DNA from: Cellulomonas hominis
Lineage (GTDB): Bacteria > Actinomycetota > Actinomycetes > Actinomycetales > Cellulomonadaceae
Length of the DNA stretch: 64,000 nucleotides
Assembly: GCF_901521055.1 (NCBI RefSeq)
Contig: NZ_CABEGA010000002.1
Coordinates: forward strand, 1-64,000
Direction of reading: 5' to 3'
This document shows, one piece after another, positions 1 through 64,000 of the stretch (position 1 is its first letter; each line of letters begins with the position of its first letter). A model generated the notes under the pieces. That model did no database searches and was not told where the DNA came from. It saw nothing but the letters and a program-made list of their open reading frames with translations. The position numbers and the translations under genes are program-made.

Positions 1-17
1 CCCGTTCGGCGCCGGCG

Positions 18-4361
<4,344 letters not shown>

Positions 4362-4367
4362 CGCGCC

Positions 4368-4389
4368 ATTCTGTCCCCCGCCACCGACA
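4368..4389 (-). promoter_or_regulatory. PafBC-type (RecA-independent) DNA-damage promoter of lhr
   Basis: On the minus strand the sequence reads TGTCGGTG (4389-4382), eight bases, then CAGAAT (4373-4368), and the GTG start of the helicase follows after six bases. This matches the known actinobacterial RecA-NDp promoter, TGTCRGTG-N8-TANNNT, except for the first base of the -10 box. That promoter class is activated by PafBC in mycobacteria. The match is seen in the sequence; damage induction is inferred. Confidence 0.65.
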
Positions 4390-4472
4390 CCCGCGTGCCG
4401 GGCGCCTGGTCAGCGCGGCACCCGCTGTCAGGAGCGCCTGCGGCAGGGGCGCCGGCCCTGCCATGATCGACC

Positions 4473-4967
4473 ATGCCGATCGACGAGGTGACCCAGGCCG
4501 CCGTCCACGCGCTGTGGGAGACCGGGGCGCGGCACGGCCGGCCGCCGGCGCCCGTGCCGGAGGCGGACCCGTGGGACGCCGGCGACGTCGACGGGTCCGC
4601 GGACGCCCTCGACTCCGCGCGCGGCCGGGTCTCGGTGCTGTTCGACGGCACGCCCGCGCTCGCGGTGCACCTGCACGGCGACGGCCGCGACACCGTGCGG
4701 GTGGAGGACGTGGTCGACCTGGAGGTGCCGCGCCGCGACGTGGTCGCGGTGGTCGACGCGCTGCTGGCGGGCCGGGCGCGCCGCCGTCCCACGGTGCGCG
4801 GGCTGTGGGGCCACCTGCTCGGCGTCCTGCTGAGCAACCCGGCGCCGTCGGACCTCGTCGTGCGCGTCGGCGGGGACGACGGCACCGCGCCGCGCGAGTA
4901 CACCGGACCCGTGCTGCTCGCGGTCCCGCTCAGCGGCTGGCTCATGTCGCTGCCGGCGCCGGACTGA
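4473..4967 (+). CDS. hypothetical protein, 164 aa
   Basis: I do not recognise this protein. It is 164 residues long with no signal peptide or convincing membrane segment. It is rich in Asp and Val, with a conserved-looking middle (HLHGDGRDTVRVEDVVDLEVPRR, an alternating beta-strand pattern) and a C-terminal strand ending SGWLMSLPAPD. It is divergent from the Lhr helicase. The ATG start at 4473 is preceded by CATGAT five bases upstream, which could serve as a -10 box for a leaderless mRNA; no good ribosome binding site is visible. Codon usage and GC content match the neighbours, so it looks like a real resident gene. It may be a small soluble actinobacterial protein of unknown role. Confidence 0.75.
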   Translation: MPIDEVTQAAVHALWETGARHGRPPAPVPEADPWDAGDVDGSADALDSARGRVSVLFDGTPALAVHLHGDGRDTVRVEDVVDLEVPRRDVVAVVDALLAGRARRRPTVRGLWGHLLGVLLSNPAPSDLVVRVGGDDGTAPREYTGPVLLAVPLSGWLMSLPAPD

Positions 4968-5065
4968 CGGCGGGCGGGCGCGCGAGCGGCCGCGGGCGTC
5001 GGCGGCCGCGCGTACGCTCGGCCCCTGGCCGGGCCCCCGGCCGCGCCGACAGGAGGGAGGCAGCG

Positions 5066-5299
5066 GTGCGCTACCGCGAGTTCTGGCAGCTCGTCGACGA
5101 GGTGCTGGGCAGCGCCCACGGCCGCGCCCTGGTCCGCGAGCTGGTGCTGCCCGCGCTCGGCGACCGGACCCCGGAGCAGGCGCTGGACGCCGGGGTCGAG
5201 CCCCGGGACGTGTGGCACGCCCTGTGCGACGAGCTCGACATCCCCGACCCGCAGCGGTGGGGGTCGGACCGCCACCGGCAGGCGCCCCCGCACCGCTGA
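5066..5299 (+). CDS. DUF3046 family small protein
   Basis: This 77-residue protein starts RYREFWQLVDEVLG and contains the pattern ALDAGVEPRDVWHALCDELDIPD, typical of the DUF3046 family. That family is restricted to Actinobacteria and has no known function. The GTG start at 5066 follows a strong AGGAGGGAGG ribosome binding site (5051-5060). In mycobacteria the equivalent small gene sits beside recA-recX. Here the same neighbourhood is kept, but two hydrolase genes separate it from recA. No membrane segment is visible. The family call is firm on pattern and context. Confidence 0.85.
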   Translation: MRYREFWQLVDEVLGSAHGRALVRELVLPALGDRTPEQALDAGVEPRDVWHALCDELDIPDPQRWGSDRHRQAPPHR

Positions 5300-5341
5300 G
5301 GGCCCTGCCGCCCGCGCGCGGTCGCGTGGGAGGCTGAGGTC

Positions 5342-7501
5342 GTGCCCGACGTCCCGCGCAGCCCCGGCCGCTGGTCGGTCACGCTCAGCGACGTCGGCGA
5401 CGCGCTCCTCGGGCTGGTCACGACCGCGCTCGGGATGGGGTTCGCGATCGCCGTGGTCGACGGGGCCCACGCGACCAACCCGGGCTCGGTGCTCGTCGCC
5501 GCGGCCTGCGTCGCGGTCGGCGACCTCGTGCTGCGGCCGTCGCTGCGCGTGCTGGCGCGCGTGGGCGGTGCCATGGGCGCCCTGGTCGCCGGGCTCGGCG
5601 CGCAGGTGCTCGTCGCGTGGCTCGCGCTGACCCGGGTGCCCGGCCTGGAGGCCGTCAACCCGTGGGCGGTCGTGCAGGTGCTGGTCATCACCGCGTGCGT
5701 GATGGCGGTCGGCCGCTGGGTGTGGGGCGCGTCGGACTCCGACTACGTCGTCGGGGACGTGCTGCGGCGGGCGCGCTCGCACGCGCGCCGTGCGGGCGAG
5801 GGGGGCGGCGCGGTCCCCGACGAGCGGCCGCCGGGCCTGCTGGTCGTGCAGCTCGACGGGGTCGGCGCCGCGGTGCTGGCGCAGGCGGTCGACGCCGGGC
5901 TGGTGCCGACCATCACGCGGTGGGTCGAGTCCGGGTCGCACCGCTCGCGGACGTGGTGGGCGCAGACCCCGTCCACGACGCCCGCCAGCCAGGCCGGTCT
6001 GCTGCACGGCGCGGCGGACTCCATCCCGTCCTTCCGGTGGTGGGACCGCGAGGCCGGGCGGCTGGTCGTCACCAACCACCCGGACGACGCGGCCCTGGTC
6101 GAGCGCCGGATGTCCGACGGCCGCGGGCTGCTCGCCGACGGGGGAGCGGCCGTCGCCACGATGTTCTCCGGGGACGCCGAGCGGCAGCTCCTCGTGATGA
6201 GCCAGGCGCGGCGCGGCATCGGGCCCGGGACGTCGTACCTGCGGTTCTTCGCCAGCCCGTTCGTGCTGGCGCGGGCCGCCACCCTCACGTGCGGGGAGAT
6301 GGTCAAGGAGCTGTACCAGGGCCGCCGGCAGCGGGTGCGCGACGTGCGTCCGCGCGTGCCACGGCGTGGCTGGTACGTGGTGCTGCGCGGCGTGACCAAC
6401 GTGCTGCTGCGGGACCTGGCGACGTCGCTGGTGGCGGAGCAGCTGGTCCGCGGCGCCCCGGTCGTGTTCGTGGACCTGGTCGACTACGACGAGATCGCGC
6501 ACCACGCCGGGCCGACCCGGCCGGAGTCGCTGCGGGCGCTGGAGGGCCTGGACCGCGTGCTCGACACCCTCGTGCGGGTCGCCGAGGCCGCGCCCCGCGA
6601 CTACCGCGTCGTCGTGCTGTCCGACCACGGGCAGTCGCTAGGGGAGACCTTCGCGCAGCGCACCGGCCACGAGCTGGTCGACGTCGTGCGGCACCTCATG
6701 GCCGAGCCCGGTGTCGACGCGGTGCAGGCGGCGACGGACGAGGAGTGGGGCCCGCTCAACGCGTTCCTCAGCAGCGCGGCCGCGCGCCGGGGCGAGGACC
6801 GCGCGCCCGGTCGCCCGTCGATGGTGCTCGGGCCGCACGGCCGGGACCGGCGCGAGGACCCGGAGGGCTCCACGCCGTCCATGGGCGACGAGCCGCCGGA
6901 CGTCGCGGTGGCCGGCTCGGGCAACCTCGGGATGGTGTGGTTCCCGCGGGCGGGGCGGCGGCTGGTGCTCGAGGAGGTGGAGCAGCGTTGGCCCGGGCTG
7001 GTGCGCGGGCTGGCGGCGACGCCCGGCGTGGGGCTCGTGCTCGTCGACACCGCGGCCCGCGGGCTCATGGCGATCGGCCCGGGCGGGGTCGCGTGGCTCG
7101 AGGGCGACGGGTCGGACGGGGCGCAGCCGGTGGACGGCGCCGACCCCGTCGCCCGGTACGGGTCGATGGCCGCCGGCGACCTGCGGCGGCTCGGCCGTCT
7201 GGAGCACGTCGGCGACCTCGTGCTGCTGTCGGACGTGACGCCCGGCGGGCACGTGCACGCCTTCGAGGGCCAGGTCGGGTCCCACGGCGGGCTCGGCGGC
7301 CCGCAGAACCTCGCGGTGCTGCTGCACCCGGCGGACCTGCCGCTCGACGACGACCTGCTCGACGTGGTGGGCGGGGAGCGGATGCACGTCGGTGCCGACC
7401 GGGTGCACGAGCAGCTGCTGCGCTGGTCGGCCACGCTGGGGCTGCGGCCCGGGGCCGCGCGGCGCGCGGCGCAGGACGCCGTCGGGGACGGCGCACCGTG
7501 A
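5342..7501 (+). CDS. phage-holin-like membrane domain fused to alkaline-phosphatase-superfamily phosphodiesterase
   Basis: This 719-residue protein has two parts. Residues about 15-135 form four hydrophobic segments resembling the small 'phage holin family 4' membrane domain of actinobacteria. From about residue 165 on there is a type I phosphodiesterase/nucleotide pyrophosphatase of the alkaline phosphatase superfamily. Metal-binding patterns are VVQLDGVG, the nucleophile-region STTPASQAG, VDLVDYDEIAHHAG and VVLSDHGQS, plus a late SHGG. It probably hydrolyses a phosphodiester or similar ester at the membrane; the substrate is unknown. The GTG at 5342 follows GGGAGG. Its stop overlaps the start of the MBL hydrolase by 4 bases, so the two are co-translated. 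Confidence 0.85.
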   Translation: MPDVPRSPGRWSVTLSDVGDALLGLVTTALGMGFAIAVVDGAHATNPGSVLVAAACVAVGDLVLRPSLRVLARVGGAMGALVAGLGAQVLVAWLALTRVPGLEAVNPWAVVQVLVITACVMAVGRWVWGASDSDYVVGDVLRRARSHARRAGEGGGAVPDERPPGLLVVQLDGVGAAVLAQAVDAGLVPTITRWVESGSHRSRTWWAQTPSTTPASQAGLLHGAADSIPSFRWWDREAGRLVVTNHPDDAALVERRMSDGRGLLADGGAAVATMFSGDAERQLLVMSQARRGIGPGTSYLRFFASPFVLARAATLTCGEMVKELYQGRRQRVRDVRPRVPRRGWYVVLRGVTNVLLRDLATSLVAEQLVRGAPVVFVDLVDYDEIAHHAGPTRPESLRALEGLDRVLDTLVRVAEAAPRDYRVVVLSDHGQSLGETFAQRTGHELVDVVRHLMAEPGVDAVQAATDEEWGPLNAFLSSAAARRGEDRAPGRPSMVLGPHGRDRREDPEGSTPSMGDEPPDVAVAGSGNLGMVWFPRAGRRLVLEEVEQRWPGLVRGLAATPGVGLVLVDTAARGLMAIGPGGVAWLEGDGSDGAQPVDGADPVARYGSMAAGDLRRLGRLEHVGDLVLLSDVTPGGHVHAFEGQVGSHGGLGGPQNLAVLLHPADLPLDDDLLDVVGGERMHVGADRVHEQLLRWSATLGLRPGAARRAAQDAVGDGAP

Positions 7502-8325
7502 CGGCCGGCGACCCGACGGGCGCGGGCGCGACGGTCCGCTGGCTGGGCCACGCGACGGTCGTGCTCGACGTCGGGGGCGCGCGGGTGGTCACCGACCCGC
7601 TGCTGCGCCCGCACGCGGGCCTGCTGCGCCGCCGCACCGAGCCGCCCCGCCGGGAGGACTGGTCCGGTGCGGACGCGGTGCTCGTCTCGCACCTGCACCA
7701 CGACCACGCGGAGCTCGGCTCCCTGCGGCTGCTGGAGGGCGCGCCCGTGCTCGCGGGCCGGTCGAACGCCCACTGGCTGGCGCGCCACGGCGTCCCGGGC
7801 ACGGTGGGCCTGGCCGCCGACGAGTGGTGGACGGTGCCCGGCACGGCCGTCCGGGTGCGTCCCGTGCGCGCCGACCACGGGCACCGGCCCATGCCGCACC
7901 GGCCGAACGGCACGCACGGGTTCCTGGTCGTCGCGCCGGGCATGCGGGTGTGGTTCGCCGGGGACACCGCGCCGTACCCCCAGATGCGCCGGCTCCCGGA
8001 CCTGGCGGGCGGGCCGATCGACCTGGCGCTGGTCCCGGTCGGAGGCTGGGGGCCGCGGCTGTCCGGCGGGCACATGGACGCGCACCAGGCGGCGGCGGTG
8101 TGCGAGCAGCTCGGGGTGCGGCGGGCGGTCCCCGTGCACTGGGGGACGCTGCACCCGCCGGCGTCCCGGCGCCTGCCCCCGGGGTGGATGGACCGCGCCG
8201 GACCCGCGTTCGCCCGCGCGCTCGCGCGCCGCGGGAAGGTCGAGCCGCTGCTGCTCGCCCCGGGGGAGGCCGTCCACCTGGGGGACGCCGTCGAGCGCCT
8301 GGGCGGCGCGGTCCCGGCGTCGTAG
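7498..8325 (+). CDS. MBL-fold metal-dependent hydrolase (UlaG-like)
   Basis: This 275-residue metallo-beta-lactamase fold protein has the N-terminal WLGHATVVLDVGGARVVTDPLL pattern of the COG2220/UlaG-type hydrolases. Its metal ligands lie in SHLHHDH (about residue 65), DHGHRPMPHR, FAGDTA and a late PVHWGT. Such proteins hydrolyse esters, lactones or phosphoesters, often lipid-derived. GTG 7498 overlaps the TGA of the preceding phosphodiesterase by 4 bases, which points to a shared pathway or membrane-lipid role for the pair (inference). A longer open frame upstream is only the shadow of the previous gene. Confidence 0.9.
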   Translation: MTAGDPTGAGATVRWLGHATVVLDVGGARVVTDPLLRPHAGLLRRRTEPPRREDWSGADAVLVSHLHHDHAELGSLRLLEGAPVLAGRSNAHWLARHGVPGTVGLAADEWWTVPGTAVRVRPVRADHGHRPMPHRPNGTHGFLVVAPGMRVWFAGDTAPYPQMRRLPDLAGGPIDLALVPVGGWGPRLSGGHMDAHQAAAVCEQLGVRRAVPVHWGTLHPPASRRLPPGWMDRAGPAFARALARRGKVEPLLLAPGEAVHLGDAVERLGGAVPAS

Positions 8326-8370
8326 AGGCGTCCCACGCGGGCGACGCGCCGGCGTGTCGCTGCTGCCCGG

Positions 8371-8386
8371 TCGAACATGTGTTCGG
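8371..8386 (+). promoter_or_regulatory. SOS box (LexA operator) upstream of recA
   Basis: TCGAACATGTGTTCGG matches the actinobacterial LexA consensus TCGAAC-N4-GTTCGA in all but the last base. It lies 195 bases upstream of the recA start, just before a possible -10 TAGAGT (8388-8393). It would repress the distal recA promoter until damage activates RecA and LexA is cleaved. Confidence 0.9.
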
Positions 8387-8486
8387 CTAGAGTGGTTCTC
8401 GGTGACGCGCCGCGAGGTCAAGCGCGGCCCGCGAGACGTCCACAGGTGGGGCGTCGGGTGCGGGTTGTGGACGGCTCCGGGGTGCA

Positions 8487-8508
8487 TGTCGGTGGTCGGG
8501 CATAGCGT
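8487..8508 (+). promoter_or_regulatory. proximal recA promoter of the RecA-NDp/PafBC class
   Basis: TGTCGGTG (8487-8494), then exactly eight bases, then TAGCGT (8503-8508), a full match to the TGTCRGTG-N8-TANNNT motif of LexA-independent damage promoters. In Mycobacterium tuberculosis recA also has one LexA-controlled and one such promoter. Here the same dual arrangement is visible, with an expected 5' leader of about 65 bases. Confidence 0.85.
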
Positions 8509-8580
8509 CACCGCACGACACGGAGACCAGCCCCCGCAGGCGCAGCGCGACGCTGCACGAGACGCACGAGGTGGAACATC

Positions 8581-9621
8581 ATGCCCGCTCCCCAGGACCG
8601 CGAGAAGGCCCTCGAGGCCGCCCTCAGCCAGATCGACCGTCAGTTCGGCAAGGGCTCGATCATGCGCCTCGGCGACGACGGCCGCGCCCCCGTCGAGGTC
8701 ATCCCGACCGGGTCCGTCGCCCTCGACGTCGCGCTCGGCATCGGCGGGTTGCCCCGGGGCCGCGTCGTCGAGATCTACGGCCCGGAGTCCTCCGGCAAGA
8801 CGACCGTCGCCCTGCACGCCGTGGCGAACGCCCAGCGCGCCGGTGGCATCGCCGCGTTCATCGACGCGGAGCACGCACTCGACCCCGACTACGCCAAGAA
8901 GCTCGGCGTGGACACCGACGCGCTGCTCGTGTCCCAGCCGGACACCGGTGAGCAGGCCCTCGAGATCATGGACATGCTGATCCGCTCCGGCGCGATCGAC
9001 ATCGTCGTCATCGACTCCGTCGCGGCCCTGGTGCCGAAGGCGGAGATCGAGGGCGAGATGGGCGACAGCCACGTCGGTCTCCAGGCCCGCCTCATGTCCC
9101 AGGCGCTCCGCAAGATCACCGGCGCGCTCAACGCGTCGGGCACCACCGCGATCTTCATCAACCAGCTGCGCGAGAAGATCGGTGTGTTCTTCGGCTCGCC
9201 CGAGACCACCACCGGTGGCAAGGCGCTCAAGTTCTACGCGTCGGTCCGCATGGACATCCGACGCATCGAGACGCTCAAGGAGGGCACGGACGCCGTCGGC
9301 AACCGGACCCGCGTCAAGATCGTCAAGAACAAGATGGCCCCGCCCTTCAAGCAGGCCGAGTTCGACATCCTGTACGGCGTGGGGATCTCCCGTGAGGGCG
9401 GCCTCATCGACATGGGCGTCGAGCACGGGTTCATCCGCAAGTCCGGCTCGTGGTTCACCTACGAGGGCGACCAGCTCGGCCAGGGCAAGGAGAACGCCCG
9501 CGGCTTCCTGCGGGACAACCCGGACCTGGCCGTGGAGATCGAGAAGAAGATCCTCGAGAAGCTCGGCATCGGTGCCAAGGTCGACGCGCCCGCCGGCGCG
9601 GAGGTGAAGGTCGACTTCTGA
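8581..9621 (+). CDS. recA: recombinase RecA
   Basis: This 346-residue RecA is of standard length. The Walker A motif GPESSGKTT lies at 67-75, Walker B is [12 protein letters not shown], and the DNA-binding loop regions [13 protein letters not shown] and [30 protein letters not shown] are intact. RecA forms the strand-exchange filament on single-stranded DNA and triggers LexA self-cleavage. No intein is present, unlike M. tuberculosis RecA. The ATG follows an AGGTGG ribosome binding site. Two promoters are readable upstream: a LexA-boxed one and a PafBC-type one. Its TGA shares one base with the ATG of recX, so the two are translationally coupled. Confidence 0.99.
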
Positions 9622-10820
9622 TGTCGACCGAGCACGACCCGACCGGGGACGGGCGGGGGTCCCGGGGCGCGCGGCGCTCCGGGGACCTCGTGCCGTCCCC
9701 GGCGGCGCAGCCGGACGGATCAGCCTGGGCGGTGCCGGACGCGGCGGACTCGGCGTGGGAGGTCGCGCCGGACGGCGGGCTCTCCGCGTGGGACGACTCG
9801 GCCGGGATGGGCGGCTCCGTGTGGGACGAGCCGGCCGGGGCGGGCGGCTCCGTGTGGGACGACGACGCTCCTGCTCCCGCGCCCGTCTGGGACGAGCTGC
9901 CGGCCTCCCCGCCGGAGCGCAGGCGCACGGGACGCGAGCGCAGGGACTCGGGACCGACGGCGCCCGCGCCGGTGCCGGCGCCTGCGGACGTCGCCCCAGC
10001 CCGGGAGATGTCCGAGGGCACCTCGACGGTGTCCGACTCGACGGTGTCCGGCTCGACGGTGTCCGACCAGGTCGCGGCGGTCGCCGAGCGGCTGGCCGCG
10101 ATCACCGGATCCTCGAGCAGCGCCCTGCGCGGGACGGACGACGCCGAGGACGGCCCCGTGGCGACGTCGCGGCAGCGCGGACGGTCGGCGGGACGCGGGT
10201 ACGGTGGCGGTGCGGCGCGGCGGACCGGCGGCGGCCGCCGGCGTTCCCCGGCGAGCGAGCCCCCGGAGTCGGGCGCCGCGAGCACGGACGCCGAGCCGGA
10301 CCCCGAGTCGGTGGCCCGGTCCATCGCGCTCCGTCAGCTCACCGCGGCGCCCCGCAGTCGCGCCCAGCTCGCCGAGGCGATGGCGAGGCGCGACGTCCCC
10401 GAGGACGTCGCGGACCGGGTGCTCGACCGGTTCACCGAGGTGGGGCTCGTGGACGACGTCGCGTACGCCGAGATGCTCGTCCGCAGCAGGCACGCCGAGC
10501 GCGGCCTGTCCCGCCGCGCGCTCGGGATGGAGCTGCGCCGCAAGGGCGTGGACGACGGCATCGCCCACGAGGCCCTGAGCCAGGTGGACGACGCCGACGA
10601 GGAGCAGGCCGCCCGCGCGCTCGCGCGCAAGAAGCTCCGCGCCACCCGGGGCCTCGACCGCGAGGTCCGGCTGCGGCGCGCGTACGGCGCGCTCGGCCGC
10701 AAGGGCTACGGCGGCTCGCTGGTGTCCCGCGTGGTCCGGGAGGAGCTCGCGGCGGAGGGGGCCGCGGACGACGACGCCGACGACGGAGGCGGCTGGCGGG
10801 GCCCGGGCGTCGAGGACTGA
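9621..10820 (+). CDS. recX: regulatory protein RecX with long disordered N-terminus
   Basis: RecX binds and inhibits the RecA filament. The RecX domain occupies about residues 232-395 (ALRQLTAAPRSRAQLAEAM, GLVDDVAYAEMLVRSRHAERGLSRRALGMELRRKGV, and the third helical repeat LRRAYGALGRKGYG). At 399 residues it is more than twice the length of a typical RecX (150-190). The extra 230 N-terminal residues are low-complexity Pro/Ala/Ser/Asp sequence. They carry six short Trp-centred repeats (SAWAV, SAWEV, SAWDD, SVWDE, SVWDD, PVWDE) and an STVS[DG] triplet. ATG 9621 overlaps the recA stop by one base. An upstream in-frame extension into recA is not used. Confidence 0.95.
   Translation: MSTEHDPTGDGRGSRGARRSGDLVPSPAAQPDGSAWAVPDAADSAWEVAPDGGLSAWDDSAGMGGSVWDEPAGAGGSVWDDDAPAPAPVWDELPASPPERRRTGRERRDSGPTAPAPVPAPADVAPAREMSEGTSTVSDSTVSGSTVSDQVAAVAERLAAITGSSSSALRGTDDAEDGPVATSRQRGRSAGRGYGGGAARRTGGGRRRSPASEPPESGAASTDAEPDPESVARSIALRQLTAAPRSRAQLAEAMARRDVPEDVADRVLDRFTEVGLVDDVAYAEMLVRSRHAERGLSRRALGMELRRKGVDDGIAHEALSQVDDADEEQAARALARKKLRATRGLDREVRLRRAYGALGRKGYGGSLVSRVVREELAAEGAADDDADDGGGWRGPGVED
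10023..10067 (+). repeat. three tandem 15-bp repeats within recX
   Basis: The unit TCGACGGTGTCCGAC occurs three times in a row (10023-10037, 10038-10052 with one change, 10053-10067). It encodes STVSD/STVSG repeats in the disordered N-terminal part of RecX. The near-identity at the DNA level suggests recent slippage duplication. Confidence 0.85.
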
Positions 10821-11067
10821 CCTGCGACCTCTCGCGCGGCGGCGCGCGCAGTGGCGTCACCCGGTGGCGTCACCTGGTGACCGGCCGGACCCGCCGGGAG
10901 GTCACGCTCCCCGGGACGACGTCGCCCGTGGTGAACAATGGACGTCTCGCGCCGCTGGTCACGGGTGCCGGCCGCGGCCGGTCCTGTCCCGCCGGGCGCC
11001 GCGCGAGCCCGCCGCCGCGGACCCGCCCGGCTGCCGGGCGCAGCACCACCGATCAGGAGTGTGACCC
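10821..11067. other. recX-rny intergenic region with direct repeat and palindrome
   Basis: These 247 bases contain no gene I can support. GTGGCGTCACC is repeated at 10851-10861 and 10864-10874. The second copy runs into a perfect 13-base palindrome GTCACCTGGTGAC (10869-10881). GTGAACAAT near 10931-10939 could be a weak -10 region for rny. The palindrome could be an operator; no regulator is assigned. Confidence 0.45.
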
Positions 11068-12660
11068 ATGCAGGACGTCGCGATCGTCGTCGGACTGCTC
11101 GCCGCGTGCCTGGTCGCGCTCGTCCTCGTGCTGCTCGCCCGGCGGGAGGCAGCCGCCGTCCGGCAGCAGGCGCTCGAGGACGTGCAGTCCATCCGTGACG
11201 AGGCCCGCGCCGCGCTCGTCGACGCGCAGCGCCGCGAGGCCCGCGCCGTCGAGCGGGAGGAGAACGCCGCGGTCGCCGAGCGCACCGCGACCGAGCGCGA
11301 GCGCGCCGCCCGTGCGGCCGAGGACGCCGCGGCCGAGCTCCGCCGCCGGGCCGCCGAGGAGGCCACCGCCGCGGCGGGCGCGGCCGCGGAACGGACCACG
11401 GCCGCGGAGCGCGCCGCGTCCGAGACGGTCGCCGCCGCCGAGCGTCGTGCCGCCGAGGCCGTCGCCACCGCGGAGCGCACCGCCGCCGAGCGCGTCGCCG
11501 CCGCGGACCGGGAGGCCGTCGAGCGGCTGGAGGCGACCTCGGGGCTCACCGCCGGGGAGGCCCGCGCGGAGCTCCTGCGCCAGCTCACCGCGGAGGCCAC
11601 CACCGCGGCGACGGCGTCCGTCCGCCGCATCGAGGCGCAGGCCCGCCGCACCGCCGAGGCGCGGGCGCGCCGGGTGCTCGCCACCGCGGTGCACCGGACG
11701 GCGGTCGCGACCAGCAGCCAGAGCACCGTGACGATCCTGCCGCTGCCCTCGGACGAGATGAAGGGCCGCATCATCGGTAAGGAGGGCCGCAACATCCGGC
11801 TCTTCGAGGCGCTGACCGGCGTCAACGTGCTGGTCGACGAGGCGCCCGACTCCGTGGTGCTGTCCTGCTTCGACGCCGACCGCCGGGAGGTCGCGCGGGT
11901 GGCGCTCGAGGCGTTGATGGCCGACGGGCGGATCAACCCGCAGCGGATCGAGGCGGCCTACGCGGAGGCGCTCGCCGGGGCGGACGACCGCGCCGACGAG
12001 GCCGGGCACGACGCCGCGGAGCGGGCCGGTGTGCGGGGGCTCGACGAGCAGCTCGTGCGGGTGCTCGGGCGGCTGCGGCTGCGGACGTCGTTCGGGCAGA
12101 ACGTGCTGGAGCACCTGGTGGAGTCGGCGCTGCTCGCCGCGCAGGTGGCCGCCGAGCTCGGGGCGGACGTCGAGGTCGCCCGGCGCTCCGCGCTGCTGCA
12201 CGACATCGGCAAGGCGCTCACCGGCGAGGTCCCGGGCACCCACGCGCAGGTGGGCGCCGCGCTGGCCGCCCGGCACGGGGAGTCCGCCGTGGTGGTGAAC
12301 GGCATCGCCGCGCACCATGACGAGGTCCCCGCGGAGACCGTCGAGGCGGTGCTCGTCCAGGTCGCCGACGCCATGTCCGCCGCCCGGCCCGGCGCGCGCC
12401 GGGAGGACGTCGACCAGCACGTCGAGCGGCTGGAGCAGCTCGAGGAGCTCGTCGCGGGCCACGCCGGCGTGCGGCGGGCGCTCGCGATGGCGGCGGGCCG
12501 GGAGATGCGGGTGGTCGTCGAGCCCTCGCAGGTCCCCGACACCGACCTCGGCCGGCTGGCGGTCGAGATCGCCCGGCACATCGAGCAGGACCTGTCCTAC
12601 CCGGGCGAGATCAAGGTGACGGTCGTCCGCGAGGTGCGCGCGAGCGCCACCGCGGGCTGA
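11068..12660 (+). CDS. rny: ribonuclease Y
   Basis: This 530-residue membrane-anchored endoribonuclease initiates mRNA decay. Residues 4-24 are a single transmembrane anchor. About 25-210 form a long Ala/Glu/Arg coiled coil. A KH RNA-binding domain follows with the GXXG loop GRIIGKEGRN (about 232-241), then an HD metal-binding domain with LLHDIGK and AAHHDE. The C-terminal part ends in the usual SYPGEIKVTVVRE. The ATG follows CAGGAG. The position right after recA-recX is common in actinobacteria. The coiled coil is compositionally extreme (Ala/Glu-rich) and lacks features beyond that. Confidence 0.95.
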   Translation: MQDVAIVVGLLAACLVALVLVLLARREAAAVRQQALEDVQSIRDEARAALVDAQRREARAVEREENAAVAERTATERERAARAAEDAAAELRRRAAEEATAAAGAAAERTTAAERAASETVAAAERRAAEAVATAERTAAERVAAADREAVERLEATSGLTAGEARAELLRQLTAEATTAATASVRRIEAQARRTAEARARRVLATAVHRTAVATSSQSTVTILPLPSDEMKGRIIGKEGRNIRLFEALTGVNVLVDEAPDSVVLSCFDADRREVARVALEALMADGRINPQRIEAAYAEALAGADDRADEAGHDAAERAGVRGLDEQLVRVLGRLRLRTSFGQNVLEHLVESALLAAQVAAELGADVEVARRSALLHDIGKALTGEVPGTHAQVGAALAARHGESAVVVNGIAAHHDEVPAETVEAVLVQVADAMSAARPGARREDVDQHVERLEQLEELVAGHAGVRRALAMAAGREMRVVVEPSQVPDTDLGRLAVEIARHIEQDLSYPGEIKVTVVREVRASATAG

Positions 12661-12679
12661 CCGCCGTGGGCCGGGGCCG

Positions 12680-13567
12680 TCAGACGGTGCCGCCGGCACC
12701 GGCCGCGAAGCCCCCGGCGCCCCCGGGCGCGATGGTCGGGTCGACCGCGAGCTTCCCCGCGGTGCGCGTGCTGCGGCCCTGCAGCCAGACGGCCAGCCGG
12801 GTGAGCGACAGGTTCACCACGAGGTAGATGCCCGCGCCGAGCACGAACAGCGCCACGTAGTACTTGTTGCCGAAGTACTGGGCGTTGTTCTGCATCGCCT
12901 TGAGCAGCTCCGGGTACCCGACGATGAAGCCGAGCGACGAGTCCTTGAGCAGCACGACCATCTGCGCGATGAGGCTCGGGAGCATGGTCCGCACGGCCTG
13001 GGGCAGCAGCACCAGCCGCAGCGTCTGCACGCGGGACAGCCCGATGGCGTAGGCGGCCTCGGCCTGCCCGCGGGGGAGCGACGCCAGACCGGCGCGCAGG
13101 ATCTCCGCGATGATCGCCATGTTGTAGACGGTCAGGCCGAACACCACGGAGCCGAACGCGTCCCAGCCGAACCCGAGCAGCGCGAACAGCATCATGAGCA
13201 GCACGGGCAGGCCGCGGAACAGCTCGATGACGACGGTCGCGGGGAGCCGCAGCCACCGGTACCGCGTGGTCCGCCAGACGGCCAGGACGACGCCGAGCAG
13301 CAGCGCGAGCGGTGCGGCGACGGCCGCGGCGCGCAGCGTGGCGCCGAGCCCGCGGACCACCATGGAGCGCCAGACGTCCTCGGCGGACTGGTTCTTCGGC
13401 GGGTCGTACAGCACGTCCCACCGGTCGGCGCCGAACAGGCCTCGCTGGTCGGCGTACCGGAACGCGAGGGCGAGCAGCACGATGATCAGCAGGCCGCCGA
13501 CGATCGAGCCGATCCGCTCGCGGCGCCGGGCGACGGGGCCGGGCTGGTCGTACAGGACGGAGCTCAT
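12680..13567 (-). CDS. gluD: glutamate/polar amino-acid ABC transporter permease (GluD-like)
   Basis: This 295-residue inner-membrane permease belongs to the His/Glu/Gln/Arg family. It has a long N-terminal extension of about 90 residues including a first membrane segment (IVGGLLIIVLLALAF) and the EAA loop AYAIGLSRVQTLRLVLLPQAVR that contacts the ATPase. It pairs with the GluC-like permease, whose stop overlaps its ATG by 4 bases. The C-terminus ends in a Gly/Ala-rich tail (GGAGGFAAGAGGTV). It is the last gene of the gluABCD-type operon and is convergent with rny. Substrate glutamate or a related acidic amino acid is inferred from operon type. Confidence 0.92.
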   Translation of the reverse strand: MSSVLYDQPGPVARRRERIGSIVGGLLIIVLLALAFRYADQRGLFGADRWDVLYDPPKNQSAEDVWRSMVVRGLGATLRAAAVAAPLALLLGVVLAVWRTTRYRWLRLPATVVIELFRGLPVLLMMLFALLGFGWDAFGSVVFGLTVYNMAIIAEILRAGLASLPRGQAEAAYAIGLSRVQTLRLVLLPQAVRTMLPSLIAQMVVLLKDSSLGFIVGYPELLKAMQNNAQYFGNKYYVALFVLGAGIYLVVNLSLTRLAVWLQGRSTRTAGKLAVDPTIAPGGAGGFAAGAGGTV

Positions 13568-14214
13568 CTCGCGAACGCCACCTTCCGCTCGAGGACCCCG
13601 GCCAGGTAGCCGGCGGGGACGGTGATGACCAGGTAGAACAGCCCGACGCCGGCGAGCGCCAGCGTGGCCTCGCCGGGGTTGGCGAGCGCGATCCGGCGGC
13701 CGGAGGCGAGCAGCTCGACGACCGCGAAGCCGGCGGCGACCGAGGTGTTCTTGGTCAGGGCGATGAGCACGTTGATCAGCGGGGGGATCACCGACCGCAC
13801 GGCCTGCGGCAGCACCACGAGGCTGAGCGTCTGCCCGAAGGTCAGGCCGATGGCGCGCGCCGCCTCGGCCTGCCCGACGGGCACGCCGTTCACGCCCGAC
13901 CGCACGGCCTCGCAGACGAACGCCGACGTGTAGGCGGACAGCGCGATCACGGCGGTCCAGAACCCGAGGGGCGGCAGGACGCCGAACTGGGGGGCGACGA
14001 AGACCAGGAAGAAGAACACGAGCGTGAGCGGGGTGTTGCGCAGCACCTCGACCCACAGCACCGCGAGCGCGCGCAGCGGGGCGACGGGGGAGACCCGCAT
14101 CGCCGCGAGCACGGTGCCCACGACCAGGGCGACCGCCCCGGACAGGGCAGCGAGGCGCAGGGTGACGAGGAAGCCGCTCCAGTAGGCCGGCAGGTTGTCG
14201 GCGATCAGGTCCAC
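13564..14214 (-). CDS. gluC: glutamate/polar amino-acid ABC transporter permease (GluC-like)
   Basis: This 216-residue permease has about five membrane spans and the conserved EAA motif AARAIGLTFGQTLSLVVLPQAVR at about residues 125-147. It begins MDLIADNLPAYWSGFLVTLRL, the usual start of this family. It forms the membrane channel with the adjacent GluD-like protein. The gene lies downstream of a strong intercistronic hairpin that separates it from the binding-protein gene, which likely lowers permease output relative to the binding protein. Confidence 0.93.
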   Translation of the reverse strand: MDLIADNLPAYWSGFLVTLRLAALSGAVALVVGTVLAAMRVSPVAPLRALAVLWVEVLRNTPLTLVFFFLVFVAPQFGVLPPLGFWTAVIALSAYTSAFVCEAVRSGVNGVPVGQAEAARAIGLTFGQTLSLVVLPQAVRSVIPPLINVLIALTKNTSVAAGFAVVELLASGRRIALANPGEATLALAGVGLFYLVITVPAGYLAGVLERKVAFAR

Positions 14215-14238
14215 GCAGGGTCCTCCACGAGAGGGTGC

Positions 14239-14270
14239 GGCGCCCGGCCCGCGGGTGCGGGCCGGGCGCC
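14239..14270. terminator. intercistronic hairpin between gluB and gluC
   Basis: A perfect 14-bp stem (GGCGCCCGGCCCGC at 14239-14252 pairing with 14257-14270) closes a 4-base loop. It sits between the binding-protein and permease genes. In ABC importer operons such hairpins protect the upstream mRNA or act as partial terminators, so the binding protein is made in excess. There is no T-run. Confidence 0.8.
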
Positions 14271-14277
14271 GGTGAGG

Positions 14278-15156
14278 TCAGTACCGGTCGACGGCGGGCG
14301 GCTCGGGCGTCGGCAGGACGGTGCCCGCGGTCGCCTCCCACGCCTCGGTCCAGCTGCCGTCCTCGAAGCTGGCCTCCAGGACGTCGTTGATCCACATCCG
14401 GAAGTCCGTGTCGTCCAGGGCGAGGCCGATGCCGTAGGGCTCCTCGGTGAACGGCTCGCCGCGCACCTCGAAGGTCGGGTCGTCGGCCGCGAAGCCCGCG
14501 AGGATCACGTTGTCCGTGCTCATCGCGTCGACCTGCCCCCCGCGGAGCGGCTCCAGGCAGTCGGAGTACGCGCCGAAGGGCACGACCTCGGTGTCGGGGA
14601 AGTTCTCCAGCAGGTTCGCCTCGGGCGTCGAGCCGCTGACGGTGCAGACCTTCTTGCCCGCCAGGTCGTCGGGCCCCTGGATGTCCTCGTTGTCGGCGAG
14701 CGTGAGGATCGACTGCCCGGCCTCGTAGTACGGGCCCGCGAATGACACGACCTCCTTGCGGGCGTCGTTGATCGTGTAGGTCGCGATGACGAGGTCGACC
14801 TGACCGGACTCGATGAAGGACTCGCGGTTCGCGGAGATGGTCTCCGTCCACGTGATGCCGTCCTCCGGGATGCCGAGCGCGCCGGCGATGATCTTGCCGA
14901 TCTCGACGTCGAAGCCCTCCGGCGTCCCGTCCGGCCCCACGAGGCCGAACAGCGGCTGGTCGAACTTCGTGCCGATCGTGATGGAGCCGGCCTCGGCGAG
15001 CTCCGCCATGGTCGAGCCCTCGGGGAAGTCGGCCGCCTCCACCTCGGAGACCTCCGGGCTGGCGCCCTCGTCGGCGTCGTCCGAGCCGCCGCAGGCGGTC
15101 AGGGTGAGGAGGGCGGCTGCGGCGAGGGCGATCGGTCCAGCGGTGCGGGTTCTCAT
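14278..15156 (-). CDS. gluB: glutamate-binding lipoprotein of ABC importer
   Basis: This 292-residue extracytoplasmic solute-binding protein of family 3 carries a lipoprotein signal peptide: MRTRTAGPIALAAAALLTL followed by the lipobox LTAC, with the lipidated Cys at about 22. The mature part shows the family pattern ITIGTKFDQPLFGL...GFDVEIGKIIAGALG...DLVIATYTINDARKEVVSFAGPYYEAGQSILT. It captures a polar amino acid, probably glutamate, and delivers it to the GluCD permeases. The ATG is preceded by AAGGAG. It is second in the operon after the ATPase. Confidence 0.94.
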   Translation of the reverse strand: MRTRTAGPIALAAAALLTLTACGGSDDADEGASPEVSEVEAADFPEGSTMAELAEAGSITIGTKFDQPLFGLVGPDGTPEGFDVEIGKIIAGALGIPEDGITWTETISANRESFIESGQVDLVIATYTINDARKEVVSFAGPYYEAGQSILTLADNEDIQGPDDLAGKKVCTVSGSTPEANLLENFPDTEVVPFGAYSDCLEPLRGGQVDAMSTDNVILAGFAADDPTFEVRGEPFTEEPYGIGLALDDTDFRMWINDVLEASFEDGSWTEAWEATAGTVLPTPEPPAVDRY

Positions 15157-15186
15157 CGGGAGCTCCTTGCGTCGCGTGTCGGATGC

Positions 15187-15205
15187 GTGTCGTGTCGTGT
15201 CGTGC
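15187..15205. repeat. short GTGTC tandem repeat between gluA and gluB
   Basis: GTGTC is repeated almost four times (15187-15205), followed by a GCGGT repeat near 15214-15227. The array is only 19 bases long, sits in the gluA-gluB gap and may simply be slippage. Confidence 0.6.
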
Positions 15206-15228
15206 GGCTGGCTGCGGTGCGGTGCGGC

Positions 15229-16008
15229 TCAGTGGGTGAGGATCTTCGACAGGAAGTCCCGGGCGCGCTCGCTGCGCGGTGCGGTGAAGAAGGTCTCGGG
15301 GTCGGCCTCCTCGACGATGGCCCCGCCGTCCATGAACACCACGCGGTCCGCGGCGCGGCGGGCGAAGCCCATCTCGTGCGTGACGACGACCATCGTCATC
15401 CCCTCGGCCGCCAGCGCGACCATGACGTCGAGCACCTCGTTGATCATCTCGGGGTCGAGCGCCGAGGTCGGCTCGTCGAACAGCATGACCTTGGGCTCCA
15501 TGGCGAGCGCCCGGGCGATGGCGACGCGCTGCTGCTGGCCGCCGGAGAGCTGCGCGGGCAGCTTGTCGGCCTGGCTGGCGACACCGACGCGCTCCAGGAG
15601 GGCCATCGCGCGCTCCTTCGCCGGGGCGGCGCCGAGACGCCGGACCTTGCGCAGGCCGAGCGTGACGTTCTGCAGCACGGTGCGGTGCGCGAACAGGTTG
15701 AACGACTGGAACACCATGCCGACGTCGGCGCGCAGCTTCGCGAGCGCGCGGCCCTCCGCGGGCAGCGGCACGCCGTCGAGCGTGATGGTGCCGGACTCGA
15801 TGGTCTCGAGGCGGTTGATGGTCCGGCACAGCGTGGACTTGCCGCTCCCGGACGGGCCGATCACCACGACCACCTCGCCGCGGTGCACGGTCAGGTTCAC
15901 GTCCTGCAGCACGTGCAGGGCGCCGAAGTGCTTGTTGACGTGGTCGAGGACGACGAGGGGCTCGCCGCTGTGGGAGGGGCGGGCCGGGGCCGGGTCGGGC
16001 TGTGCCAT
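15229..16008 (-). CDS. gluA: amino-acid ABC transporter ATP-binding protein (GluA-like)
   Basis: This 259-residue ABC ATPase powers the importer. Walker A is GPSGSGKST (about 51-59), the Q-loop region is [16 protein letters not shown], the signature is [15 protein letters not shown] and Walker B is [14 protein letters not shown], with the switch histidine in [14 protein letters not shown] 16008 lies six bases after a minus-strand TAGGTT (16020-16015), so the operon mRNA may be leaderless, although AGGA just before the ATG could also act as a weak ribosome binding site. It is the first gene of the gluABCD-type operon and divergent from miaB. Confidence 0.95.
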
Positions 16009-16167
16009 TCCTGGAACCTATGGGGCGCTTGTTAACTGCGCCACCCCTTCAGGTCACAGATGAGAAACGTCTCGGTCATGTCCGGGTCGTCCCGATGTCA
16101 CTGCGGCCGGACAGGCGGTCGCGCGCGCGGACGGACGCACGGACGCGCGGACGTACCCTTGTCGGCG
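16009..16167. promoter_or_regulatory. divergent gluA/miaB promoter region
   Basis: TAGGTT on the minus strand (16020-16015) serves gluA. TACCCT on the plus strand (16153-16158) serves miaB. Between them lies GC-rich sequence with repeated GGACG/GCGCG words at about 16120-16152 and a GTTAAC palindrome near 16031. No known operator is recognised. Confidence 0.6.
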
Positions 16168-17766
16168 ATGAGCACGACGACCACGCCCCCCGTCCGCACC
16201 GCGCTCGACGCCCCCACGTCGACCGCGGCGGCACCCGCGCGCACCTACCTGGTCAAGACGCTCGGCTGCCAGATGAACGTGCACGACTCGGAGCACATGG
16301 CGGGCATGCTCGAGCAGGCCGGCTACGTCGCCGCGTCGCCCGAGGCGGCGGCGGCCGAGGAGGCCGACGTCATCGTCATCAACACGTGCGCGGTGCGCGA
16401 GAACGCGGCCGACAAGCTCTACGGGAACCTCGGGCGCCTGGCCGGCACGAAGCGCGCCCGCCCGGGCATGCAGATCGCCGTCGGCGGCTGCCTCGCGCAG
16501 AAGGACCGCTCGGGCATCGTCGAGCGCGCGCCCTGGGTCGACGTCGTGTTCGGGACGCACAACCTCGACGTCCTGCCGGTGCTGCTGGAGCGGGCGCGGC
16601 ACAACCGCGCGGCCGAGGTCGAGATCGAGGAGTCCCTCAAGGTCTTCCCGTCCACCCTGCCGACGCGCCGCGAGTCCGCCTACGCCGGCTGGGTGTCGAT
16701 CAGCGTCGGCTGCAACAACACCTGCACGTTCTGCATCGTCCCGCACCTGCGCGGCAAGGAGCGCGACCGGCGGCCCGGCGACGTGCTGGCGGAGGTCGCC
16801 GCGCTGGTCGACCAGGGCGCCATCGAGGTGACCCTGCTCGGCCAGAACGTGAACTCCTACGGCGTCGAGTTCGGCGACCGGGGGGCGTTCGCGAAGCTGC
16901 TGCGCGCGGCGGGCACGATCCCGGGCCTGGAGCGGCTGCGGTTCACGTCGCCGCACCCCGCGGCGTTCACGGACGACGTCATCGCCGCGATGGCCGAGAC
17001 GCCCGCCGTGATGCCGAGCCTGCACATGCCGCTGCAGTCGGGGTCCGACCGGGTGCTGCGCGCGATGCGCCGGTCCTACCGGTCGGAGAAGTTCCTCGGG
17101 ATCCTGGACCGCGTCCGCGCGGCGATGCCGGACGCCGCCATCACGACCGACATCATCGTGGGCTTCCCGGGGGAGACCGAGGAGGACTTCGCCGAGACGC
17201 TCCGGGTCGTCGAGGCCTCCCGGTTCTCGTCGGCGTTCACGTTCCAGTACTCGCCGCGCCCGGGGACGCCCGCCGCCGACCTGCCGGACCAGCTGCCCAA
17301 GGCCGTCGTCCAGGAGCGGTACGAGCGGCTGATCGCACTCCAGGACCGCATCGGGCTGGCCGAGGCCCAGCGCCAGGTGGGCCGCACCGTCGAGGTGCTG
17401 CTGGCCGAGGGCGAGGGCCGCAAGGACGGCGCGACCCGCCGGCTCTCCGGCCGCGCGGCCGACAACCGCCTGGTGCACCTGGCGCTGCCGGACGGGCTGC
17501 CGGAGGCGCCCCGGCCCGGCGACCTGGTCACCGTGGACATCACGCACGCCGCCCCGCACCACCTGGTCGCGGACTCCGCGGTGCAGGGCGGCACGTTCGC
17601 CGTGCGTCGCACCCGGGCGGGCGACGCGTGGGAGCGGGCGCAGGCTGGCGGCGACGACCACGCGCACGGCGGTGCCGGGGACGCGTGCGGCACGGGCGGT
17701 GCGACGGGCGGGCCCGCGGCGCCGGTCCTGCTCGGCCTGCCGACCATCGGCGTCGGCCCGCGCTGA
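16168..17766 (+). CDS. miaB: tRNA-2-methylthio-N6-dimethylallyladenosine synthase MiaB
   Basis: This radical-SAM methylthiotransferase adds the 2-methylthio group to i6A37 of tRNAs. The N-terminal UPF0004 domain begins [17 protein letters not shown] and carries cysteines in NTCAVRENA and VGGCLAQ for the auxiliary cluster. The radical-SAM motif is CNNTCTFC (C-x3-C-x2-C) with [14 protein letters not shown]-terminal TRAM domain follows ([26 protein letters not shown]). ATG 16168 is nine bases after TACCCT, consistent with a leaderless or near-leaderless mRNA. I reject a longer frame starting at 16060. The 532 residues include a His/Gly-rich tail of about 40 not needed for activity. MiaA, which makes its substrate, is encoded at 24.5 kb. 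Confidence 0.97.
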
Positions 17767-17795
17767 GGCGGCCCCGCCGAGCCGGAGCCCGTCGC

Positions 17796-18305
17796 TCAGA
17801 TCTGCGGCGGCAGCAGCTGGTCGAACGACGCGAAGCTCTGCACCCCGGTGCCGAGCCCGCAGGAGATCAGCTGGTCCAGCTGCTCCACGGTGACGCCGTG
17901 CTCCAGGTCGGTCGACACCTCGCTGTAGACGGCGAGCTCGCCCTCCTCCTCGCGGAGGTAGAGCTTCGGCCAGATGCGCTCGCGGTTCCAGTCGTTCAGG
18001 GCCAGCGCGACCGCGCGGCGGCTGTCGACGGGGAGCTGACGGTGCCAGCGCCCCCGGACCTGCAGGATCTCGTGCTGCTCGCCGAGCAGCAGGAACCAGA
18101 ACCGGGAGTCGTTCCAGACCCCGGTGAGGTCGCCGTCGTCGTCCACCCGGTAGTGGTAGCCGCGGGCGGACAGCAGAGCCGCGACCCGGTCGCGGGTGAG
18201 CGGGGTGGGCTTCGCCTGCGGCGGCACCTTCCGCTCGGGCTGCGCCGCGGCCGGCCGGGTCGCGAGCACGCGGGACAGCCAGCCGGGGGTGCGGGGTTCG
18301 GTCAC
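17796..18305 (-). CDS. YbjN domain protein (paralogue 1)
   Basis: This 169-residue protein carries the YbjN fold, related in shape to type III secretion chaperones. The conserved core runs from LTRDRVAALLSARGYHYRVDDDGDLTGVW to the end, with WNRERIWPKLYLREEEGELAVYSEVSTDLEHGV near residue 110-140. The first 45 residues are a Pro/Arg-rich basic extension. GTG 18305 overlaps the stop of the next YbjN gene by 4 bases, so both are in one mRNA. It is convergent with miaB. The function of actinobacterial YbjN proteins is unknown; a chaperone-like role is inference from fold and neighbours. Confidence 0.9.
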   Translation of the reverse strand: MTEPRTPGWLSRVLATRPAAAQPERKVPPQAKPTPLTRDRVAALLSARGYHYRVDDDGDLTGVWNDSRFWFLLLGEQHEILQVRGRWHRQLPVDSRRAVALALNDWNRERIWPKLYLREEEGELAVYSEVSTDLEHGVTVEQLDQLISCGLGTGVQSFASFDQLLPPQI

Positions 18306-18877
18306 GGGGCCACCGCCGCCGGGTCGGGGTACAGCTCGTCGATCGCGTCGAAGAACGTGCTGGACGTGCTGAGCCCGCAGAACAGGATCTGGCTGAGCTG
18401 CGCGTCCGTGGCGCCGTGCTCGAGGTCGGTCGACACCTCGGCGACGACGTGCACCATGCCGTTGTCCCGGACCCGCACGTACGCCTTGGGCCAGATGCGC
18501 TCGGCGTTCCACTCGGTGCAGGCGTCGAGCACCTCCTCCAGCCGCTCGATCGTGATCTCCCGGTTCCACTGCCCGCGGACCTGGAGGATCTCCTGCCGGT
18601 CGCCGAACAGGAAGAAGTAGAACAACCGGCCGCGCCACAGCCCGCCGAGGTCCCCGTCGTTGTCCACGAAGTAGTGGAAGTCGTTGCGCTCGAACCACTG
18701 CACGATCCGCTCGGGCGACAGCGGGGTGGGGCGGCCGTCGTCGACCGCGACGCCGGCGGGCTCGGGGACCGGGCGCAGCCCGCCGCGGCCGGGGTTCGGC
18801 GGCACGGGGCCCGCCTGGTTCGCGGTCGCGGGACGGTCGGGCCCGCGGCGCGGCCGGCGGTTCCGGAACAGACCCAT
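18302..18877 (-). CDS. YbjN domain protein (paralogue 2)
   Basis: This 191-residue YbjN protein has the same core as its neighbours: VQWFERNDFHYFVDNDGDLGGLW, LFGDRQEILQVRGQWNREI, WNAERIWPKAYVRVRDNG and VSTDLEHGATDAQL. I chose ATG 18877 rather than GTG 18883 because a minus-strand TAGGGT (18889-18884) sits exactly six bases upstream of this ATG, the spacing of other leaderless starts here. The N-terminal 50 residues are basic and Pro-rich. It is the first gene of a two-gene minus-strand operon and divergent from the third paralogue. Confidence 0.9.
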   Translation of the reverse strand: MGLFRNRRPRRGPDRPATANQAGPVPPNPGRGGLRPVPEPAGVAVDDGRPTPLSPERIVQWFERNDFHYFVDNDGDLGGLWRGRLFYFFLFGDRQEILQVRGQWNREITIERLEEVLDACTEWNAERIWPKAYVRVRDNGMVHVVAEVSTDLEHGATDAQLSQILFCGLSTSSTFFDAIDELYPDPAAVAP

Positions 18878-18975
18878 GCGCACACCCTACGCGCGGCGCC
18901 CGGGGGCGCCAGCGGCCCGCCGGAAGTTCACACCGGCGACGGACCCGGGGCGGCGATGACGTGCCGCGGGCGGGC

Positions 18976-18981
18976 TAGGCT
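18976..18981 (+). promoter_or_regulatory. -10 box for the YbjN3-HSP90-TPR operon
   Basis: TAGGCT at 18976-18981 lies about 90 bases before the YbjN paralogue 3 start. It is the only good -10 candidate in the 192-base gap between the divergent YbjN genes. A 5' leader of about 80 bases would result. Confidence 0.5.
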
Positions 18982-19069
18982 CGAACCACGACGGGTGCGC
19001 AGAGCCGCCACCTGCACCGACGCGAGCGCCGCGGTCCGGCTGAGGGCCGCACGACAGGACGAGGACGAG

Positions 19070-19576
19070 ATGGGCTTCTTCACCAAGCCGGACGGCGACG
19101 CGGCAGGTCCGGGGCCGCAGGCGCTGTCCCACCAGCGGATCATCGACGTGCTGGACAGCCGCGACATGCGCTACGGCGTGGACGACGACGGCGACATCGG
19201 CGGCTTCTGGGACGGCCACCTCTTCTACTTCTTCCGCATGGGCGGCAACCAGGAGTACCTCCAGGTGCGCGGCCGGTGGAACCGCCGGGTCGGCACCGAC
19301 CAGTACGCCCGCGTCGTGGACCTGGTGAACACCTGGAACTCCGAGAAGCTCTGGCCCAAGGGCTACGTGCGGGCCGAGGACGACGTCGTCGGGGTGTACG
19401 CCGAGCACACGGTGGACTACGAGCACGGCGTGACGGACGAGCAGATCGACCTGCACCTGGCGTGCGGCATCACCACCGCGCTGAGCCTGTTCGAGCACCT
19501 CGACGAGCAGTTCCCCGCCGAGGCGGCCGCGGCGAAGGCCGCCGAGGCCGCCGCCGCCGAGGACGGGTCCGCGTGA
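19070..19576 (+). CDS. YbjN domain protein (paralogue 3)
   Basis: This 168-residue protein is almost entirely YbjN domain: SHQRIIDVLDSRDMRYGVDDDGDIGGFWDGHLFYFFRMGGNQEYLQVRGRWNR, WNSEKLWPKGYVRAED and VDYEHGVTDEQIDLHL. A short Ala/Glu helix closes it (EAAAAKAAEAAAAEDG). ATG 19070 follows GAGGACGAG. It lacks the basic N-terminal extension of the two divergent paralogues. Only ten bases separate it from the HSP90 gene, so it is in one operon with HSP90 and the TPR protein. This suggests that the YbjN, HSP90 and TPR proteins work together. Confidence 0.92.
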   Translation: MGFFTKPDGDAAGPGPQALSHQRIIDVLDSRDMRYGVDDDGDIGGFWDGHLFYFFRMGGNQEYLQVRGRWNRRVGTDQYARVVDLVNTWNSEKLWPKGYVRAEDDVVGVYAEHTVDYEHGVTDEQIDLHLACGITTALSLFEHLDEQFPAEAAAAKAAEAAAAEDGSA

Positions 19577-19586
19577 CCCGGACGCG

Positions 19587-21530
19587 ATGACGGGCAGCGC
19601 CCCGCGGGCGTTCCAGGTCGACCTGCACGGCGTCGTCGACCTGCTCGCCCGGCACCTGTACTCCGGCCCGCGCGTCTACGTGCGCGAGCTGCTGCAGAAC
19701 GGCGTCGACGCGATCACCGCGCGGCGGGCGCTCGACCCGGCGTGCCCCGCCACGGTCCGGCTCCGGCCGCTCGCCGACGGGTCGCTGCTGGTCGCGGACT
19801 CCGGCGTCGGCCTCACGCGCGCCGAGGCGGAGGAGCTCCTGGCCACCGTCGGGCGCTCGTCCAAGCGCGACCTGGACCTCGGGCTCGGTCGCGAGGAGTA
19901 CCTGGGGCAGTTCGGCATCGGGCTGCTGTCGGCCTTCATGGTCGCGGACGAGATCGAGCTGGTGTCCCGGTCGGCCCGCGACCCGCACGCGCCCGCCGTC
20001 CGGTGGCGCGGGCACGCCGACGGCTCGTACGACCTGACCGAGCTGCCGGACGCCGGCCTGCCCGCGGGCAGCACCGTGCGGCTGCGCCCGCGCCGGGACA
20101 TGGAGCACTGGCTCGCGGGGGAGACGGTCGCGGCGCTCGCGGCCGAGTTCGGGTCGCTGCTGCCGGTGGACGTGGCCGTCGAGGTGCCGCTGGGCACCGT
20201 GCCGGCGGTCCCGGCCGACGACGACCCCGAGGACCTGCCCGGCGACGGCGCGCCGCGGGCCGGGCACGTCTGGCGGCGCGTGTCCGCCCCGGAACCGCCC
20301 TGGGCGCGCACGTACCCCGACGCGGCGGCCCGGGCCCGCGCGCTCGCGCAGCACTGCGAGCAGACGTTCGGGTTCACCCCGCTGGCGCACGTCGACCTGG
20401 AGGTCCCGCTCGCGGGCGTCACCGGCGTCGCGTACGTGCTGCCGGCGGCGGTCCCCCCGGGCGGCGGGGGGTCGCACCGGGTCTACCTCAAGCGGATGCT
20501 GCTCGGGGACCGCGTCGAGGGGCTGCTGCCCGAGTGGGCGTTCTTCGTGCGATGCGTGATCGACGCCTCGGGGCTGCGCCCCACCGCGTCACGTGAGCAG
20601 CTCTACACCGACGAGGTGCTGCTGGCGACGCAGGAGGCGCTCGCGGGGGCCGTCCGGTCCTGGACGCTGCGCACCCTGGAGCAGTCGACGGCGCTGGCCC
20701 AGCAGTTCGTCGCGACCCACCACCTGGCGGTCCGCTCCCTGGCGCTGACCGACGACACGATGCTCGACCTCGCCGCGCGGATCCTCCCGTTCGAGACGAC
20801 GGACGGGACGCTCACCCTCGCGGAGGTCGCGCAGGAGCACGGGCGCGTCGTCTACGCCCCCACGCTCGAGGACTACAAGCGGATCGCCCCCGTCGCGCGG
20901 GCGCAGGGCGTCGCGGTCGTCAACGCCGGGTACGTCTACGACGCCGACCTGCTCGCGCGCCTCGCCCAGCGGTCGCCCGGCGAGGTGCGGCCGCTCGGCG
21001 CCGGGGACATCGCGCAGGTGCTCGGCCCCCTCGCGCCGGAGCGGGAGCTCGCGACGCTCGACGCCGTGCGCGCGGGCGGCGACGTGCTGCGCCCGCTCGA
21101 CACCGACCTGGTGCTGCGCACGTTCGAGCCGGCGGAGCTGCCCGCGGTGCTGCTGCACGACCGGGACGGCGACCACCAGCGGGACCTGCGCGCCGCGATG
21201 GCGCAGGCCGACGACGTGTGGAGCGACGTGCTGGCCGGGTTCGCCGAGCCCGCCGCCGCCCGCCGGCTGGTCCTGAACGACGCCAGCCCGCTCGTGCGCG
21301 AGCTGCTGGCCGCCCCGCCCGGCGAGGTCTTCGCCGCGGGGCTGCGCTCGCTGTACGTGTCGGCGCTCCTGCTGGCCGGCGAGCCGCTGCGCGCGCGGGA
21401 GTCCACGCTGATGACCGGGTCGATGGCCGTGCTGCTCCGGGCGGGGCTGCAGGCAGCCACGGAGCCCGGAGAGGGCCACCGGCCCGACGACGAGACGGCC
21501 GGGGGACCGGCCGGGGAGGAGCGCGCGTGA
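19587..21530 (+). CDS. HSP90 family chaperone (divergent, HtpG-related)
   Basis: This 647-residue protein has an N-terminal GHKL ATP-binding domain with VYVRELLQNGVDAI (Asn/Asp pair of HSP90), VADSGVGLTRAEAEELLATVGRSSKRD and QFGIGLLSAFMVADEIEL. A middle domain contains YLKRMLLGDRVEGLLPEWAFFVRCVIDASGLRPTASREQLY, a recognisable HSP90 client/ATPase loop. The C-terminal half is strongly diverged from HtpG. It belongs to a class of actinobacterial HSP90-like proteins of unknown clients. The TPR gene begins inside its stop codon (4-base overlap), and TPR proteins are the classical HSP90 co-chaperones in eukaryotes. Confidence 0.92.
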   Translation: MTGSAPRAFQVDLHGVVDLLARHLYSGPRVYVRELLQNGVDAITARRALDPACPATVRLRPLADGSLLVADSGVGLTRAEAEELLATVGRSSKRDLDLGLGREEYLGQFGIGLLSAFMVADEIELVSRSARDPHAPAVRWRGHADGSYDLTELPDAGLPAGSTVRLRPRRDMEHWLAGETVAALAAEFGSLLPVDVAVEVPLGTVPAVPADDDPEDLPGDGAPRAGHVWRRVSAPEPPWARTYPDAAARARALAQHCEQTFGFTPLAHVDLEVPLAGVTGVAYVLPAAVPPGGGGSHRVYLKRMLLGDRVEGLLPEWAFFVRCVIDASGLRPTASREQLYTDEVLLATQEALAGAVRSWTLRTLEQSTALAQQFVATHHLAVRSLALTDDTMLDLAARILPFETTDGTLTLAEVAQEHGRVVYAPTLEDYKRIAPVARAQGVAVVNAGYVYDADLLARLAQRSPGEVRPLGAGDIAQVLGPLAPERELATLDAVRAGGDVLRPLDTDLVLRTFEPAELPAVLLHDRDGDHQRDLRAAMAQADDVWSDVLAGFAEPAAARRLVLNDASPLVRELLAAPPGEVFAAGLRSLYVSALLLAGEPLRARESTLMTGSMAVLLRAGLQAATEPGEGHRPDDETAGGPAGEERA

Positions 21531-23482
21531 CCCGCACGCTGGACGAGGCGAACCGCGAGATCAGCCGGGTGCGGGAGATGCCCTACGGCCTGGCCCGCAC
21601 GCAGGCCGCCGAGCGGCAGGTGCGGCTGGTCGACGCCGAGGGCCCGGACGCCGCGCGGGCCTACGCGCTGGGCACCCTGGTCGAGGCCTACCAGTGGGGC
21701 GGCGAGGTCGACCGGTCGTTCGTCGCGTTCGCCCGGCTGCTGCGCTGGTGGGACGAGCACCCCGAGCACTTCGACGCGCACGACCGGCACGGGCTGTTCT
21801 GGTCGTTCAAGTGGATGATCAGCGGCCTGGCGGACTTCCCGACCGTGCCCGCCGAGCAGATCGACCGGACGCTCGCCGACATGGAGCGCCGGTACGCCCT
21901 GGCGGGCAACGGCATGGACGCGGTGGCGTACGAGCGGTTCGCGTGGGCCCGCCGGCGCGGCGTGGCCGACGCCGAGGCTGCCTACCAGGTGTGGATCGCC
22001 ACCCCGCGCGACGACTTCTCGCAGTGCGAGGCGTGCGACCCGGGGGACCGCGCAGCGTGGCTCCTGGCCACCGACCGCACCGAGGAGGGCATCCGGCTGA
22101 TCGAGCGGACCCTCGAGCAGAACCCGTCCTGCGCGTCCGAGCCCGCCGACATGCTGTCGTACCTCGCGGAGGCCTACCTCGACGCCGGCCGCCCGCAGGA
22201 CGCCACCCGCACGCACCGCCGCGCCGTGGCCGCGCTCGCCGAGGCCCAGTCCGACATGGTGGGCGCGCGCGGCCGGCGGGTCCGGCTGCTGGCGCGCGGC
22301 GGCCAGGTCGACCGGGCGCTGCGGGCCGTCGAGGCCGACCAGCAGTACCTCACCGGCGGGGACACGCCGTACTCGCGGCTGGCCTACGCGCGGCTGGTCG
22401 GCGCGGCGACCCACGTGCTGCGTCCCGAGCACGGCGGCCGGCCGGTCCGGCTGACGTCGGTCCCGGCGGCCACGGTCGCGGAGCTCGACGACTGGCTGCA
22501 CGCCCAGGCCGACGCCCTCGCGCCGCAGTTCGACGCCCGCAACGGCACCGCGGTCGAGAGCGAGGCCGTCGCGCGGGCGTGGCGGACCGAGCCAGCCGCG
22601 CACGTGCTGGACCTTGACGTGCTGCCCCGCGGGCTGACGTCCGGACCCGGTGCAGTGGGCCGGCCCGCGGGCGCCGTGCCGACGGGGCCGACGGGGCCGT
22701 CCGAGCCCGCGGGGCCGGCGGGCGCCGCGGAGCTGCTCGCGGCCGCCGAGCGGCTGTCGGCCTCGGGCGACACGGAGTCGGCGGCGGGCGCGTACCTGGA
22801 GGCGGCGGCCGCCGCCGAGTCGGCCGGCCTGCTGGTCGAGGCCGGGTTCGCCTACGCCGAGGCCGCGCACTGCGCGCAGGTGCTCGGCGACGACGACGGC
22901 GCGGCGTCGGGGTACGCCGCCGCGGTCGCGTACCTGCACGCCGGCGGCCTGGCACCGGACCTCGTCGTCCCGGTCGTGGTCGCCTGGGCCCGCGCGGCTG
23001 CCGTGACGGGGGAGTCCGAGCGCGTCCTCGCCGAGGCCGACCGGCTGGCGGCGTCGCTCGCCGACCCGGCCGACGCCGTCGACCCGGCGGAGCGGGCACC
23101 GGAGCTCGTGGCCCGGGACGAGGCCGCCCGGCGCCGCGCCGTCGCGGACCTGGACGACGCCGCCGCCCGGCTGCTGGCGACGCTCGGCGGGCCCGACCGG
23201 TCCGCGGCCGCCGCGGTGCGCGCGCAGCAGGCGGCCGAGGCGTACGCCGGGCTCGGGGCGCTCGCGGACGCGGCGCACGCGTTCTGGCTCGCGGGGCGGC
23301 TGCACGACGACCTCGGCCACGTCGAGGAGGCGGTCTGGCACCTGGAGTCCGCGATGGAGGGGTTCCAGGCCGCACGGCGGCGCGGCCCGCACGGGGAGGT
23401 CGCGAACGCTCTGGTCGACGTCCTGCGCCGCACGGGCCAGACCGCCCGCGCCGACGACCTGGCCCGCACCCTCACGTCCTGA
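21527..23482 (+). CDS. tetratricopeptide-repeat protein paired with HSP90
   Basis: This 651-residue soluble helical-repeat protein has TPR-like units, clearest at about residues 185-245 (GIRLIERTLEQNPSCASEPADMLSYLAEAYLDAGRPQDATRTHRRAV). More units follow in the C-terminal half after a Pro/Gly/Thr linker near 385-400 (repeated GP[TS] words). There is a CEAC pair near residue 167. No signal peptide or membrane segment is visible. GTG 21527 overlaps the HSP90 stop by 4 bases. A role as HSP90 partner is inferred from coupling and domain type. A perfect long palindrome follows the gene and may end the transcript. Confidence 0.9.
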   Translation: MTRTLDEANREISRVREMPYGLARTQAAERQVRLVDAEGPDAARAYALGTLVEAYQWGGEVDRSFVAFARLLRWWDEHPEHFDAHDRHGLFWSFKWMISGLADFPTVPAEQIDRTLADMERRYALAGNGMDAVAYERFAWARRRGVADAEAAYQVWIATPRDDFSQCEACDPGDRAAWLLATDRTEEGIRLIERTLEQNPSCASEPADMLSYLAEAYLDAGRPQDATRTHRRAVAALAEAQSDMVGARGRRVRLLARGGQVDRALRAVEADQQYLTGGDTPYSRLAYARLVGAATHVLRPEHGGRPVRLTSVPAATVAELDDWLHAQADALAPQFDARNGTAVESEAVARAWRTEPAAHVLDLDVLPRGLTSGPGAVGRPAGAVPTGPTGPSEPAGPAGAAELLAAAERLSASGDTESAAGAYLEAAAAAESAGLLVEAGFAYAEAAHCAQVLGDDDGAASGYAAAVAYLHAGGLAPDLVVPVVVAWARAAAVTGESERVLAEADRLAASLADPADAVDPAERAPELVARDEAARRRAVADLDDAAARLLATLGGPDRSAAAAVRAQQAAEAYAGLGALADAAHAFWLAGRLHDDLGHVEEAVWHLESAMEGFQAARRRGPHGEVANALVDVLRRTGQTARADDLARTLTS

Positions 23483-23684
23483 CGGGAGGCACCGCGGTGC
23501 GCCCGGGCGCCGTCGTCGCTCCCGGGAGAGCCGCCGGAGTGCCCCCGACGCGCCCGCCGGTCGCCGAGATGACAGTTCTCGCCTGTCGGCGTGGGGCGGC
23601 CCGCAGGCGGTCGCTGTCATCTCGGCGAGGGGTGCGAGGCGTGCGGGCACGGGTGACGCGGTCCGGGCGGGATACCGTCGGGGG
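23483..23684. other. intergenic region with extended palindrome
   Basis: No gene is visible in these 202 bases. The region holds the 68-base palindromic element described separately and, at its right end, the -10 box TACCGT (23673-23678) of the next gene. Confidence 0.6.
23561..23628. repeat. 68-base interrupted palindrome
   Basis: Perfect 15-base arms (TCGCCGAGATGACAG at 23561-23575 and its reverse complement at 23614-23628) enclose a second inverted pair, CGCCTG (23580-23585) and CAGGCG (23604-23609), which extends the stem. It lies after the TPR gene. It may be a terminator, a dispersed intergenic palindrome or a processed RNA element. No T-run follows. Confidence 0.85.
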
Positions 23685-24458
23685 GTGCGTGCGGCCGTGG
23701 TGTTCCTGCCCGACACGGCCCTGCTCGTGCGCGGGGCCGCCGGCCGCGCCGACCCCGGCGCCGGGCTGCGCGACGCGGCTGTCGCGGCGCTGCGGGCGTC
23801 GGCACCCCAGCCCGGAGGGCGGGTCGTGGTGGTCGCGCCCGGGGGGCGTGCTCGGGTGCTGACCCACCCCGTCGGGCCCGGGCTCGGCGCCGCCGGGCTG
23901 CGGCTGCCGGAGGACGGACGCCCGGCCGCCGAGCCGTCCCGCCGTGCGGACGTGCCGGCGTCGGTCGCCCTCGTGCTGCTGGACGAGGCCGGGATCGACG
24001 CCCCGGTGGCCGTGCACGAGATCCCGCGGGCCGATCCTCCGGCGGCCGGGACGCTGCGCGCGCTCGGCGCCGGCATCGCGGCGGACCTGGTCGTGGTGGT
24101 CGGCTCCCCGAGCGCCCGGCACGGGGCGGAGGCCCCGCTCGCCGAGGACCCGCACGCGGCCGACGTCGACGCCGCGCTCGCCGCGGGCCTCGAGGCGGGC
24201 CCGTCCGCGCTCGACGCCGTGCTGACCGCCCTGGGGCCCGCCGGCGCCGCCGGGCTCGCGGTGAGCGGCTGGGCGCCGTGGCAGGTGGCGCTCGGCCTCG
24301 TCGGGTCCGCGCCCGTGCTGGTCGCCGCGCACACCGCCGCGGTCGTGGCCGGCGCACCGCACGTCGTCGCCGCCTGGCACGCCGTCGCCGCGGGGCACGC
24401 CACGGCCCCGACCACCCCCGCACCCCCCGCACCCCCCGCACCCGAGGAGCCCCGTTGA
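23685..24458 (+). CDS. class III extradiol dioxygenase subunit B-like protein
   Basis: This 257-residue protein begins RAAVVFLPDTALLVRGAAG and has the alternating strand/helix pattern of the LigB-like superfamily members found immediately upstream of miaA in many actinobacteria. The iron-ligand histidines expected of active extradiol dioxygenases are not obvious at the N-terminus, so enzymatic activity is doubtful. GTG 23685 stands six bases after TACCGT (23673-23678), a leaderless arrangement. Its stop overlaps the TTG start of miaA by 3 bases. The C-terminus is a Pro/Ala repeat (APPAPPAPEE). The function is unknown; the family call rests on position and pattern. Confidence 0.75.
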   Translation: MRAAVVFLPDTALLVRGAAGRADPGAGLRDAAVAALRASAPQPGGRVVVVAPGGRARVLTHPVGPGLGAAGLRLPEDGRPAAEPSRRADVPASVALVLLDEAGIDAPVAVHEIPRADPPAAGTLRALGAGIAADLVVVVGSPSARHGAEAPLAEDPHAADVDAALAAGLEAGPSALDAVLTALGPAGAAGLAVSGWAPWQVALGLVGSAPVLVAAHTAAVVAGAPHVVAAWHAVAAGHATAPTTPAPPAPPAPEEPR

Positions 24459-25411
24459 CCGTCGTCGTCGCCGTGGTCGGCCCGACCGCGACCGGCAAGT
24501 CCGACCTGGGCGTGGCGCTCGCGGAGCAGCTCGGCGGCGAGGTGGTCAACGCCGACGCCTTGCAGCTGTACCGCGGCATGGACGTCGGCACCGCCAAGCT
24601 GACCCCGGCCGAGCGTCGCGGGATCCCGCACCACCTGCTCGACGTGCTCGACCCCCACGAGGACGCGACCGTCGCCGGTTACCAGCAGGAGGCCCGCGCG
24701 GCGGTCGCGGGGATCGCGGCCCGGGGACGCCGGCCCGTGGTCGTCGGGGGCTCGGGGCTGTACGTGCGGGCGTTGCTCGACCGGATCGACTTCCCGGGCA
24801 CGGACCCCGCGGTGCGGGCGGAGCTGGAGGCCCGCGTCGAGGCGGAGGGCTCGCGCGCGCTGCACGCGGAGCTGGCCCGGCTCGACCCGGTCGCCGCCGA
24901 GGGCATCGGCCCGCGCAACGCGCGGCGGGTGGTCCGGGCCCTGGAGGTCATCGCGCTGACGGGCCGGCCGTACTCGGCGAACCTGCCCGGGCACGACTAC
25001 GTGCGGCCGACGGTTCAGATCGGTCTCGACTGCGACCGGGCCGTCCTCGACGAGCGCGTGCAGGCCCGCGTGGACCGCATGTGGTCGGCGGGGCTGGTCG
25101 ACGAGGTGCGCGGCCTGCTCGGGCGCGGCATCGGCCGCACGGCGTCGCGCGCCGTCGGGTACGCCGAGGTGCTGGCGGCGCTGCGGGGCGAGATCACCGA
25201 GGACGAGGCCCGCGCGCAGGTCGTCGCGGGGACGCGCCGGCTCGCGCGCAAGCAGATGGGCTGGTTCGGCCGCGACCCGCGCGTGCACTGGCTGGACTCG
25301 CGCGACCCGGACCTGGTGGCCCGCGCGCTGGACCTGGTCGCCGCGGCGGACGCGGGCGACCTCGGACCGGCCACGGACGACCCGGCCCCGCGCCGTAGTC
25401 TGGGGTCATGA
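24455..25411 (+). CDS. miaA: tRNA dimethylallyltransferase MiaA
   Basis: This 318-residue enzyme transfers the dimethylallyl group to A37 of tRNAs, providing the substrate of MiaB. The P-loop is GPTATGKS (about 9-16). Other family motifs are NADALQLYRGMDVGTAKL, HHLLDVLDPHEDATVAGYQ, VVVGGSGLYVRALLD and RLARKQMGWF. The start is the rare TTG at 24455, overlapping the previous stop and immediately giving the conserved TVVVAVVGPTATGKS. It is coupled by a 4-base overlap to dapF. Confidence 0.97.
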   Translation: MTVVVAVVGPTATGKSDLGVALAEQLGGEVVNADALQLYRGMDVGTAKLTPAERRGIPHHLLDVLDPHEDATVAGYQQEARAAVAGIAARGRRPVVVGGSGLYVRALLDRIDFPGTDPAVRAELEARVEAEGSRALHAELARLDPVAAEGIGPRNARRVVRALEVIALTGRPYSANLPGHDYVRPTVQIGLDCDRAVLDERVQARVDRMWSAGLVDEVRGLLGRGIGRTASRAVGYAEVLAALRGEITEDEARAQVVAGTRRLARKQMGWFGRDPRVHWLDSRDPDLVARALDLVAAADAGDLGPATDDPAPRRSLGS

Positions 25412-26376
25412 CCGCCACCGCCAGCACGTCCACGCCCGCGACCGCGGGCACCCCCCGGGTGCTGCACGTGTCCAAGGGGCACGGGACGCAGAACGACTTC
25501 GTGCTGGTCGACGGCCGCACGGGCACGGCGCTGGACGCCCAGCTGGTGCAGGCGCTCGCGGACCGGCGGGCCGGCGTCGGCGGCGACGGCGTGATCCGGC
25601 TCGTGGCGAGCGCGGACCTGCCCGAGGGCGCCGCGGTGCTCGCGGAGGACCCGGCAGCGACGTGGTTCATGGACTACCGGAACGCCGACGGCTCCATCGC
25701 CGAGATGTGCGGCAACGGCGTGCGGGTCGTCGCGGAGTACGCCCGGGCGCTCGGGCTGTGGGACCCCGCGGGCGGCGAGCTCGTGCTCGGGACCCGGGCC
25801 GGGGTGCGGCGGGTGCGCGAGGCGGCCGGGCCGGCGGGTGAGGCCTGGTACGCCGTCGACATGGGCCCGTGGCACCTGCCGGGCGGTGCGGACGCCGCGA
25901 CCGCCGGCGCGGACGCGCAGGTGACGGTCGCCGGCCTCGACGTGCCCCGCGCCGCGCTGAGCGTCGACGTCGGCAACCCGCACACGGTGCTCGCGCTGGC
26001 CGACGACGCCGAGCTCGCCGCGGCCGACCTCACCCGCGCCCCGGCCGTCGAGCCGCTGCCGCCGCACGGGACGAACGTCGAGCTCGTCGTGCCGCTCGGC
26101 GAGGACCGCGCGGCCGACGGGACGGTGGTCGGGCGGGTGCGGATGCGCGTGCACGAGCGCGGGGTGGGCGAGACCCGCTCGTGCGGGACCGGTGCCTGCG
26201 CCGCGGCGCTCGCGGTCCGCGCGTGGGCGGGGCCGCAGTCGCCGGACGTGTGGCTGGTGGACGTCCCGGGCGGCACCGTGCGGGTCGCGGTGCTGCCGGA
26301 CGGGCACGTGGAGCTCGCCGGGCCGGCGGTGCTGGTCGCGGACCTCGACGTCGACCTGGACGCGCTGGCCGTCTGA
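25408..26376 (+). CDS. dapF: diaminopimelate epimerase
   Basis: DapF interconverts LL- and meso-diaminopimelate for lysine and peptidoglycan. The two catalytic cysteines lie in SIAEMCGNGVR (about residue 107) and ETRSCGTGACA (about residue 262). KGHGTQNDFVLVDG near residue 28 is the N-terminal family signature. The length of 322 is normal for actinobacteria. ATG 25408 overlaps the miaA stop by 4 bases. TAGTCT six bases upstream of the ATG could also give an internal leaderless transcript. Confidence 0.97.
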   Translation: MTATASTSTPATAGTPRVLHVSKGHGTQNDFVLVDGRTGTALDAQLVQALADRRAGVGGDGVIRLVASADLPEGAAVLAEDPAATWFMDYRNADGSIAEMCGNGVRVVAEYARALGLWDPAGGELVLGTRAGVRRVREAAGPAGEAWYAVDMGPWHLPGGADAATAGADAQVTVAGLDVPRAALSVDVGNPHTVLALADDAELAAADLTRAPAVEPLPPHGTNVELVVPLGEDRAADGTVVGRVRMRVHERGVGETRSCGTGACAAALAVRAWAGPQSPDVWLVDVPGGTVRVAVLPDGHVELAGPAVLVADLDVDLDALAV

Positions 26377-26450
26377 CCGTCGCTGACCGTCTGACCGCCG
26401 CAGCACGGCCCCCGGGAACACCGCGGCCTCCCGCGCCGTTGCCGATCGAC

Positions 26451-26786
26451 GTGACCACCGACGCCGCGCCGCACCCGGCGCCCGCCCTCGACGCGGCCGC
26501 GCTGCGCCGCCCGCTCGGCGCGACGGCGACGTTCCTCCAGCTCTCCTCGGGCTTCTGCGCGCCCTGCCGCGCGACCCGCCGTGTGCTGGAGCGGGTGGTC
26601 GCGACCACGGACGGGGTGGCGCACGTCGAGGTCGACGTCGCCGACCGCGCGGACCTCGCGGAGCGGTTCGCGGTCACCGAGACGCCCACGGTCGTGGTGC
26701 TCGACCGCGACGGCGCCGTCGTCGCCCGGGCGACCGGCGTCCCGAGCCTCGCGCAGGCGCGTGCCGCGGTGGCGGCGCTCGCCTGA
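26451..26786 (+). CDS. thioredoxin family protein
   Basis: This 111-residue protein has the thioredoxin fold. The redox motif CAPC lies in LQLSSGFCAPCRATRRVLERV (about residue 35-38), followed by the cis-Pro region VTETPTVVVLDRDG. The active site is CAPC rather than CGPC. I chose GTG 26451. TTG 26439 is an in-frame alternative and the open frame runs further back, but without a ribosome binding site. The short gap after dapF contains CTGACCGT repeats (26373-26397). The role is probably thiol reduction in the cytoplasm. Confidence 0.85.
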   Translation: MTTDAAPHPAPALDAAALRRPLGATATFLQLSSGFCAPCRATRRVLERVVATTDGVAHVEVDVADRADLAERFAVTETPTVVVLDRDGAVVARATGVPSLAQARAAVAALA

Positions 26787-26812
26787 GCCGGTCCTGCGCG
26801 GCGGCGGGGGCG

Positions 26813-27424
26813 TCAGCCCCGCACGACCCGCAGCACCCGGAACCCGCGGTCGGTCGCGACCCGGTCGACCGTCGCGACGCCGTCCAGCTCGGTCGCCAGC
26901 CAGCGCAGCAGCGAGTCCGAGCCCAGGTTCTTCGCCACGACCAGGTACGCCTCGCCGCCCGGGACCAGGCGGTGCAGCCACTGCCGCAGCATCGCGTGCA
27001 GCGTCTCCTTGCCCACGCGGATCGGCGGGTTCGACCAGATGGCGGCGAACCGCACGTCGTCGGGCACGTCCTCGGGCCGCACGGCGGTGACGTGCGGCAG
27101 CTCGAGGCGCTCCGCGTTCCGCCGGGTGAGGTCGAGCGCCCGCTCGTTCACGTCGACCGCCCACACCCGGGCGTGCGGCGCCAGGAGCCCGAGGCTGAGC
27201 GCGACCGGCCCCCAGCCGCAGCCGAGGTCGAGCAGGTCGCCCTCGCGCGGCGGGTCGGGCACGTGCCGCAGCAGCACCTCGGTCCCGCCGTCCAGGTGGT
27301 CCGGGGAGAACACGCCGCCGGCCGTCTCGACCGGCACGTCCCGCCCGGCCAGGTGCACGGTGCGCGCGCGGCGCTCGTCGGGGGAGGCGGGCTCGGCGGT
27401 GAAGTAGTGCTCGGTGCCGGTCAC
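26813..27424 (-). CDS. class I SAM methyltransferase, RsmC-like
   Basis: This 203-residue methyltransferase shows the RsmC/RlmG pattern of ribosomal RNA guanine-N2 methyltransferases: GVFSPDHLDGGTEVLL, the SAM motif LLDLGCGWGPVALSL, WAVDVNERALDLTRRN and the catalytic SNPPIRVGKE (NPPI). It is a single-domain version of RsmC, as is common in actinobacteria. GTG 27424 is seven bases downstream of a minus-strand TAAGGT (27437-27432), a leaderless arrangement. It is convergent with the thioredoxin gene and divergent from hflX. Confidence 0.9.
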   Translation of the reverse strand: MTGTEHYFTAEPASPDERRARTVHLAGRDVPVETAGGVFSPDHLDGGTEVLLRHVPDPPREGDLLDLGCGWGPVALSLGLLAPHARVWAVDVNERALDLTRRNAERLELPHVTAVRPEDVPDDVRFAAIWSNPPIRVGKETLHAMLRQWLHRLVPGGEAYLVVAKNLGSDSLLRWLATELDGVATVDRVATDRGFRVLRVVRG

Positions 27425-27548
27425 GCCCGCGACCTTATCGCCGCGTCAGCCCGTGGCGAATTGCCTCGCGGACGCCCCGGCCGCGTGCCACGCTGGAACC
27501 CGGGCCGCTGCGGCGGCCCCGCCTGATCCACGACCCGTAAGGAACCGC

Positions 27549-29096
27549 GTGAACGACGCCCAGAACCCCACGACTCGCGAGCAGGACGTCCCCGACGCCC
27601 CGGTCGACGCGCAGCAGGCCGCGCGCGACGCCCAGCGGGTCGCCGACGACGTCGTGGCCCGCGTGCTCGCCCGGGCGGGCACCGCGGTCCACGAGGGGGA
27701 CACGGTCCACACCACCTACGACGGCGACCAGCTGGACCTGGAGGAGCGCACGTCGCTGCGCCGGGTCGCGGGCCTGTCGACGGAGCTCCAGGACGTCACC
27801 GAGGTCGAGTACCGGCAGCTGCGCCTCGAGCGCGTGGTGCTGGTCGGCCTGTGGGGCTCCGGGTCCCAGGAGGCCGCGGAGATCTCCCTGCGCGAGCTCG
27901 CCGCGCTCGCCGAGACGGCCGGCTCGGAGGTGCTCGACGGGCTGCTGCAGCGCCGGCACACCCCGGACCCGAGCACGTACCTCGGCTCCGGCAAGGCGCA
28001 GGAGCTCGCCGGCCTGGTGGCGTCGGTCGGCGCGGACACCGTGGTCGTCGACGGCGAGCTCGCCCCGTCCCAGCGCCGCGCGCTGGAGGACGTGGTGCGC
28101 GTCAAGGTCGTCGACCGCACGGCGCTGATCCTCGACATCTTCGCCCAGCACGCCAAGTCCCGGGAGGGCAAGGCCCAGGTCGAGCTCGCGCAGCTGGAGT
28201 ACCTGCTCCCGCGCCTGCGCGGCTGGGGCGACTCGATGTCCCGGCAGGCCGGTGGCCAGGTCGGCGGCGCCGGGGCGGGCATGGGCTCGCGCGGTCCCGG
28301 TGAGACGAAGATCGAGCTCGACCGGCGCCGGATCCGTGACCGGATGGCGAAGCTGCGGCGCGAGATCGCCGCGATGGAGCCGGCCCGGCAGACCAAGCGC
28401 GCCTCGCGCCGCAAGAACGCGATCCCGTCCGTGGCGATCGCCGGGTACACCAACGCCGGCAAGTCGTCCCTGCTGAACCGGCTCACCGACGCCGGCGTGC
28501 TGGTCGAGAACGCCCTGTTCGCCACGCTGGACCCGACGGTCCGGCGCGCGCAGGCCGCGGACGGCCGCGTGTACACGCTCGCCGACACCGTCGGGTTCGT
28601 GCGGAACCTGCCGCACCAGCTGGTCGAGGCGTTCCGGTCGACGCTCGAGGAGGTCGCGGACGCGGACCTCGTCCTGCACGTCGTGGACGCCTCGCACCCG
28701 GACCCGGAGGGGCAGATCGCCGCGGTGCGGCACGTGTTCGCCGACATCCCGGGCGCGATGGACGTCCCCGAGATCATCGTGCTGAACAAGGTCGACCTCG
28801 CCGAGCCCGAGGCCGTGGCCCGCCTGCGTTCCCGCGAGCACGGCGCGGTCGTCGTCTCGGCGCACACGGGCGAGGGGATCGACCAGCTGCAGGCCGTCAT
28901 CGCGGACCAGCTGCCGCGGCCCGGCGTGACCGTCGACGTGGTCATCCCGTACGACCGCGGCGACCTGGTGCACCGGGTGCACGAGAGCGGCGAGATCGAC
29001 GTCGAGGAGCACACGCCGCTCGGCACCGCGCTGCGCGGCCGGGTGGACCAGGGCCTCGCGACGGAGCTCACGCAGGCGGCCGTCGAGGTGCACTGA
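27549..29096 (+). CDS. hflX: GTPase HflX
   Basis: This 515-residue ribosome-associated GTPase splits stalled or hibernating ribosomes. The N-terminal HflX domain contains LQRRHTPDPSTYLGSGKAQELA and VDRTALILDIFAQHAKSREGKAQVELAQLEYLLPRLRGWG. The G domain has G1 GYTNAGKSSLLN, G3 DTVGFVRNLPHQLVEAFRSTLEE and G4 NKVD. GTG 27549 follows AAGGA at 5-bp spacing. I reject the longer frame into the divergent methyltransferase promoter. The position after miaA-dapF is conserved in actinobacteria. Confidence 0.96.
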   Translation: MNDAQNPTTREQDVPDAPVDAQQAARDAQRVADDVVARVLARAGTAVHEGDTVHTTYDGDQLDLEERTSLRRVAGLSTELQDVTEVEYRQLRLERVVLVGLWGSGSQEAAEISLRELAALAETAGSEVLDGLLQRRHTPDPSTYLGSGKAQELAGLVASVGADTVVVDGELAPSQRRALEDVVRVKVVDRTALILDIFAQHAKSREGKAQVELAQLEYLLPRLRGWGDSMSRQAGGQVGGAGAGMGSRGPGETKIELDRRRIRDRMAKLRREIAAMEPARQTKRASRRKNAIPSVAIAGYTNAGKSSLLNRLTDAGVLVENALFATLDPTVRRAQAADGRVYTLADTVGFVRNLPHQLVEAFRSTLEEVADADLVLHVVDASHPDPEGQIAAVRHVFADIPGAMDVPEIIVLNKVDLAEPEAVARLRSREHGAVVVSAHTGEGIDQLQAVIADQLPRPGVTVDVVIPYDRGDLVHRVHESGEIDVEEHTPLGTALRGRVDQGLATELTQAAVEVH

Positions 29097-29126
29097 CCGC
29101 TCGCCCGACGCGACTACCCTTGCCGG

Positions 29127-31316
29127 GTGCCTGAGCCCACCCCCGACGTCGACGCCCTGCTCGACGTGGCGGTGGCGGCGCTCGGCGGCAGCCCGCGCGA
29201 GGGCCAGCGGCGCATGGCCCGGGAGGTCGCGGAGGCGGTCGAGAAGGGCGAGCACCTCATGGTGCAGGCCGGCACCGGCACCGGGAAGTCCCTGGGCTAC
29301 CTGGTGCCGTCCGTGCGGCACGCCGTGCTCGCCGACGAGCGCGTGGTCGTCTCCACGGCGACGCTCGCGCTCCAGCGGCAGGTGATGACGCGGGACCTCC
29401 CGCTCGTCGCGGACGCGCTCGCGCCGCAGCTGCCCCGGCCGCCGCGCGTCGCCCTGCTCAAGGGCTGGCACAACTACGTCTGCGTGCACAAGACCGGCGG
29501 CGGCTACCCGCCGGACGACCAGGGGATGCTGTTCGACCTCGGCGACCGGGGCGCGGCCGACCACCCCTCCACGACCGACGCCGCCGACGGCGAGGCGCCC
29601 GAGAAGGAGTCCCTCGGCGCGCAGGTCGTGCGGCTGCGGGAGTGGGCGGAGGAGACGGAGACCGGCGACCGGGACGACCTGGTGCCGGGCGTCAGCGACC
29701 GCGCGTGGCGCCAGGTGTCCGTGACCTCGCTGGAGTGCCTGGGGCAGAGGTGCCCGCTGCTCGAGGAGTGCTTCCCCGAGCGCGCCCGGGCGGCGGCGCG
29801 CGCGGCCGACGTGGTGGTGACGAACCACGCCATGCTCGGCATCGCCGCGTCGGGCTCGCCGCACGTGCTGCCCGAGCACCAGGTGCTCGTCGTCGACGAG
29901 GCGCACGAGCTGGCGGACCGCGTCACCGCGCAGTCGACCGCGGAGCTGTCCGTCGGCACCGTCGAGCACGCGGGCCGGATGGCGCGCCGGCACGGCGGGA
30001 TCGCCACGACCGACCTGGACGGCGCCGCCGCGGCGCTGGGCGCGGCGCTGATCCACCTGCCCGAGGGCCGGTTCACCCAGGGGCTCCCGGAGGGGACGCG
30101 GCAGGCCGTCGCGCAGGTCCGGGACGCGGCGCGCGGGCTGCTGTCGGCCCTGCGCCCCGAGAAGCCCGCGGCGGGCGAGGCGGCGCCGGCCGACTCCGGC
30201 CTGAAGATCGCGACGTCGGCCGTGCTCGCCCTGTTCGAGGTGGCCGAGCGGATGGCCGCCGACCCCTCCGACCAGCGGTACACCGTGCTCTGGTGCTCGC
30301 GGGGCGAGCGGGACGGCGCCACGCGGCTGTACGCGGCGCCGCTCGCCGTCAACGGCCTGATCCGCACGCACCTGCTGGCCGGGCGGGCGTCCGTGCTCAC
30401 CTCCGCCACGCTCAGCCTGGGCGGGGAGTTCCGCGCCATGGCCCGCAGCATCGGGCTCGAGGGCGCGGGCGAGGCCGCGGCGGCCACGGCGTCGGCGGCG
30501 ACCGTCGCGGTGGCGGCGCCGGGCGGGAGCGAGGGTACGACGCCGCCGGACGCCCTGGACGTGCCCGCCACGGCGACGAGCACGCCCTCGGCCACGGCCA
30601 CCCTCCCGTGGCACGGCGTCGACGTCGGCAGCCCGTTCGACTACCCGCGGCAGGGCATCCTCTACATCGCGCGCCGCCTGCCGCCGCCCGGCCGCGAGCC
30701 GGCGACCGACGCGCAGCTCGACGAGATCGAGGCGCTGGTCACCGCCGCCGGCGGGCGGACGCTCGGCCTGTTCTCGTCCCGGCGCGCAGCGGTCACGGTC
30801 GCCGAGGCCATGCGCGAGCGCCTCGACGTGCCGGTGCTCGTGCAGGGCGAGGACCAGCTGCCGACGCTCGTGCGGCAGTTCGCCGAGGACGAGCCCACCT
30901 GCCTGTTCGGCACGCTGTCGCTGTGGCAGGGCGTCGACGTCCCGGGGCGGTCGAACCAGCTGGTGATCATCGACCGCATCCCGTTCCCGCGGCCCGACGA
31001 CCCGGTGAAGTCCGCCCGGTCGGAGGCCGTCGCGGCGTCGGGCGGCAACGGCTTCATGTCGGTGGCGGCCACCCACGCGGCGCTGCTGCTGGCCCAGGGC
31101 GCCGGCCGGCTGATCCGCTCCGTGCACGACCGGGGGGTCGTGGCGGTGCTGGACCCCCGGCTGTCGACGGCGCGCTACGGCGAGTTCCTGGCCCGGTCGC
31201 TGCCGGCGTTCTGGCGCACCACGGACCGCGAGGTGGCCCTCGGCGCCCTGCGCCGGCTCGCCGTGGAGGACCCGGCGCCCGCCGTCGAGGAGCCGGGCGC
31301 CGCCCCGGGCCGCTAG
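29127..31316 (+). CDS. dinG: DinG-family ATP-dependent DNA helicase
   Basis: This 729-residue XPD/DinG-like superfamily 2 helicase works 5'-to-3'. Walker A is AGTGTGKS (48-55) and the DEAH box is VVDEAHEL. Four cysteines in the pattern NYVC...LECLGQRCPLLEEC are placed as in iron-sulphur DinG/XPD enzymes. The C-terminal motor has GRLIRSVHDRGVVAVLDPRL. A 60-residue Ala/Thr/Pro-rich insertion (about 450-510) is unusual and probably a loop. GTG 29127 lies six bases after TACCCT (29115-29120), so it is leaderless. No LexA box precedes it despite the gene name. Confidence 0.93.
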   Translation: MPEPTPDVDALLDVAVAALGGSPREGQRRMAREVAEAVEKGEHLMVQAGTGTGKSLGYLVPSVRHAVLADERVVVSTATLALQRQVMTRDLPLVADALAPQLPRPPRVALLKGWHNYVCVHKTGGGYPPDDQGMLFDLGDRGAADHPSTTDAADGEAPEKESLGAQVVRLREWAEETETGDRDDLVPGVSDRAWRQVSVTSLECLGQRCPLLEECFPERARAAARAADVVVTNHAMLGIAASGSPHVLPEHQVLVVDEAHELADRVTAQSTAELSVGTVEHAGRMARRHGGIATTDLDGAAAALGAALIHLPEGRFTQGLPEGTRQAVAQVRDAARGLLSALRPEKPAAGEAAPADSGLKIATSAVLALFEVAERMAADPSDQRYTVLWCSRGERDGATRLYAAPLAVNGLIRTHLLAGRASVLTSATLSLGGEFRAMARSIGLEGAGEAAAATASAATVAVAAPGGSEGTTPPDALDVPATATSTPSATATLPWHGVDVGSPFDYPRQGILYIARRLPPPGREPATDAQLDEIEALVTAAGGRTLGLFSSRRAAVTVAEAMRERLDVPVLVQGEDQLPTLVRQFAEDEPTCLFGTLSLWQGVDVPGRSNQLVIIDRIPFPRPDDPVKSARSEAVAASGGNGFMSVAATHAALLLAQGAGRLIRSVHDRGVVAVLDPRLSTARYGEFLARSLPAFWRTTDREVALGALRRLAVEDPAPAVEEPGAAPGR

Positions 31317-31366
31317 CCTCGTGAGCAGGGCGCCGACCGGCGCCGGGGCACCGAGGAGGACCGCCG

Positions 31367-32380
31367 ATGAGCGAGCAGACGAACGACGTCGAGGGCGACG
31401 AGCTCGGCCTGGCGGGCAGCGCCGTCGCCCCCCGCCGCACCACGAAGCTGGCGGTGGTCGGCGCGGGCGCCGTGGGCTCGACGATGGCGTACGCGGCGCT
31501 GATGCGGGGTGCCGCCCGCAGCGTCGTGCTCTACGACATCAACAAGGCCAAGGTCGAGGCCGAGGCGCTGGACCTCGGGCACGGCATCCAGTTCATGCCG
31601 ATGGCCGAGGTGATCGGCTCGGACGACATCGCGGCGTGCGCGGACGCCGACGTCGTCATGGTCACCGCGGGCGCCAAGCAGAAGCCCGGGCAGACGCGGA
31701 TCGACCTGGCCGAGGCGACCATCTCGCTGGTCAAGAAGATCCTGCCGTCGCTCGTCGAGGTCGCCCCGAACGCCGTGTACGTCATGGTCACGAACCCGGT
31801 GGACATCGTCACCTACGCCGCGCTGCAGTTCTCCGGCCTGCCGCCGACGCAGCTGTTCGGCTCGGGCACCGTCCTGGACTCCTCCCGGCTGCGCTACCTC
31901 ATCGCGCAGTACACCGGCGTGGCCGTGCAGAACGTGCACGCCTACATCGCGGGGGAGCACGGCGACACCGAGCTCCCGCTGTGGTCGTCGGCGACCATCG
32001 GCGGCGTCCCGATCCTCGACTGGAACGCCATCGAGGGCCACGTGCCGCTGACGCACGAGGTCCGCGAGTCGATCGCGCGCGAGGTCGTCGACTCGGCCTA
32101 CCGGATCATCGCGGGCAAGGGCGCGACCAACTACGCGGTGGCACTGGCCGGCTCGCGGATCATCGAGGCGGTCATGAAGGACGAGCGGCGCATCCTGCCG
32201 GTGTCGTCGCTGCTGGACGGCTACCACGGGATCAGCGACGTGTGCCTGTCGGTCCCGACGGTGGTCGGGCGGTCCGGCGTCGGCGAGCGGCTCCAGGTGC
32301 CGATGTCGACCGACGAGCTGGCCGGTCTGCGCCGGTCCGCCGAGTCCCTGCGGGCGGTCGCGCGACGCTTCGGTCTCTGA
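31367..32380 (+). CDS. ldh: L-lactate dehydrogenase
   Basis: This 337-residue NAD-dependent enzyme reduces pyruvate to L-lactate. The Rossmann motif is VVGAGAVGSTMAY (about 28-40). The catalytic histidine lies in IAGEHGDTELPLWS, and LDSSRLRYLIA contains the substrate arginine. It has about 20 extra N-terminal residues. ATG 31367 follows GAGGAGGA, with TAGCCT (31314-31319) as a -10 box overlapping the dinG stop codon and a leader of about 40 bases. It is convergent with the LysR gene. Confidence 0.95.
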   Translation: MSEQTNDVEGDELGLAGSAVAPRRTTKLAVVGAGAVGSTMAYAALMRGAARSVVLYDINKAKVEAEALDLGHGIQFMPMAEVIGSDDIAACADADVVMVTAGAKQKPGQTRIDLAEATISLVKKILPSLVEVAPNAVYVMVTNPVDIVTYAALQFSGLPPTQLFGSGTVLDSSRLRYLIAQYTGVAVQNVHAYIAGEHGDTELPLWSSATIGGVPILDWNAIEGHVPLTHEVRESIAREVVDSAYRIIAGKGATNYAVALAGSRIIEAVMKDERRILPVSSLLDGYHGISDVCLSVPTVVGRSGVGERLQVPMSTDELAGLRRSAESLRAVARRFGL

Positions 32381-32402
32381 GGGGGGCGCGGGACTCCGGC
32401 CC

Positions 32403-33371
32403 TCAGCCGACGGGGCTCAGCGCGGGCTCCGTGCGGGCGCGCGCGGGCCGGACGAGCGGGTGCTCGACCGCCCCGGCGGCGTCCCGCAGGGCGCTCAGGG
32501 CGGCGGCGACCGCCGGGACCCGCGCGGTGCCCTCGTCGGTCACGGCCTCGACGGCGCGCGCCGGGAGCGCGGGCGCGCGGTGCACGGTCACGCCCGGGTG
32601 CGGCAGCACGGCCAGCGCCAGGCCCGGCAGGGTCGCCACGCCCAGCCCCGCCCGGACCAGACCGACCACCGCGAGGTAGTCGTCGGTGGCGTAGTCGACA
32701 CGGGGGCTGAAGCCCGCCCGCTCGCACGTGCCCACCAGCTGGGCGCGGCACTGCGGGCACCCGGCGATCCACGGGCGCCCGGCGAGCTCCGCCAGGTCGA
32801 CCTCGGAGCCCGCCGGCCGGCCGTCCGTGGCGGGCAGCAGCACCACGACCTCGTCGCGCAGCAGCGGGACGCGGACCCGGCGGGGCTCGTCGGGGGCGGG
32901 GGCGGTGGCGTCCCGGAACGTCACGGCGACGTCCACCCGGCCCGCGTCCAGCTCGGCCAGGGCCTCCGGGGGCTCGGCCTCCGTGAACGTCGACGCCAGG
33001 CCGGGGTGCCGCGTCCGCAGCGTCGCCAGCGCTCCGGGGAGCAGCGCGGCCGCCGCGGACGGGAACGCCGCGACCCGCACCCGCCCGGCCCGCAGGCTGG
33101 CCACGGCGGCGACCTCCTCCAGCGTGGCGTCGAGCGCCGACTGCACCGCCGGGGCGTTGCGCGCCAGCACGTGCCCGGCCTCCGTGAGGCGGACCCCCCG
33201 GCCCGCGCGGACGACCACCGGCGTGCCGACGGCGCGTTCGATCATCCTGAGCTGCTGGCTCGCGGCGGGCTGGGTGAGGCCGAGCGCGTGCGCGGCGGCG
33301 GTCACGCTGCCGGTCTCGTGCACGGCGCGCACGAGGCGCAGGGCGGCGATGTCGAGCGTGCGGGTGGGCAT
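32403..33371 (-). CDS. LysR family transcriptional regulator
   Basis: This 322-residue LysR protein has an N-terminal winged helix (DIAALRLVRAVHETGSVTAAAHALGLTQPAASQQLRMIERAVGTPVVVR) and a C-terminal effector domain. WIAGCPQCRAQLVGTCERAGF includes three cysteines in a short stretch (C-x2-C-x7-C), which could bind metal or respond to redox. I chose ATG 33371, which gives the usual short N-terminus; the ATG at 33383 lies inside a palindromic operator-like site. It is divergent from the class V aminotransferase, which it likely regulates. Confidence 0.92.
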   Translation of the reverse strand: MPTRTLDIAALRLVRAVHETGSVTAAAHALGLTQPAASQQLRMIERAVGTPVVVRAGRGVRLTEAGHVLARNAPAVQSALDATLEEVAAVASLRAGRVRVAAFPSAAAALLPGALATLRTRHPGLASTFTEAEPPEALAELDAGRVDVAVTFRDATAPAPDEPRRVRVPLLRDEVVVLLPATDGRPAGSEVDLAELAGRPWIAGCPQCRAQLVGTCERAGFSPRVDYATDDYLAVVGLVRAGLGVATLPGLALAVLPHPGVTVHRAPALPARAVEAVTDEGTARVPAVAAALSALRDAAGAVEHPLVRPARARTEPALSPVG

Positions 33372-33380
33372 GGCCCGGAG

Positions 33381-33397
33381 CATAAGCCCTGCCTATG
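33381..33397. promoter_or_regulatory. LysR-type operator candidate (T-N11-A)
   Basis: CATAAGCCCTGCCTATG has inverted CATA/TATG ends and contains the T-N11-A core expected of LysR binding sites (T33383, A33395). It lies between the divergent LysR and aminotransferase genes. Confidence 0.65.
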
Positions 33398-33454
33398 GGT
33401 CCGGTCGGAAAACGTGGTTGCGTGCATGGGCCGGAACCGGGGACAGTCGAGGGC

Positions 33455-34519
33455 ATGCGCTCGCTCGACGACCTCCGCTCCGAGTTCGACCCCGCCCCCG
33501 GGTACCTCAACGCCGCGACGGCCGGGGTCGCCCCCCGGCGGACCGTCCGGGCGCTGGGCGAGGACCTCGCGCGCTGGGGCGCGGGCGGCATCGACGTCCC
33601 GCGGTACGAGGCCGCGGTGGCCACCGCGCGCGCCCGGTTCGCCACGCTCGTCGGCGTGGCGCCCGCCCGCGTGGCGATCGGTGCCCAGGTGTCCGTCATG
33701 GCCGGCGTGGTGGCGGCCTCGCTCCCCGACGGTGCCGAGGTGCTGTGCGTCGAGGGCGACTTCTCCTCGATGGTGTTCCCGTTCCTCGCGCAGGGGCCGC
33801 GGCTCCGGGTGCGGCACGCCCCGGCGGACCGGCTCGCCGACGCCGTGACGCCCGGCACCGCGCTCGTCGCGTACTCGCTGGTGCAGTCCGCCACGGGCGC
33901 GGTGCTGGACGACGACGCCGTCGTCGGTGCCGCCCGGGCCGCGGGAGCCCTGACGCTGTGCGACCTGACGCAGGCAGCGGGGTGGCGACGCGTGGACGCC
34001 GGCCGGTACGACGTCAGCGTCACCGCGGCGTACAAGTGGCTGTGCGGGCCGCGGGGCGTCGGGTTCCTCACCGTCACCGAGCAGGCGCAGGACGCCCTGC
34101 GCCCGGTCCAGGCGGGCTGGTACGCGGGGGAGGACCCGTGGTCGTCGTGCTACGGCCCGACCATGCGCCTGGCCGCCGACGCGCGGCGGTTCGACGTGTC
34201 CCCGGCGTGGCAGGCGTGGCTCGGCGCGGCGGAGTCCCTGGACGCGTTCGCCGGGACGGATCCCGACGCCGTGCGGGCGCACGCCGTCGGGCTGGCGGAC
34301 GCGTTCCGCGCCGGAGCGGGGCTCGCGCCGGGGGACAGCGCCATCGTGACCCTGCCCGATCCCGAGGGGGCGCTCCGCTGCGCCCTGGAGGAGGCCGGCT
34401 GCCGGGTGGCCGGGCGCGCGGGCCGGGTGCGCCTGGCGTTCCACGTCTGGAACGACCGGGCCGACGTGGACCGGGCCCTCGACGCGCTCGCCGACGTGGC
34501 GGCGGTGCCCACCGCCTGA
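33455..34519 (+). CDS. class V aminotransferase (PLP-dependent)
   Basis: This 354-residue protein of the aspartate aminotransferase fold, class V/cysteine desulfurase group, begins LRSEFDPAPGYLNAATAGVAPRRTVRAL. The PLP-binding lysine is expected in VTAAYKWLCGPRGVGFL (about residue 190), and LCDLTQAAGWRRVDAGRYDVSV precedes it. No desulfurase catalytic Cys loop is obvious, so it is more likely an aminotransferase or epimerase-type enzyme of unknown substrate. ATG 33455 is chosen from the family start; a longer frame begins at 33395. It faces the LysR gene across a T-N11-A site. Confidence 0.85.
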   Translation: MRSLDDLRSEFDPAPGYLNAATAGVAPRRTVRALGEDLARWGAGGIDVPRYEAAVATARARFATLVGVAPARVAIGAQVSVMAGVVAASLPDGAEVLCVEGDFSSMVFPFLAQGPRLRVRHAPADRLADAVTPGTALVAYSLVQSATGAVLDDDAVVGAARAAGALTLCDLTQAAGWRRVDAGRYDVSVTAAYKWLCGPRGVGFLTVTEQAQDALRPVQAGWYAGEDPWSSCYGPTMRLAADARRFDVSPAWQAWLGAAESLDAFAGTDPDAVRAHAVGLADAFRAGAGLAPGDSAIVTLPDPEGALRCALEEAGCRVAGRAGRVRLAFHVWNDRADVDRALDALADVAAVPTA

Positions 34520-34549
34520 CCGCACCGTCCCGGCCCGCCGGGAGTCGGG

Positions 34550-35290
34550 TCAGAGGCTGCGCAGCACCGAGACCACGCGGCCGAGCACCTGCGCCTGGTC
34601 GCCGTCGATCGGGGAGTACGCCGGGTTCTGGGGCAGCAGCCACACGTGGCCGTCGGTGCGCTTGAGGGTCTTGACCGTGGCCTCGCCGTCGAGCATGGCC
34701 GCGACGATCTCGCCGTTCTCGGCCACCGGCTGGCGCCGGACGACGACCCAGTCGCCGTCGCAGATCGCGGCGTCGATCATCGAGTCGCCGACGACCTTCA
34801 GCAGGAACAGCTCGCCCGCGCCGACCAGCTGGCGCGGCAGCGGGAACACGTCCTCCACCAGCTGCTCGGCGAGGATCGGCCCGCCGGCGGCGATGCGGCC
34901 GACGACCGGCACGTACGCGGCCTCGGGGGCGCCCTCGCGCAGCGCGCTGTCGGTGTCGCCGATGCCGGGCACGCCGGGCAGCGTGGCGACGCCGCGGGAG
35001 TCGTCGGGCTGCACGACCTCGATCGCGCGGGGGCGGTTCGGGTCGCGGCGCAGGTAGCCCTTGCGCTCCAGCGCCGTCAGCTGGTGCTTGACGCTCGACG
35101 GGCTGGTGAGGCCGACGGCGTCGCCGATCTCGCGCATGCTCGGCGGGTAGCCGCGGGACTCCACGGAGGCACGCACCGTCTCCAGGACGAGCCGCTGGCG
35201 CGGGGTCAGGCCGTCACCCTCGCCGAGCTCCACCACCGTCACGGCCCCGTCGTCGGGACCCGCCGCGGCGTCCGTTCCCTGGCTCGCCAT
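34550..35290 (-). CDS. lexA: LexA repressor
   Basis: This is the master repressor of the SOS response. It is 246 residues from ATG 35290, which I prefer over a 275-residue version starting upstream in the promoter. The N-terminal winged helix is [48 protein letters not shown]. The self-cleavage Ala135-Gly136 bond lies in RIAAGGP, with the catalytic Ser170 (GDSM) and Lys207 (ATVKTL). An Asp/Gly-rich linker of about 35 residues lies between the domains. It is divergent from the LysM gene, with SOS boxes on both sides of the divide. Confidence 0.98.
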
Positions 35291-35471
35291 GTCCACTCCC
35301 GTCCTCGCGGCGCCCGCGGCGCCGTGCCGGCCTGCTCGTCCCGCACCGCGCGTGCTGCGCCGGTGCGGCGTCCGCACCGGAGCCGCTGGTCACGACCGTC
35401 CCGGTGCGCCCGGTGAGGGGCCGTCCGGCGGTCGTGTCAGTGCCTCGTGGTGCGCTGTACCCGTTGCCCCG

Positions 35472-35512
35472 AGCGTAGGGCGCGGCGGCGGGTGGATCAA
35501 ACACCTGTTCGA
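35472..35512 (-). promoter_or_regulatory. lexA promoter with SOS box
   Basis: TCAAACACCTGTTCGA (35497-35512) differs from the LexA consensus at one base. On the minus strand it covers the -35 region of a promoter whose -10 is TACGCT (35477-35472). This is autoregulation of lexA. The leader would be about 175 bases to ATG 35290. Confidence 0.85.
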
Positions 35513-35519
35513 TCGTGTC

Positions 35520-35579
35520 TCGACATCGTGGGCGGGACGTGGTTACATCGTACAAACGTTCGAACGAACAGGTGTTCGA
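35520..35579 (+). promoter_or_regulatory. LysM gene promoter with SOS box
   Basis: A promoter reads TCGACA (35520-35525), 18 bases, TACATC (35544-35549). ACGAACAGGTGTTCGA (35564-35579) is a LexA box with one mismatch placed just downstream of the expected transcription start. A 10-base palindrome CGTTCGAACG (35557-35566) overlaps its left edge. The layout predicts LexA repression of the LysM gene. Confidence 0.8.
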
Positions 35580-35612
35580 CGGGCCGGAGGGTCCAGGAGG
35601 GGAGTGGTGGGG

Positions 35613-36167
35613 ATGAGCGCCATCGCAGTGCAGCCGCGGTTCGTGCCGGGAGCCGGCGTCCGCCGGGTGCCCGGGGCTGCCTCGCAGCGGCGGGCGTCCG
35701 TGTCCGCGCGAGCGGCCGGCACCGCGCAGGTCTCCGGTGCTGCGCAGGCATCGGCCGCAGCGCAGCCGCAGCCCCTCCGTCCGCTCGGTGCCCGGTCCGG
35801 TGGTGCGCGTCCCGCCGACGCCCGCCCCGGAACGGCGCGGCGCGACGCCGCGGCGGGGGGTGCCGCCGTCGGGGAAGGGCGGCTGCACCTCACCCGCCGC
35901 GGCCGCGCCGTGCTCGTCCTGCTGGCGCTGCTGGTCGTGGTCGCGGGGGTCATGGGCGGCCGCGCGGTGGCCGACGCGCCCCAGCAGGCGACCGAGGTGA
36001 CCACGCACGCCGTCCAGTCCGGCGAGACGCTGTGGGAGATCGCCGCCGACGTCGCGGCGCCGGGCGAGGACGTCCGCGACGTGGTCCTGCGCCTGCAGGA
36101 GCTGAACGCCCTGGCGGACGGCTCGCTCCAGGCCGGTCAGGTGCTCCTCCTGCCCGCCGGGGCGTGA
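35613..36167 (+). CDS. LysM-domain membrane protein, SOS-regulated division inhibitor candidate
   Basis: This 184-residue protein has a 95-residue Ala/Arg/Pro-rich cytoplasmic N-terminus, a single transmembrane helix (AVLVLLALLVVVAGVMGG, about 98-115) and a C-terminal LysM domain (THAVQSGETLWEIAADVAAPGEDVRDVVLRLQELN, about 131-180). This is the architecture and position of the lexA-divergent genes Rv2719c/ChiZ of Mycobacterium and divS of Corynebacterium, which block division after DNA damage. ATG 35613 follows AGGAGGGG. A LexA box stands upstream and nrdR follows, the same order as in mycobacteria. The division-inhibitor role is inferred. Confidence 0.85.
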   Translation: MSAIAVQPRFVPGAGVRRVPGAASQRRASVSARAAGTAQVSGAAQASAAAQPQPLRPLGARSGGARPADARPGTARRDAAAGGAAVGEGRLHLTRRGRAVLVLLALLVVVAGVMGGRAVADAPQQATEVTTHAVQSGETLWEIAADVAAPGEDVRDVVLRLQELNALADGSLQAGQVLLLPAGA

Positions 36168-36226
36168 CGGGAACGGTCCTGGTCAGGGCGCCGCACATGT
36201 CTCGGTGAGATAACGAAACCCGAGGC

Positions 36227-36256
36227 TTGCGTAATTGATTCGGCCGCCTCTAGGGT
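36227..36256 (+). promoter_or_regulatory. strong sigma-70-type promoter, target non-coding
   Basis: TTGCGT (36227-36232), 18 bases, TAGGGT (36251-36256), preceded by an AT-rich stretch. Transcription would start near 36263. No open reading frame with a ribosome binding site begins in the next 150 bases. Confidence 0.65.
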
Positions 36257-36262
36257 GGTGCC

Positions 36263-36430
36263 ACCTCGAACGGCTGGCTGGGGGGCTCGCCGCGGGGGAC
36301 GCATCGTCGTCGTGGTCCTCGGACCCGTCGCAGAGGCGTGCAGCAACCGTCCTGACGAGGCGAGTCGTCCGGACGAGACGGGACGGGGGCGTCCCCACGA
36401 GGGTGGCCGCGCACAGCGGCCACCCTCGTC
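36263..36430 (+). ncRNA. candidate small RNA or attenuated nrdR leader
   Basis: The boundaries come from the promoter at 36227-36256 and the hairpin at 36398-36428. The transcript would be about 165 bases long and highly structured. A second promoter for nrdR lies beyond the hairpin, which argues that this unit can be separate. It matches no RNA family I know (not 6S, SRP RNA, tmRNA, RNase P or a B12 riboswitch). Evidence is positional only. Confidence 0.35.
36398..36428. terminator. strong hairpin, probable terminator
   Basis: A perfect 13-bp stem, CGAGGGTGGCCGC (36398-36410) with 36416-36428, closes a 5-base loop GCACA. It is GC-rich with no T-run, as is usual for high-GC actinobacterial terminators. 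Confidence 0.75.
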
Positions 36431-36465
36431 GTCTGTCCGGGGAACACCGGGCGGCCGGACGCGTG

Positions 36466-36495
36466 TTGCACCGGCGCGCGGGCGGGTCCTACGGT
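36466..36495 (+). promoter_or_regulatory. nrdR promoter
   Basis: TTGCAC (36466-36471), 18 bases, TACGGT (36490-36495). Transcription would start near 36502, giving a leader of about 70 bases with the GGAGG ribosome binding site at 36560-36566. Confidence 0.65.
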
Positions 36496-36572
36496 GTCCC
36501 GGTCGTCCGGGCGGGCGCCGCACCGACGCCGGCCGCCGACCCGGCCCGCGACCTACCCCGGAGGAGGCGTCC

Positions 36573-37100
36573 ATGCACTGCCCGTTCTGCCGTCACGCCG
36601 ACTCCCGTGTCGTCGACTCCCGCACGTCCGACGACGGCCTGTCGATCCGCCGCCGCCGCCAGTGCCCGCAGTGCAACCGCCGCTTCACCACGATCGAGAC
36701 GGCCAGCCTCTCGGTGGTGAAGCGGTCCGGCGCCACCGAGCCGTTCAGCCGCGAGAAGATCGTCAACGGCGTCCGCAAGGCCTGCCAGGGACGACCGGTG
36801 AGCGAGGACGACCTCGCCCTGCTCGCCCAGCGCGTCGAGGAGACGCTGCGGGCGAGCGGCAGCGCCGAGCTGGACGCGTACGAGATCGGCCTCGCCATCC
36901 TGGGCCCGCTCCGCGACCTGGACGAGGTCGCCTACCTGCGGTTCGCGAGCGTCTACCAGGCGTTCAGCTCGCTGGACGACTTCGAGGCCGCGATCACCGT
37001 GCTGCGCGCGGAGAACGAGGTGGCGGACGCCGCGCGCAAGGCCGCCGCGGGTGCGGGCGACGCCGGCGCGGGAGACGCGGAGCAGACCCCCGCGTCCTGA
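36573..37100 (+). CDS. nrdR: transcriptional repressor NrdR
   Basis: This 175-residue ATP/dATP-sensing repressor controls ribonucleotide reductase genes. The N-terminal zinc ribbon uses Cys3, Cys6 and the later CPQC pair (MHCPFC...[17 protein letters not shown]). An ATP-cone domain follows ([29 protein letters not shown]...[25 protein letters not shown]). ATG 36573 follows GGAGGAGG. The last 30 residues are an Ala/Gly-rich tail. It lies after the LysM gene as in mycobacteria, linking DNA damage and nucleotide supply. Confidence 0.97.
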
Positions 37101-37146
37101 CCGACCCGGCCGTCGCGACCCGTCGCGGACCGCGCACGCCCCCCGG

Positions 37147-38688
37147 TCAGGCCGGCGTCCCGCCTCCGTCCGGCCCGTGCCAGGTGAGCGCCACGACGCA
37201 CACGTCGTCCTCCGCGCCGTGGTGGGGCAGGGCCGCGTCGACGACCCGCGCCACGTCCAGCCCCGTGTGCCCAGCTGGGCCGCCTCCGGTGCCGACGTGC
37301 TGCCCGACCAGGAGCGCGAGCGCGGCCAGGCCGGCCGGGAGGGTGCGGGTGCGGCGCTCGACGAGCCCGTCCGTGTAGAGCACCAGGGTGTCGCCGGCGC
37401 GGAGGCGGGCGTGCGCGGACGTCCGGGCGCCGAGGCCCGTCAGCCCCAGCGGCGTCGAGCGGGCACCCCACAGGTACGACGTGCTCCCGTCGGCCCGGAG
37501 CACCAGCGGCGGGAGGTGACCGGCGACGGCGAACTCGAGGTCGCCGGTCCGCAGGTCGAGCTGCGTGTGCACGGTGGTCGACATGAACCCGGACCCGGCG
37601 TGCTCCACGAAGTGGTCGAGGTGCTCGAGCACGAGGTGCGGTCGCACGTCCGGCCCGGTGACGGCACGCCCCGCGCTGCGCAGCTGGCTCATCGTCGTGG
37701 CCGCGTGCAGGCCGCGACCGACCACGTCGCCGACGGTGACGGCCAGCATCCCGTCGCGCACCGCGAAGGCGTCGAACCAGTCGCCCCCGACCTCCAGGTC
37801 CCGCACCCCGGGGCGGTACTCGGAGGCGATCGTGAACCGCGGGTCGGCGGGGATGTTCGTGGCGAGCATCGCGCGCTGGAGCTCGAGCGCCACGGACGCG
37901 TGCTGGTCGAAGAGCCGCGCCCGTTCGAGCGCGGACGCGGCCTGGTGGCCGGTCGCGGCGAGCAGGTCCGGGTCCAGCGGGTCGGCGCCGGGCCGGCCGG
38001 ACGGGCGCACGCGCAGCACGCCGAGCAGGCGTGTCCGGCCCCGCAGGGGCACGACCAGGCAGCCGTCGGCCTCGCGTCGCACGGCGTCCCCCGCGACGGG
38101 GACCCGCTCGGGGCGCTCGCCGGGTGTACCGGCGCGCAGGGTCCACACGCCGTCGGCGACGGTCCAGAGCGTCACGCCGACGCCGCCGAGCGTGAGCGCG
38201 AGGGTGTCGACGACGGCGTGCGCCACCGAGTCCACGTCCGCCGCCTCCGACAGCTCGGACGCGAGCCGCTGCAGGACGTGCACGTCCCCGACGGCGCGGT
38301 CCGCGGCGGTGCGGGCGGCGAGCAGCTCGTGCTCGTACCGGGAGCGTTCGGCGGCACCCGACAGCGCGACGTCCACGGTGCCGTCGTCCTCCCGGACCAC
38401 GGCCGTGAGCAGCACGGGCATCCTGCGGTCCGGTGCGCGCAGCTCGACCGCGACCTCCTCCACGCGGCCCTGCATGTGCAGCAGCGGCGCGACGTGCGTC
38501 TCCCAGTAGATCCGCCCGCCGACCGACAGCAGCGCCGCGAGGCGGACCGTCCCCACCAGCTCGGCGGCCGGGCGCCCGACCCACCGGGCGAAGGTGGCGT
38601 TGGCGTCGAGCACCGTCCCGTCGGCGTCCAGGCGCAGCAGGGCCACGGGGGCCGCGTCCCACGCGCCGGCTCGCTGCTCCGCGTTCAC
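37147..38688 (-). CDS. PAS-GAF-SpoIIE protein phosphatase (RsbP-like)
   Basis: This 513-residue signalling phosphatase has an N-terminal PAS domain (about 8-115: PVALLRLDADGTVLDANATFARWVGR), a short helix, a GAF domain (about 140-285) and a C-terminal SpoIIE/PP2C domain (about 315-505: GGDWFDAFAVRDGMLAVTVGDVVGRGLHAA, GDTLVLYTDGLVERR, EDDVCVVALTW) with the metal-binding aspartates. Such enzymes dephosphorylate anti-sigma-factor antagonists. GTG 38688 overlaps by 4 bases the stop of an RsbQ-like hydrolase, the same gene pair and order as rsbQ-rsbP of Bacillus energy stress signalling. The PAS-GAF arrangement is longer than B. subtilis RsbP. Confidence 0.92.
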   Translation of the reverse strand: MNAEQRAGAWDAAPVALLRLDADGTVLDANATFARWVGRPAAELVGTVRLAALLSVGGRIYWETHVAPLLHMQGRVEEVAVELRAPDRRMPVLLTAVVREDDGTVDVALSGAAERSRYEHELLAARTAADRAVGDVHVLQRLASELSEAADVDSVAHAVVDTLALTLGGVGVTLWTVADGVWTLRAGTPGERPERVPVAGDAVRREADGCLVVPLRGRTRLLGVLRVRPSGRPGADPLDPDLLAATGHQAASALERARLFDQHASVALELQRAMLATNIPADPRFTIASEYRPGVRDLEVGGDWFDAFAVRDGMLAVTVGDVVGRGLHAATTMSQLRSAGRAVTGPDVRPHLVLEHLDHFVEHAGSGFMSTTVHTQLDLRTGDLEFAVAGHLPPLVLRADGSTSYLWGARSTPLGLTGLGARTSAHARLRAGDTLVLYTDGLVERRTRTLPAGLAALALLVGQHVGTGGGPAGHTGLDVARVVDAALPHHGAEDDVCVVALTWHGPDGGGTPA

Positions 38689-39482
38689 CGGTCGAGGTAC
38701 CCCCGCATCGCCGCGACCAGCGCGTCGGGCGCGCTCAGGTTGGGGCAGTGGCCGACGGCGTCGAGCAGGACCAGCTCGGCGTCGGGGAGGTGCGCGGCGA
38801 CGTACTCGCCGACCTCGACGGGCGCGATGGCGTCCTCGCGGCACTGCACCACCAGCGTCGGCGTGCGGACGTGCGGGAGGTCGGCGCGGTTGTCGGACAG
38901 GAACGTGGTGCGGGCGAAGCGGCGGGCGATCGCCGGGTCGGTCCGGCAGAAGGAGCCCGTGAGCTCGGCGCCCAGCTCGGGGCGGTCGGGCCGGCCCATG
39001 ATGACCGGCGCGATGAAGGCCGACCAGCCCAGGTAGTTGTCGTCCATCGTCGCGAGCAGCTCGTCGATCTCGTCGCGCGTGAAGCCCCCGCGGTAGCCGT
39101 CGTCGTCGATGTACCGCGGGCTGGGTCCGACCATCACCAGCCGGTCGAAGAGGTCCGGCCGGGCAGCCGCGGCGAGGGCACCGATCATCGCGCTGACGGA
39201 GTGCCCGACGAACGTCACGGGACCGCACCCGAGGTGCTCGAGCAGCCGGACGACGTCCTCCGCGTACCCGGTGAGGGAGGAGTGCCGCCGGGGGTCGTAG
39301 GCGGACAGGTCCGAGCCGCCCGCGCCGAGGTGGTCGAACAGGACGACCCGGTGCGTCCGCTCGAACGCCGGTGCGACGAACCGCCACATGGTCTGGTCGC
39401 ACCCGAAGCCGTGGGCCAGCACCAGCACCGGCCCGTCGGCGCGGCCCGTGCTGGTCACGTGGTGCTGGGTGGCGGGGTCCAT
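38685..39482 (-). CDS. RsbQ-like alpha/beta hydrolase
   Basis: This 265-residue alpha/beta hydrolase of the RsbQ/KAI2/D14 group is recognised by LAHGFGCDQTMWRFVAPAF, VLFDHLGAGGSD, the nucleophile elbow GHSVSAMIG (Ser about 98), VGPSPRYIDDDGYRGGF...MDDNYLGWSAF, the acid in CREDAIAP and the final His in AVGHCPNLSAPD. In Bacillus RsbQ is needed with RsbP to sense energy stress through an unknown small ligand. ATG 39482 is six bases after minus-strand TACGAT (39494-39489), so it is leaderless. It is divergent from the S9 peptidase. Confidence 0.92.
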   Translation of the reverse strand: MDPATQHHVTSTGRADGPVLVLAHGFGCDQTMWRFVAPAFERTHRVVLFDHLGAGGSDLSAYDPRRHSSLTGYAEDVVRLLEHLGCGPVTFVGHSVSAMIGALAAAARPDLFDRLVMVGPSPRYIDDDGYRGGFTRDEIDELLATMDDNYLGWSAFIAPVIMGRPDRPELGAELTGSFCRTDPAIARRFARTTFLSDNRADLPHVRTPTLVVQCREDAIAPVEVGEYVAAHLPDAELVLLDAVGHCPNLSAPDALVAAMRGYLDR

Positions 39483-39579
39483 GCTCGGATCGTAGGTGCG
39501 GGGCCTGGTGCGCGTCCGCCCTCGGTCCCGTCGTGTCGCCCGCGAGCCCCCGCGGCGGCCGTCGTACTACGGTCGTCGG

Positions 39580-41625
39580 GTGATCCCTGCCGACCTCGCG
39601 CTCCTGCACGCCCCCGGAACCCCCGCGCTGGCGCCCGACGGCTCGTTCGCCGTCGTGTCGCGCACCGCGCCCGACCTCGACGCCGACGAGTACACCGGCC
39701 AGCTGTGGCGGCTCGCGACCGACGGTTCCGCGCCCCCGGTCCGGCTCACCCGCGGGCACCGCGACACGGACCCGCAGGTCTCGCCCGACGGCCGCTGGGT
39801 CGCGTTCCTGCGCGCCGAGCCGAAGGGCCGGCCGCAGCTGCACGTCGTCGAGGCGGCGGGTGGCGAGCCCGTCCGGCTGACGGACGCGCCGCTGGGCGTC
39901 CAGACCGCCCGGTTCTCGCCCGACGGGACCGTGCTGGCGTTCCTGGCGCGCGTGCCGGACGAGGGCCGGTACGTCGCCGGCGGCGACCCCGCGGCCGAGC
40001 GGCCCCGGCACATCACCACGCTCCCGTACCGGCACGACGGGGTCGGCTACACCCGCGACAAGCGGCGGCAGCTGTTCGTCGTGGACGTGCCTGCCGACCC
40101 CGCCGCGCGCTCGACCCTCCCGGACGGCGACGGCGACGGCGACGGCAACGAGCCCGCGGCGCGGCAGGTCACGTCGGGGGACGTCGACGTCGACACCCTC
40201 GCCTGGCTGCCGGACGGCCGGCACGTCGTCGCGGTGGCCGCCCGGCACGCCGCCCGCGACGAGGACCTGCGCAGCGACGCGGTCGTCGTCGACACCGCAC
40301 CCGGCGGCGACGGCACGCTGCGTCCCCTGACCGACGCGGACGCCGGGAGCACCCTGGCGGTCGCCGCGGCCCTGCCGGACGCGGACGGCGCCGCGGTGTG
40401 GCTGCTCGCGCAGGACATGGGCCCGACGGGCCGGGACTTCGTCGCCCGGCAGACCATGCTGTTCCGCCTGGAGCTCGCCGCAGCCGCCGCGGGACCCACC
40501 GCCGCCGGGGCTCCGGTGCGGCTGACCGACCCCGAGGCGGTCGACCTGGACCCGGGCACGTTCGCCGTGACGGCGGACGGGGTGCTCGCCGGCGTGCTGC
40601 ACCGGGGCACCGTGCTGCTGCGCGAGCACCGGGCGGACGGGTCCACGCGGGACCTCATCGACGGCACGGTCGCCGTGCACGGTGTCGCCGCGTCGCCCAC
40701 CGCACCGGTGGCGGTCGCGACCGTCGCCGGACCGCTCACGTCGGGCGACGTGCACGCCGTGCACCTCGGCGCGGGGGAGTCGCGGGTGCTCACCGACTGG
40801 TCCGCGCCCCTGCGCGGCACCGGCCGGGTCCGTGAACCCCGGGAGGTCACCGCGACCGCGCCCGACGGGTACCCCGTGCACGGCTGGGTGGTCACGCCGG
40901 ACCCGGAGCGGTTCGCGGGCCCGCACCCGATGATCCTCATGATCCACGGCGGGCCGTACGCGCAGTACACCGTGGCGCTGTTCGACGAGGTGCAGACCCT
41001 CGCGGAGGCGGGCTACGCCGTCGTGTACGGCAACCCGCGCGGCTCGGCCGGCTACGGGGCGTCGCACGGGTCGGCGATCCGTCGCGCATTCGGCACGGTC
41101 GACACCGACGACGTCCTCGCCCTGCTCGACGCGGCGCTGGCCGACCCCGCGCTGGACTTCGACCGGGTGGGCGTCATGGGCGGCTCGTACGGCGGCTACC
41201 TCACGGCGTGGCTGACCACCCGCACGGACCGGTTCGCCGCGGCGGTCGTGGAGCGCGGGTTCCTCGACCCGGTGAGCTTCGTCGGGTCCAGCGACATCGG
41301 CTGGTTCTTCGGGCTCGAGTACCTGGGCGACGGCGACGACGACGAGGCCCACGCCGCGGTGGCCGCGCAGTCGCCGATGGCCCACGTGTCCCGCGTGACC
41401 ACGCCGACGCTCGTGATCCACTCCGAGCAGGACTGGCGCTGCCCCGTTGAGCAGGGTCAGCGGTGGTTCGCCGAGCTCAAGCGGCGCGGGGTGCCGTCCG
41501 AGCTGCTGCTGTTCCCGGGGGAGGGCCACGAGCTGACCCGGTCGGGCCGCCCGCAGCACCGCCTGGTCCGGTTTGAGCACGTGCTCGACTGGTGGGCGCG
41601 GAACCTGCCCGTCACCGCCGGCTGA
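39580..41625 (+). CDS. S9 family prolyl oligopeptidase-like serine peptidase
   Basis: This 681-residue peptidase has an N-terminal beta-propeller (repeats such as DPQVSPDGRWVAFLR and TARFSPDGTVLAFLAR) and a C-terminal alpha/beta hydrolase. LMIHGGPYAQY supplies the oxyanion hole, GGSYGGYLTAW the nucleophilic Ser (about 535), SEQDWRCP the acid and GEGHELTR the His. It is likely an acylaminoacyl or dipeptidyl peptidase acting on short peptides in the cytoplasm. No signal peptide is seen. GTG 39580 follows TACGGT (39568-39573) by six bases, so it is leaderless. Confidence 0.94.
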   Translation: MIPADLALLHAPGTPALAPDGSFAVVSRTAPDLDADEYTGQLWRLATDGSAPPVRLTRGHRDTDPQVSPDGRWVAFLRAEPKGRPQLHVVEAAGGEPVRLTDAPLGVQTARFSPDGTVLAFLARVPDEGRYVAGGDPAAERPRHITTLPYRHDGVGYTRDKRRQLFVVDVPADPAARSTLPDGDGDGDGNEPAARQVTSGDVDVDTLAWLPDGRHVVAVAARHAARDEDLRSDAVVVDTAPGGDGTLRPLTDADAGSTLAVAAALPDADGAAVWLLAQDMGPTGRDFVARQTMLFRLELAAAAAGPTAAGAPVRLTDPEAVDLDPGTFAVTADGVLAGVLHRGTVLLREHRADGSTRDLIDGTVAVHGVAASPTAPVAVATVAGPLTSGDVHAVHLGAGESRVLTDWSAPLRGTGRVREPREVTATAPDGYPVHGWVVTPDPERFAGPHPMILMIHGGPYAQYTVALFDEVQTLAEAGYAVVYGNPRGSAGYGASHGSAIRRAFGTVDTDDVLALLDAALADPALDFDRVGVMGGSYGGYLTAWLTTRTDRFAAAVVERGFLDPVSFVGSSDIGWFFGLEYLGDGDDDEAHAAVAAQSPMAHVSRVTTPTLVIHSEQDWRCPVEQGQRWFAELKRRGVPSELLLFPGEGHELTRSGRPQHRLVRFEHVLDWWARNLPVTAG

Positions 41626-41656
41626 CGCCCAGCCGCGCAGACCGCGCCCCGGGACG

Positions 41657-41693
41657 ACGACGGCCCCGCACCTGCGAGGTGCGGGGCCGTCGT
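41657..41693. terminator. bidirectional terminator hairpin
   Basis: A perfect 17-bp stem (ACGACGGCCCCGCACCT at 41657-41673 with 41677-41693) closes a 3-base loop. It lies between the convergent S9 peptidase and acyl-CoA ligase genes and can serve both. Confidence 0.92.
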
Positions 41694-41703
41694 GCGTCAC
41701 GCG

Positions 41704-43395
41704 TCAGGCGGTGCCGGCCATCAGGTCGTCGCGGACCACCCGGCGCAGGACCTTGCCGATCTGGGAGCGCGGCAGCTCGGTGAGGATGACGAGCTCGCGG
41801 GGGACGGCGTACCGGGCGAGCCGGTCGGTGCACCACTCGCGGACGGCGTTCAGGTCCACGTGCGCGCCGATCTCCGTCACGATCGCCGCGACCACCTTCT
41901 CGCCCAGGTCGCCGCCGGGCAGCCCCACGACGGCGACGTCACGGACCCCGGGCATCGTGCGCAGCCGCTCCTCGACCTGCGAGGGGTACACCTTGAAGCC
42001 GCCGGTGACGATCATCTCCTTGATCCGGTCGACCAGGACCATGAAGCCGTCGTCGTCGAGCCGCACCACGTCGCCCGTGCGGAGCCAGCCGCCCTCGAGC
42101 AGCTGCTCCGCCGTCTCCTCGGGCCGGCCCCAGTATCCCTGGAACACCTGCGGCCCGCGGATCAGCAGCTCGCCCTGCTGCCCCTGCTCGACGTCGCGCG
42201 TCGGGTCCTCCTGGTCGACGACGCGGATGTCGGTGCTGGGGAACGGCAGGCCGAGTGCGCCCGGGCGGCGGTCGGGGGACAGCGGGCTGCCGAGGGCGAC
42301 GGGGGAGGTCTCCGTCATCCCGTAGCCCTCGATCACGAGCCCGCCGGTGAGGGCCTCCCACCGGTGCGCGGTCGCGGGGGACAGCGACATGGCGCCCGAG
42401 ATCGCGTACCGGAACGACGTCAGGTCCGCGCCCTTCTTCTCCGCCGCGGCCGCCAGCCGGTCGAGCATGGGCGGCACGGCGGGCAGGAACGTGCCGGGGC
42501 GCCGCTTCTGGGCGGACAGCACGGCGGCCGGGTCGAACTTCGGGAACGCGACGAGCGTGGCGCCGACGCGCGTGGCGTAGGTCAGGCAGAGCGTGAGCCC
42601 GAAGGCGTGGAAGAACGGGAGGATGCCGTAGATCGTCTCGGTGCCCGGCTCCGCCTGGGTCCACGCCTGCCCCTGCACGGCGTTCGCGACCAGGTTCCGG
42701 TGGGTCAGCACGGCGGCCTTCGGGGTGCCGGTCGTGCCGCCGGTGTACTGCAGCAGCGCGACGTCCCGGGAGGTGGGGCGCGGGTGGTCCGCCGGCAGCG
42801 GTGCGGCCGCGGCGACCAGCCGGTGCCAGACCGGGGTGCCGGCGGGCAGGGCGGCGCGCAGCGCGGCGCGGGTGGCGCGGGCGGACGGCACCGGCAGGCG
42901 CAGGGCGAGCCGCTTCACCGCGGGCAGGTCGGCGGACACGTCGACGGCCACGACGGTGCGGACGTCCGTGCCGGGCTGCGACTCCAGCGCCGCGGCGACG
43001 GCCTTCTCCCACACGAGGGCGACGGTCGCGCCGGAGTCCGCCAGCTGGTGGCCGAGCTCGCCGGCGGTGTACGTCGGGTTGTGCTCGACCACGACGGCGC
43101 CGAGCCGGAGCGCGGCGTAGAACGCGACCATGTGCGAGGTGCAGTTCGGCAGCGCGATGGCCACCCGGTCGCCCGCGCGCACGCCGAGGTCGCGCAGCAC
43201 GGTGGCCCCGCGGGCGACGGCGTCGGCGAGCTCGGCGTAGGTGGTCGTCGCGCCCAGGAAGTCGACGGCCACCCGGTCGGGCCAGGCGGCGGCCGACCGG
43301 TCGAGCGCCTCCAGCAGGGGCTCGTCCGGCACGTCGACCTCCGGCGGGACGCCGGGGGCGTAGGAGGAGTGCCAGGGTCGCGTGAATGCGGTCAC
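41704..43395 (-). CDS. fadD: long-chain fatty-acid-CoA ligase (AMP-dependent synthetase)
   Basis: This 563-residue adenylate-forming enzyme activates fatty acids to acyl-CoA. The AMP-binding motif is LLQYTGGTTGTPKAAVLTHRN (about 209-229). Others are VIEGYGMTETSPVA, the hinge region LRTGDVVRLDDDGFMVLVDRIKEMIVTGGFKVYPSQVEE, and the C-terminal catalytic Lys in RSQIGKVLRR. Length and order are those of FadD. The upstream region contains two and a half copies of a 15-bp repeat that duplicates a minus-strand -10 box (TAGGTT), with the start about 11 bases after the proximal one. It may be controlled by a repressor binding those repeats. Confidence 0.94.
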   Translation of the reverse strand: MTAFTRPWHSSYAPGVPPEVDVPDEPLLEALDRSAAAWPDRVAVDFLGATTTYAELADAVARGATVLRDLGVRAGDRVAIALPNCTSHMVAFYAALRLGAVVVEHNPTYTAGELGHQLADSGATVALVWEKAVAAALESQPGTDVRTVVAVDVSADLPAVKRLALRLPVPSARATRAALRAALPAGTPVWHRLVAAAAPLPADHPRPTSRDVALLQYTGGTTGTPKAAVLTHRNLVANAVQGQAWTQAEPGTETIYGILPFFHAFGLTLCLTYATRVGATLVAFPKFDPAAVLSAQKRRPGTFLPAVPPMLDRLAAAAEKKGADLTSFRYAISGAMSLSPATAHRWEALTGGLVIEGYGMTETSPVALGSPLSPDRRPGALGLPFPSTDIRVVDQEDPTRDVEQGQQGELLIRGPQVFQGYWGRPEETAEQLLEGGWLRTGDVVRLDDDGFMVLVDRIKEMIVTGGFKVYPSQVEERLRTMPGVRDVAVVGLPGGDLGEKVVAAIVTEIGAHVDLNAVREWCTDRLARYAVPRELVILTELPRSQIGKVLRRVVRDDLMAGTA

Positions 43396-43402
43396 GAGCC
43401 CA

Positions 43403-43440
43403 CCGTAACCTACGCGGCCGTAACCTACGCGGGCGTAACC
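43403..43440. promoter_or_regulatory. tandem 15-bp repeats over the fadD promoter
   Basis: CCGTAACCTACGCGG occurs at 43403-43417 and 43418-43432, followed by GCGTAACC at 43433-43440. On the minus strand each full unit contains TAGGTT, so the -10 box is duplicated. The array could be a tandem operator or a promoter duplication. Confidence 0.8.
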
Positions 43441-43480
43441 CGGGACTTCCGCGTGGGTCGTGTGCAGGTCACCGCGCCGC

Positions 43481-44530
43481 TCACAGGTCCGAGGACCGCG
43501 AGCCCCACAGGTTGATCCCCGAGTCGACGGCGTGCCGGTCGATCTCCGCCAGCTCCGCGTCCGTGAGCGCCGGGCCGTGCACCGCGGCGAGGTTCTCGTC
43601 CAGCTGCTCCGGCGTCCGGGCGCCGAGCGCCACCGACGTCACCCGCGGGTCCCGCAGCACCCAGGCGATCGCGAGCTGGGCGAGCGACTGCCCCCGTGCC
43701 TCCGCGACCGCCGCCAGCGCCCGGACCCGCGCGAGGTTCTCCTCGCTCAGGTACTCGGCGCGCAGCGGCCCCCCACGCGCGGCGCGGGAGTCCTCCGGCA
43801 CGCCGCCGAGGTACTTGCTCGTGAGCATGCCCTGCGCGAGCGGCGAGAACGCGACGACGCCCAGCCCGGCGTCCGACGCCACGTCGAGCAGGGCCCGGCC
43901 GCCGGCCGCGCCGTCGGGCTGCTCGACCCACCGGTTCAGCATCGAGTAGGACGGCTGGTGCAGCGCGAGCCGCAGCCCCATCGCCTCCGCGACCCGCACG
44001 GCCTCCTGCGTCCTGCGCGCGGAGTAGGAGGAGATGCCCGCGTACCGCGCGCGGCCGGAGTCGACGGCCGTCCGCAGCGCCCCGATCGTCTCCTCCAACG
44101 GGGTGCCGGGGTCGAACCGGTGGCTGTAGAACACGTCGACGTGGTCGGTGCCGAGCCGGCGCAGCGACTGGTCCAGCGACGCGAGCAGGTACTTGCGCGA
44201 CCCGTGCTCGCCGTAGGGTCCGGGCCACTGCCGGTACCCCGCCTTCGTGGCGATGAGCAGCTCGTCGCGGTACGGGGCGAGGTCGGTGGCCAGCAGGCGG
44301 CCGACGCTCTCCTCCGCCGCACCGGGCGGCGGGCCGTAGTTGTTCGCGAGGTCCAGGTGCACGACGCCGCGGTCGAACGCGCCCAGCACGAGCGCGCGCT
44401 GGTCGGCGAACGGGGTGGCGTCCCCGAAGTTCTGCCACAGCCCCAGCGTCACCGCCGGCAGGTCCAGCCCGGTGCGGCCGGCGCGGCGCAGGGGGAGGCG
44501 GTCGTGGCGGTCGGGGTCGGCGAGGTGCAC
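43481..44530 (-). CDS. aldo/keto reductase (YghZ / Kv-beta-like)
   Basis: This 349-residue NADPH-dependent TIM-barrel reductase carries the catalytic Tyr in HLDLANNYGPPPGAAEESVG, a Lys in LIATKAGYRQWPGPYGEHGSRKYLLASLDQSLRRLG and the DHVDVFYSHRFDP signature of the YghZ (L-glyceraldehyde 3-phosphate reductase) subgroup. The NADPH-binding loop is in VALGARTPEQLDENL. GTG 44530 lies seven bases after minus-strand TACGGT (44543-44538), so it is leaderless. The natural substrate is not determined by sequence. Confidence 0.93.
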   Translation of the reverse strand: MHLADPDRHDRLPLRRAGRTGLDLPAVTLGLWQNFGDATPFADQRALVLGAFDRGVVHLDLANNYGPPPGAAEESVGRLLATDLAPYRDELLIATKAGYRQWPGPYGEHGSRKYLLASLDQSLRRLGTDHVDVFYSHRFDPGTPLEETIGALRTAVDSGRARYAGISSYSARRTQEAVRVAEAMGLRLALHQPSYSMLNRWVEQPDGAAGGRALLDVASDAGLGVVAFSPLAQGMLTSKYLGGVPEDSRAARGGPLRAEYLSEENLARVRALAAVAEARGQSLAQLAIAWVLRDPRVTSVALGARTPEQLDENLAAVHGPALTDAELAEIDRHAVDSGINLWGSRSSDL

Positions 44531-44556
44531 GTCCCCGACCGTATCGGGCCGGGGTG

Positions 44557-45753
44557 TCAGGAGACGACGCGCAGCCGGATGGTCTCCGGGCGGGCGCGCA
44601 GCGCCTCGACGACCTCGCGCTCCACCGAGCCGGCGTCCGTGACCACGTAGCCCACCTCGCCGCGGGTCGCGAGCAGCTGGCCCTCGATGTTCGCGCCGTG
44701 CTCCGCGAGCGTCTGGTTGACGGCCGCGAGCACGCCGGGCACGTTGCGGTGCAGGTACGCCAGGCGGTGCACGCCCTCGCGCGGCTCGAGCGTGAGGTTC
44801 GGCAGGTTGACGCTGAGCATCGTCGTGCCGGTGGCCAGGTAGTCCCGCAGCTTGTTGGACACGAACTGGCCGATCGCCTCCTGCGCCTCCTCCGTGGAGC
44901 CGCCGGTGTGCGGGGTCAGGATGACGTTGGGCAGCCCGCGCAGCTCGGACTCGAACGGGTCGCCCTTGCGCTTCGGCTCGACGGGGAACACGTCGACCGC
45001 CGCACCGGCGACGTGGCCGGACAGGACCGCGTCGCGCAGGGCGGCGTAGTCCACCACGAAGCCACGGGACAGGTTGAGGAAGATCGCGCCCTCGCGCATG
45101 CGGGCGAACTGCTTCGCGCCGAACAGCCCGGCGTTCCCGCTGCGGCCGTCGACGTGCAGGGTGACGATGTCCGCCACGTCGAGCAGCTCGTCGAGCGAGT
45201 CGGCGCGCCGCGCGTTGCCCAGCGCCAGCTTCTCCGCGGTGTCGTAGAACACGACCGACATGCCCAGGTTCTCGGCCAGCACCGACAGCTGGGTGCCGAT
45301 GTTGCCGTAGCCGATGATGCCCAGCGTGCGGCCGCGCACCTCGTGGGAGCCCTCGGCCGACTTGTTCCAGACGCCGTCGTGCATCGAGCGGTCGAGCACG
45401 GTGAGGCGCCGGGTCAGCGCGATGATGTCGGCCAGCGCGATCTCCACCACCGAGCGGGTGTTGGAGAACGGGGCGTTGAACACCGCGACGCCGCGGGACG
45501 CCGCCGCGTGCAGGTCGACCTGGTTGGTCCCGATGCAGTACGCGCCGATCGCGACGAGGTCCGTCGCGGCGTCCAGCACGGCCTCGGTGACCTGCGTCTT
45601 GGAGCGGATGCCCAGCAGGTGCACCCCCTGCAGGGCCTCGATCAGCTCGGACTCGTCCAGCGCGCCGGAGCGCGTGACGACCTCGTAGCCGGCCGCCTCC
45701 ATGATGGCGCGGGCCTGGGGGTGCAGGTTCTCGAGGAGCAGGGCGCGTAGCAC
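44557..45753 (-). CDS. serA: D-3-phosphoglycerate dehydrogenase with ACT domain
   Basis: This enzyme does the first step of serine synthesis. Recognisable parts are the N-terminal LLLENLHPQARAIMEAAGYEV, LLGIRSKTQV, the NAD motif LGIIGYGNIGTQLSVLAENLGM, the catalytic Arg in NLSRGFVVDYAAL, the His in TPHTGGSTEEAQEAIG and a C-terminal ACT domain (HRNVPGVLAAVNQTLAEHGANIEG) for serine feedback. It is the short (about 400-residue) type. I chose GTG 45753 from the family start; GTG 45810, directly after the helD stop and preceded by GAGGA, would add 19 low-complexity residues and is possible. Confidence 0.95.
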   Translation of the reverse strand: MLRALLLENLHPQARAIMEAAGYEVVTRSGALDESELIEALQGVHLLGIRSKTQVTEAVLDAATDLVAIGAYCIGTNQVDLHAAASRGVAVFNAPFSNTRSVVEIALADIIALTRRLTVLDRSMHDGVWNKSAEGSHEVRGRTLGIIGYGNIGTQLSVLAENLGMSVVFYDTAEKLALGNARRADSLDELLDVADIVTLHVDGRSGNAGLFGAKQFARMREGAIFLNLSRGFVVDYAALRDAVLSGHVAGAAVDVFPVEPKRKGDPFESELRGLPNVILTPHTGGSTEEAQEAIGQFVSNKLRDYLATGTTMLSVNLPNLTLEPREGVHRLAYLHRNVPGVLAAVNQTLAEHGANIEGQLLATRGEVGYVVTDAGSVEREVVEALRARPETIRLRVVS

Positions 45754-45810
45754 GCCCCTATGGTGCGCCTCGCCGCCCCCGGCTCCAAGCCGGTCCCGGT
45801 CCTCGGACAC

Positions 45811-48054
45811 TCAGTCCTCGTCGGGCCCGTCCCACCCCGCGGGCAGCGGACGGGAGTGCACCACGCGCAGCCCCTGCGTCGGGCGGGTCATCGCCACGTA
45901 CAGGTCACCGGCACCGCCCTTGAGCACGTCCGCCGGCTCGACCAGCACCACCACGTCGAACTCCAGGCCCTTGCTCTGCGTCGGGGTCATCAGCGTCAGC
46001 GGCGCGTCGAGGTCCGGCGCGCCGGCGCGGGTGGCGCCGGCCCCGGGCAGCACCGCGGCGAGCGCGCGGACCGACTCGGGGGCGGCGATGACCGCCACGC
46101 GCCCGGCGCCGTTCGCGTCCCGCACCTCCGCCAGGGCATCCTCCGCGACCCGTGCCACCGTCTCCGCGACCTGCGCGGCGTCGACGTTCTCGGTGCGCAG
46201 GGCGTGCTCGACGTCCCGCGCGGAGGTCGTCGGGCTCAGGGGCAGCCCCGCCGCCCGCCCGACGCGCTCGGCCGTCCGGGCCACCGACGCGGGCGTGCGG
46301 TAGTTGACGGTCAGCTCCGCGAGCCGCCACCCGCCCGCGAGCACGCGGTCGAACGTGGCCGCCCAGTCGCGCGTCCCGGCCGCGGTCGAGGTCTGCGCGA
46401 CATCGCCGACGACCGTCAGCGACCGGGTCGGCACGCGGCGCAGCACCATCCGCCACGCCATGGGCGACAGCTCCTGGGCCTCGTCGACGACCACGTGGCC
46501 GTAGGTCCACGTGCGGTCCGCGGCGGCGCGCTCGGCGGTGGTCAGGGAGGGGCCGCTGGACGCGAACCGGTCGGCCAGCAGCTCCGCCGACACCAGGCCG
46601 CCCCCGGACTGCTGGAGCACCTGGCGCGCGTAGTCGAGCTCCTGCGCGCGCTGCGTCGCGTCGTGCTTCGCCTGCGCCCGGGCGGCCTGGTCGTCCTCCC
46701 CGAGGAGCTCGGCCGCCTCGTCCAGCAGGGGCACGTCCGCCGGGGTCCACGGGGCGTCGGCGTCGCGCAGCAGGGCCGCCCGCTCGTGGGCGGAGAGCTC
46801 GGGCGCCGCCGCGTCCAGCCGGGCCGGCCGGGACAGCAGCGCCGACACCAGGCCCTGCGCCGTCAGCGGCATCCACGCGAGGTTCAGCGCGACGCGGATC
46901 TCCCGGGTGGTGCGCAGCTCCTCGACGATCTCGCCGCGCTCGTCCGGCGCCACTGACCAGCCCAGCTGGCTGACGTACTGCTCGGCGAGCCGCCCCAGCA
47001 TGTCCCGCACGAACGTCACGCGCGCCTGGTTGTGCGGCCGGTGCCCGCGGCGGGCGTGGGCGATCGCCGACCGGACGTCGTTCGGACGCACCACGATCGT
47101 GCGGCCGTCGATCTTCACGGTCGTCGGCTGCTCCGGCACCCGCTGGCGCTGGCGCACGGCGCGCTCGATGATCCGGCGCCACACCAGGCGGCCCTTGATC
47201 TCGGCGACGACGTCGTCCTCCTCGCCGGAGGCCACGAGGCCGGGGAACAGCTCGCCGACCGTCGTCGACACCACGCCGGTCTCGCCGAGCGAGGGCAGCA
47301 CCTGGTCGATGTACCGCAGGAACGTCCGGCTCGGCCCCAGCAGCAGCACGCCGGAGCGCTCCAGCGTCCGGCGGTGCGCGTAGAGCAGGTAGGCCGCGCG
47401 GTGCAGCGCCACGGCGGTCTTCCCGGTGCCCGGGCCGCCCTGGACGATCAGCGCGCCCGCGAGCTCCGCGCGGATGATCGCGTCCTGCTCGGCCTGGATC
47501 GTCGCGACGATGTCGCCCATCCGGCCGGTGCGCCGCGCCGCAAGGGCCGCCAGCAGCGCGCCCTCGCCCGACAGCTCGCCGAGCTGGTCGGCCGCGTCGC
47601 CGTCCGCCAGCGCGTCCAGGTCGAGGACCTCGTCCTCGAGGCCCGTCACCCGGCGTCCGCGCGTCACCAGGTGCCGGCGCTGCAGCACGCCGTCCGGCTG
47701 CGCGGACGTGGCCCGGTAGAACGACTGGGCCGCGGGCGCGCGCCAGTCCGTCAGCAGCGACGCGTGCTCCGCGTCGTTCAGCCCGATGCGGCCGATGTAC
47801 CGGCGCCCGCCCTCGGACAGGTCGAGCCGCCCGAACGCGAGGCGGTCCTCGACGGCCTCGAGCCGGGCCAGCCGGTCCTCGTAGAGCGTCGCGAACGCGT
47901 CCCGCTCGGAGCGGTTCTGCGGGGAGCCGGACGGGCCGACCCGGCGCACCTCCGCCAGGCGCTCGCGGGTCTGCTCCCGCAGCTCGTCGAGCCGCGCGTA
48001 CAGCCGGTCCACGACCTGCTGCTCGGCGGCCAGCTGCGCCTCGATCCCGCTCAC
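45811..48054 (-). CDS. helD: HelD-type RNA polymerase recycling ATPase (UvrD-like)
   Basis: This 747-residue superfamily 1 ATPase is of the HelD group. The N-terminal coiled coil (IEAQLAAEQQVVDRLYARLDELREQTRERLAEV, about 3-70) is the arm that enters the RNA polymerase secondary channel. The P-loop GGPGTGKT is at 206-213, followed by the HelD-typical ALHRAAYLLYAHRRTLERSGVLLLGPSRTFLRYIDQVLPSLGE; VVDEAQELSPMAWRM is motif II and LMTPTQSKGLEFDVV motif V. HelD releases stalled polymerase, and related HelR proteins give rifamycin tolerance; no rifamycin-associated promoter element is seen here. GTG 48054 follows GGGAG. It is upstream of serA and divergent from PAC2. Confidence 0.92.
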   Translation of the reverse strand: MSGIEAQLAAEQQVVDRLYARLDELREQTRERLAEVRRVGPSGSPQNRSERDAFATLYEDRLARLEAVEDRLAFGRLDLSEGGRRYIGRIGLNDAEHASLLTDWRAPAAQSFYRATSAQPDGVLQRRHLVTRGRRVTGLEDEVLDLDALADGDAADQLGELSGEGALLAALAARRTGRMGDIVATIQAEQDAIIRAELAGALIVQGGPGTGKTAVALHRAAYLLYAHRRTLERSGVLLLGPSRTFLRYIDQVLPSLGETGVVSTTVGELFPGLVASGEEDDVVAEIKGRLVWRRIIERAVRQRQRVPEQPTTVKIDGRTIVVRPNDVRSAIAHARRGHRPHNQARVTFVRDMLGRLAEQYVSQLGWSVAPDERGEIVEELRTTREIRVALNLAWMPLTAQGLVSALLSRPARLDAAAPELSAHERAALLRDADAPWTPADVPLLDEAAELLGEDDQAARAQAKHDATQRAQELDYARQVLQQSGGGLVSAELLADRFASSGPSLTTAERAAADRTWTYGHVVVDEAQELSPMAWRMVLRRVPTRSLTVVGDVAQTSTAAGTRDWAATFDRVLAGGWRLAELTVNYRTPASVARTAERVGRAAGLPLSPTTSARDVEHALRTENVDAAQVAETVARVAEDALAEVRDANGAGRVAVIAAPESVRALAAVLPGAGATRAGAPDLDAPLTLMTPTQSKGLEFDVVVLVEPADVLKGGAGDLYVAMTRPTQGLRVVHSRPLPAGWDGPDED

Positions 48055-48306
48055 GCCTGCTCCCGTCGGTCGTCCTGCCGCGCGTGTCCGCCGGGGTGCA
48101 CCCGGCGCGAGCGGCCGTCCATTATCCGCCATCGCCGGCGTGCCGTGTCACGCACGTCCGCCGCCCGCGCCCCACGCGCCACCCGTCCGGCCGCACCTGC
48201 GAGGACGCGTGGCCGGACGCGGGAAGAGGTGGGTGGTCCGCGGTGTTGTGATCCTCGGAACGCCGTCGCAGCGACGGCACAGCTCTTCGCGACACCAGGA
48301 GGACCC
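48055..48306. promoter_or_regulatory. divergent helD/PAC2 intergenic region
   Basis: These 252 bases contain no gene. A minus-strand GATAAT (48126-48121) is a good -10 candidate for helD. AGGAGG (48297-48302) is the ribosome binding site of the PAC2 gene. I recognise no operator. Confidence 0.5.
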
Positions 48307-49242
48307 ATGCTGGACCCGAGCGAGATCTACGCCGTCGACCCGGTCGTGGCCGCCGAGGTCGAGGCGCGGGCCGCGGGAGGCAGCGGGCCGGTGCTCGTGC
48401 ACGCGGTGCGGGGCTTCGTCGACGCCGGCGGCGCCGGGCGGCTGGCCGCCGAGCACCTGACCGAGCAGCTGTCGAGCGAGCGGCTCGCGACCTTCGACGT
48501 CGACCAGCTGCTCGACTACCGCTCGCGGCGCCCCACCGTGACGTTCGACTCCGACCACTGGGGCGAGTACGACGAGCCCGAGCTCGCGATCGACCTCGTG
48601 CGCGACACGTCCGGGGTCCCGTTCCTGCTCCTGCACGGCGTCGAGCCCGACGTCCAGTGGGAGCGGTTCGCCGCCGCGGTGCGCCAGATCGTCGAGCGGT
48701 TCGACGTCCCGCTGACGGTCGGCATGCACGGGATCCCCATGGGCATCCCGCACACCCGGCCGCTCTCGGTCACCGCGCACGCGAACCGCCCGGAGCTGGT
48801 CGCCGACTACACGTCCTGGTTCGGAACCGTGCAGGTGCCGGCCGACGCGGGCTCGCTCCTGGAGATCCGGCTCGGCCAGTCCGGGCACGACGCCATGGGC
48901 TTCGCGGTGCACGTCCCGCACTACCTCGCGCAGTCGCCGTACCCGCAGGCCAGCATCACCGGCCTCGAGCACGTGCAGCGCGCCGCGGGGCTGGAGCTCG
49001 ACCTGGGCGAGCTGGCGTCCGCCGCCGAGGAGACGCTGCTGGAGGTGGAGCGGCAGGTCGAGGACTCGCCCGAGGTCGCGGCCGTCGTGCACGCGCTCGA
49101 GCAGCAGTACGACGCCTTCAGCCGGAACATCGGCCGGCCCAGCCTGCTGGCCGAGACCTCCGAGATCCCCACCGCGGACCAGCTCGGCGAGGAGTTCGAG
49201 CGGTTCCTCGCGGAGCAGGGCGGCGAGAACCCGGGGCGCTGA
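48307..49242 (+). CDS. PAC2 family protein
   Basis: This 311-residue protein of the PAC2 family shares its fold with eukaryotic proteasome assembly chaperone 2. Family patterns are VLVHAVRGFVDAGGAGRLAAEHL, DVDQLLDYRSRRPTVTFDSDHW, PFLLLHGVEPDVQWERFAAAV and VGMHGIPMGIPHTRPLSVTAHA. The C-terminal 100 residues are helical (LELDLGELASAAEETLLEVERQVED). The function in actinobacteria is unsettled; a link to proteasome assembly is only suggested by fold. ATG 48307 follows a strong AGGAGG. Confidence 0.93.
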   Translation: MLDPSEIYAVDPVVAAEVEARAAGGSGPVLVHAVRGFVDAGGAGRLAAEHLTEQLSSERLATFDVDQLLDYRSRRPTVTFDSDHWGEYDEPELAIDLVRDTSGVPFLLLHGVEPDVQWERFAAAVRQIVERFDVPLTVGMHGIPMGIPHTRPLSVTAHANRPELVADYTSWFGTVQVPADAGSLLEIRLGQSGHDAMGFAVHVPHYLAQSPYPQASITGLEHVQRAAGLELDLGELASAAEETLLEVERQVEDSPEVAAVVHALEQQYDAFSRNIGRPSLLAETSEIPTADQLGEEFERFLAEQGGENPGR

Positions 49243-49299
49243 CCCCCGCACGACGACCGCGCACGGGCGCGGCGGTCCGGCACGGCAGAATGGCTGCAC

Positions 49300-50613
49300 G
49301 TGACCTCCGACCGCCGCGCCCTGCTCGTCTGGTCCGTCGGCGTCGGCGCCTACGTCGTCGCCATCATGAACCGGTCGTCGTTCGGCGTCGCGACGCTGGA
49401 GGTCACCGAGCGGTTCGGCATCTCGTCCGCGCTGCTCGCCACCGTCGCCGTCGCGCAGCTGGTGGTGTACGCGCTGCTCCAGGTGCCCGTCGGCGTGCTG
49501 CTGGACCGGTACGGCCCGCGCGCGCTCGTCGCGACCGGCGCCCTCGGCATGGCGCTCGGCCAGACGGTCCTGGCGCTCGCACCGTCCGCGACCTGGGTGC
49601 TCGCCGGCCGGGTGCTGGTCGGCGCCGGTGACGCGCTGACGTTCGTGTCGGTCGTCCGGCTGGTGCCGGCGTGGTTCGCGGTCCGGCGGGTCCCGCTGAT
49701 GACGCAGCTCACCGGGTCGGTCGGCCAGGTCGGGCAGGTGCTGTCGGCGGTCCCGATCGTGGCGCTGCTGCACGCCGAGGGCTGGCGGACGACGTTCCTG
49801 TCGGTGGCGGCGGTCGGGGTCGTCGCGGCGGTCGCGGTGCTCGCCGTCGTGCGGGACGCGCCGGAGCCGCCGCAGGTCGCGGACGCCGCGGACCCCGGCC
49901 GGTCGTCCCGCGGGCGACGGGTGGGCCTGCTGCGGCGGCGCGTGGGCCCGGCGCGGGTGCGCGCGCCCCGGGAGCGCGGGGCGCTGCGCGCGGTCCTGCG
50001 GGACCCCGGCGCCTGGCTCGGGTTCTGGATGCACCTGTCCGGGCAGTTCAGCAACCACGTCGTCGTGCTGCTGTGGGGGTTCGCGTTCTTCGTCGAGGGG
50101 CAGGGGCGCACGCCGGGGGAGGCCAGCGCGCTCCTGACGCTCAACGTGGTCGCGGCGGTCGTCGCCGGGCCGGTCATCGGGGTGGTCGTCGGCCGTCACC
50201 CGTCGGCGCGGACGCCGCTCGCGCTCGGGACCTCCGTCGCGATCGGGCTCGCGTGGCTCGCCGTCACGGTGCCCGACGCCCCGGTGCCGGCGGGCGTGCT
50301 GGCGCTGTTCGTCGTCGTGGTCGGCGTCGGCGGGCCGACGTCGCTCGTGGCGTTCGACGTGGCGCGGTCGTGCACCCCGCCGCAGCGGCTCGGGACGGCG
50401 ACCGGGTTCGTCAACACCGGCGGCTTCGTGGGTGCGCTCGTGACCATGCTCGTCGTGGGCGTGGTGCTCGACCGCGTCGGGGGCGGCGCGCGCGACCTCG
50501 ACGCGTTCCGGGCCGCGTTCGCGTGGGTGGCCGTGCCGTGGGCCGTCGGCGTGGTCGGCATGCTGGTCGGCCGCCGCCGGGCCCGCCGGGCCCACCCGGG
50601 GCTCGTGGTCTGA
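49300..50613 (+). CDS. MFS transporter
   Basis: This 437-residue protein has about 12 membrane segments of the major facilitator superfamily, with the motif A-like loop GVLLDRYGPRALVATGA between helices 2 and 3. A basic cytoplasmic loop of about 45 residues lies in the middle (SRGRRVGLLRRRVGPARVRAPRERG). The substrate is unknown; it resembles the nitrate/oxalate-type or general MFS group rather than a drug exporter I can name. GTG 49300 is eight bases after CAGAAT (49286-49291), possibly a leaderless start. Confidence 0.88.
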   Translation: MTSDRRALLVWSVGVGAYVVAIMNRSSFGVATLEVTERFGISSALLATVAVAQLVVYALLQVPVGVLLDRYGPRALVATGALGMALGQTVLALAPSATWVLAGRVLVGAGDALTFVSVVRLVPAWFAVRRVPLMTQLTGSVGQVGQVLSAVPIVALLHAEGWRTTFLSVAAVGVVAAVAVLAVVRDAPEPPQVADAADPGRSSRGRRVGLLRRRVGPARVRAPRERGALRAVLRDPGAWLGFWMHLSGQFSNHVVVLLWGFAFFVEGQGRTPGEASALLTLNVVAAVVAGPVIGVVVGRHPSARTPLALGTSVAIGLAWLAVTVPDAPVPAGVLALFVVVVGVGGPTSLVAFDVARSCTPPQRLGTATGFVNTGGFVGALVTMLVVGVVLDRVGGGARDLDAFRAAFAWVAVPWAVGVVGMLVGRRRARRAHPGLVV

Positions 50614-50907
50614 CGCGCGTGCGGCCCGTGGTCGTCCTGTGACCGTTCCGTGACCGGATCGTTGTCGGGGAGCCGGATCCCGGGCGGGAAGAACCATGGC
50701 GCGCCGATGACCTGCGTGAGAAGATCGCCGTGTTGCAGTGACGTACTGACGCTTGACCGGCGCCGGCGGGAACCCCTCGGGGAGAGCCCGGCGGCACCTT
50801 CCAGCCATCCGGCTGGTGCACCCGGTGCAGGACGCGGGATAGGCATTGCGGCACGGTCCGGGGCACGGGGCCCCGCATCGTCACCGGATGGACAGAAGGA
50901 CAAGAAC
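50614..50907 (+). other. structured 5' leader of the cold-shock gene
   Basis: This 294-base gap has no protein gene. It can form several hairpins: CCCC/GGGG near 50775-50785, CCAGCC/GGCTGG near 50800-50815, TGCACC/GGTGCA near 50817-50830, and CGGGGC/GCCCCG (50859-50875). TTGACC (50753-50758) may be a -35 box; no clear -10 follows. The gap may be a cold-responsive leader as in other csp genes (inference). Confidence 0.45.
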
Positions 50908-51111
50908 ATGGCACAGGGTGCTGTCAAGTGGTTCAACGCTGAGAAGGGCTACGGGTTCATCGCCCAGGACGGCGGCGGCGCCGACGTCTTCGTCCACTAC
51001 TCGGCCATCGACTCCTCGGGCTACCGCAGCCTCGAGGAGGGTCAGCGCGTCGAGTTCGAGATCACGCAGGGCCCCAAGGGCCCGCAGGCCGAGCAGGTCC
51101 GCCCGCTCTGA
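50908..51111 (+). CDS. cspA: cold-shock protein (CspA family)
   Basis: This 67-residue single-domain RNA chaperone has the nucleic-acid-binding motifs RNP1 KGYGFI and RNP2 VFVHY, and begins [17 protein letters not shown]. It melts RNA secondary structure during cold or stress and is usually abundant. ATG 50908 follows GAAGGA. It has a long structured leader and a strong terminator, so it is a single-gene transcript. Confidence 0.98.
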
Positions 51112-51150
51112 TCCGACGGACGCGTCCGTCACCGACGGGCTCTCCGTGAC

Positions 51151-51180
51151 GAGGCCGCATCCCCTCGGGGGTGCGGCCTC
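51151..51180. terminator. cspA terminator hairpin
   Basis: GAGGCCGCAT-CCC pairs with GGG-GTGCGGCCTC (51151-51180), a 13-bp stem with one G-T pair and a 4-base loop. It lies between convergent cspA and the spermidine-synthase-like gene. Confidence 0.9.
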
Positions 51181-51206
51181 GTCCGCGTCCCGGCCCTCTG
51201 CCGTCG

Positions 51207-52118
51207 CTAGCCCGCGTCGACGTCGCCGTCGGGCTCCACCTCGGGCGCCGCGTCGCGCAGGGGCGGGGTCCGGCCGACGAACGCGCGCAGCTCGTCACCG
51301 GCCAGCAGCCGGGCGGGCACGGGCAGCGACCGCAGCGCCCGGGCCAGCGGGGCGCTCGCGAGCACGTCCGGGTCGTCGGTGCCGACCACGAGCAGGTTGC
51401 CGTACCGGCGGCCGCGCAGCAGCGCCGGCTCCGACACCACGCCCACGTGGGCGAACACCGCCCCGACGGTCGCCGCCTCCGCGCGCGCCAGGGTGAGCGG
51501 GGGACGGTCGGCGCAGTTCGCCAGGTAGACGCCGCCGGGCCGCAGCACCCGCGCGACGTCCCGCACGAACTCCTCGGTGGTGACGTGCGGGGGAGTGCGG
51601 TCGCCGGCGAACACGTCCCGCAGCACGGCGTCGGCGCTGGAGCCCGGCAGCGTGGCGAGCTCCGCCCGCGCCTCGCCCGCGCGCAGCCGCAGCGCGGGTG
51701 AGCGTGGCAGGTCGAACCACTCCCGCACCAGCGAGACCAGCACCGGGTCCAGGTCGACGGCGACCTGGCGGGCGCCGGGGAACCGGGAGTGCGCCCAGCG
51801 GGCCATCGCGCAGCCGGCCGCGCCCAGGTGCACCGCACGGAACGGGCCGTCGGCCGGCGGCAGGTGGTCGAGCACGGCCGCCATCTGCTGCATGTACTCG
51901 AAGTCGAGCCGCTCGGGGTCCGCGAGGTCCAGGTGCGAGCTCGGCACGCCGTTGACCAGCAGCGTGACGGCGTCCGGGTCGTCCGGGGAGGTCTGGACCT
52001 CGGCCGTGCCCGTCGCGATGGGGACCGGGCCCTGCGGCCACGCGGTCGTCCGGCGCGCAGCAGCCCGTGTCGGTGGTCGGTGGGAGGCTGGCCTGCCGGA
52101 TCGGTCACGGGACGCCAT
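51207..52118 (-). CDS. spermidine synthase-like SAM-dependent protein
   Basis: This 303-residue protein has the fold of polyamine synthases: a beta N-terminus (LLVNGVPSSHLDLADPERLDFEYMQQMAAVLDHL), the SAM-region FRAVHLGAAGCAMARWAHSRFPGARQVAVDLDPVLVSLVREWF and PGSSADAVLRDVFAGDRTPPHVTTEEFVRDVARVLRPGGVYLANC. Usual spermidine synthase catalytic acidic residues are only partly matched (DVFAG in place of DAF/DSS), so substrate and activity are uncertain. ATG 52118 is 26 bases from a perfect SOS box that also faces the HEPN-dinB operon, so it may share damage control. Confidence 0.85.
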   Translation of the reverse strand: MASRDRSGRPASHRPPTRAAARRTTAWPQGPVPIATGTAEVQTSPDDPDAVTLLVNGVPSSHLDLADPERLDFEYMQQMAAVLDHLPPADGPFRAVHLGAAGCAMARWAHSRFPGARQVAVDLDPVLVSLVREWFDLPRSPALRLRAGEARAELATLPGSSADAVLRDVFAGDRTPPHVTTEEFVRDVARVLRPGGVYLANCADRPPLTLARAEAATVGAVFAHVGVVSEPALLRGRRYGNLLVVGTDDPDVLASAPLARALRSLPVPARLLAGDELRAFVGRTPPLRDAAPEVEPDGDVDAG

Positions 52119-52143
52119 CGCCCCACCGTACGGGTTGACGCGT

Positions 52144-52159
52144 TCGAACAGGTGTTCGA
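52144..52159. promoter_or_regulatory. perfect SOS box of the HEPN-dinB operon
   Basis: TCGAACAGGTGTTCGA is a perfect LexA palindrome. It overlaps a -10-like GATACT (52158-52163) on the plus strand and lies 26 bases before the divergent minus-strand gene start. Confidence 0.95.
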
Positions 52160-52190
52160 TACTGGGGAAGTCGAGAGAGGGAGGTGCGCG

Positions 52191-52637
52191 ATGCCGGTCA
52201 ACACCCTTCGTGCCCCGCGGAGCGCCGCACCCGGGCTGTCCGGCCGCGCGGCGGAGCTGCTGCAGCGTGCGGATGCCGAGCTGGTCGCGGCGCAGTTCTC
52301 CCCGGAGCCCTGGGAGCAGTTCACGCACGCCCACCTCGCCGCGCTGCGTGCCGGTGCCGCGGTGCTGGCCGAGCGGCAGCCGCTGTCCGGCCGGCGCGCC
52401 CCGCGGACGGTCTGGGAGCTGCTGGACCAGGTCGCGCCGGAGCTCGGGCGCTGGTCCAGCTACTTCGCCGGCGGTGCCGGGCTGCGCGCAGCGATCGACG
52501 CCGGCCGGTTCGACGCGGTGAGCGCGGCGCGGGCCGAGCAGGTGCTGTGCCACGCCGAGGACTTCCTGGACATCGTGCGCCAGGAGCTCGAGACCGCAGG
52601 CACGGCCGGCGGCATCGGCGAGGCGCGCGCCGGATGA
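52191..52637 (+). CDS. SAV_6107-type HEPN domain protein
   Basis: This 148-residue helical protein resembles the SAV_6107 HEPN family: SGRAAELLQRADAELVAAQFSPEPWEQFTHAHLAALRAGAAVLAERQPL, VWELLDQVAPELGRWSSYFAGGAGLRAAIDAG and EQVLCHAEDFLDIVRQEL. The family is found in actinobacteria next to dinB. Typical HEPN RNase motifs (R-x4-6-H) are not obvious. ATG 52191 follows GAGGGAGG. Its stop overlaps dinB by 4 bases and a perfect LexA box is upstream, so it is an SOS protein that may assist translesion synthesis (inference). Confidence 0.85.
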   Translation: MPVNTLRAPRSAAPGLSGRAAELLQRADAELVAAQFSPEPWEQFTHAHLAALRAGAAVLAERQPLSGRRAPRTVWELLDQVAPELGRWSSYFAGGAGLRAAIDAGRFDAVSAARAEQVLCHAEDFLDIVRQELETAGTAGGIGEARAG

Positions 52638-53989
52638 GCAGAGGCCCCCGCTCGCAGGAGGCGCGGCGGGACTGGGGCACCGAGGAGGACGGGTGCTCGA
52701 TCCTGCACGTGGACATGGACGCCTTCTTCGCGTCCGTGGAGCTCGCGCGGCGCCCCCACCTGCGGGGCAAGCCGGTGATCGTGGGCGGCTCGGAGCGGTC
52801 GGTCGTGCTCGCGGCGACCTACGAGGCGCGGGCCTTCGGCGTGCACTCGGCGATGCCCATGTCCGCCGCCCGCCGCATGTGCCCGCAGGCCGTCGTCGTC
52901 CCGCCGGACCACCACGCGTACGACGAGGTGTCGCGCAGCGTGATGAGCATCCTGCGCGACGTCACCTCCCTGGTCGAGCAGGTGAGCGTGGACGAGGCGT
53001 TCCTCGACGTGAGCGGTGCGCGCCGGCGTCTCGGCAGCCCGACCCGGATCGCCGCGCTCATCCGGGAGCGCGTGCGGGCGGAGCACGACATCACCTGCTC
53101 GGTGGGGGTCGCGGCCACGAAGTTCGTCGCCAAGCTCGCGTCCGGGCACGCGAAGCCGGACGGCGTGCTGCTCATCCCCAAGGACGCCACCGTGCCGTTC
53201 CTGCGGGTGCTGCCCGTCGGTGCCCTGTGGGGCGTGGGGGAGCGCACGGCGGCCTCGCTCGAGCGCTGGGGCATCCGGACCGTCGCCGAGCTGGCGGACA
53301 GCGACGTCGGCACCGTCCAGCGGGCGGTCGGCCGCGTGGCGGGTGCGCACCTGTACGACCTGGCGTGGGGCCGGGACCCACGGCCCGTCACGCCCGGCCG
53401 TGAGGAGAAGAGCGTCGGCGCGGAGGAGACCTTCGCGGTCGACGTGCGCGACATGCGCGTCGTGGAGAGCAAGGCGCTCGAGCTCGCCGACCGGTGCGCC
53501 GGCCGGCTGCGCGCGCAGGGGCTCGCGACCCGGACGGTGTCGGTCAAGGTGCGGACCTCCGACTTCCGGACGCTCACGCGGTCGCGGACGCTGCCGCAGC
53601 CGTCGGACGTGGGCCGGGAGATCTACCTCGCGGCGCGGGACCTGCTCGCCGCGGCGGACCTCGGCGGCCTCCCGGTGCGGCTCGTCGGCGTGCGCGCGGA
53701 GGGGCTGGTCCCGGCCGCGGACGCCGTGCGGCAGCCGACGCTCGAGGAGGCGGTGGCGGAGAACGTCGACGCCCGCCGCGACGCGGAGCGGGCGATGGAC
53801 CTCGTGCGCGAGCGGTTCGGCCGGTCGGCCATCGGTGCGGGCACCCCCGCGGTCGGGCGGACCGTGCGGCGGGGCGACCCGCGGCAGCCCGGAGACACCG
53901 GCGAGGCGCCGTTGCAGCCCGAGCGCCCGATGTCACTCGGGACGGGTGAGGCGCCGACTACCGACTTCCGCGAACGCCATCTATCCTGA
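52634..53989 (+). CDS. dinB: DNA polymerase IV (DinB)
   Basis: This 451-residue Y-family translesion polymerase has catalytic acidic residues in HVDMDAFFASVE (about 25-36) and SVDEAFLDVSG (about 118), the steric-gate/fingers region AATYEARAFGVHSAMPMSAARRMCPQAVVVPPDH, the HhH thumb LPVGALWGVGERTAASLERWGIRTVAEL, and a little-finger domain. The last 60 residues are an unstructured tail without a clear clamp-binding motif. ATG 52634 overlaps the HEPN gene, so dinB is under the same LexA box. The promoter of the next gene lies in its 3' end. Confidence 0.97.
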   Translation: MSRGPRSQEARRDWGTEEDGCSILHVDMDAFFASVELARRPHLRGKPVIVGGSERSVVLAATYEARAFGVHSAMPMSAARRMCPQAVVVPPDHHAYDEVSRSVMSILRDVTSLVEQVSVDEAFLDVSGARRRLGSPTRIAALIRERVRAEHDITCSVGVAATKFVAKLASGHAKPDGVLLIPKDATVPFLRVLPVGALWGVGERTAASLERWGIRTVAELADSDVGTVQRAVGRVAGAHLYDLAWGRDPRPVTPGREEKSVGAEETFAVDVRDMRVVESKALELADRCAGRLRAQGLATRTVSVKVRTSDFRTLTRSRTLPQPSDVGREIYLAARDLLAAADLGGLPVRLVGVRAEGLVPAADAVRQPTLEEAVAENVDARRDAERAMDLVRERFGRSAIGAGTPAVGRTVRRGDPRQPGDTGEAPLQPERPMSLGTGEAPTTDFRERHLS

Positions 53990-54026
53990 GGCGAAGAAGT
54001 CCCGACGGCGGAGCACGGGGGTCGGA

Positions 54027-54410
54027 ATGCCTCTCTCCGAGTACGAACAACGTGTACTGGAGCAGATGGAGCGTCAGCTCACGTCTGACGATCCCCGGCT
54101 CGCGAACACGCTCACCTCGCGTGGTCGACGGCCGGTCCTGCGGTATGTCCTCGGCGGCATCGGTGCCGTCGTCGGCCTGCTGCTGCTCGTGGGCGGCGCC
54201 GCGTCGTCCGAGGTGTGGCTCGGGGTCCTGGGCTTCGTCGTCATGTTCGCCTCCGTCGCGATCGCGTTCACGCGTCCGCGTCGGGCCGGTGGACCTGTCG
54301 GCGTCGTCCGTCCCGACGGCACCGCGACGCGGCCGGCGCCCCCGAAGAAGAAGAGCTTCATGAACCGCATGGAGGACCGCTGGGACCGGCGTCGGGAGCA
54401 GGGGCGCTGA
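54027..54410 (+). CDS. DUF3040 membrane protein
   Basis: This 127-residue protein begins MPLSEYEQRVLEQMERQLTSDDPRLANTL, the signature of the actinobacterial DUF3040 family. It has two adjacent transmembrane helices (about 38-60 and 64-82) and a basic Pro/Lys-rich C-terminus (PPKKKSFMNRMEDRWDRRREQGR). Function is unknown. TATCCT at 53982-53987, inside the dinB 3' end, is a likely -10 box. The family commonly lies near the dcw cluster in actinobacteria. Confidence 0.92.
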   Translation: MPLSEYEQRVLEQMERQLTSDDPRLANTLTSRGRRPVLRYVLGGIGAVVGLLLLVGGAASSEVWLGVLGFVVMFASVAIAFTRPRRAGGPVGVVRPDGTATRPAPPKKKSFMNRMEDRWDRRREQGR

Positions 54411-54485
54411 CCCCTTCCCCGCTGGGCTGAGCGGCCGCCAGGCGGCACCGGCTCGGACGATCCCGCGCGCCCGCGCACAGCGGCG

Positions 54486-54590
54486 GAGGTCCGCAGGTGG
54501 GGCCGAGGTCGGCAGGTGGTGGCCGACGTCGGCAGCTCCCGGTGCCGACGTGGGCCGCGGAGTGCCGATCTCGGCGAACGACGTCGGCGC
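54486..54590. repeat. degenerate tandem repeat array, about five units of 19-24 bp
   Basis: Units begin GAGGTCCGCAGGTGG (54486), GAGGTCGGCAGGTGG (54505), GACGTCGGCAGCTCC (54525), GACGTGGGCCGCGGA (54547) and GATCTCGGCGAACGA (54567), most ending in GCC. The array occupies the gap between the convergent DUF3040 and transglutaminase genes. Its words (CCGAGGTCGGCAG, CTCGGCGA) resemble the arms of the palindrome at 23561-23628. Confidence 0.7.
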
Positions 54591-54598
54591 GGCGCGCG

Positions 54599-56851
54599 TC
54601 ATGCCTGCGCGGGCAGCGCCTCCGGCGACTCGCCCCGGGTGGACGTGCTCACGTCGGTCAGCACCGTCGCGATCCACTCCTGCAGCTCCGCCGGCTCGTG
54701 GGCGTCCGGGTCGGGGGCGTACCGGTCGCGCTCCACGGCGCGGGCCAGCGCGGAGAGCGCCCGGTCGCCGTCGGGGGTGAGCGGGCGTCCGCGGCGCGCC
54801 AGCACCTGGTCCCGGACGGTCGCAGCGGCCTGCCGCGGGGTGTGCGCGTCGGACCAGGTGATCCCGGCGCGCTGCAACCGGTCGCGCAGGCGCCGCCACG
54901 CGAGCTCGGGGGTCAGCCGGTGCGCGGGGCCGCGACGCCGCCGCAGCGCGACCGCCCCGAGGGCCGCGGCGACGCCGGCGACCAGGAGCGCGGCGACGAC
55001 GAACGGCGCCCGGGAGGCGTCGTCGGTGGTGCCGCCGGGCAGGCCGCTCCCGGAGCTGCCGGGCGCGGTGCTGGTGCCGGCCGAGGGCACGGCGTTCGGC
55101 AGCGGGACGGCGGCGCTCGGCGAGGACGACGGGGCCGTGGCGCTGTACGGGTTGCTCCACGCGGGCGGCGGTCCGGTCTGCACGGCGGGGGTCGGCTCGA
55201 AGCGCACCCAGCCGGTGCCGGGGAAGTACAGCTCGGGCCAGGCGTGCGCGTCGGCGCCTGTCACCCGGTACACCTGGTCGGAGCCGATGTCGCCGGGGAG
55301 GAACCCGACCCCGAGCCGTGCGGGGATGCCGAGCGTGCGGGCCAGGACGGTCATCGCGGTGGCGTACTGCACGCAGTACCCGCGCCGGCTCTCCAGGAAG
55401 TCCCAGACGGCGTCGTCGGTGGTCGCGGCGTCGACGGAGGTGTCGTAGCGGAACCGCGTGCCGTCCCGGAAGTACGTCTGCAGCGCGAGCGCCTGGTCGT
55501 AGGCGGTGTCGGCGCCGGCGGTGACCTCGGCGGCCAGGGCGCGCAGGTCCTCCTCGTGCTCGGTCCCGGGCACGTCGAGGTACCCGTCGACGTCGTCGGG
55601 CAGGTCGCCGGTCGAACCGCGGAGCAGCTCGGGGCTCAGGTCCGGCACCTCGACGAGCATCTCGTACGTGGTGCCGACCTCGGTGCGGCCCCGGCCGACG
55701 ACCTCGTCGCGGGCAAGGTCGTAGCTCCAGGCCCCGTCGATGTCGACCGTGCGCGGGAAGGTGCTGACGGGCAGCCGCTGCTCCCGCAGGGCCCCGACCT
55801 CGACCCGCACGTCGGCGAGGGTGCCGCGCCCGGCGTCGGGTGCGGCGCCGACCAGCTCCGGGTCGGAGGACAGCAGCCCCTCCGGGTCCCACTCGGCGAG
55901 CTGCGCCTCGGGGTCGCGCTGCCAGGTGCGTCCGTCGAAGTCGCGGAGCGTGAACGACCGCAGGGGGCCGACGAGCGACGCCGTCGCGGTGGGCGCGTCG
56001 GTCTCGTCGTCGTCGTCGGAGCCCACGCCGTCGACGGTGTACCGGAGGACCACCTGCGACGACTGCTCCCGCAGGCTGTCCCGCAGGTCCAGGTCGTCGG
56101 CCAGCCGGACGGGGCCGACGGCGCCCGTGCCGACGTCCGGGAGCTCCAGCCACGACCACGCGGGCACCGCCGCGACGACCGGGCCGGCCGCCAGGGTGAC
56201 CACGACCAGCCCGGCGGCCGCGGTGACCACGACCGCCGCCCGGCGTGTGCCGCGCTCCCGGCTCACGGGCACCTGCGCGAGCGCGAGCAGCAGCAGGTAC
56301 AGGAAGCCGGTCGCCGCCAGCGCCCACGTGCTGCCGGGGAACCCGAGCACGACCGCGGGGGTCCACACCGCGAGGTACGCGAGCCCGGCGAGCGCCGGCA
56401 TGCCGCAGCCCACGGCGAGCAGGTCGGCCGCGAGGAACACGAGCAGCGCCGCGCCGACGAGGACGAGCTCGACCGGCGGCCACACCGGCATGGGCACCAC
56501 GGACGTCTCGATGAGCTGCGTGGCCTGGCCGAAGAGCTGGCCGGCGCGCTCGACGGTGCCGGGGCCGGGGAGCAGCGGGTTCGACCCGGGTGGCGTCGCG
56601 TACCAGGCGAGCAGCCCGTACGCGCCGGCCACGAGCCCCGCGAGGGACGGCAGCCACGTCGACCGGGTGAGGCTGCGGACGCCGCCGACGACGGCAGCCG
56701 TCCCGGCGACGGCGAGGGCCGCGTGCCACGACCAGGAGCCGCCGGCGAGCAGGCCGGAGAGCGCGCCCAGCGCCGTGCAGGTGGCGAGGGCGACCAGGGC
56801 GGTGGCGGCCGGGGACCGCCAGCCGCTGCGCAGCGCCGTCCCGGCGGTCAT
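54599..56851 (-). CDS. transglutaminase-like membrane protein (TgpA type)
   Basis: This 750-residue protein has about six N-terminal transmembrane segments (residues 15-220) and a large outer-face region. Its transglutaminase core has Cys in SRRGYCVQYATAMTVLARTLGIPARLGVGFLPG (about residue 500), His in GADAHAWPELYFPG and Asp/Glu in GWVRFEPTP. A Ser/Pro-rich stalk, a late membrane helix and a cytoplasmic DUF4129-like tail follow. The role in the MoxR-DUF58-transglutaminase operon is unknown but probably concerns cell-envelope protein processing. It is the last gene of the operon. Confidence 0.92.
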   Translation of the reverse strand: MTAGTALRSGWRSPAATALVALATCTALGALSGLLAGGSWSWHAALAVAGTAAVVGGVRSLTRSTWLPSLAGLVAGAYGLLAWYATPPGSNPLLPGPGTVERAGQLFGQATQLIETSVVPMPVWPPVELVLVGAALLVFLAADLLAVGCGMPALAGLAYLAVWTPAVVLGFPGSTWALAATGFLYLLLLALAQVPVSRERGTRRAAVVVTAAAGLVVVTLAAGPVVAAVPAWSWLELPDVGTGAVGPVRLADDLDLRDSLREQSSQVVLRYTVDGVGSDDDDETDAPTATASLVGPLRSFTLRDFDGRTWQRDPEAQLAEWDPEGLLSSDPELVGAAPDAGRGTLADVRVEVGALREQRLPVSTFPRTVDIDGAWSYDLARDEVVGRGRTEVGTTYEMLVEVPDLSPELLRGSTGDLPDDVDGYLDVPGTEHEEDLRALAAEVTAGADTAYDQALALQTYFRDGTRFRYDTSVDAATTDDAVWDFLESRRGYCVQYATAMTVLARTLGIPARLGVGFLPGDIGSDQVYRVTGADAHAWPELYFPGTGWVRFEPTPAVQTGPPPAWSNPYSATAPSSSPSAAVPLPNAVPSAGTSTAPGSSGSGLPGGTTDDASRAPFVVAALLVAGVAAALGAVALRRRRGPAHRLTPELAWRRLRDRLQRAGITWSDAHTPRQAAATVRDQVLARRGRPLTPDGDRALSALARAVERDRYAPDPDAHEPAELQEWIATVLTDVSTSTRGESPEALPAQA

Positions 56852-56864
56852 CGGCGGCCCCCGG

Positions 56865-58085
56865 TCATCGCGTGCTCCCGGTCAGCCGCCACCAGGTCTC
56901 GGCGAGGTCCTCGCCCGGGACGGCCTGGACCACGCGCCAGCCGGCCCGGCGCAGGGAGCGGGCCGTCGCGACGGCGTGCTCGTCCTGCTCGCCCCCGCGG
57001 ACGACGGCCCAGGCCGGGCGGGTCTGGCTGACGCCGGCCAGGGCGGCGCGCCCGGCGGGACCCTGCGCGCCGAGGACCGCGACGACGAGGCCGGAACCCC
57101 CGTCGGCGTCGTCGAGCCCCCGGATCTCCGCGAGCAGCGCCCGTTCGGCGGTGGCGGCGTCGGGCCGGCCGCCCAGGTCCACGGTCGCCTCCAGGAGCTG
57201 CGCGCGGCCGGGGGCCTCCATGCGCACCGCGCGCGGGTCGTCCATGGCGGCGCCGGTGAGCAGGTGCGTCGGGTGGCCCGCGGCGTGCAGCGCGACCGCG
57301 ACCGAGGCGGCGAGCGAGATGCTCCACTCCAGCGCGTCGCCGGGCACCGGCTGGTCCAGCAGCACGGTGACGGGCCGCATGCCGGCGCGCTCGTCGGAGC
57401 GCACGACGAGCTCGCCGCGCCGCGCGCTGCTGGGCCAGTGCACCCGGCGCAGGTCGTCGCCCATCCGGTAGTCGCGCAGCGCGGCGTCGTCGGACGCGGG
57501 GGACCGGGCGCCGACCACCGACCGCTCGGGCTCGGCGACCAGCAGCTCGCGGGGCACCGACAGGTCCACCACGGTCGGCCAGACGGTGACGGTCTCGCGG
57601 TCGCCCAGCGTCGCCTGCACCCGCGCGACGCCGAAGGGGTCGGTGCGGGACACCACCAGGGGGCCGAGCGCCCACCGGCCGCGGCGGGTGGCCAGCACGG
57701 GGTAGCGCAGCCGGACGGCCCGCGGCTCGCGCGCCACCGTGGCGCGCAGCGGGCGGCCCCCGGACAGCTCGACGGCCGCCTGCTCGCGCAGACGCAGGTC
57801 GGTGAGCCGGGCGCGGGAGGCGCCGTGGGCCAGCGCGACCTCGACCTCGACGTCGGCGGTGCGGCCGACGTGCACCGGGTCGGGCCGCACGGACCGGCGG
57901 GTCTGCAGCCCGCGCCCGCGGCCGGGGTCGACGACGCCGACGCCGATCAGCCCGAGGACCACGAGCAGCACGGGCAGCGTGCCGATGGTCAGGAGGTCGG
58001 TGGACCCGAACGCGGTCCCGGCCGCGCCCACGACGAGGCCGAGGACCACGAGGCCCACGCCGCGGCGGGTCGGGCGGAGCCGCAT
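56865..58085 (-). CDS. DUF58 domain protein
   Basis: This 406-residue protein has two N-terminal transmembrane helices ([20 protein letters not shown] and [23 protein letters not shown]) and a DUF58 core with [27 protein letters not shown], the family signature, in a von Willebrand A-like fold. DUF58 proteins partner MoxR ATPases. Its ATG shares one base with the moxR stop (TGATG), so it is translationally coupled. The substrate is unknown. Confidence 0.93.
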
Positions 58086-59089
58086 CAGCCCGCGGCGGTC
58101 CGGTCGCGGACCGCCGTGCGCACCGGGGCGGGGACGCCGGTGCGCGCGACGAGGTCGCCGATCACGTCCTGCGCGGTGCGACCGGACAGGCGGGACTCCG
58201 CGCTGAGGATCACGCGGTGCGCCAGCACCGGCTCCGCCAGCTGCTGGACGTCGTCCGGGAGCACGTGGTCGCGGCCGCCGACCGCCGCCAGGCCCTTGGC
58301 GGCGCGGAGCAGCTGGATCGCGGCGCGCGGGGAGGCACCGAGGCGCAGGGCCGGGTCCTCGCGGGTGCCGGAGACCAGGTCGACCACGTACTGCTTCACC
58401 GCGGGCGACGCGTAGAGCTGCCGGGTGACCGCGATCAGCCGGCCCACCTGGGCGGCGTCGGTGACGGGGGACAGGTGCGCGAGCGGGTCGGACGTCTCCT
58501 GGAGGTCGAGCATCGCCAGCTCGGCCTCCTCGCTCGGGTAGCCGACGGTCAGGCGGGCCATGAACCGGTCGCGCTGGGCCTCGGGCAGGGGGTAGGTGCC
58601 CTCCATCTCGACCGGGTTCTGGGTCGCGACGACGAGGAACGGGTGCGGCAGGGGGTAGGTCGTCCCGTCGACGGTGACCTGCGCCTCCTGCATCGACTCC
58701 AGGAGGGCGGACTGCGTCTTGGGGGAGGCGCGGTTGATCTCGTCGCCGATGACGATGTGCGAGAACACCGGCCCGGGCCGGAACTCGAACTCCTGGGTGG
58801 CCGCGCGGTAGATCGTGACGCCGGTGAGGTCGCTCGGCAGCAGGTCCGGCGTGAACTGGACCCGCCCGACGGTGCAGTCGATCGTGCGGGCGAGCGCCTT
58901 GGCGAGCGTGGTCTTGCCGACGCCGGGCACGTCCTCCAGCAGCAGGTGCCCCTCGGCGAGCAGCACGGCGACCGTGGTCCGGACCAGCTCGGGCCGGCCG
59001 GTGACGACGCGGTCGATCCCCGCGCGCATCCGGTCGGTCACGTCGATGAGCTCGTCCATCTCGGACGTGCCGGGCAGTGCTCGCGGCAT
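58085..59089 (-). CDS. MoxR family AAA+ ATPase
   Basis: This 334-residue AAA+ protein of the MoxR group has Walker [14 protein letters not shown] (about 48-60), Walker [27 protein letters not shown], sensor 1 VATQNPVE and the C-terminal helical lid [18 protein letters not shown]. MoxR proteins act as chaperones for metal or cofactor insertion or envelope stress systems together with VWA/DUF58 partners. ATG 59089 follows GAGGGGG. It is the first gene of a three-gene operon divergent from mraZ, with MraZ-like boxes upstream. Confidence 0.94.
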
Positions 59090-59198
59090 GGGACCCCCTC
59101 GGTCGGCTGGGGGAAGCCTAAGCGGCCGGGCCGCTGCGTGGGGGGTGCTCCGGTTCCCTCCCTCCTCCACATCCCCCCACCCGGCCGGTGCGGGGCCG

Positions 59199-59214
59199 CT
59201 CCACGGTGCTCCAC
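59199..59214 (-). promoter_or_regulatory. inverted MraZ-like box pair towards moxR
   Basis: CTCCAC at 59199-59204 and 59209-59214, that is GTGGAG on the minus strand at exactly 10-bp spacing, 110 bases before the moxR start. A single CTCCAC also occurs at 59165-59170. Confidence 0.55.
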
Positions 59215-59359
59215 GGCACTCCCGGCTCCGGGGAGGCCGCAGGCGCGCCCAGGCCGGAAACCGCTGCTGACCTGCGCCGATGTGCTGCCTGCGGCGATCC
59301 GCCCCGCCGCACACCACGCTCGCGCGGTGGCGCGATCGCCCTCCGGTCCGCCCCTCGTC

Positions 59360-59375
59360 CTCCACCCCGCTCCAC
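59360..59375 (-). promoter_or_regulatory. inverted MraZ-like box pair
   Basis: CTCCAC at 59360-59365 and 59370-59375 (GTGGAG on the minus strand, 10-bp spacing), midway in the divergent region. Confidence 0.55.
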
Positions 59376-59436
59376 CGCTGCTGACCTGGGCGGACGCCTC
59401 AGAATCACCCGCCTGCCGCCGATTCCTCCGTTACAG

Positions 59437-59462
59437 GTGGAGCGAAGTGGAGTACCGTGGAG
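59437..59462 (+). promoter_or_regulatory. MraZ operator (three GTGGAG boxes)
   Basis: GTGGAG at 59437, 59447 and 59457, exact 10-bp periodicity, upstream of the mraZ start. MraZ is known to bind tandem TGGG/TGGAG-type repeats spaced 10 bp before its own operon. Autoregulation is therefore expected. Confidence 0.85.
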
Positions 59463-59512
59463 CCACTGGGTGCCGAGGGGTGCCCGGGGGCGCGGTCCGG
59501 GGGAGGTGGGAC

Positions 59513-59986
59513 GTGGGGTTCGAGCAGGCGCTGGCCGGCATCGGCGCCTCTGTGCCCTTCCTCGGGACGCACACACCGAAGCTGGACGACAAGGGGCGGC
59601 TGATCCTCCCGGCCAAGTTCCGCCCTCAGCTCGCCCAGGGCCTGGTCATGACGCGGGGCCAGGACCGCTGCCTGTTCCTGCTGCCGCTCGACGAGTTCGC
59701 GCGGATGCACGACAAGCTCCGGCAGGCCCCGGTGACCAGCAAGCAGGCGCGGGACTACCTGCGCGTGTTCCTCTCCGGCGCCTCCGACGAGGTGCCGGAC
59801 AAGCAGGGCCGCATCTCGATCCCGTCGATGCTGCGGACCTACGCCGGCCTGGACCGGGACGTCGCCGTGATCGGCGCCGGCACCCGCGTCGAGGTCTGGG
59901 ACCTGCAGGCGTGGGAGACGTACCTGGCGCAGCAGGAGGCCGGGTACGCCGAGACCGCCGAGGAGGTCTTCCCCGGCGCCTTCTGA
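59513..59986 (+). CDS. mraZ: transcriptional regulator MraZ
   Basis: MraZ is the first gene of the division and cell-wall cluster and represses it. This protein is 157 residues with two AbrB-like half domains ([22 protein letters not shown] and [25 protein letters not shown]). The usual family start is FLGTHTPK. Here the GTG with the strong GGGGGAGGTGGG ribosome binding site lies 15 residues further upstream ([15 protein letters not shown]), so a short N-terminal extension is likely; GTG 59552 is the alternative. Three operator boxes lie just upstream. Confidence 0.95.
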
Positions 59987-60250
59987 CCGACGCACCGCAC
60001 CGCATCGACCGCACCACCCGCACCGCCCGCACCGCCCGCTGGACCCGCACGAGACGCACCACCACCGCCCGGTGAGACCTCCCCCCGGCAGCTCTGACGC
60101 ACTTCCCCGGCGTCAGAGGGCCGGTGGGGGATCTGGTCGGACGGCGGAGGGGCTGCCCGACCACCCCTGTCCAGCACGACGAGCACCACCCAGCACCCAC
60201 CGCAGCACCCACTGCACCAGCCACCGCAGCACGGCCGAGAGGAGGCCCGT
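59987..60250. other. mraZ-rsmH intergenic region
   Basis: These 264 bases contain no gene. The left part is a low-complexity CCGCACC/CCGCCCG stretch (about 59990-60060). The centre holds a strong hairpin (60081-60129) and the right part a CACC-rich stretch (60180-60235). GAGAGGAGG (60237-60245) is the rsmH ribosome binding site. Confidence 0.6.
60081..60129 (+). terminator. extended hairpin between mraZ and rsmH, possible attenuator
   Basis: CCCC-CCGGC-AG-CTCTGACGC pairs with GCGTCAGAG-G-GCCGG-T-GGGG, giving an 18-bp stem with small bulges and a 9-base loop (60101-60109). It interrupts the dcw transcript and could uncouple mraZ from the downstream genes. Confidence 0.75.
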
Positions 60251-61300
60251 ATGACCGAGCGCGACCCCGCGTCCCGGCACACGCCGGTGCTCCTGCAGCG
60301 CTGCCTGGACCTGCTCGCCCCGGCGCTCGCGGAGCCCGGCTCGGTGCTGGTCGACGCCACGCTCGGCATGGGCGGCCACACCGAGGGCGTGCTGGCGGCG
60401 ATGCCGCACGTGCGGGTGGTCGGCATCGACCGCGACCCGGAGGCCCTGCGGCTCGCGTCCGGCCGGCTGGAGCGGTTCGGCGACCGGTTCACCCCGGTGC
60501 ACGCGGTCTACGACGAGATCCCGGACGTGCTGGACGAGCTGGGGCTGCCCGGCGTGCAGGGCGTGCTGATGGACCTCGGCGTCTCGTCGCTGCAGCTGGA
60601 CGAGGCGGAGCGCGGCTTCTCCTACGCGCAGGACGCGCCGCTGGACATGCGGATGGACCCGACGCGCGGCCTGACCGCCGCGGAGGTCCTCAACTCCTAC
60701 AGCGAGGCGGACCTCACGCGGGTGCTGCGCGAGTACGGCGAGGAGCGGTTCGCCGGCCGGATCGCCCGCCGCATCGTGCAGGCGCGGGAGAAGGCGCCGG
60801 TCGAGCGGTCGGGCGAGCTGGTCGACCTCGTGCGCGCGGGCATCCCCGCGGCGGCGCGGCAGACCGGCGGCAACCCGGCGAAGCGCACGTTCCAGGCCCT
60901 GCGCATCGAGGTGAACGACGAGCTCGCGGTGCTGGCACGGGCGGTGCCCGCGGCGGTCGAGTCGCTGCTGGTCGGCGGCCGCATCGTCGTCGAGGCCTAC
61001 CAGTCGCTCGAGGACCGCCTGGTGAAGCGGGCGTTCGCCGCGGGCGCCGAGATCAGCGCCCCGCCCGGGCTGCCCGTCGTGCCGGACACCCACGAGCCGT
61101 ACCTGCGGCTGCTGACGCGGGGCGCGGAGGAGGCCGACGCGGCCGAGCTCGCCCGCAACCCGCGCTCGCAGTCCGTGCGGCTGCGCGCGGCGGAGCGGGT
61201 GCGAGCGACGCCCGAGCACCTGCGCCCCGCTGCCCCCGACGACCGACCCCGCGGCGGCCGCAGCACCCGCCCCCGTACCGGACCGAGGAGAACCGCATGA
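60251..61300 (+). CDS. rsmH: 16S rRNA (cytosine1402-N4)-methyltransferase RsmH
   Basis: This 349-residue SAM-dependent enzyme methylates C1402 of 16S rRNA. Family motifs are [61 protein letters not shown] and [14 protein letters not shown]. The C-terminus has a basic Arg/Pro-rich tail. ATG 60251 follows GAGAGGAGG. Its stop overlaps the ftsL start by 4 bases. Confidence 0.97.
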
Positions 61301-61716
61301 GCGCCGAGCAGGCCGCAGCGCGGGTGCCTGCCCCGCGCGTCCGCCCCCGTCCGTCCGCCGAGCCGGCCCAGGCGCCGGCGCGCCCGCGGCTCCGGCTGGT
61401 CCGCCCGCCGGCCCAGGCCCGCACGCACGTGCCGTTCGTGGTCACGTGCATGGCGATCCTCGCGGCGGCGCTGCTGTCCGCGCTGCTGCTCAACACCCAG
61501 CTCGCGGCAGGCGCCTACGCCACGCGCACCATGGACGTGCGCCTCGCGGAGCTGGCCCGCACGGAGCAGCAGCTGTCCGCGGAGATCGACGCGAACAAGG
61601 CCCCGGCGAACCTGGCGCAGCGGGCGCGGGAGCTCGGCATGGAGCCCGCCGGCCCGACGGCCTGGCTGCGGCTGGCCGACGGCACGGTGCAGGGCGGCGC
61701 GGGAGCGGGCCAGTGA
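61297..61716 (+). CDS. ftsL: cell division protein FtsL
   Basis: This 139-residue bitopic protein has a 43-residue basic Pro/Arg cytoplasmic segment, one transmembrane helix ([22 protein letters not shown], about 46-67) and a short periplasmic coiled coil ([34 protein letters not shown]). This, with its position between rsmH and ftsI, identifies FtsL, which recruits FtsW/FtsI to the septum. It overlaps both neighbours by 4 bases. Confidence 0.9.
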
Positions 61717-63599
61717 CGGCGCCGACCCGCCGGTCGAGCGGCCCGGCGCGGCCGGCCCGTCCCGGTGGCGCCGCGCGTCCCGCTGCTCGTGCCACCAGTG
61801 CCGTCCCGACGCAGCGCGGCCCGGTCGGCCCCCGCGGCCCCCGGCGTCCCGGCGGCCCGAGCGTGCGGACCCTGAACCGGCGCCGCGGCGTGCTCGTCGT
61901 GGTGGTCGCGATGCTGCTGTCCGTGTTCTCGGGCCGGCTCCTGTGGCTGCAGGGCTTCCAGGGCGACGCGATCGCCGCGGAGGCGCTCGAGGACCGGCTG
62001 ACGACCGCGCAGCTCGTCGCGGCGCGCGGCCAGATCACCGACTCCCAGGGCGAGGTGCTGGCGACCTCGGTGGACCGGTTCGACATCGTCGTCAACCAGA
62101 AGCAGGTCGCGACCTGGTCGGCGAAGGTCGACGGCGAGACGTACTCCGGCGCGGCGGGCGCGGCGCAGCTGCTGGCCCCGCTGCTGGGCGTCAACGCCGC
62201 GGAGCTGGGCGCGAAGCTCGACGGTGACGCGGGGTGGCGCAAGGTCGCGGACAACGTGCTGCCCGAGGTGTGGCAGGCGGTGAGCGAGCTGCGCATCAAC
62301 GGCATCAGCGCCGAGCAGGTCGCCCAGCGGATGTACCCGAACGGGAACCTGGCGGGCAACATCCTCGGCTGGGTGAACGGCGAGGGCGTCGGCGCGCAGG
62401 GCATCGAGGCGATGCTCGACGAGGAGCTGTCCGGCACGCCCGGCACCACGACGTACGAGCGCGGTCGCGGCGGCCAGCAGATCCCGGGCGGCTACGAGGA
62501 GTCCACGCAGGCGACGGACGGACGCAGCGTGCAGCTGACGATCAACGCCGACCTGCAGTGGAAGGCCATGCAGGCCATCGAGGCGCAGGTCGCGGCGACG
62601 GGCTCGGACTCGGGCTCGATCGTGGCCCTCGACCCGAAGACGGGCGAGATCCTCGCGATGGCCGAGTCGCGCACCGTCGACCCGAACAACCCCGGCGCGA
62701 CCACGGACCTGCTGGGCGGGTCCAGCGCGGTGTCCGACGTGTTCGAGCCCGGGTCGACCGCGAAGGTCATCACGATGGCCGCCGCGATCGAGACGGGTCT
62801 GGTCGACCCGCTGAGCCAGTTCGAGGTGCCGTACCAGTACACGACGTCGAACAACCAGACGTTCAAGGACTCGCACGAGCACAGCGGCCTGCGGCTGACC
62901 ACCACCGGCATCCTCGCGGAGTCGTCCAACACCGGCACCGTTATGATCGGCCAGAACATCCCGCAGCAGGTCCGCTACGACTACCTGTCGAAGTTCGGGT
63001 TCGGCCAGCGGACGGGCATCGAGCTGCCGAACGAGTCTCCGGGCATCCTCAAGCCGGCGGACAAGTGGGACGGCCGGTCGAAGTACGCCGTGCTGTTCGG
63101 GCAGGCCGTGTCGTCCACCGCGCTGCAGGCCACCGACGTGTTCGCGACCATCGCGAACGACGGCGTCCGGATCGCGCCGCACCTCGTCAAGGGCTGGTAC
63201 GAGCCGGACGGCACGTACACCCCGGCGGCGGCGCCCACGGCCACCCCGGTCGTGTCGCAGACCACCGCGGACACCGTGCTCACGATGATGGAGAGCGCGG
63301 TCGACGAGGGCACCGGCTCGTCGGCGAACATCCCCGGCTACCGGGTGGCCGGCAAGACCGGTACCGCGCAGTCGTGGGCGGCGGACGGCTCGCAGGGCAT
63401 CACCGCGTCCTTCATCGGCGTCGCGCCGGCCGACGACCCGGCGATCGCGCTCAGCGTCGTGCTGCACAACCCGCGGACGTCCGAGTGGGGCGGCACCGTG
63501 GCCGCGCCCGTGTTCTCGGAAGTGGCCGGCTACGCCCTCACCGAGCTCGGTGTCGCGCCCAGCGGCACGCCGCCGCAGCTGTTCCCGACCACCTGGTGA
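61713..63599 (+). CDS. ftsI: division-specific peptidoglycan transpeptidase FtsI (PBP2b/3)
   Basis: This 628-residue class B penicillin-binding protein makes septal cross-links. A 55-residue Pro/Arg/Gly-rich cytoplasmic tail precedes the transmembrane helix (GVLVVVVAMLLSVFSGRLLWL, about 59-79). The dimerisation domain begins RGQITDSQGEVLATSVDRFDI. The transpeptidase has SxxK in EPGSTAKVIT, SxN in ESSNTGTV and KTG in AGKTGTAQ. No PASTA domains are present. GTG 61713 overlaps the ftsL stop by 4 bases. Confidence 0.97.
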   Translation: MTAPTRRSSGPARPARPGGAARPAARATSAVPTQRGPVGPRGPRRPGGPSVRTLNRRRGVLVVVVAMLLSVFSGRLLWLQGFQGDAIAAEALEDRLTTAQLVAARGQITDSQGEVLATSVDRFDIVVNQKQVATWSAKVDGETYSGAAGAAQLLAPLLGVNAAELGAKLDGDAGWRKVADNVLPEVWQAVSELRINGISAEQVAQRMYPNGNLAGNILGWVNGEGVGAQGIEAMLDEELSGTPGTTTYERGRGGQQIPGGYEESTQATDGRSVQLTINADLQWKAMQAIEAQVAATGSDSGSIVALDPKTGEILAMAESRTVDPNNPGATTDLLGGSSAVSDVFEPGSTAKVITMAAAIETGLVDPLSQFEVPYQYTTSNNQTFKDSHEHSGLRLTTTGILAESSNTGTVMIGQNIPQQVRYDYLSKFGFGQRTGIELPNESPGILKPADKWDGRSKYAVLFGQAVSSTALQATDVFATIANDGVRIAPHLVKGWYEPDGTYTPAAAPTATPVVSQTTADTVLTMMESAVDEGTGSSANIPGYRVAGKTGTAQSWAADGSQGITASFIGVAPADDPAIALSVVLHNPRTSEWGGTVAAPVFSEVAGYALTELGVAPSGTPPQLFPTTW

Positions 63600-63671
63600 G
63601 GTACGCGTGAGCACCGTCCGTCACACCGTTGCGGTCGCGGGGGTCACCGACCTGCGCGGTAGATTCTCCCT

Positions 63672-64000
63672 ATGACGTCCCCGCAGGGCCGGCTGCGGCC
63701 GGAGCAGCCCCGAAGCCGCCGGGTCGCCGACCTCGCCGACGCCTTCGGGCTCCTCCGGGCCGGCGCGCCGGTGCCGTCGGACCTCGTGACCTCGGGCATC
63801 ACCGTCGCCAGCGGGGACGTGCTCCCCGGCGACGTCTTCGTCGCGGTGCCCGGCGCGCACACCCACGGCGCCGCCCACACGCCGCAGGCGGTCGGCGCGG
63901 GAGCCGTGGCGGTCGTCACGGACGCCGCCGGTGCCGGGCTGCTCGCGGACCTCGCGGCGGACCAGCCGGCGCTGCGCGCGCTGCCCGTCCTCGTGACCGA
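63672..64000 (+). CDS. murE: UDP-N-acetylmuramoyl-tripeptide synthetase MurE, 5' part
   Basis: The gene runs off the window edge; only the first 109 residues are seen. The N-terminal Mur ligase domain shows VTSGITVASGDVLPGDVFVAVPGAHTHGAAHTPQAVGAGAVAVVTD, the MurE pattern for the enzyme that adds diaminopimelate (or lysine/ornithine, depending on species) to the stem peptide. ATG 63672 lies six bases after TAGATT (63660-63665), so it can be transcribed separately from a leaderless promoter 70 bases after ftsI. Identity as MurE rather than MurF follows from order and pattern; the substrate-specificity residues are beyond the edge. Confidence 0.9.
   Translation, partial: MTSPQGRLRPEQPRSRRVADLADAFGLLRAGAPVPSDLVTSGITVASGDVLPGDVFVAVPGAHTHGAAHTPQAVGAGAVAVVTDAAGAGLLADLAADQPALRALPVLVT

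Follow-up and report, generated by a model that had tools for sequence, protein, structure and literature searches.

The window, a 64,000-nucleotide stretch of contig NZ_CABEGA010000002.1 from Cellulomonas hominis, carries three YbjN genes, an HSP90 gene and a gene for a TPR protein close together (Table 1). All three YbjN genes named in the sequence-only reading scored above the cut-off of 22 for PF10722, the family of AmyR, DR1245 and E. coli YbjN, and no further PF10722 match was present in the genome. The tight plus-strand arrangement that had been described for YbjN-C, HSP90 and TPR was also borne out, with a gap of 10 bases between the first two genes and an overlap of 4 bases between the last two. 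No CIRCE-like or HAIR-like heat-shock operator was found in the window at three or fewer mismatches, and no sigma-70-like promoter was found in 17700-24500, which is a weak test for a high-GC actinobacterium.

Table 1. Features of the YbjN, HSP90 and TPR locus (positions in the window).
Feature	Position	Strand	Remarks
YbjN-A	17796-18305	-	PF10722 103.3 bits; member of the divergent pair; backbone neighbour outside the HSP90 unit (kept in HSP90-less genomes)
YbjN-B	18302-18877	-	PF10722 97.8 bits; member of the divergent pair; backbone neighbour outside the HSP90 unit (kept in HSP90-less genomes)
YbjN-C	19070-19576	+	PF10722 99.5 bits; opens the operon; clade C, to which all 37 HSP90-operon YbjN rows belong
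HSP90, PRK14083 class, 647 aa, full N-M-C architecture	19587-21530	+	NF010683 732 bits; AF2 model
TPR-gene ribosome-binding site GGGGAGGAG within the last HSP90 codons (encodes G-E-E), then overlapping GTG start	21513..21529	+	
TPR partner protein, 651 aa	21527-23482	+	N-lobe 1-351 (conserved core), linker ~352-396, C-lobe 397-650 (predicted TPR superhelix)
C-x2-C codons, Cys167 and Cys170 of the TPR protein	22025..22036	+	Invariant columns, 44 aligned cores
Third-cysteine codon, Cys202 of the TPR protein	22130..22132	+	Invariant column, 44 aligned cores

The HSP90 had been called divergent, and comparison with curated models upheld this. The protein matched NF010683/PRK14083 over residues 6-625 at 732.3 bits (curated cut-off 455) and is a member of that class, whereas the canonical HtpG model NF003555, which is of the same superfamily and aligned over the full length, gave only 146.1 bits (curated cut-off 371). 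A search of the whole genome with NF003555 returned nothing over the cut-off (best 139.9 bits), and the window protein was the single HSP90 found. The top structure matches of its AF2 model (pLDDT 86.1, pTM 0.78) were TRAP1 and Hsc82, with TM ~0.6. Columns E34, N38, D71, G75 and R336 were invariant in a 40-row alignment that included five canonical-type HSP90s, and E34, N38, D71 and R336 presumably have catalytic or nucleotide-site roles. Together, these residues and the predicted N-M-C fold point to an HSP90-superfamily protein of the ATP-dependent chaperone type. The class is probably the same as Hsp90C, or HTPG Group C (Chen 2006, PMC1525184; Press 2013, PMC3708813), since finding two HSP90 paralogues in Streptomyces, and members of the class in Firmicutes, agrees with Group C. 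It has so far been known from sequence only, and the available portions of the two papers mention no TPR partner ('TPR' and 'tetratricopeptide' being absent from that of PMC1525184, and 'TPR' from that of PMC3708813).

The protein encoded downstream stayed below every cut-off in Pfam, NCBIfam and PADLOC; the best Pfam match was to TPR_12 at 16.9 bits (cut-off 30.1). The description as a TPR protein nevertheless held at the level of fold, as the AF2 model (mean pLDDT 94.6) and structure comparison predicted a helical-repeat superhelix. Foldseek searches with the whole model retrieved generic repeats, with a best TM of 0.28-0.32 by query length among the matches listed; HSP90 co-chaperones did not appear among those matches or among the ones listed in the other structure comparison, which is not proof of their absence. 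The conserved core contains the motif C-x2-C-x31-C, and in an alignment of 44 rows reaching from Actinomycetota to Bacillota the three cysteines and one proline were the sole invariant columns, with no fourth invariant metal ligand in the core. The cysteine pattern was present in 139/139 homologues scoring above 100 bits (duplicates included) and in all 102 that were non-redundant. A 53-bit TPR protein without the cysteines was seen in Glycomyces (L143). The C-lobe was missing from the Bacillota TPR proteins examined.

The distribution of the two genes was surveyed across genomes. HSP90 was present in 45 of 121 family genomes and the TPR core in precisely those 45, a count in which HSP90 had to exceed its cut-off and two weak TPR matches of ~20 bits were dropped. 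In an order-level sample of 297 genomes, 45 had both, three HSP90 only, four TPR only and 245 neither, so that the TPR core accompanied HSP90 in 45 of the 48 HSP90-positive genomes. Genomes with HSP90 only were G558, G450 and G449, and genomes with TPR only were G332, G480, G509, G529 and G171. The TPR gene was the next gene on the same strand after HSP90 at 132 of 140 class loci, but at none of 26 comparison loci, these being HSP90-like, outside the PRK14083 class and with room downstream. One genus had six genomes in which the cysteine core began 1.2-1.4 kb downstream with another stretch intervening, and a second HSP90 copy (L176) had no adjoining TPR. Among 35 diverse, hand-picked HSP90 loci, TPR was the sole neighbour family common to all. 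The HSP90 and TPR trees were congruent (r 0.95; 0/999 permutations as high), as would also be expected from common descent. The pair was further found in Listeria and Paenibacillus and, as a diverged version with the CxxC aligned, in Gammaproteobacteria. Linkage of HSP90 and TPR is well beyond chance, and this part of the proposed association came through the survey.

It could be that the TPR protein is a client or effector, a sensor or regulator that does the real work, and that HSP90 serves this one protein as a private chaperone, folding or holding it. In its predicted fold the C-lobe resembles TPRs that bind peptides in general, which leaves room for a client or sensor role. However, the TPR core was almost never found without HSP90 (0/76 HSP90-negative family genomes and 4/249 order genomes under the HSP90 cut-off), and the pairing and its strict gene order are maintained across phyla. 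Such co-occurrence and order suit a helper role at least equally, and we consider the client reading rather unlikely. The TPR protein is a strong candidate for a dedicated HSP90 helper.

Patchiness within the genus, the pair being present in six of ten sampled Cellulomonas genomes, would also fit a conflict system, for example an anti-phage one, in which HSP90 is a switch and the TPR protein a sensor or scaffold. The pair is found on plasmids as well, and a TIR-domain gene is annotated beside a distant Pseudanabaena HSP90. Against this, PADLOC-DB 2.0.0 gave only partial matches to the HSP90 ATPase domain (best 26.4 bits, TmtA) and no match to any of the five further proteins scanned, so that no known anti-phage system in that database was recognized. 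Close relatives in phage collections were restricted to records of doubtful origin, the Listeria HSP90 was unmatched in viral contigs, the Cellulomonas and Listeria loci are flanked by ordinary chromosomal or housekeeping genes, and the 35 hand-picked loci had no effector gene in common. A role in conflict is, on these data, improbable.

The relationship of the YbjN genes to the pair was different. The sequence-only reading had placed all five genes in one chaperone island inserted between miaB and miaA, and the five are indeed clustered, both in the window and in several close relatives. However, five relatives without HSP90 and TPR (L193-L196 of the same genus and L205 of another genus of the family) keep miaB, YbjA-, YbjB-, YbjC+, orf24+, miaA+, dapF+ and hflX+; in L194 orf24 and the YbjC match (38% identical) are in swapped order, and in L193, L195 and L196 the spacing between miaB and YbjA is 1.5-5 kb. 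Since all three YbjN genes are retained there, the variable unit is HSP90 plus TPR, and YbjN belongs to the backbone in those genomes. In addition, YbjN was present in 114 of 121 family genomes irrespective of HSP90, and HSP90 and TPR are paired without YbjN at other sites, for example in Streptomyces, Kribbella and Listeria. The single inserted island is accordingly hardly credible, and a unit composed of the YbjN triplet and HSP90 is ruled out by the HSP90-less genomes and by the YbjN clades. What stood of the proposed dedicated chaperone system is the conserved HSP90-TPR pair together with YbjN-C: the HSP90-operon YbjN rows fell into one clade, C, in 37 of 37 cases. YbjN-C is a lineage-limited but frequent operon partner of HSP90, and a plausible member of the unit. 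A full-text literature search of open-licence PMC papers found nothing that links YbjN, HSP90 and actinobacteria.

The pairing had also been likened to that of eukaryotic HSP90 with its TPR co-chaperones, such as Hop, CHIP, FKBP51/52 and PP5, for which docking onto the EEVD tail is the defining trait of the classical members. The comparison holds in that a TPR solenoid protein is likewise paired with an HSP90; it fails for the docking. Many class HSP90s end in acidic residues (EENR, QEDV, GEERA) after a variable linker, as would be needed if an acidic C terminus sat in a TPR carboxylate clamp in the eukaryotic manner, but no C-terminal peptide, EEVD-type or other, is common to the class. Moreover, the EE/QE pairs are coded by the GGAG-type ribosome-binding site just upstream of the overlapping TPR start codon. 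This motif is missing where the genes do not overlap (e.g. L044, L069, L128, L131 and Listeria L177), with a few non-overlapping loci (L077, L089, L110) keeping acidic endings that share no motif. The acidic tails are best read, from these codon patterns, as the embedded ribosome-binding site of the TPR gene, which they track; an EEVD-like tail is not supported, and eukaryote-like docking is extremely improbable. The bacterial pair further differs from the eukaryotic one in its overlapping operon and three-cysteine N-lobe.

Our preferred interpretation, to which we give a probability of roughly 0.6, is of a dedicated HSP90 chaperone machine specified by the operon, in which HSP90 is paired with a co-chaperone and YbjN-C is an accessory. 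In such a machine the PRK14083-class HSP90 would run an ATP-driven open-close cycle, and the product of the overlapping gene, the TPR protein, would be its regular partner, acting as co-chaperone or adaptor. The N-lobe may bind HSP90 and would house the three-cysteine site, a putative metal or redox switch. Clients could be recruited by the C-lobe through its TPR groove. In some Actinomycetota lineages, YbjN-C may serve as an accessory small chaperone.

Bacteria are not known to have a dedicated HSP90 helper, and literature searches of open-licence PMC papers listed no description of the HSP90-TPR pair. The chances are about even that this is the first dedicated, near-obligate bacterial Hsp90 co-chaperone pair, in which a Cys-switch TPR protein is kept by PRK14083/Hsp90C in Actinomycetota, Bacillota and, diverged, Gammaproteobacteria, and to which some actinobacteria have added YbjN as a client-handling chaperone. 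If true, the HSP90-TPR partnership would not be a eukaryotic invention, and its docking mode would differ from that of EEVD. The presence of the TPR gene behind the PRK14083-class HSP90 in nearly all genomes examined provides a concrete, testable protein for the question of a bacterial helper, and it would supply a first function for genes recorded as 'hypothetical protein' in Listeria, Pseudomonas, Salmonella, E. coli and Streptomyces.

The three YbjN paralogues between miaB and miaA scored 98-103 bits against PF10722, and the third, YbjN-C, is followed by the HSP90 and TPR genes with a 10-base gap and then a 4-base overlap, so that the tight operon proposed in the sequence-only reading was confirmed. 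The HSP90 scored 732 bits against NF010683/PRK14083 and 146 bits, under the cut-off, against HtpG. A genome search returned no HtpG over cut-off in the 4.07-Mb genome, and the protein is therefore the only HSP90 found there. Most of the nearest named relatives of this genome belong to Cellulomonas. No match over cut-off was obtained for the TPR protein in Pfam, NCBIfam or PADLOC. The reading frame orf24, kept in relatives between TPR (or YbjN-C) and miaA, drew no hit at E<=0.1 in Pfam or NCBIfam. An inverted repeat lies 3' of the TPR gene, with GCCGAGATGACAG opposed to its complement. The 13-mer had eight exact copies in the genome and the reversed control none, which suggests a dispersed repeat.

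Coordinates of features in the window and at other loci (L-numbers)
Feature	Position	Strand	Profile or remark
miaB	end 17766		
YbjN-A	17796-18305	-	PF10722
YbjN-B	18302-18877	-	PF10722
YbjN-C	19070-19576	+	PF10722
HSP90	19587-21530	+	NF010683/PRK14083
TPR gene	21527-23482	+	
Inverted repeat	23563-23626		
orf24	23685-24458	+	ORF between TPR gene and miaA
miaA	24455-25411		
L107 TPR match	11893-14483		split over two reading frames
L142 TPR match	9005-10995		split over two reading frames
L180 HSP90-like region	5213-10795		Pseudanabaena plasmid
L200 Cys-TPR homologue	6801-10013	-	G171
L200 upstream ORF	10010-11449	-	overlapping
Diverged HSP90 + TPR-like pair	L208, L209, L211, L182		Salmonella, Pseudomonas, E. 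coli, Xanthomonas records

One set of 121 family genomes was searched for both HSP90 and the cysteine-bearing TPR core. HSP90 passed the cut-off in 45 genomes and matched at E<=0.001 in 99; of the 54 sub-cut-off genomes, G266 had a canonical-like hit of 148 bits and the rest short or weak hits of <=43 bits. The TPR core was found at E<=0.001 in 47, or 45 after dropping two of ~20 bits, and these were, name by name, the 45 HSP90 genomes. In the order sample (297 genomes), 48 genomes passed the HSP90 cut-off and 49 had a TPR match at E<=1e-20: 45 had both, three HSP90 only (G558, G450, G449), four TPR only (G332, G480, G529 and G509, the last with a 132-bit HSP90 match nearby) and 245 neither. 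The two genes co-occurred at both levels, in keeping with the proposed functional link. In the phylum sample (198 genomes), HSP90 was over cut-off in seven, and strong TPR matches were present in the same seven and G171, a count of eight that leaves out 12 genomes with matches <=26 bits. Because the candidates scored per genome were limited (17, 7 and 10), and because the samples share members and consist of related genomes, counts are given and no probability. At L200 in G171, no HSP90 was detectable beside the Cys-TPR homologue (204 bits), and an ORF of 479 aa with no Pfam match lay in its position. Additional Cys-TPR copies, besides the HSP90-linked one, were present on G198 contig 255 and G223 contig 347.

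Among the class loci (HSP profile >300 bits; n=143 including duplicates), 140 had >=600 bp downstream, and the TPR gene was next on the same strand in 132 of these, compared with 0/26 other HSP90-like loci with room downstream (of 29), using a profile that detects only the TPR family of the window. The eight exceptions were six loci of one genus, where the Cys-core begins 1.2-1.4 kb downstream and the intervening stretch weakly matches the C-lobe (residues 397-650), L148, with TPR 1.9 kb downstream, and L176, with no TPR within 9 kb downstream. When 150 loci were reduced to 111 at 97% HSP90 identity, eight lacked a TPR hit >100 bits in the stretch examined: three short stretches from the 1.2-1.4-kb genus, L144 and L147 (contig ends), L143 (neighbour match of 53 bits), L176, and Pseudanabaena L180, which carries a different TPR gene further along. 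At 35 diverse loci picked by hand, TPR was the only neighbour family present at all 35, opposite-strand shadow ORFs aside; a YbjN cluster was at 14 and the next commonest family at seven. For 102 non-redundant pairs, the HSP90 and TPR trees gave a mirror-tree r of 0.95 (0/999 permutations as high), and 52 of the 68 supported HSP90 splits were found in the TPR tree, with eight contradicted by supported TPR splits. Shared ancestry, and not partnership alone, shows in this agreement. The split TPR genes at L107 and L142 are possibly broken or wrongly sequenced.

The sequence-only reading had joined all five genes in one island inserted between miaB and miaA, and this did not hold. Five genomes without HSP90, four of the window's genus (G238, G217, G254, G280; loci L193-L196) and one of another genus in the same family (G235; L205), kept miaB, YbjN-A, -B and -C, orf24, miaA, dapF and hflX; only HSP90 and TPR were absent relative to the window region. 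In L194 the order of orf24 and the YbjC match (38% identical) was swapped, judged by best hits, and the miaB-to-YbjA distance was 1.5-5 kb in L193, L195 and L196. The 96 rows of the YbjN tree fell into three groups. In clade C (support 97/85; 46 rows) were all 37 rows sited directly before an HSP90, three that follow TPR, five contributed by the HSP90-less genomes and, at L172, an additional YbjN adjacent to an operon one; the A (weakly supported, 89/36) and B groups had 25 rows each and no operon rows, a count biased in that most loci were gathered via HSP90. In C. iranensis, C. persica and their relatives, the YbjN-C-HSP90-TPR block was separated from miaB and miaA; in Oerskovia L111, Cellulosimicrobium L123 and G222 it was inverted as a unit. 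No YbjN adjoined HSP90 in the Streptomyces, Kribbella and Listeria loci. From clade membership, block movement and these YbjN-less loci, YbjN-C is a genuine operon partner, though one confined to some lineages. The YbjN family was present in 114/121 family genomes, with at least three genes in 31/45 HSP90-positive versus 18/76 HSP90-negative genomes (hand count).

Only four columns of the TPR protein were invariant in an alignment of 44 cores ranging from Cellulomonas to Listeria: Cys167, Cys170, Cys202 and Pro206, numbered as in the window protein. The pattern C-x2-C-x(22-45)-C occurred in 139/139 homologues >100 bits (duplicates included) and 102/102 non-redundant ones; a Glycomyces homologue of 53 bits was without it. 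An AF2 model placed the cysteines in two turns just N-terminal of helices 170-181 and 205-219. Since no fourth invariant ligand was found among the 44 cores, the site may be a zinc site, an iron-sulphur site or a redox switch.

The pair was also found outside Actinomycetota. The Listeria HSP90 (799 bits to NF010683) is followed by two tandem N-lobe homologues (165 and 149 bits), one of which we take to be, probably, lmo0941, and the Paenibacillus HSP90 by one (161 bits). These homologues are little beyond the N-lobe (residues 1-351), which is therefore the core of the TPR protein. In Pseudomonas, Xanthomonas and Salmonella records, a more divergent HSP90 (NF010683 277-293 bits, HtpG 185-195 bits, under both cut-offs) is directly followed by a protein of 764-774 residues, and an equal arrangement was seen on an E. 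coli chromosome, from one of the 2/5426 E. coli genomes that matched. Profile comparison of three such proteins with the TPR core gave a probability of 90% (E 1.6e-6); the CxxC motifs aligned and were conserved in 3/3, and the third cysteine had no counterpart. A Nonomuraea relative was without CxxC and had no HSP90 match within 4 kb either side. The L180 HSP90-like protein (877 aa) has a C-terminal extension with a TIR-like match under cut-off, and its gene adjoins an annotated TIR-domain gene.

The window HSP90 belongs to class PRK14083, which we infer, from passages of PMC1525184, to be very probably HTPG Group C. Passages of PMC3708813, which leave out hsp90B and hsp90C, state that obligate Hsp90 co-chaperones have not been identified in bacteria, and those of PMC8082187 that Hop, Aha1 and p23 are without apparent orthologues in eubacteria; a bacterial co-chaperone is unmentioned in passages of the review PMC11687934. 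The text of PMC7159879, on chaperone-based conflict systems, has no occurrence of HSP90 or YbjN, and passages of PMC6901971 list Listeria lmo0941 as a hypothetical protein of unknown function. No description of the HSP90-TPR pair was found in the open-licence literature searched. The dedicated HSP90-TPR pairing and the Cys-TPR family appear to be new, their component parts being of known kinds.
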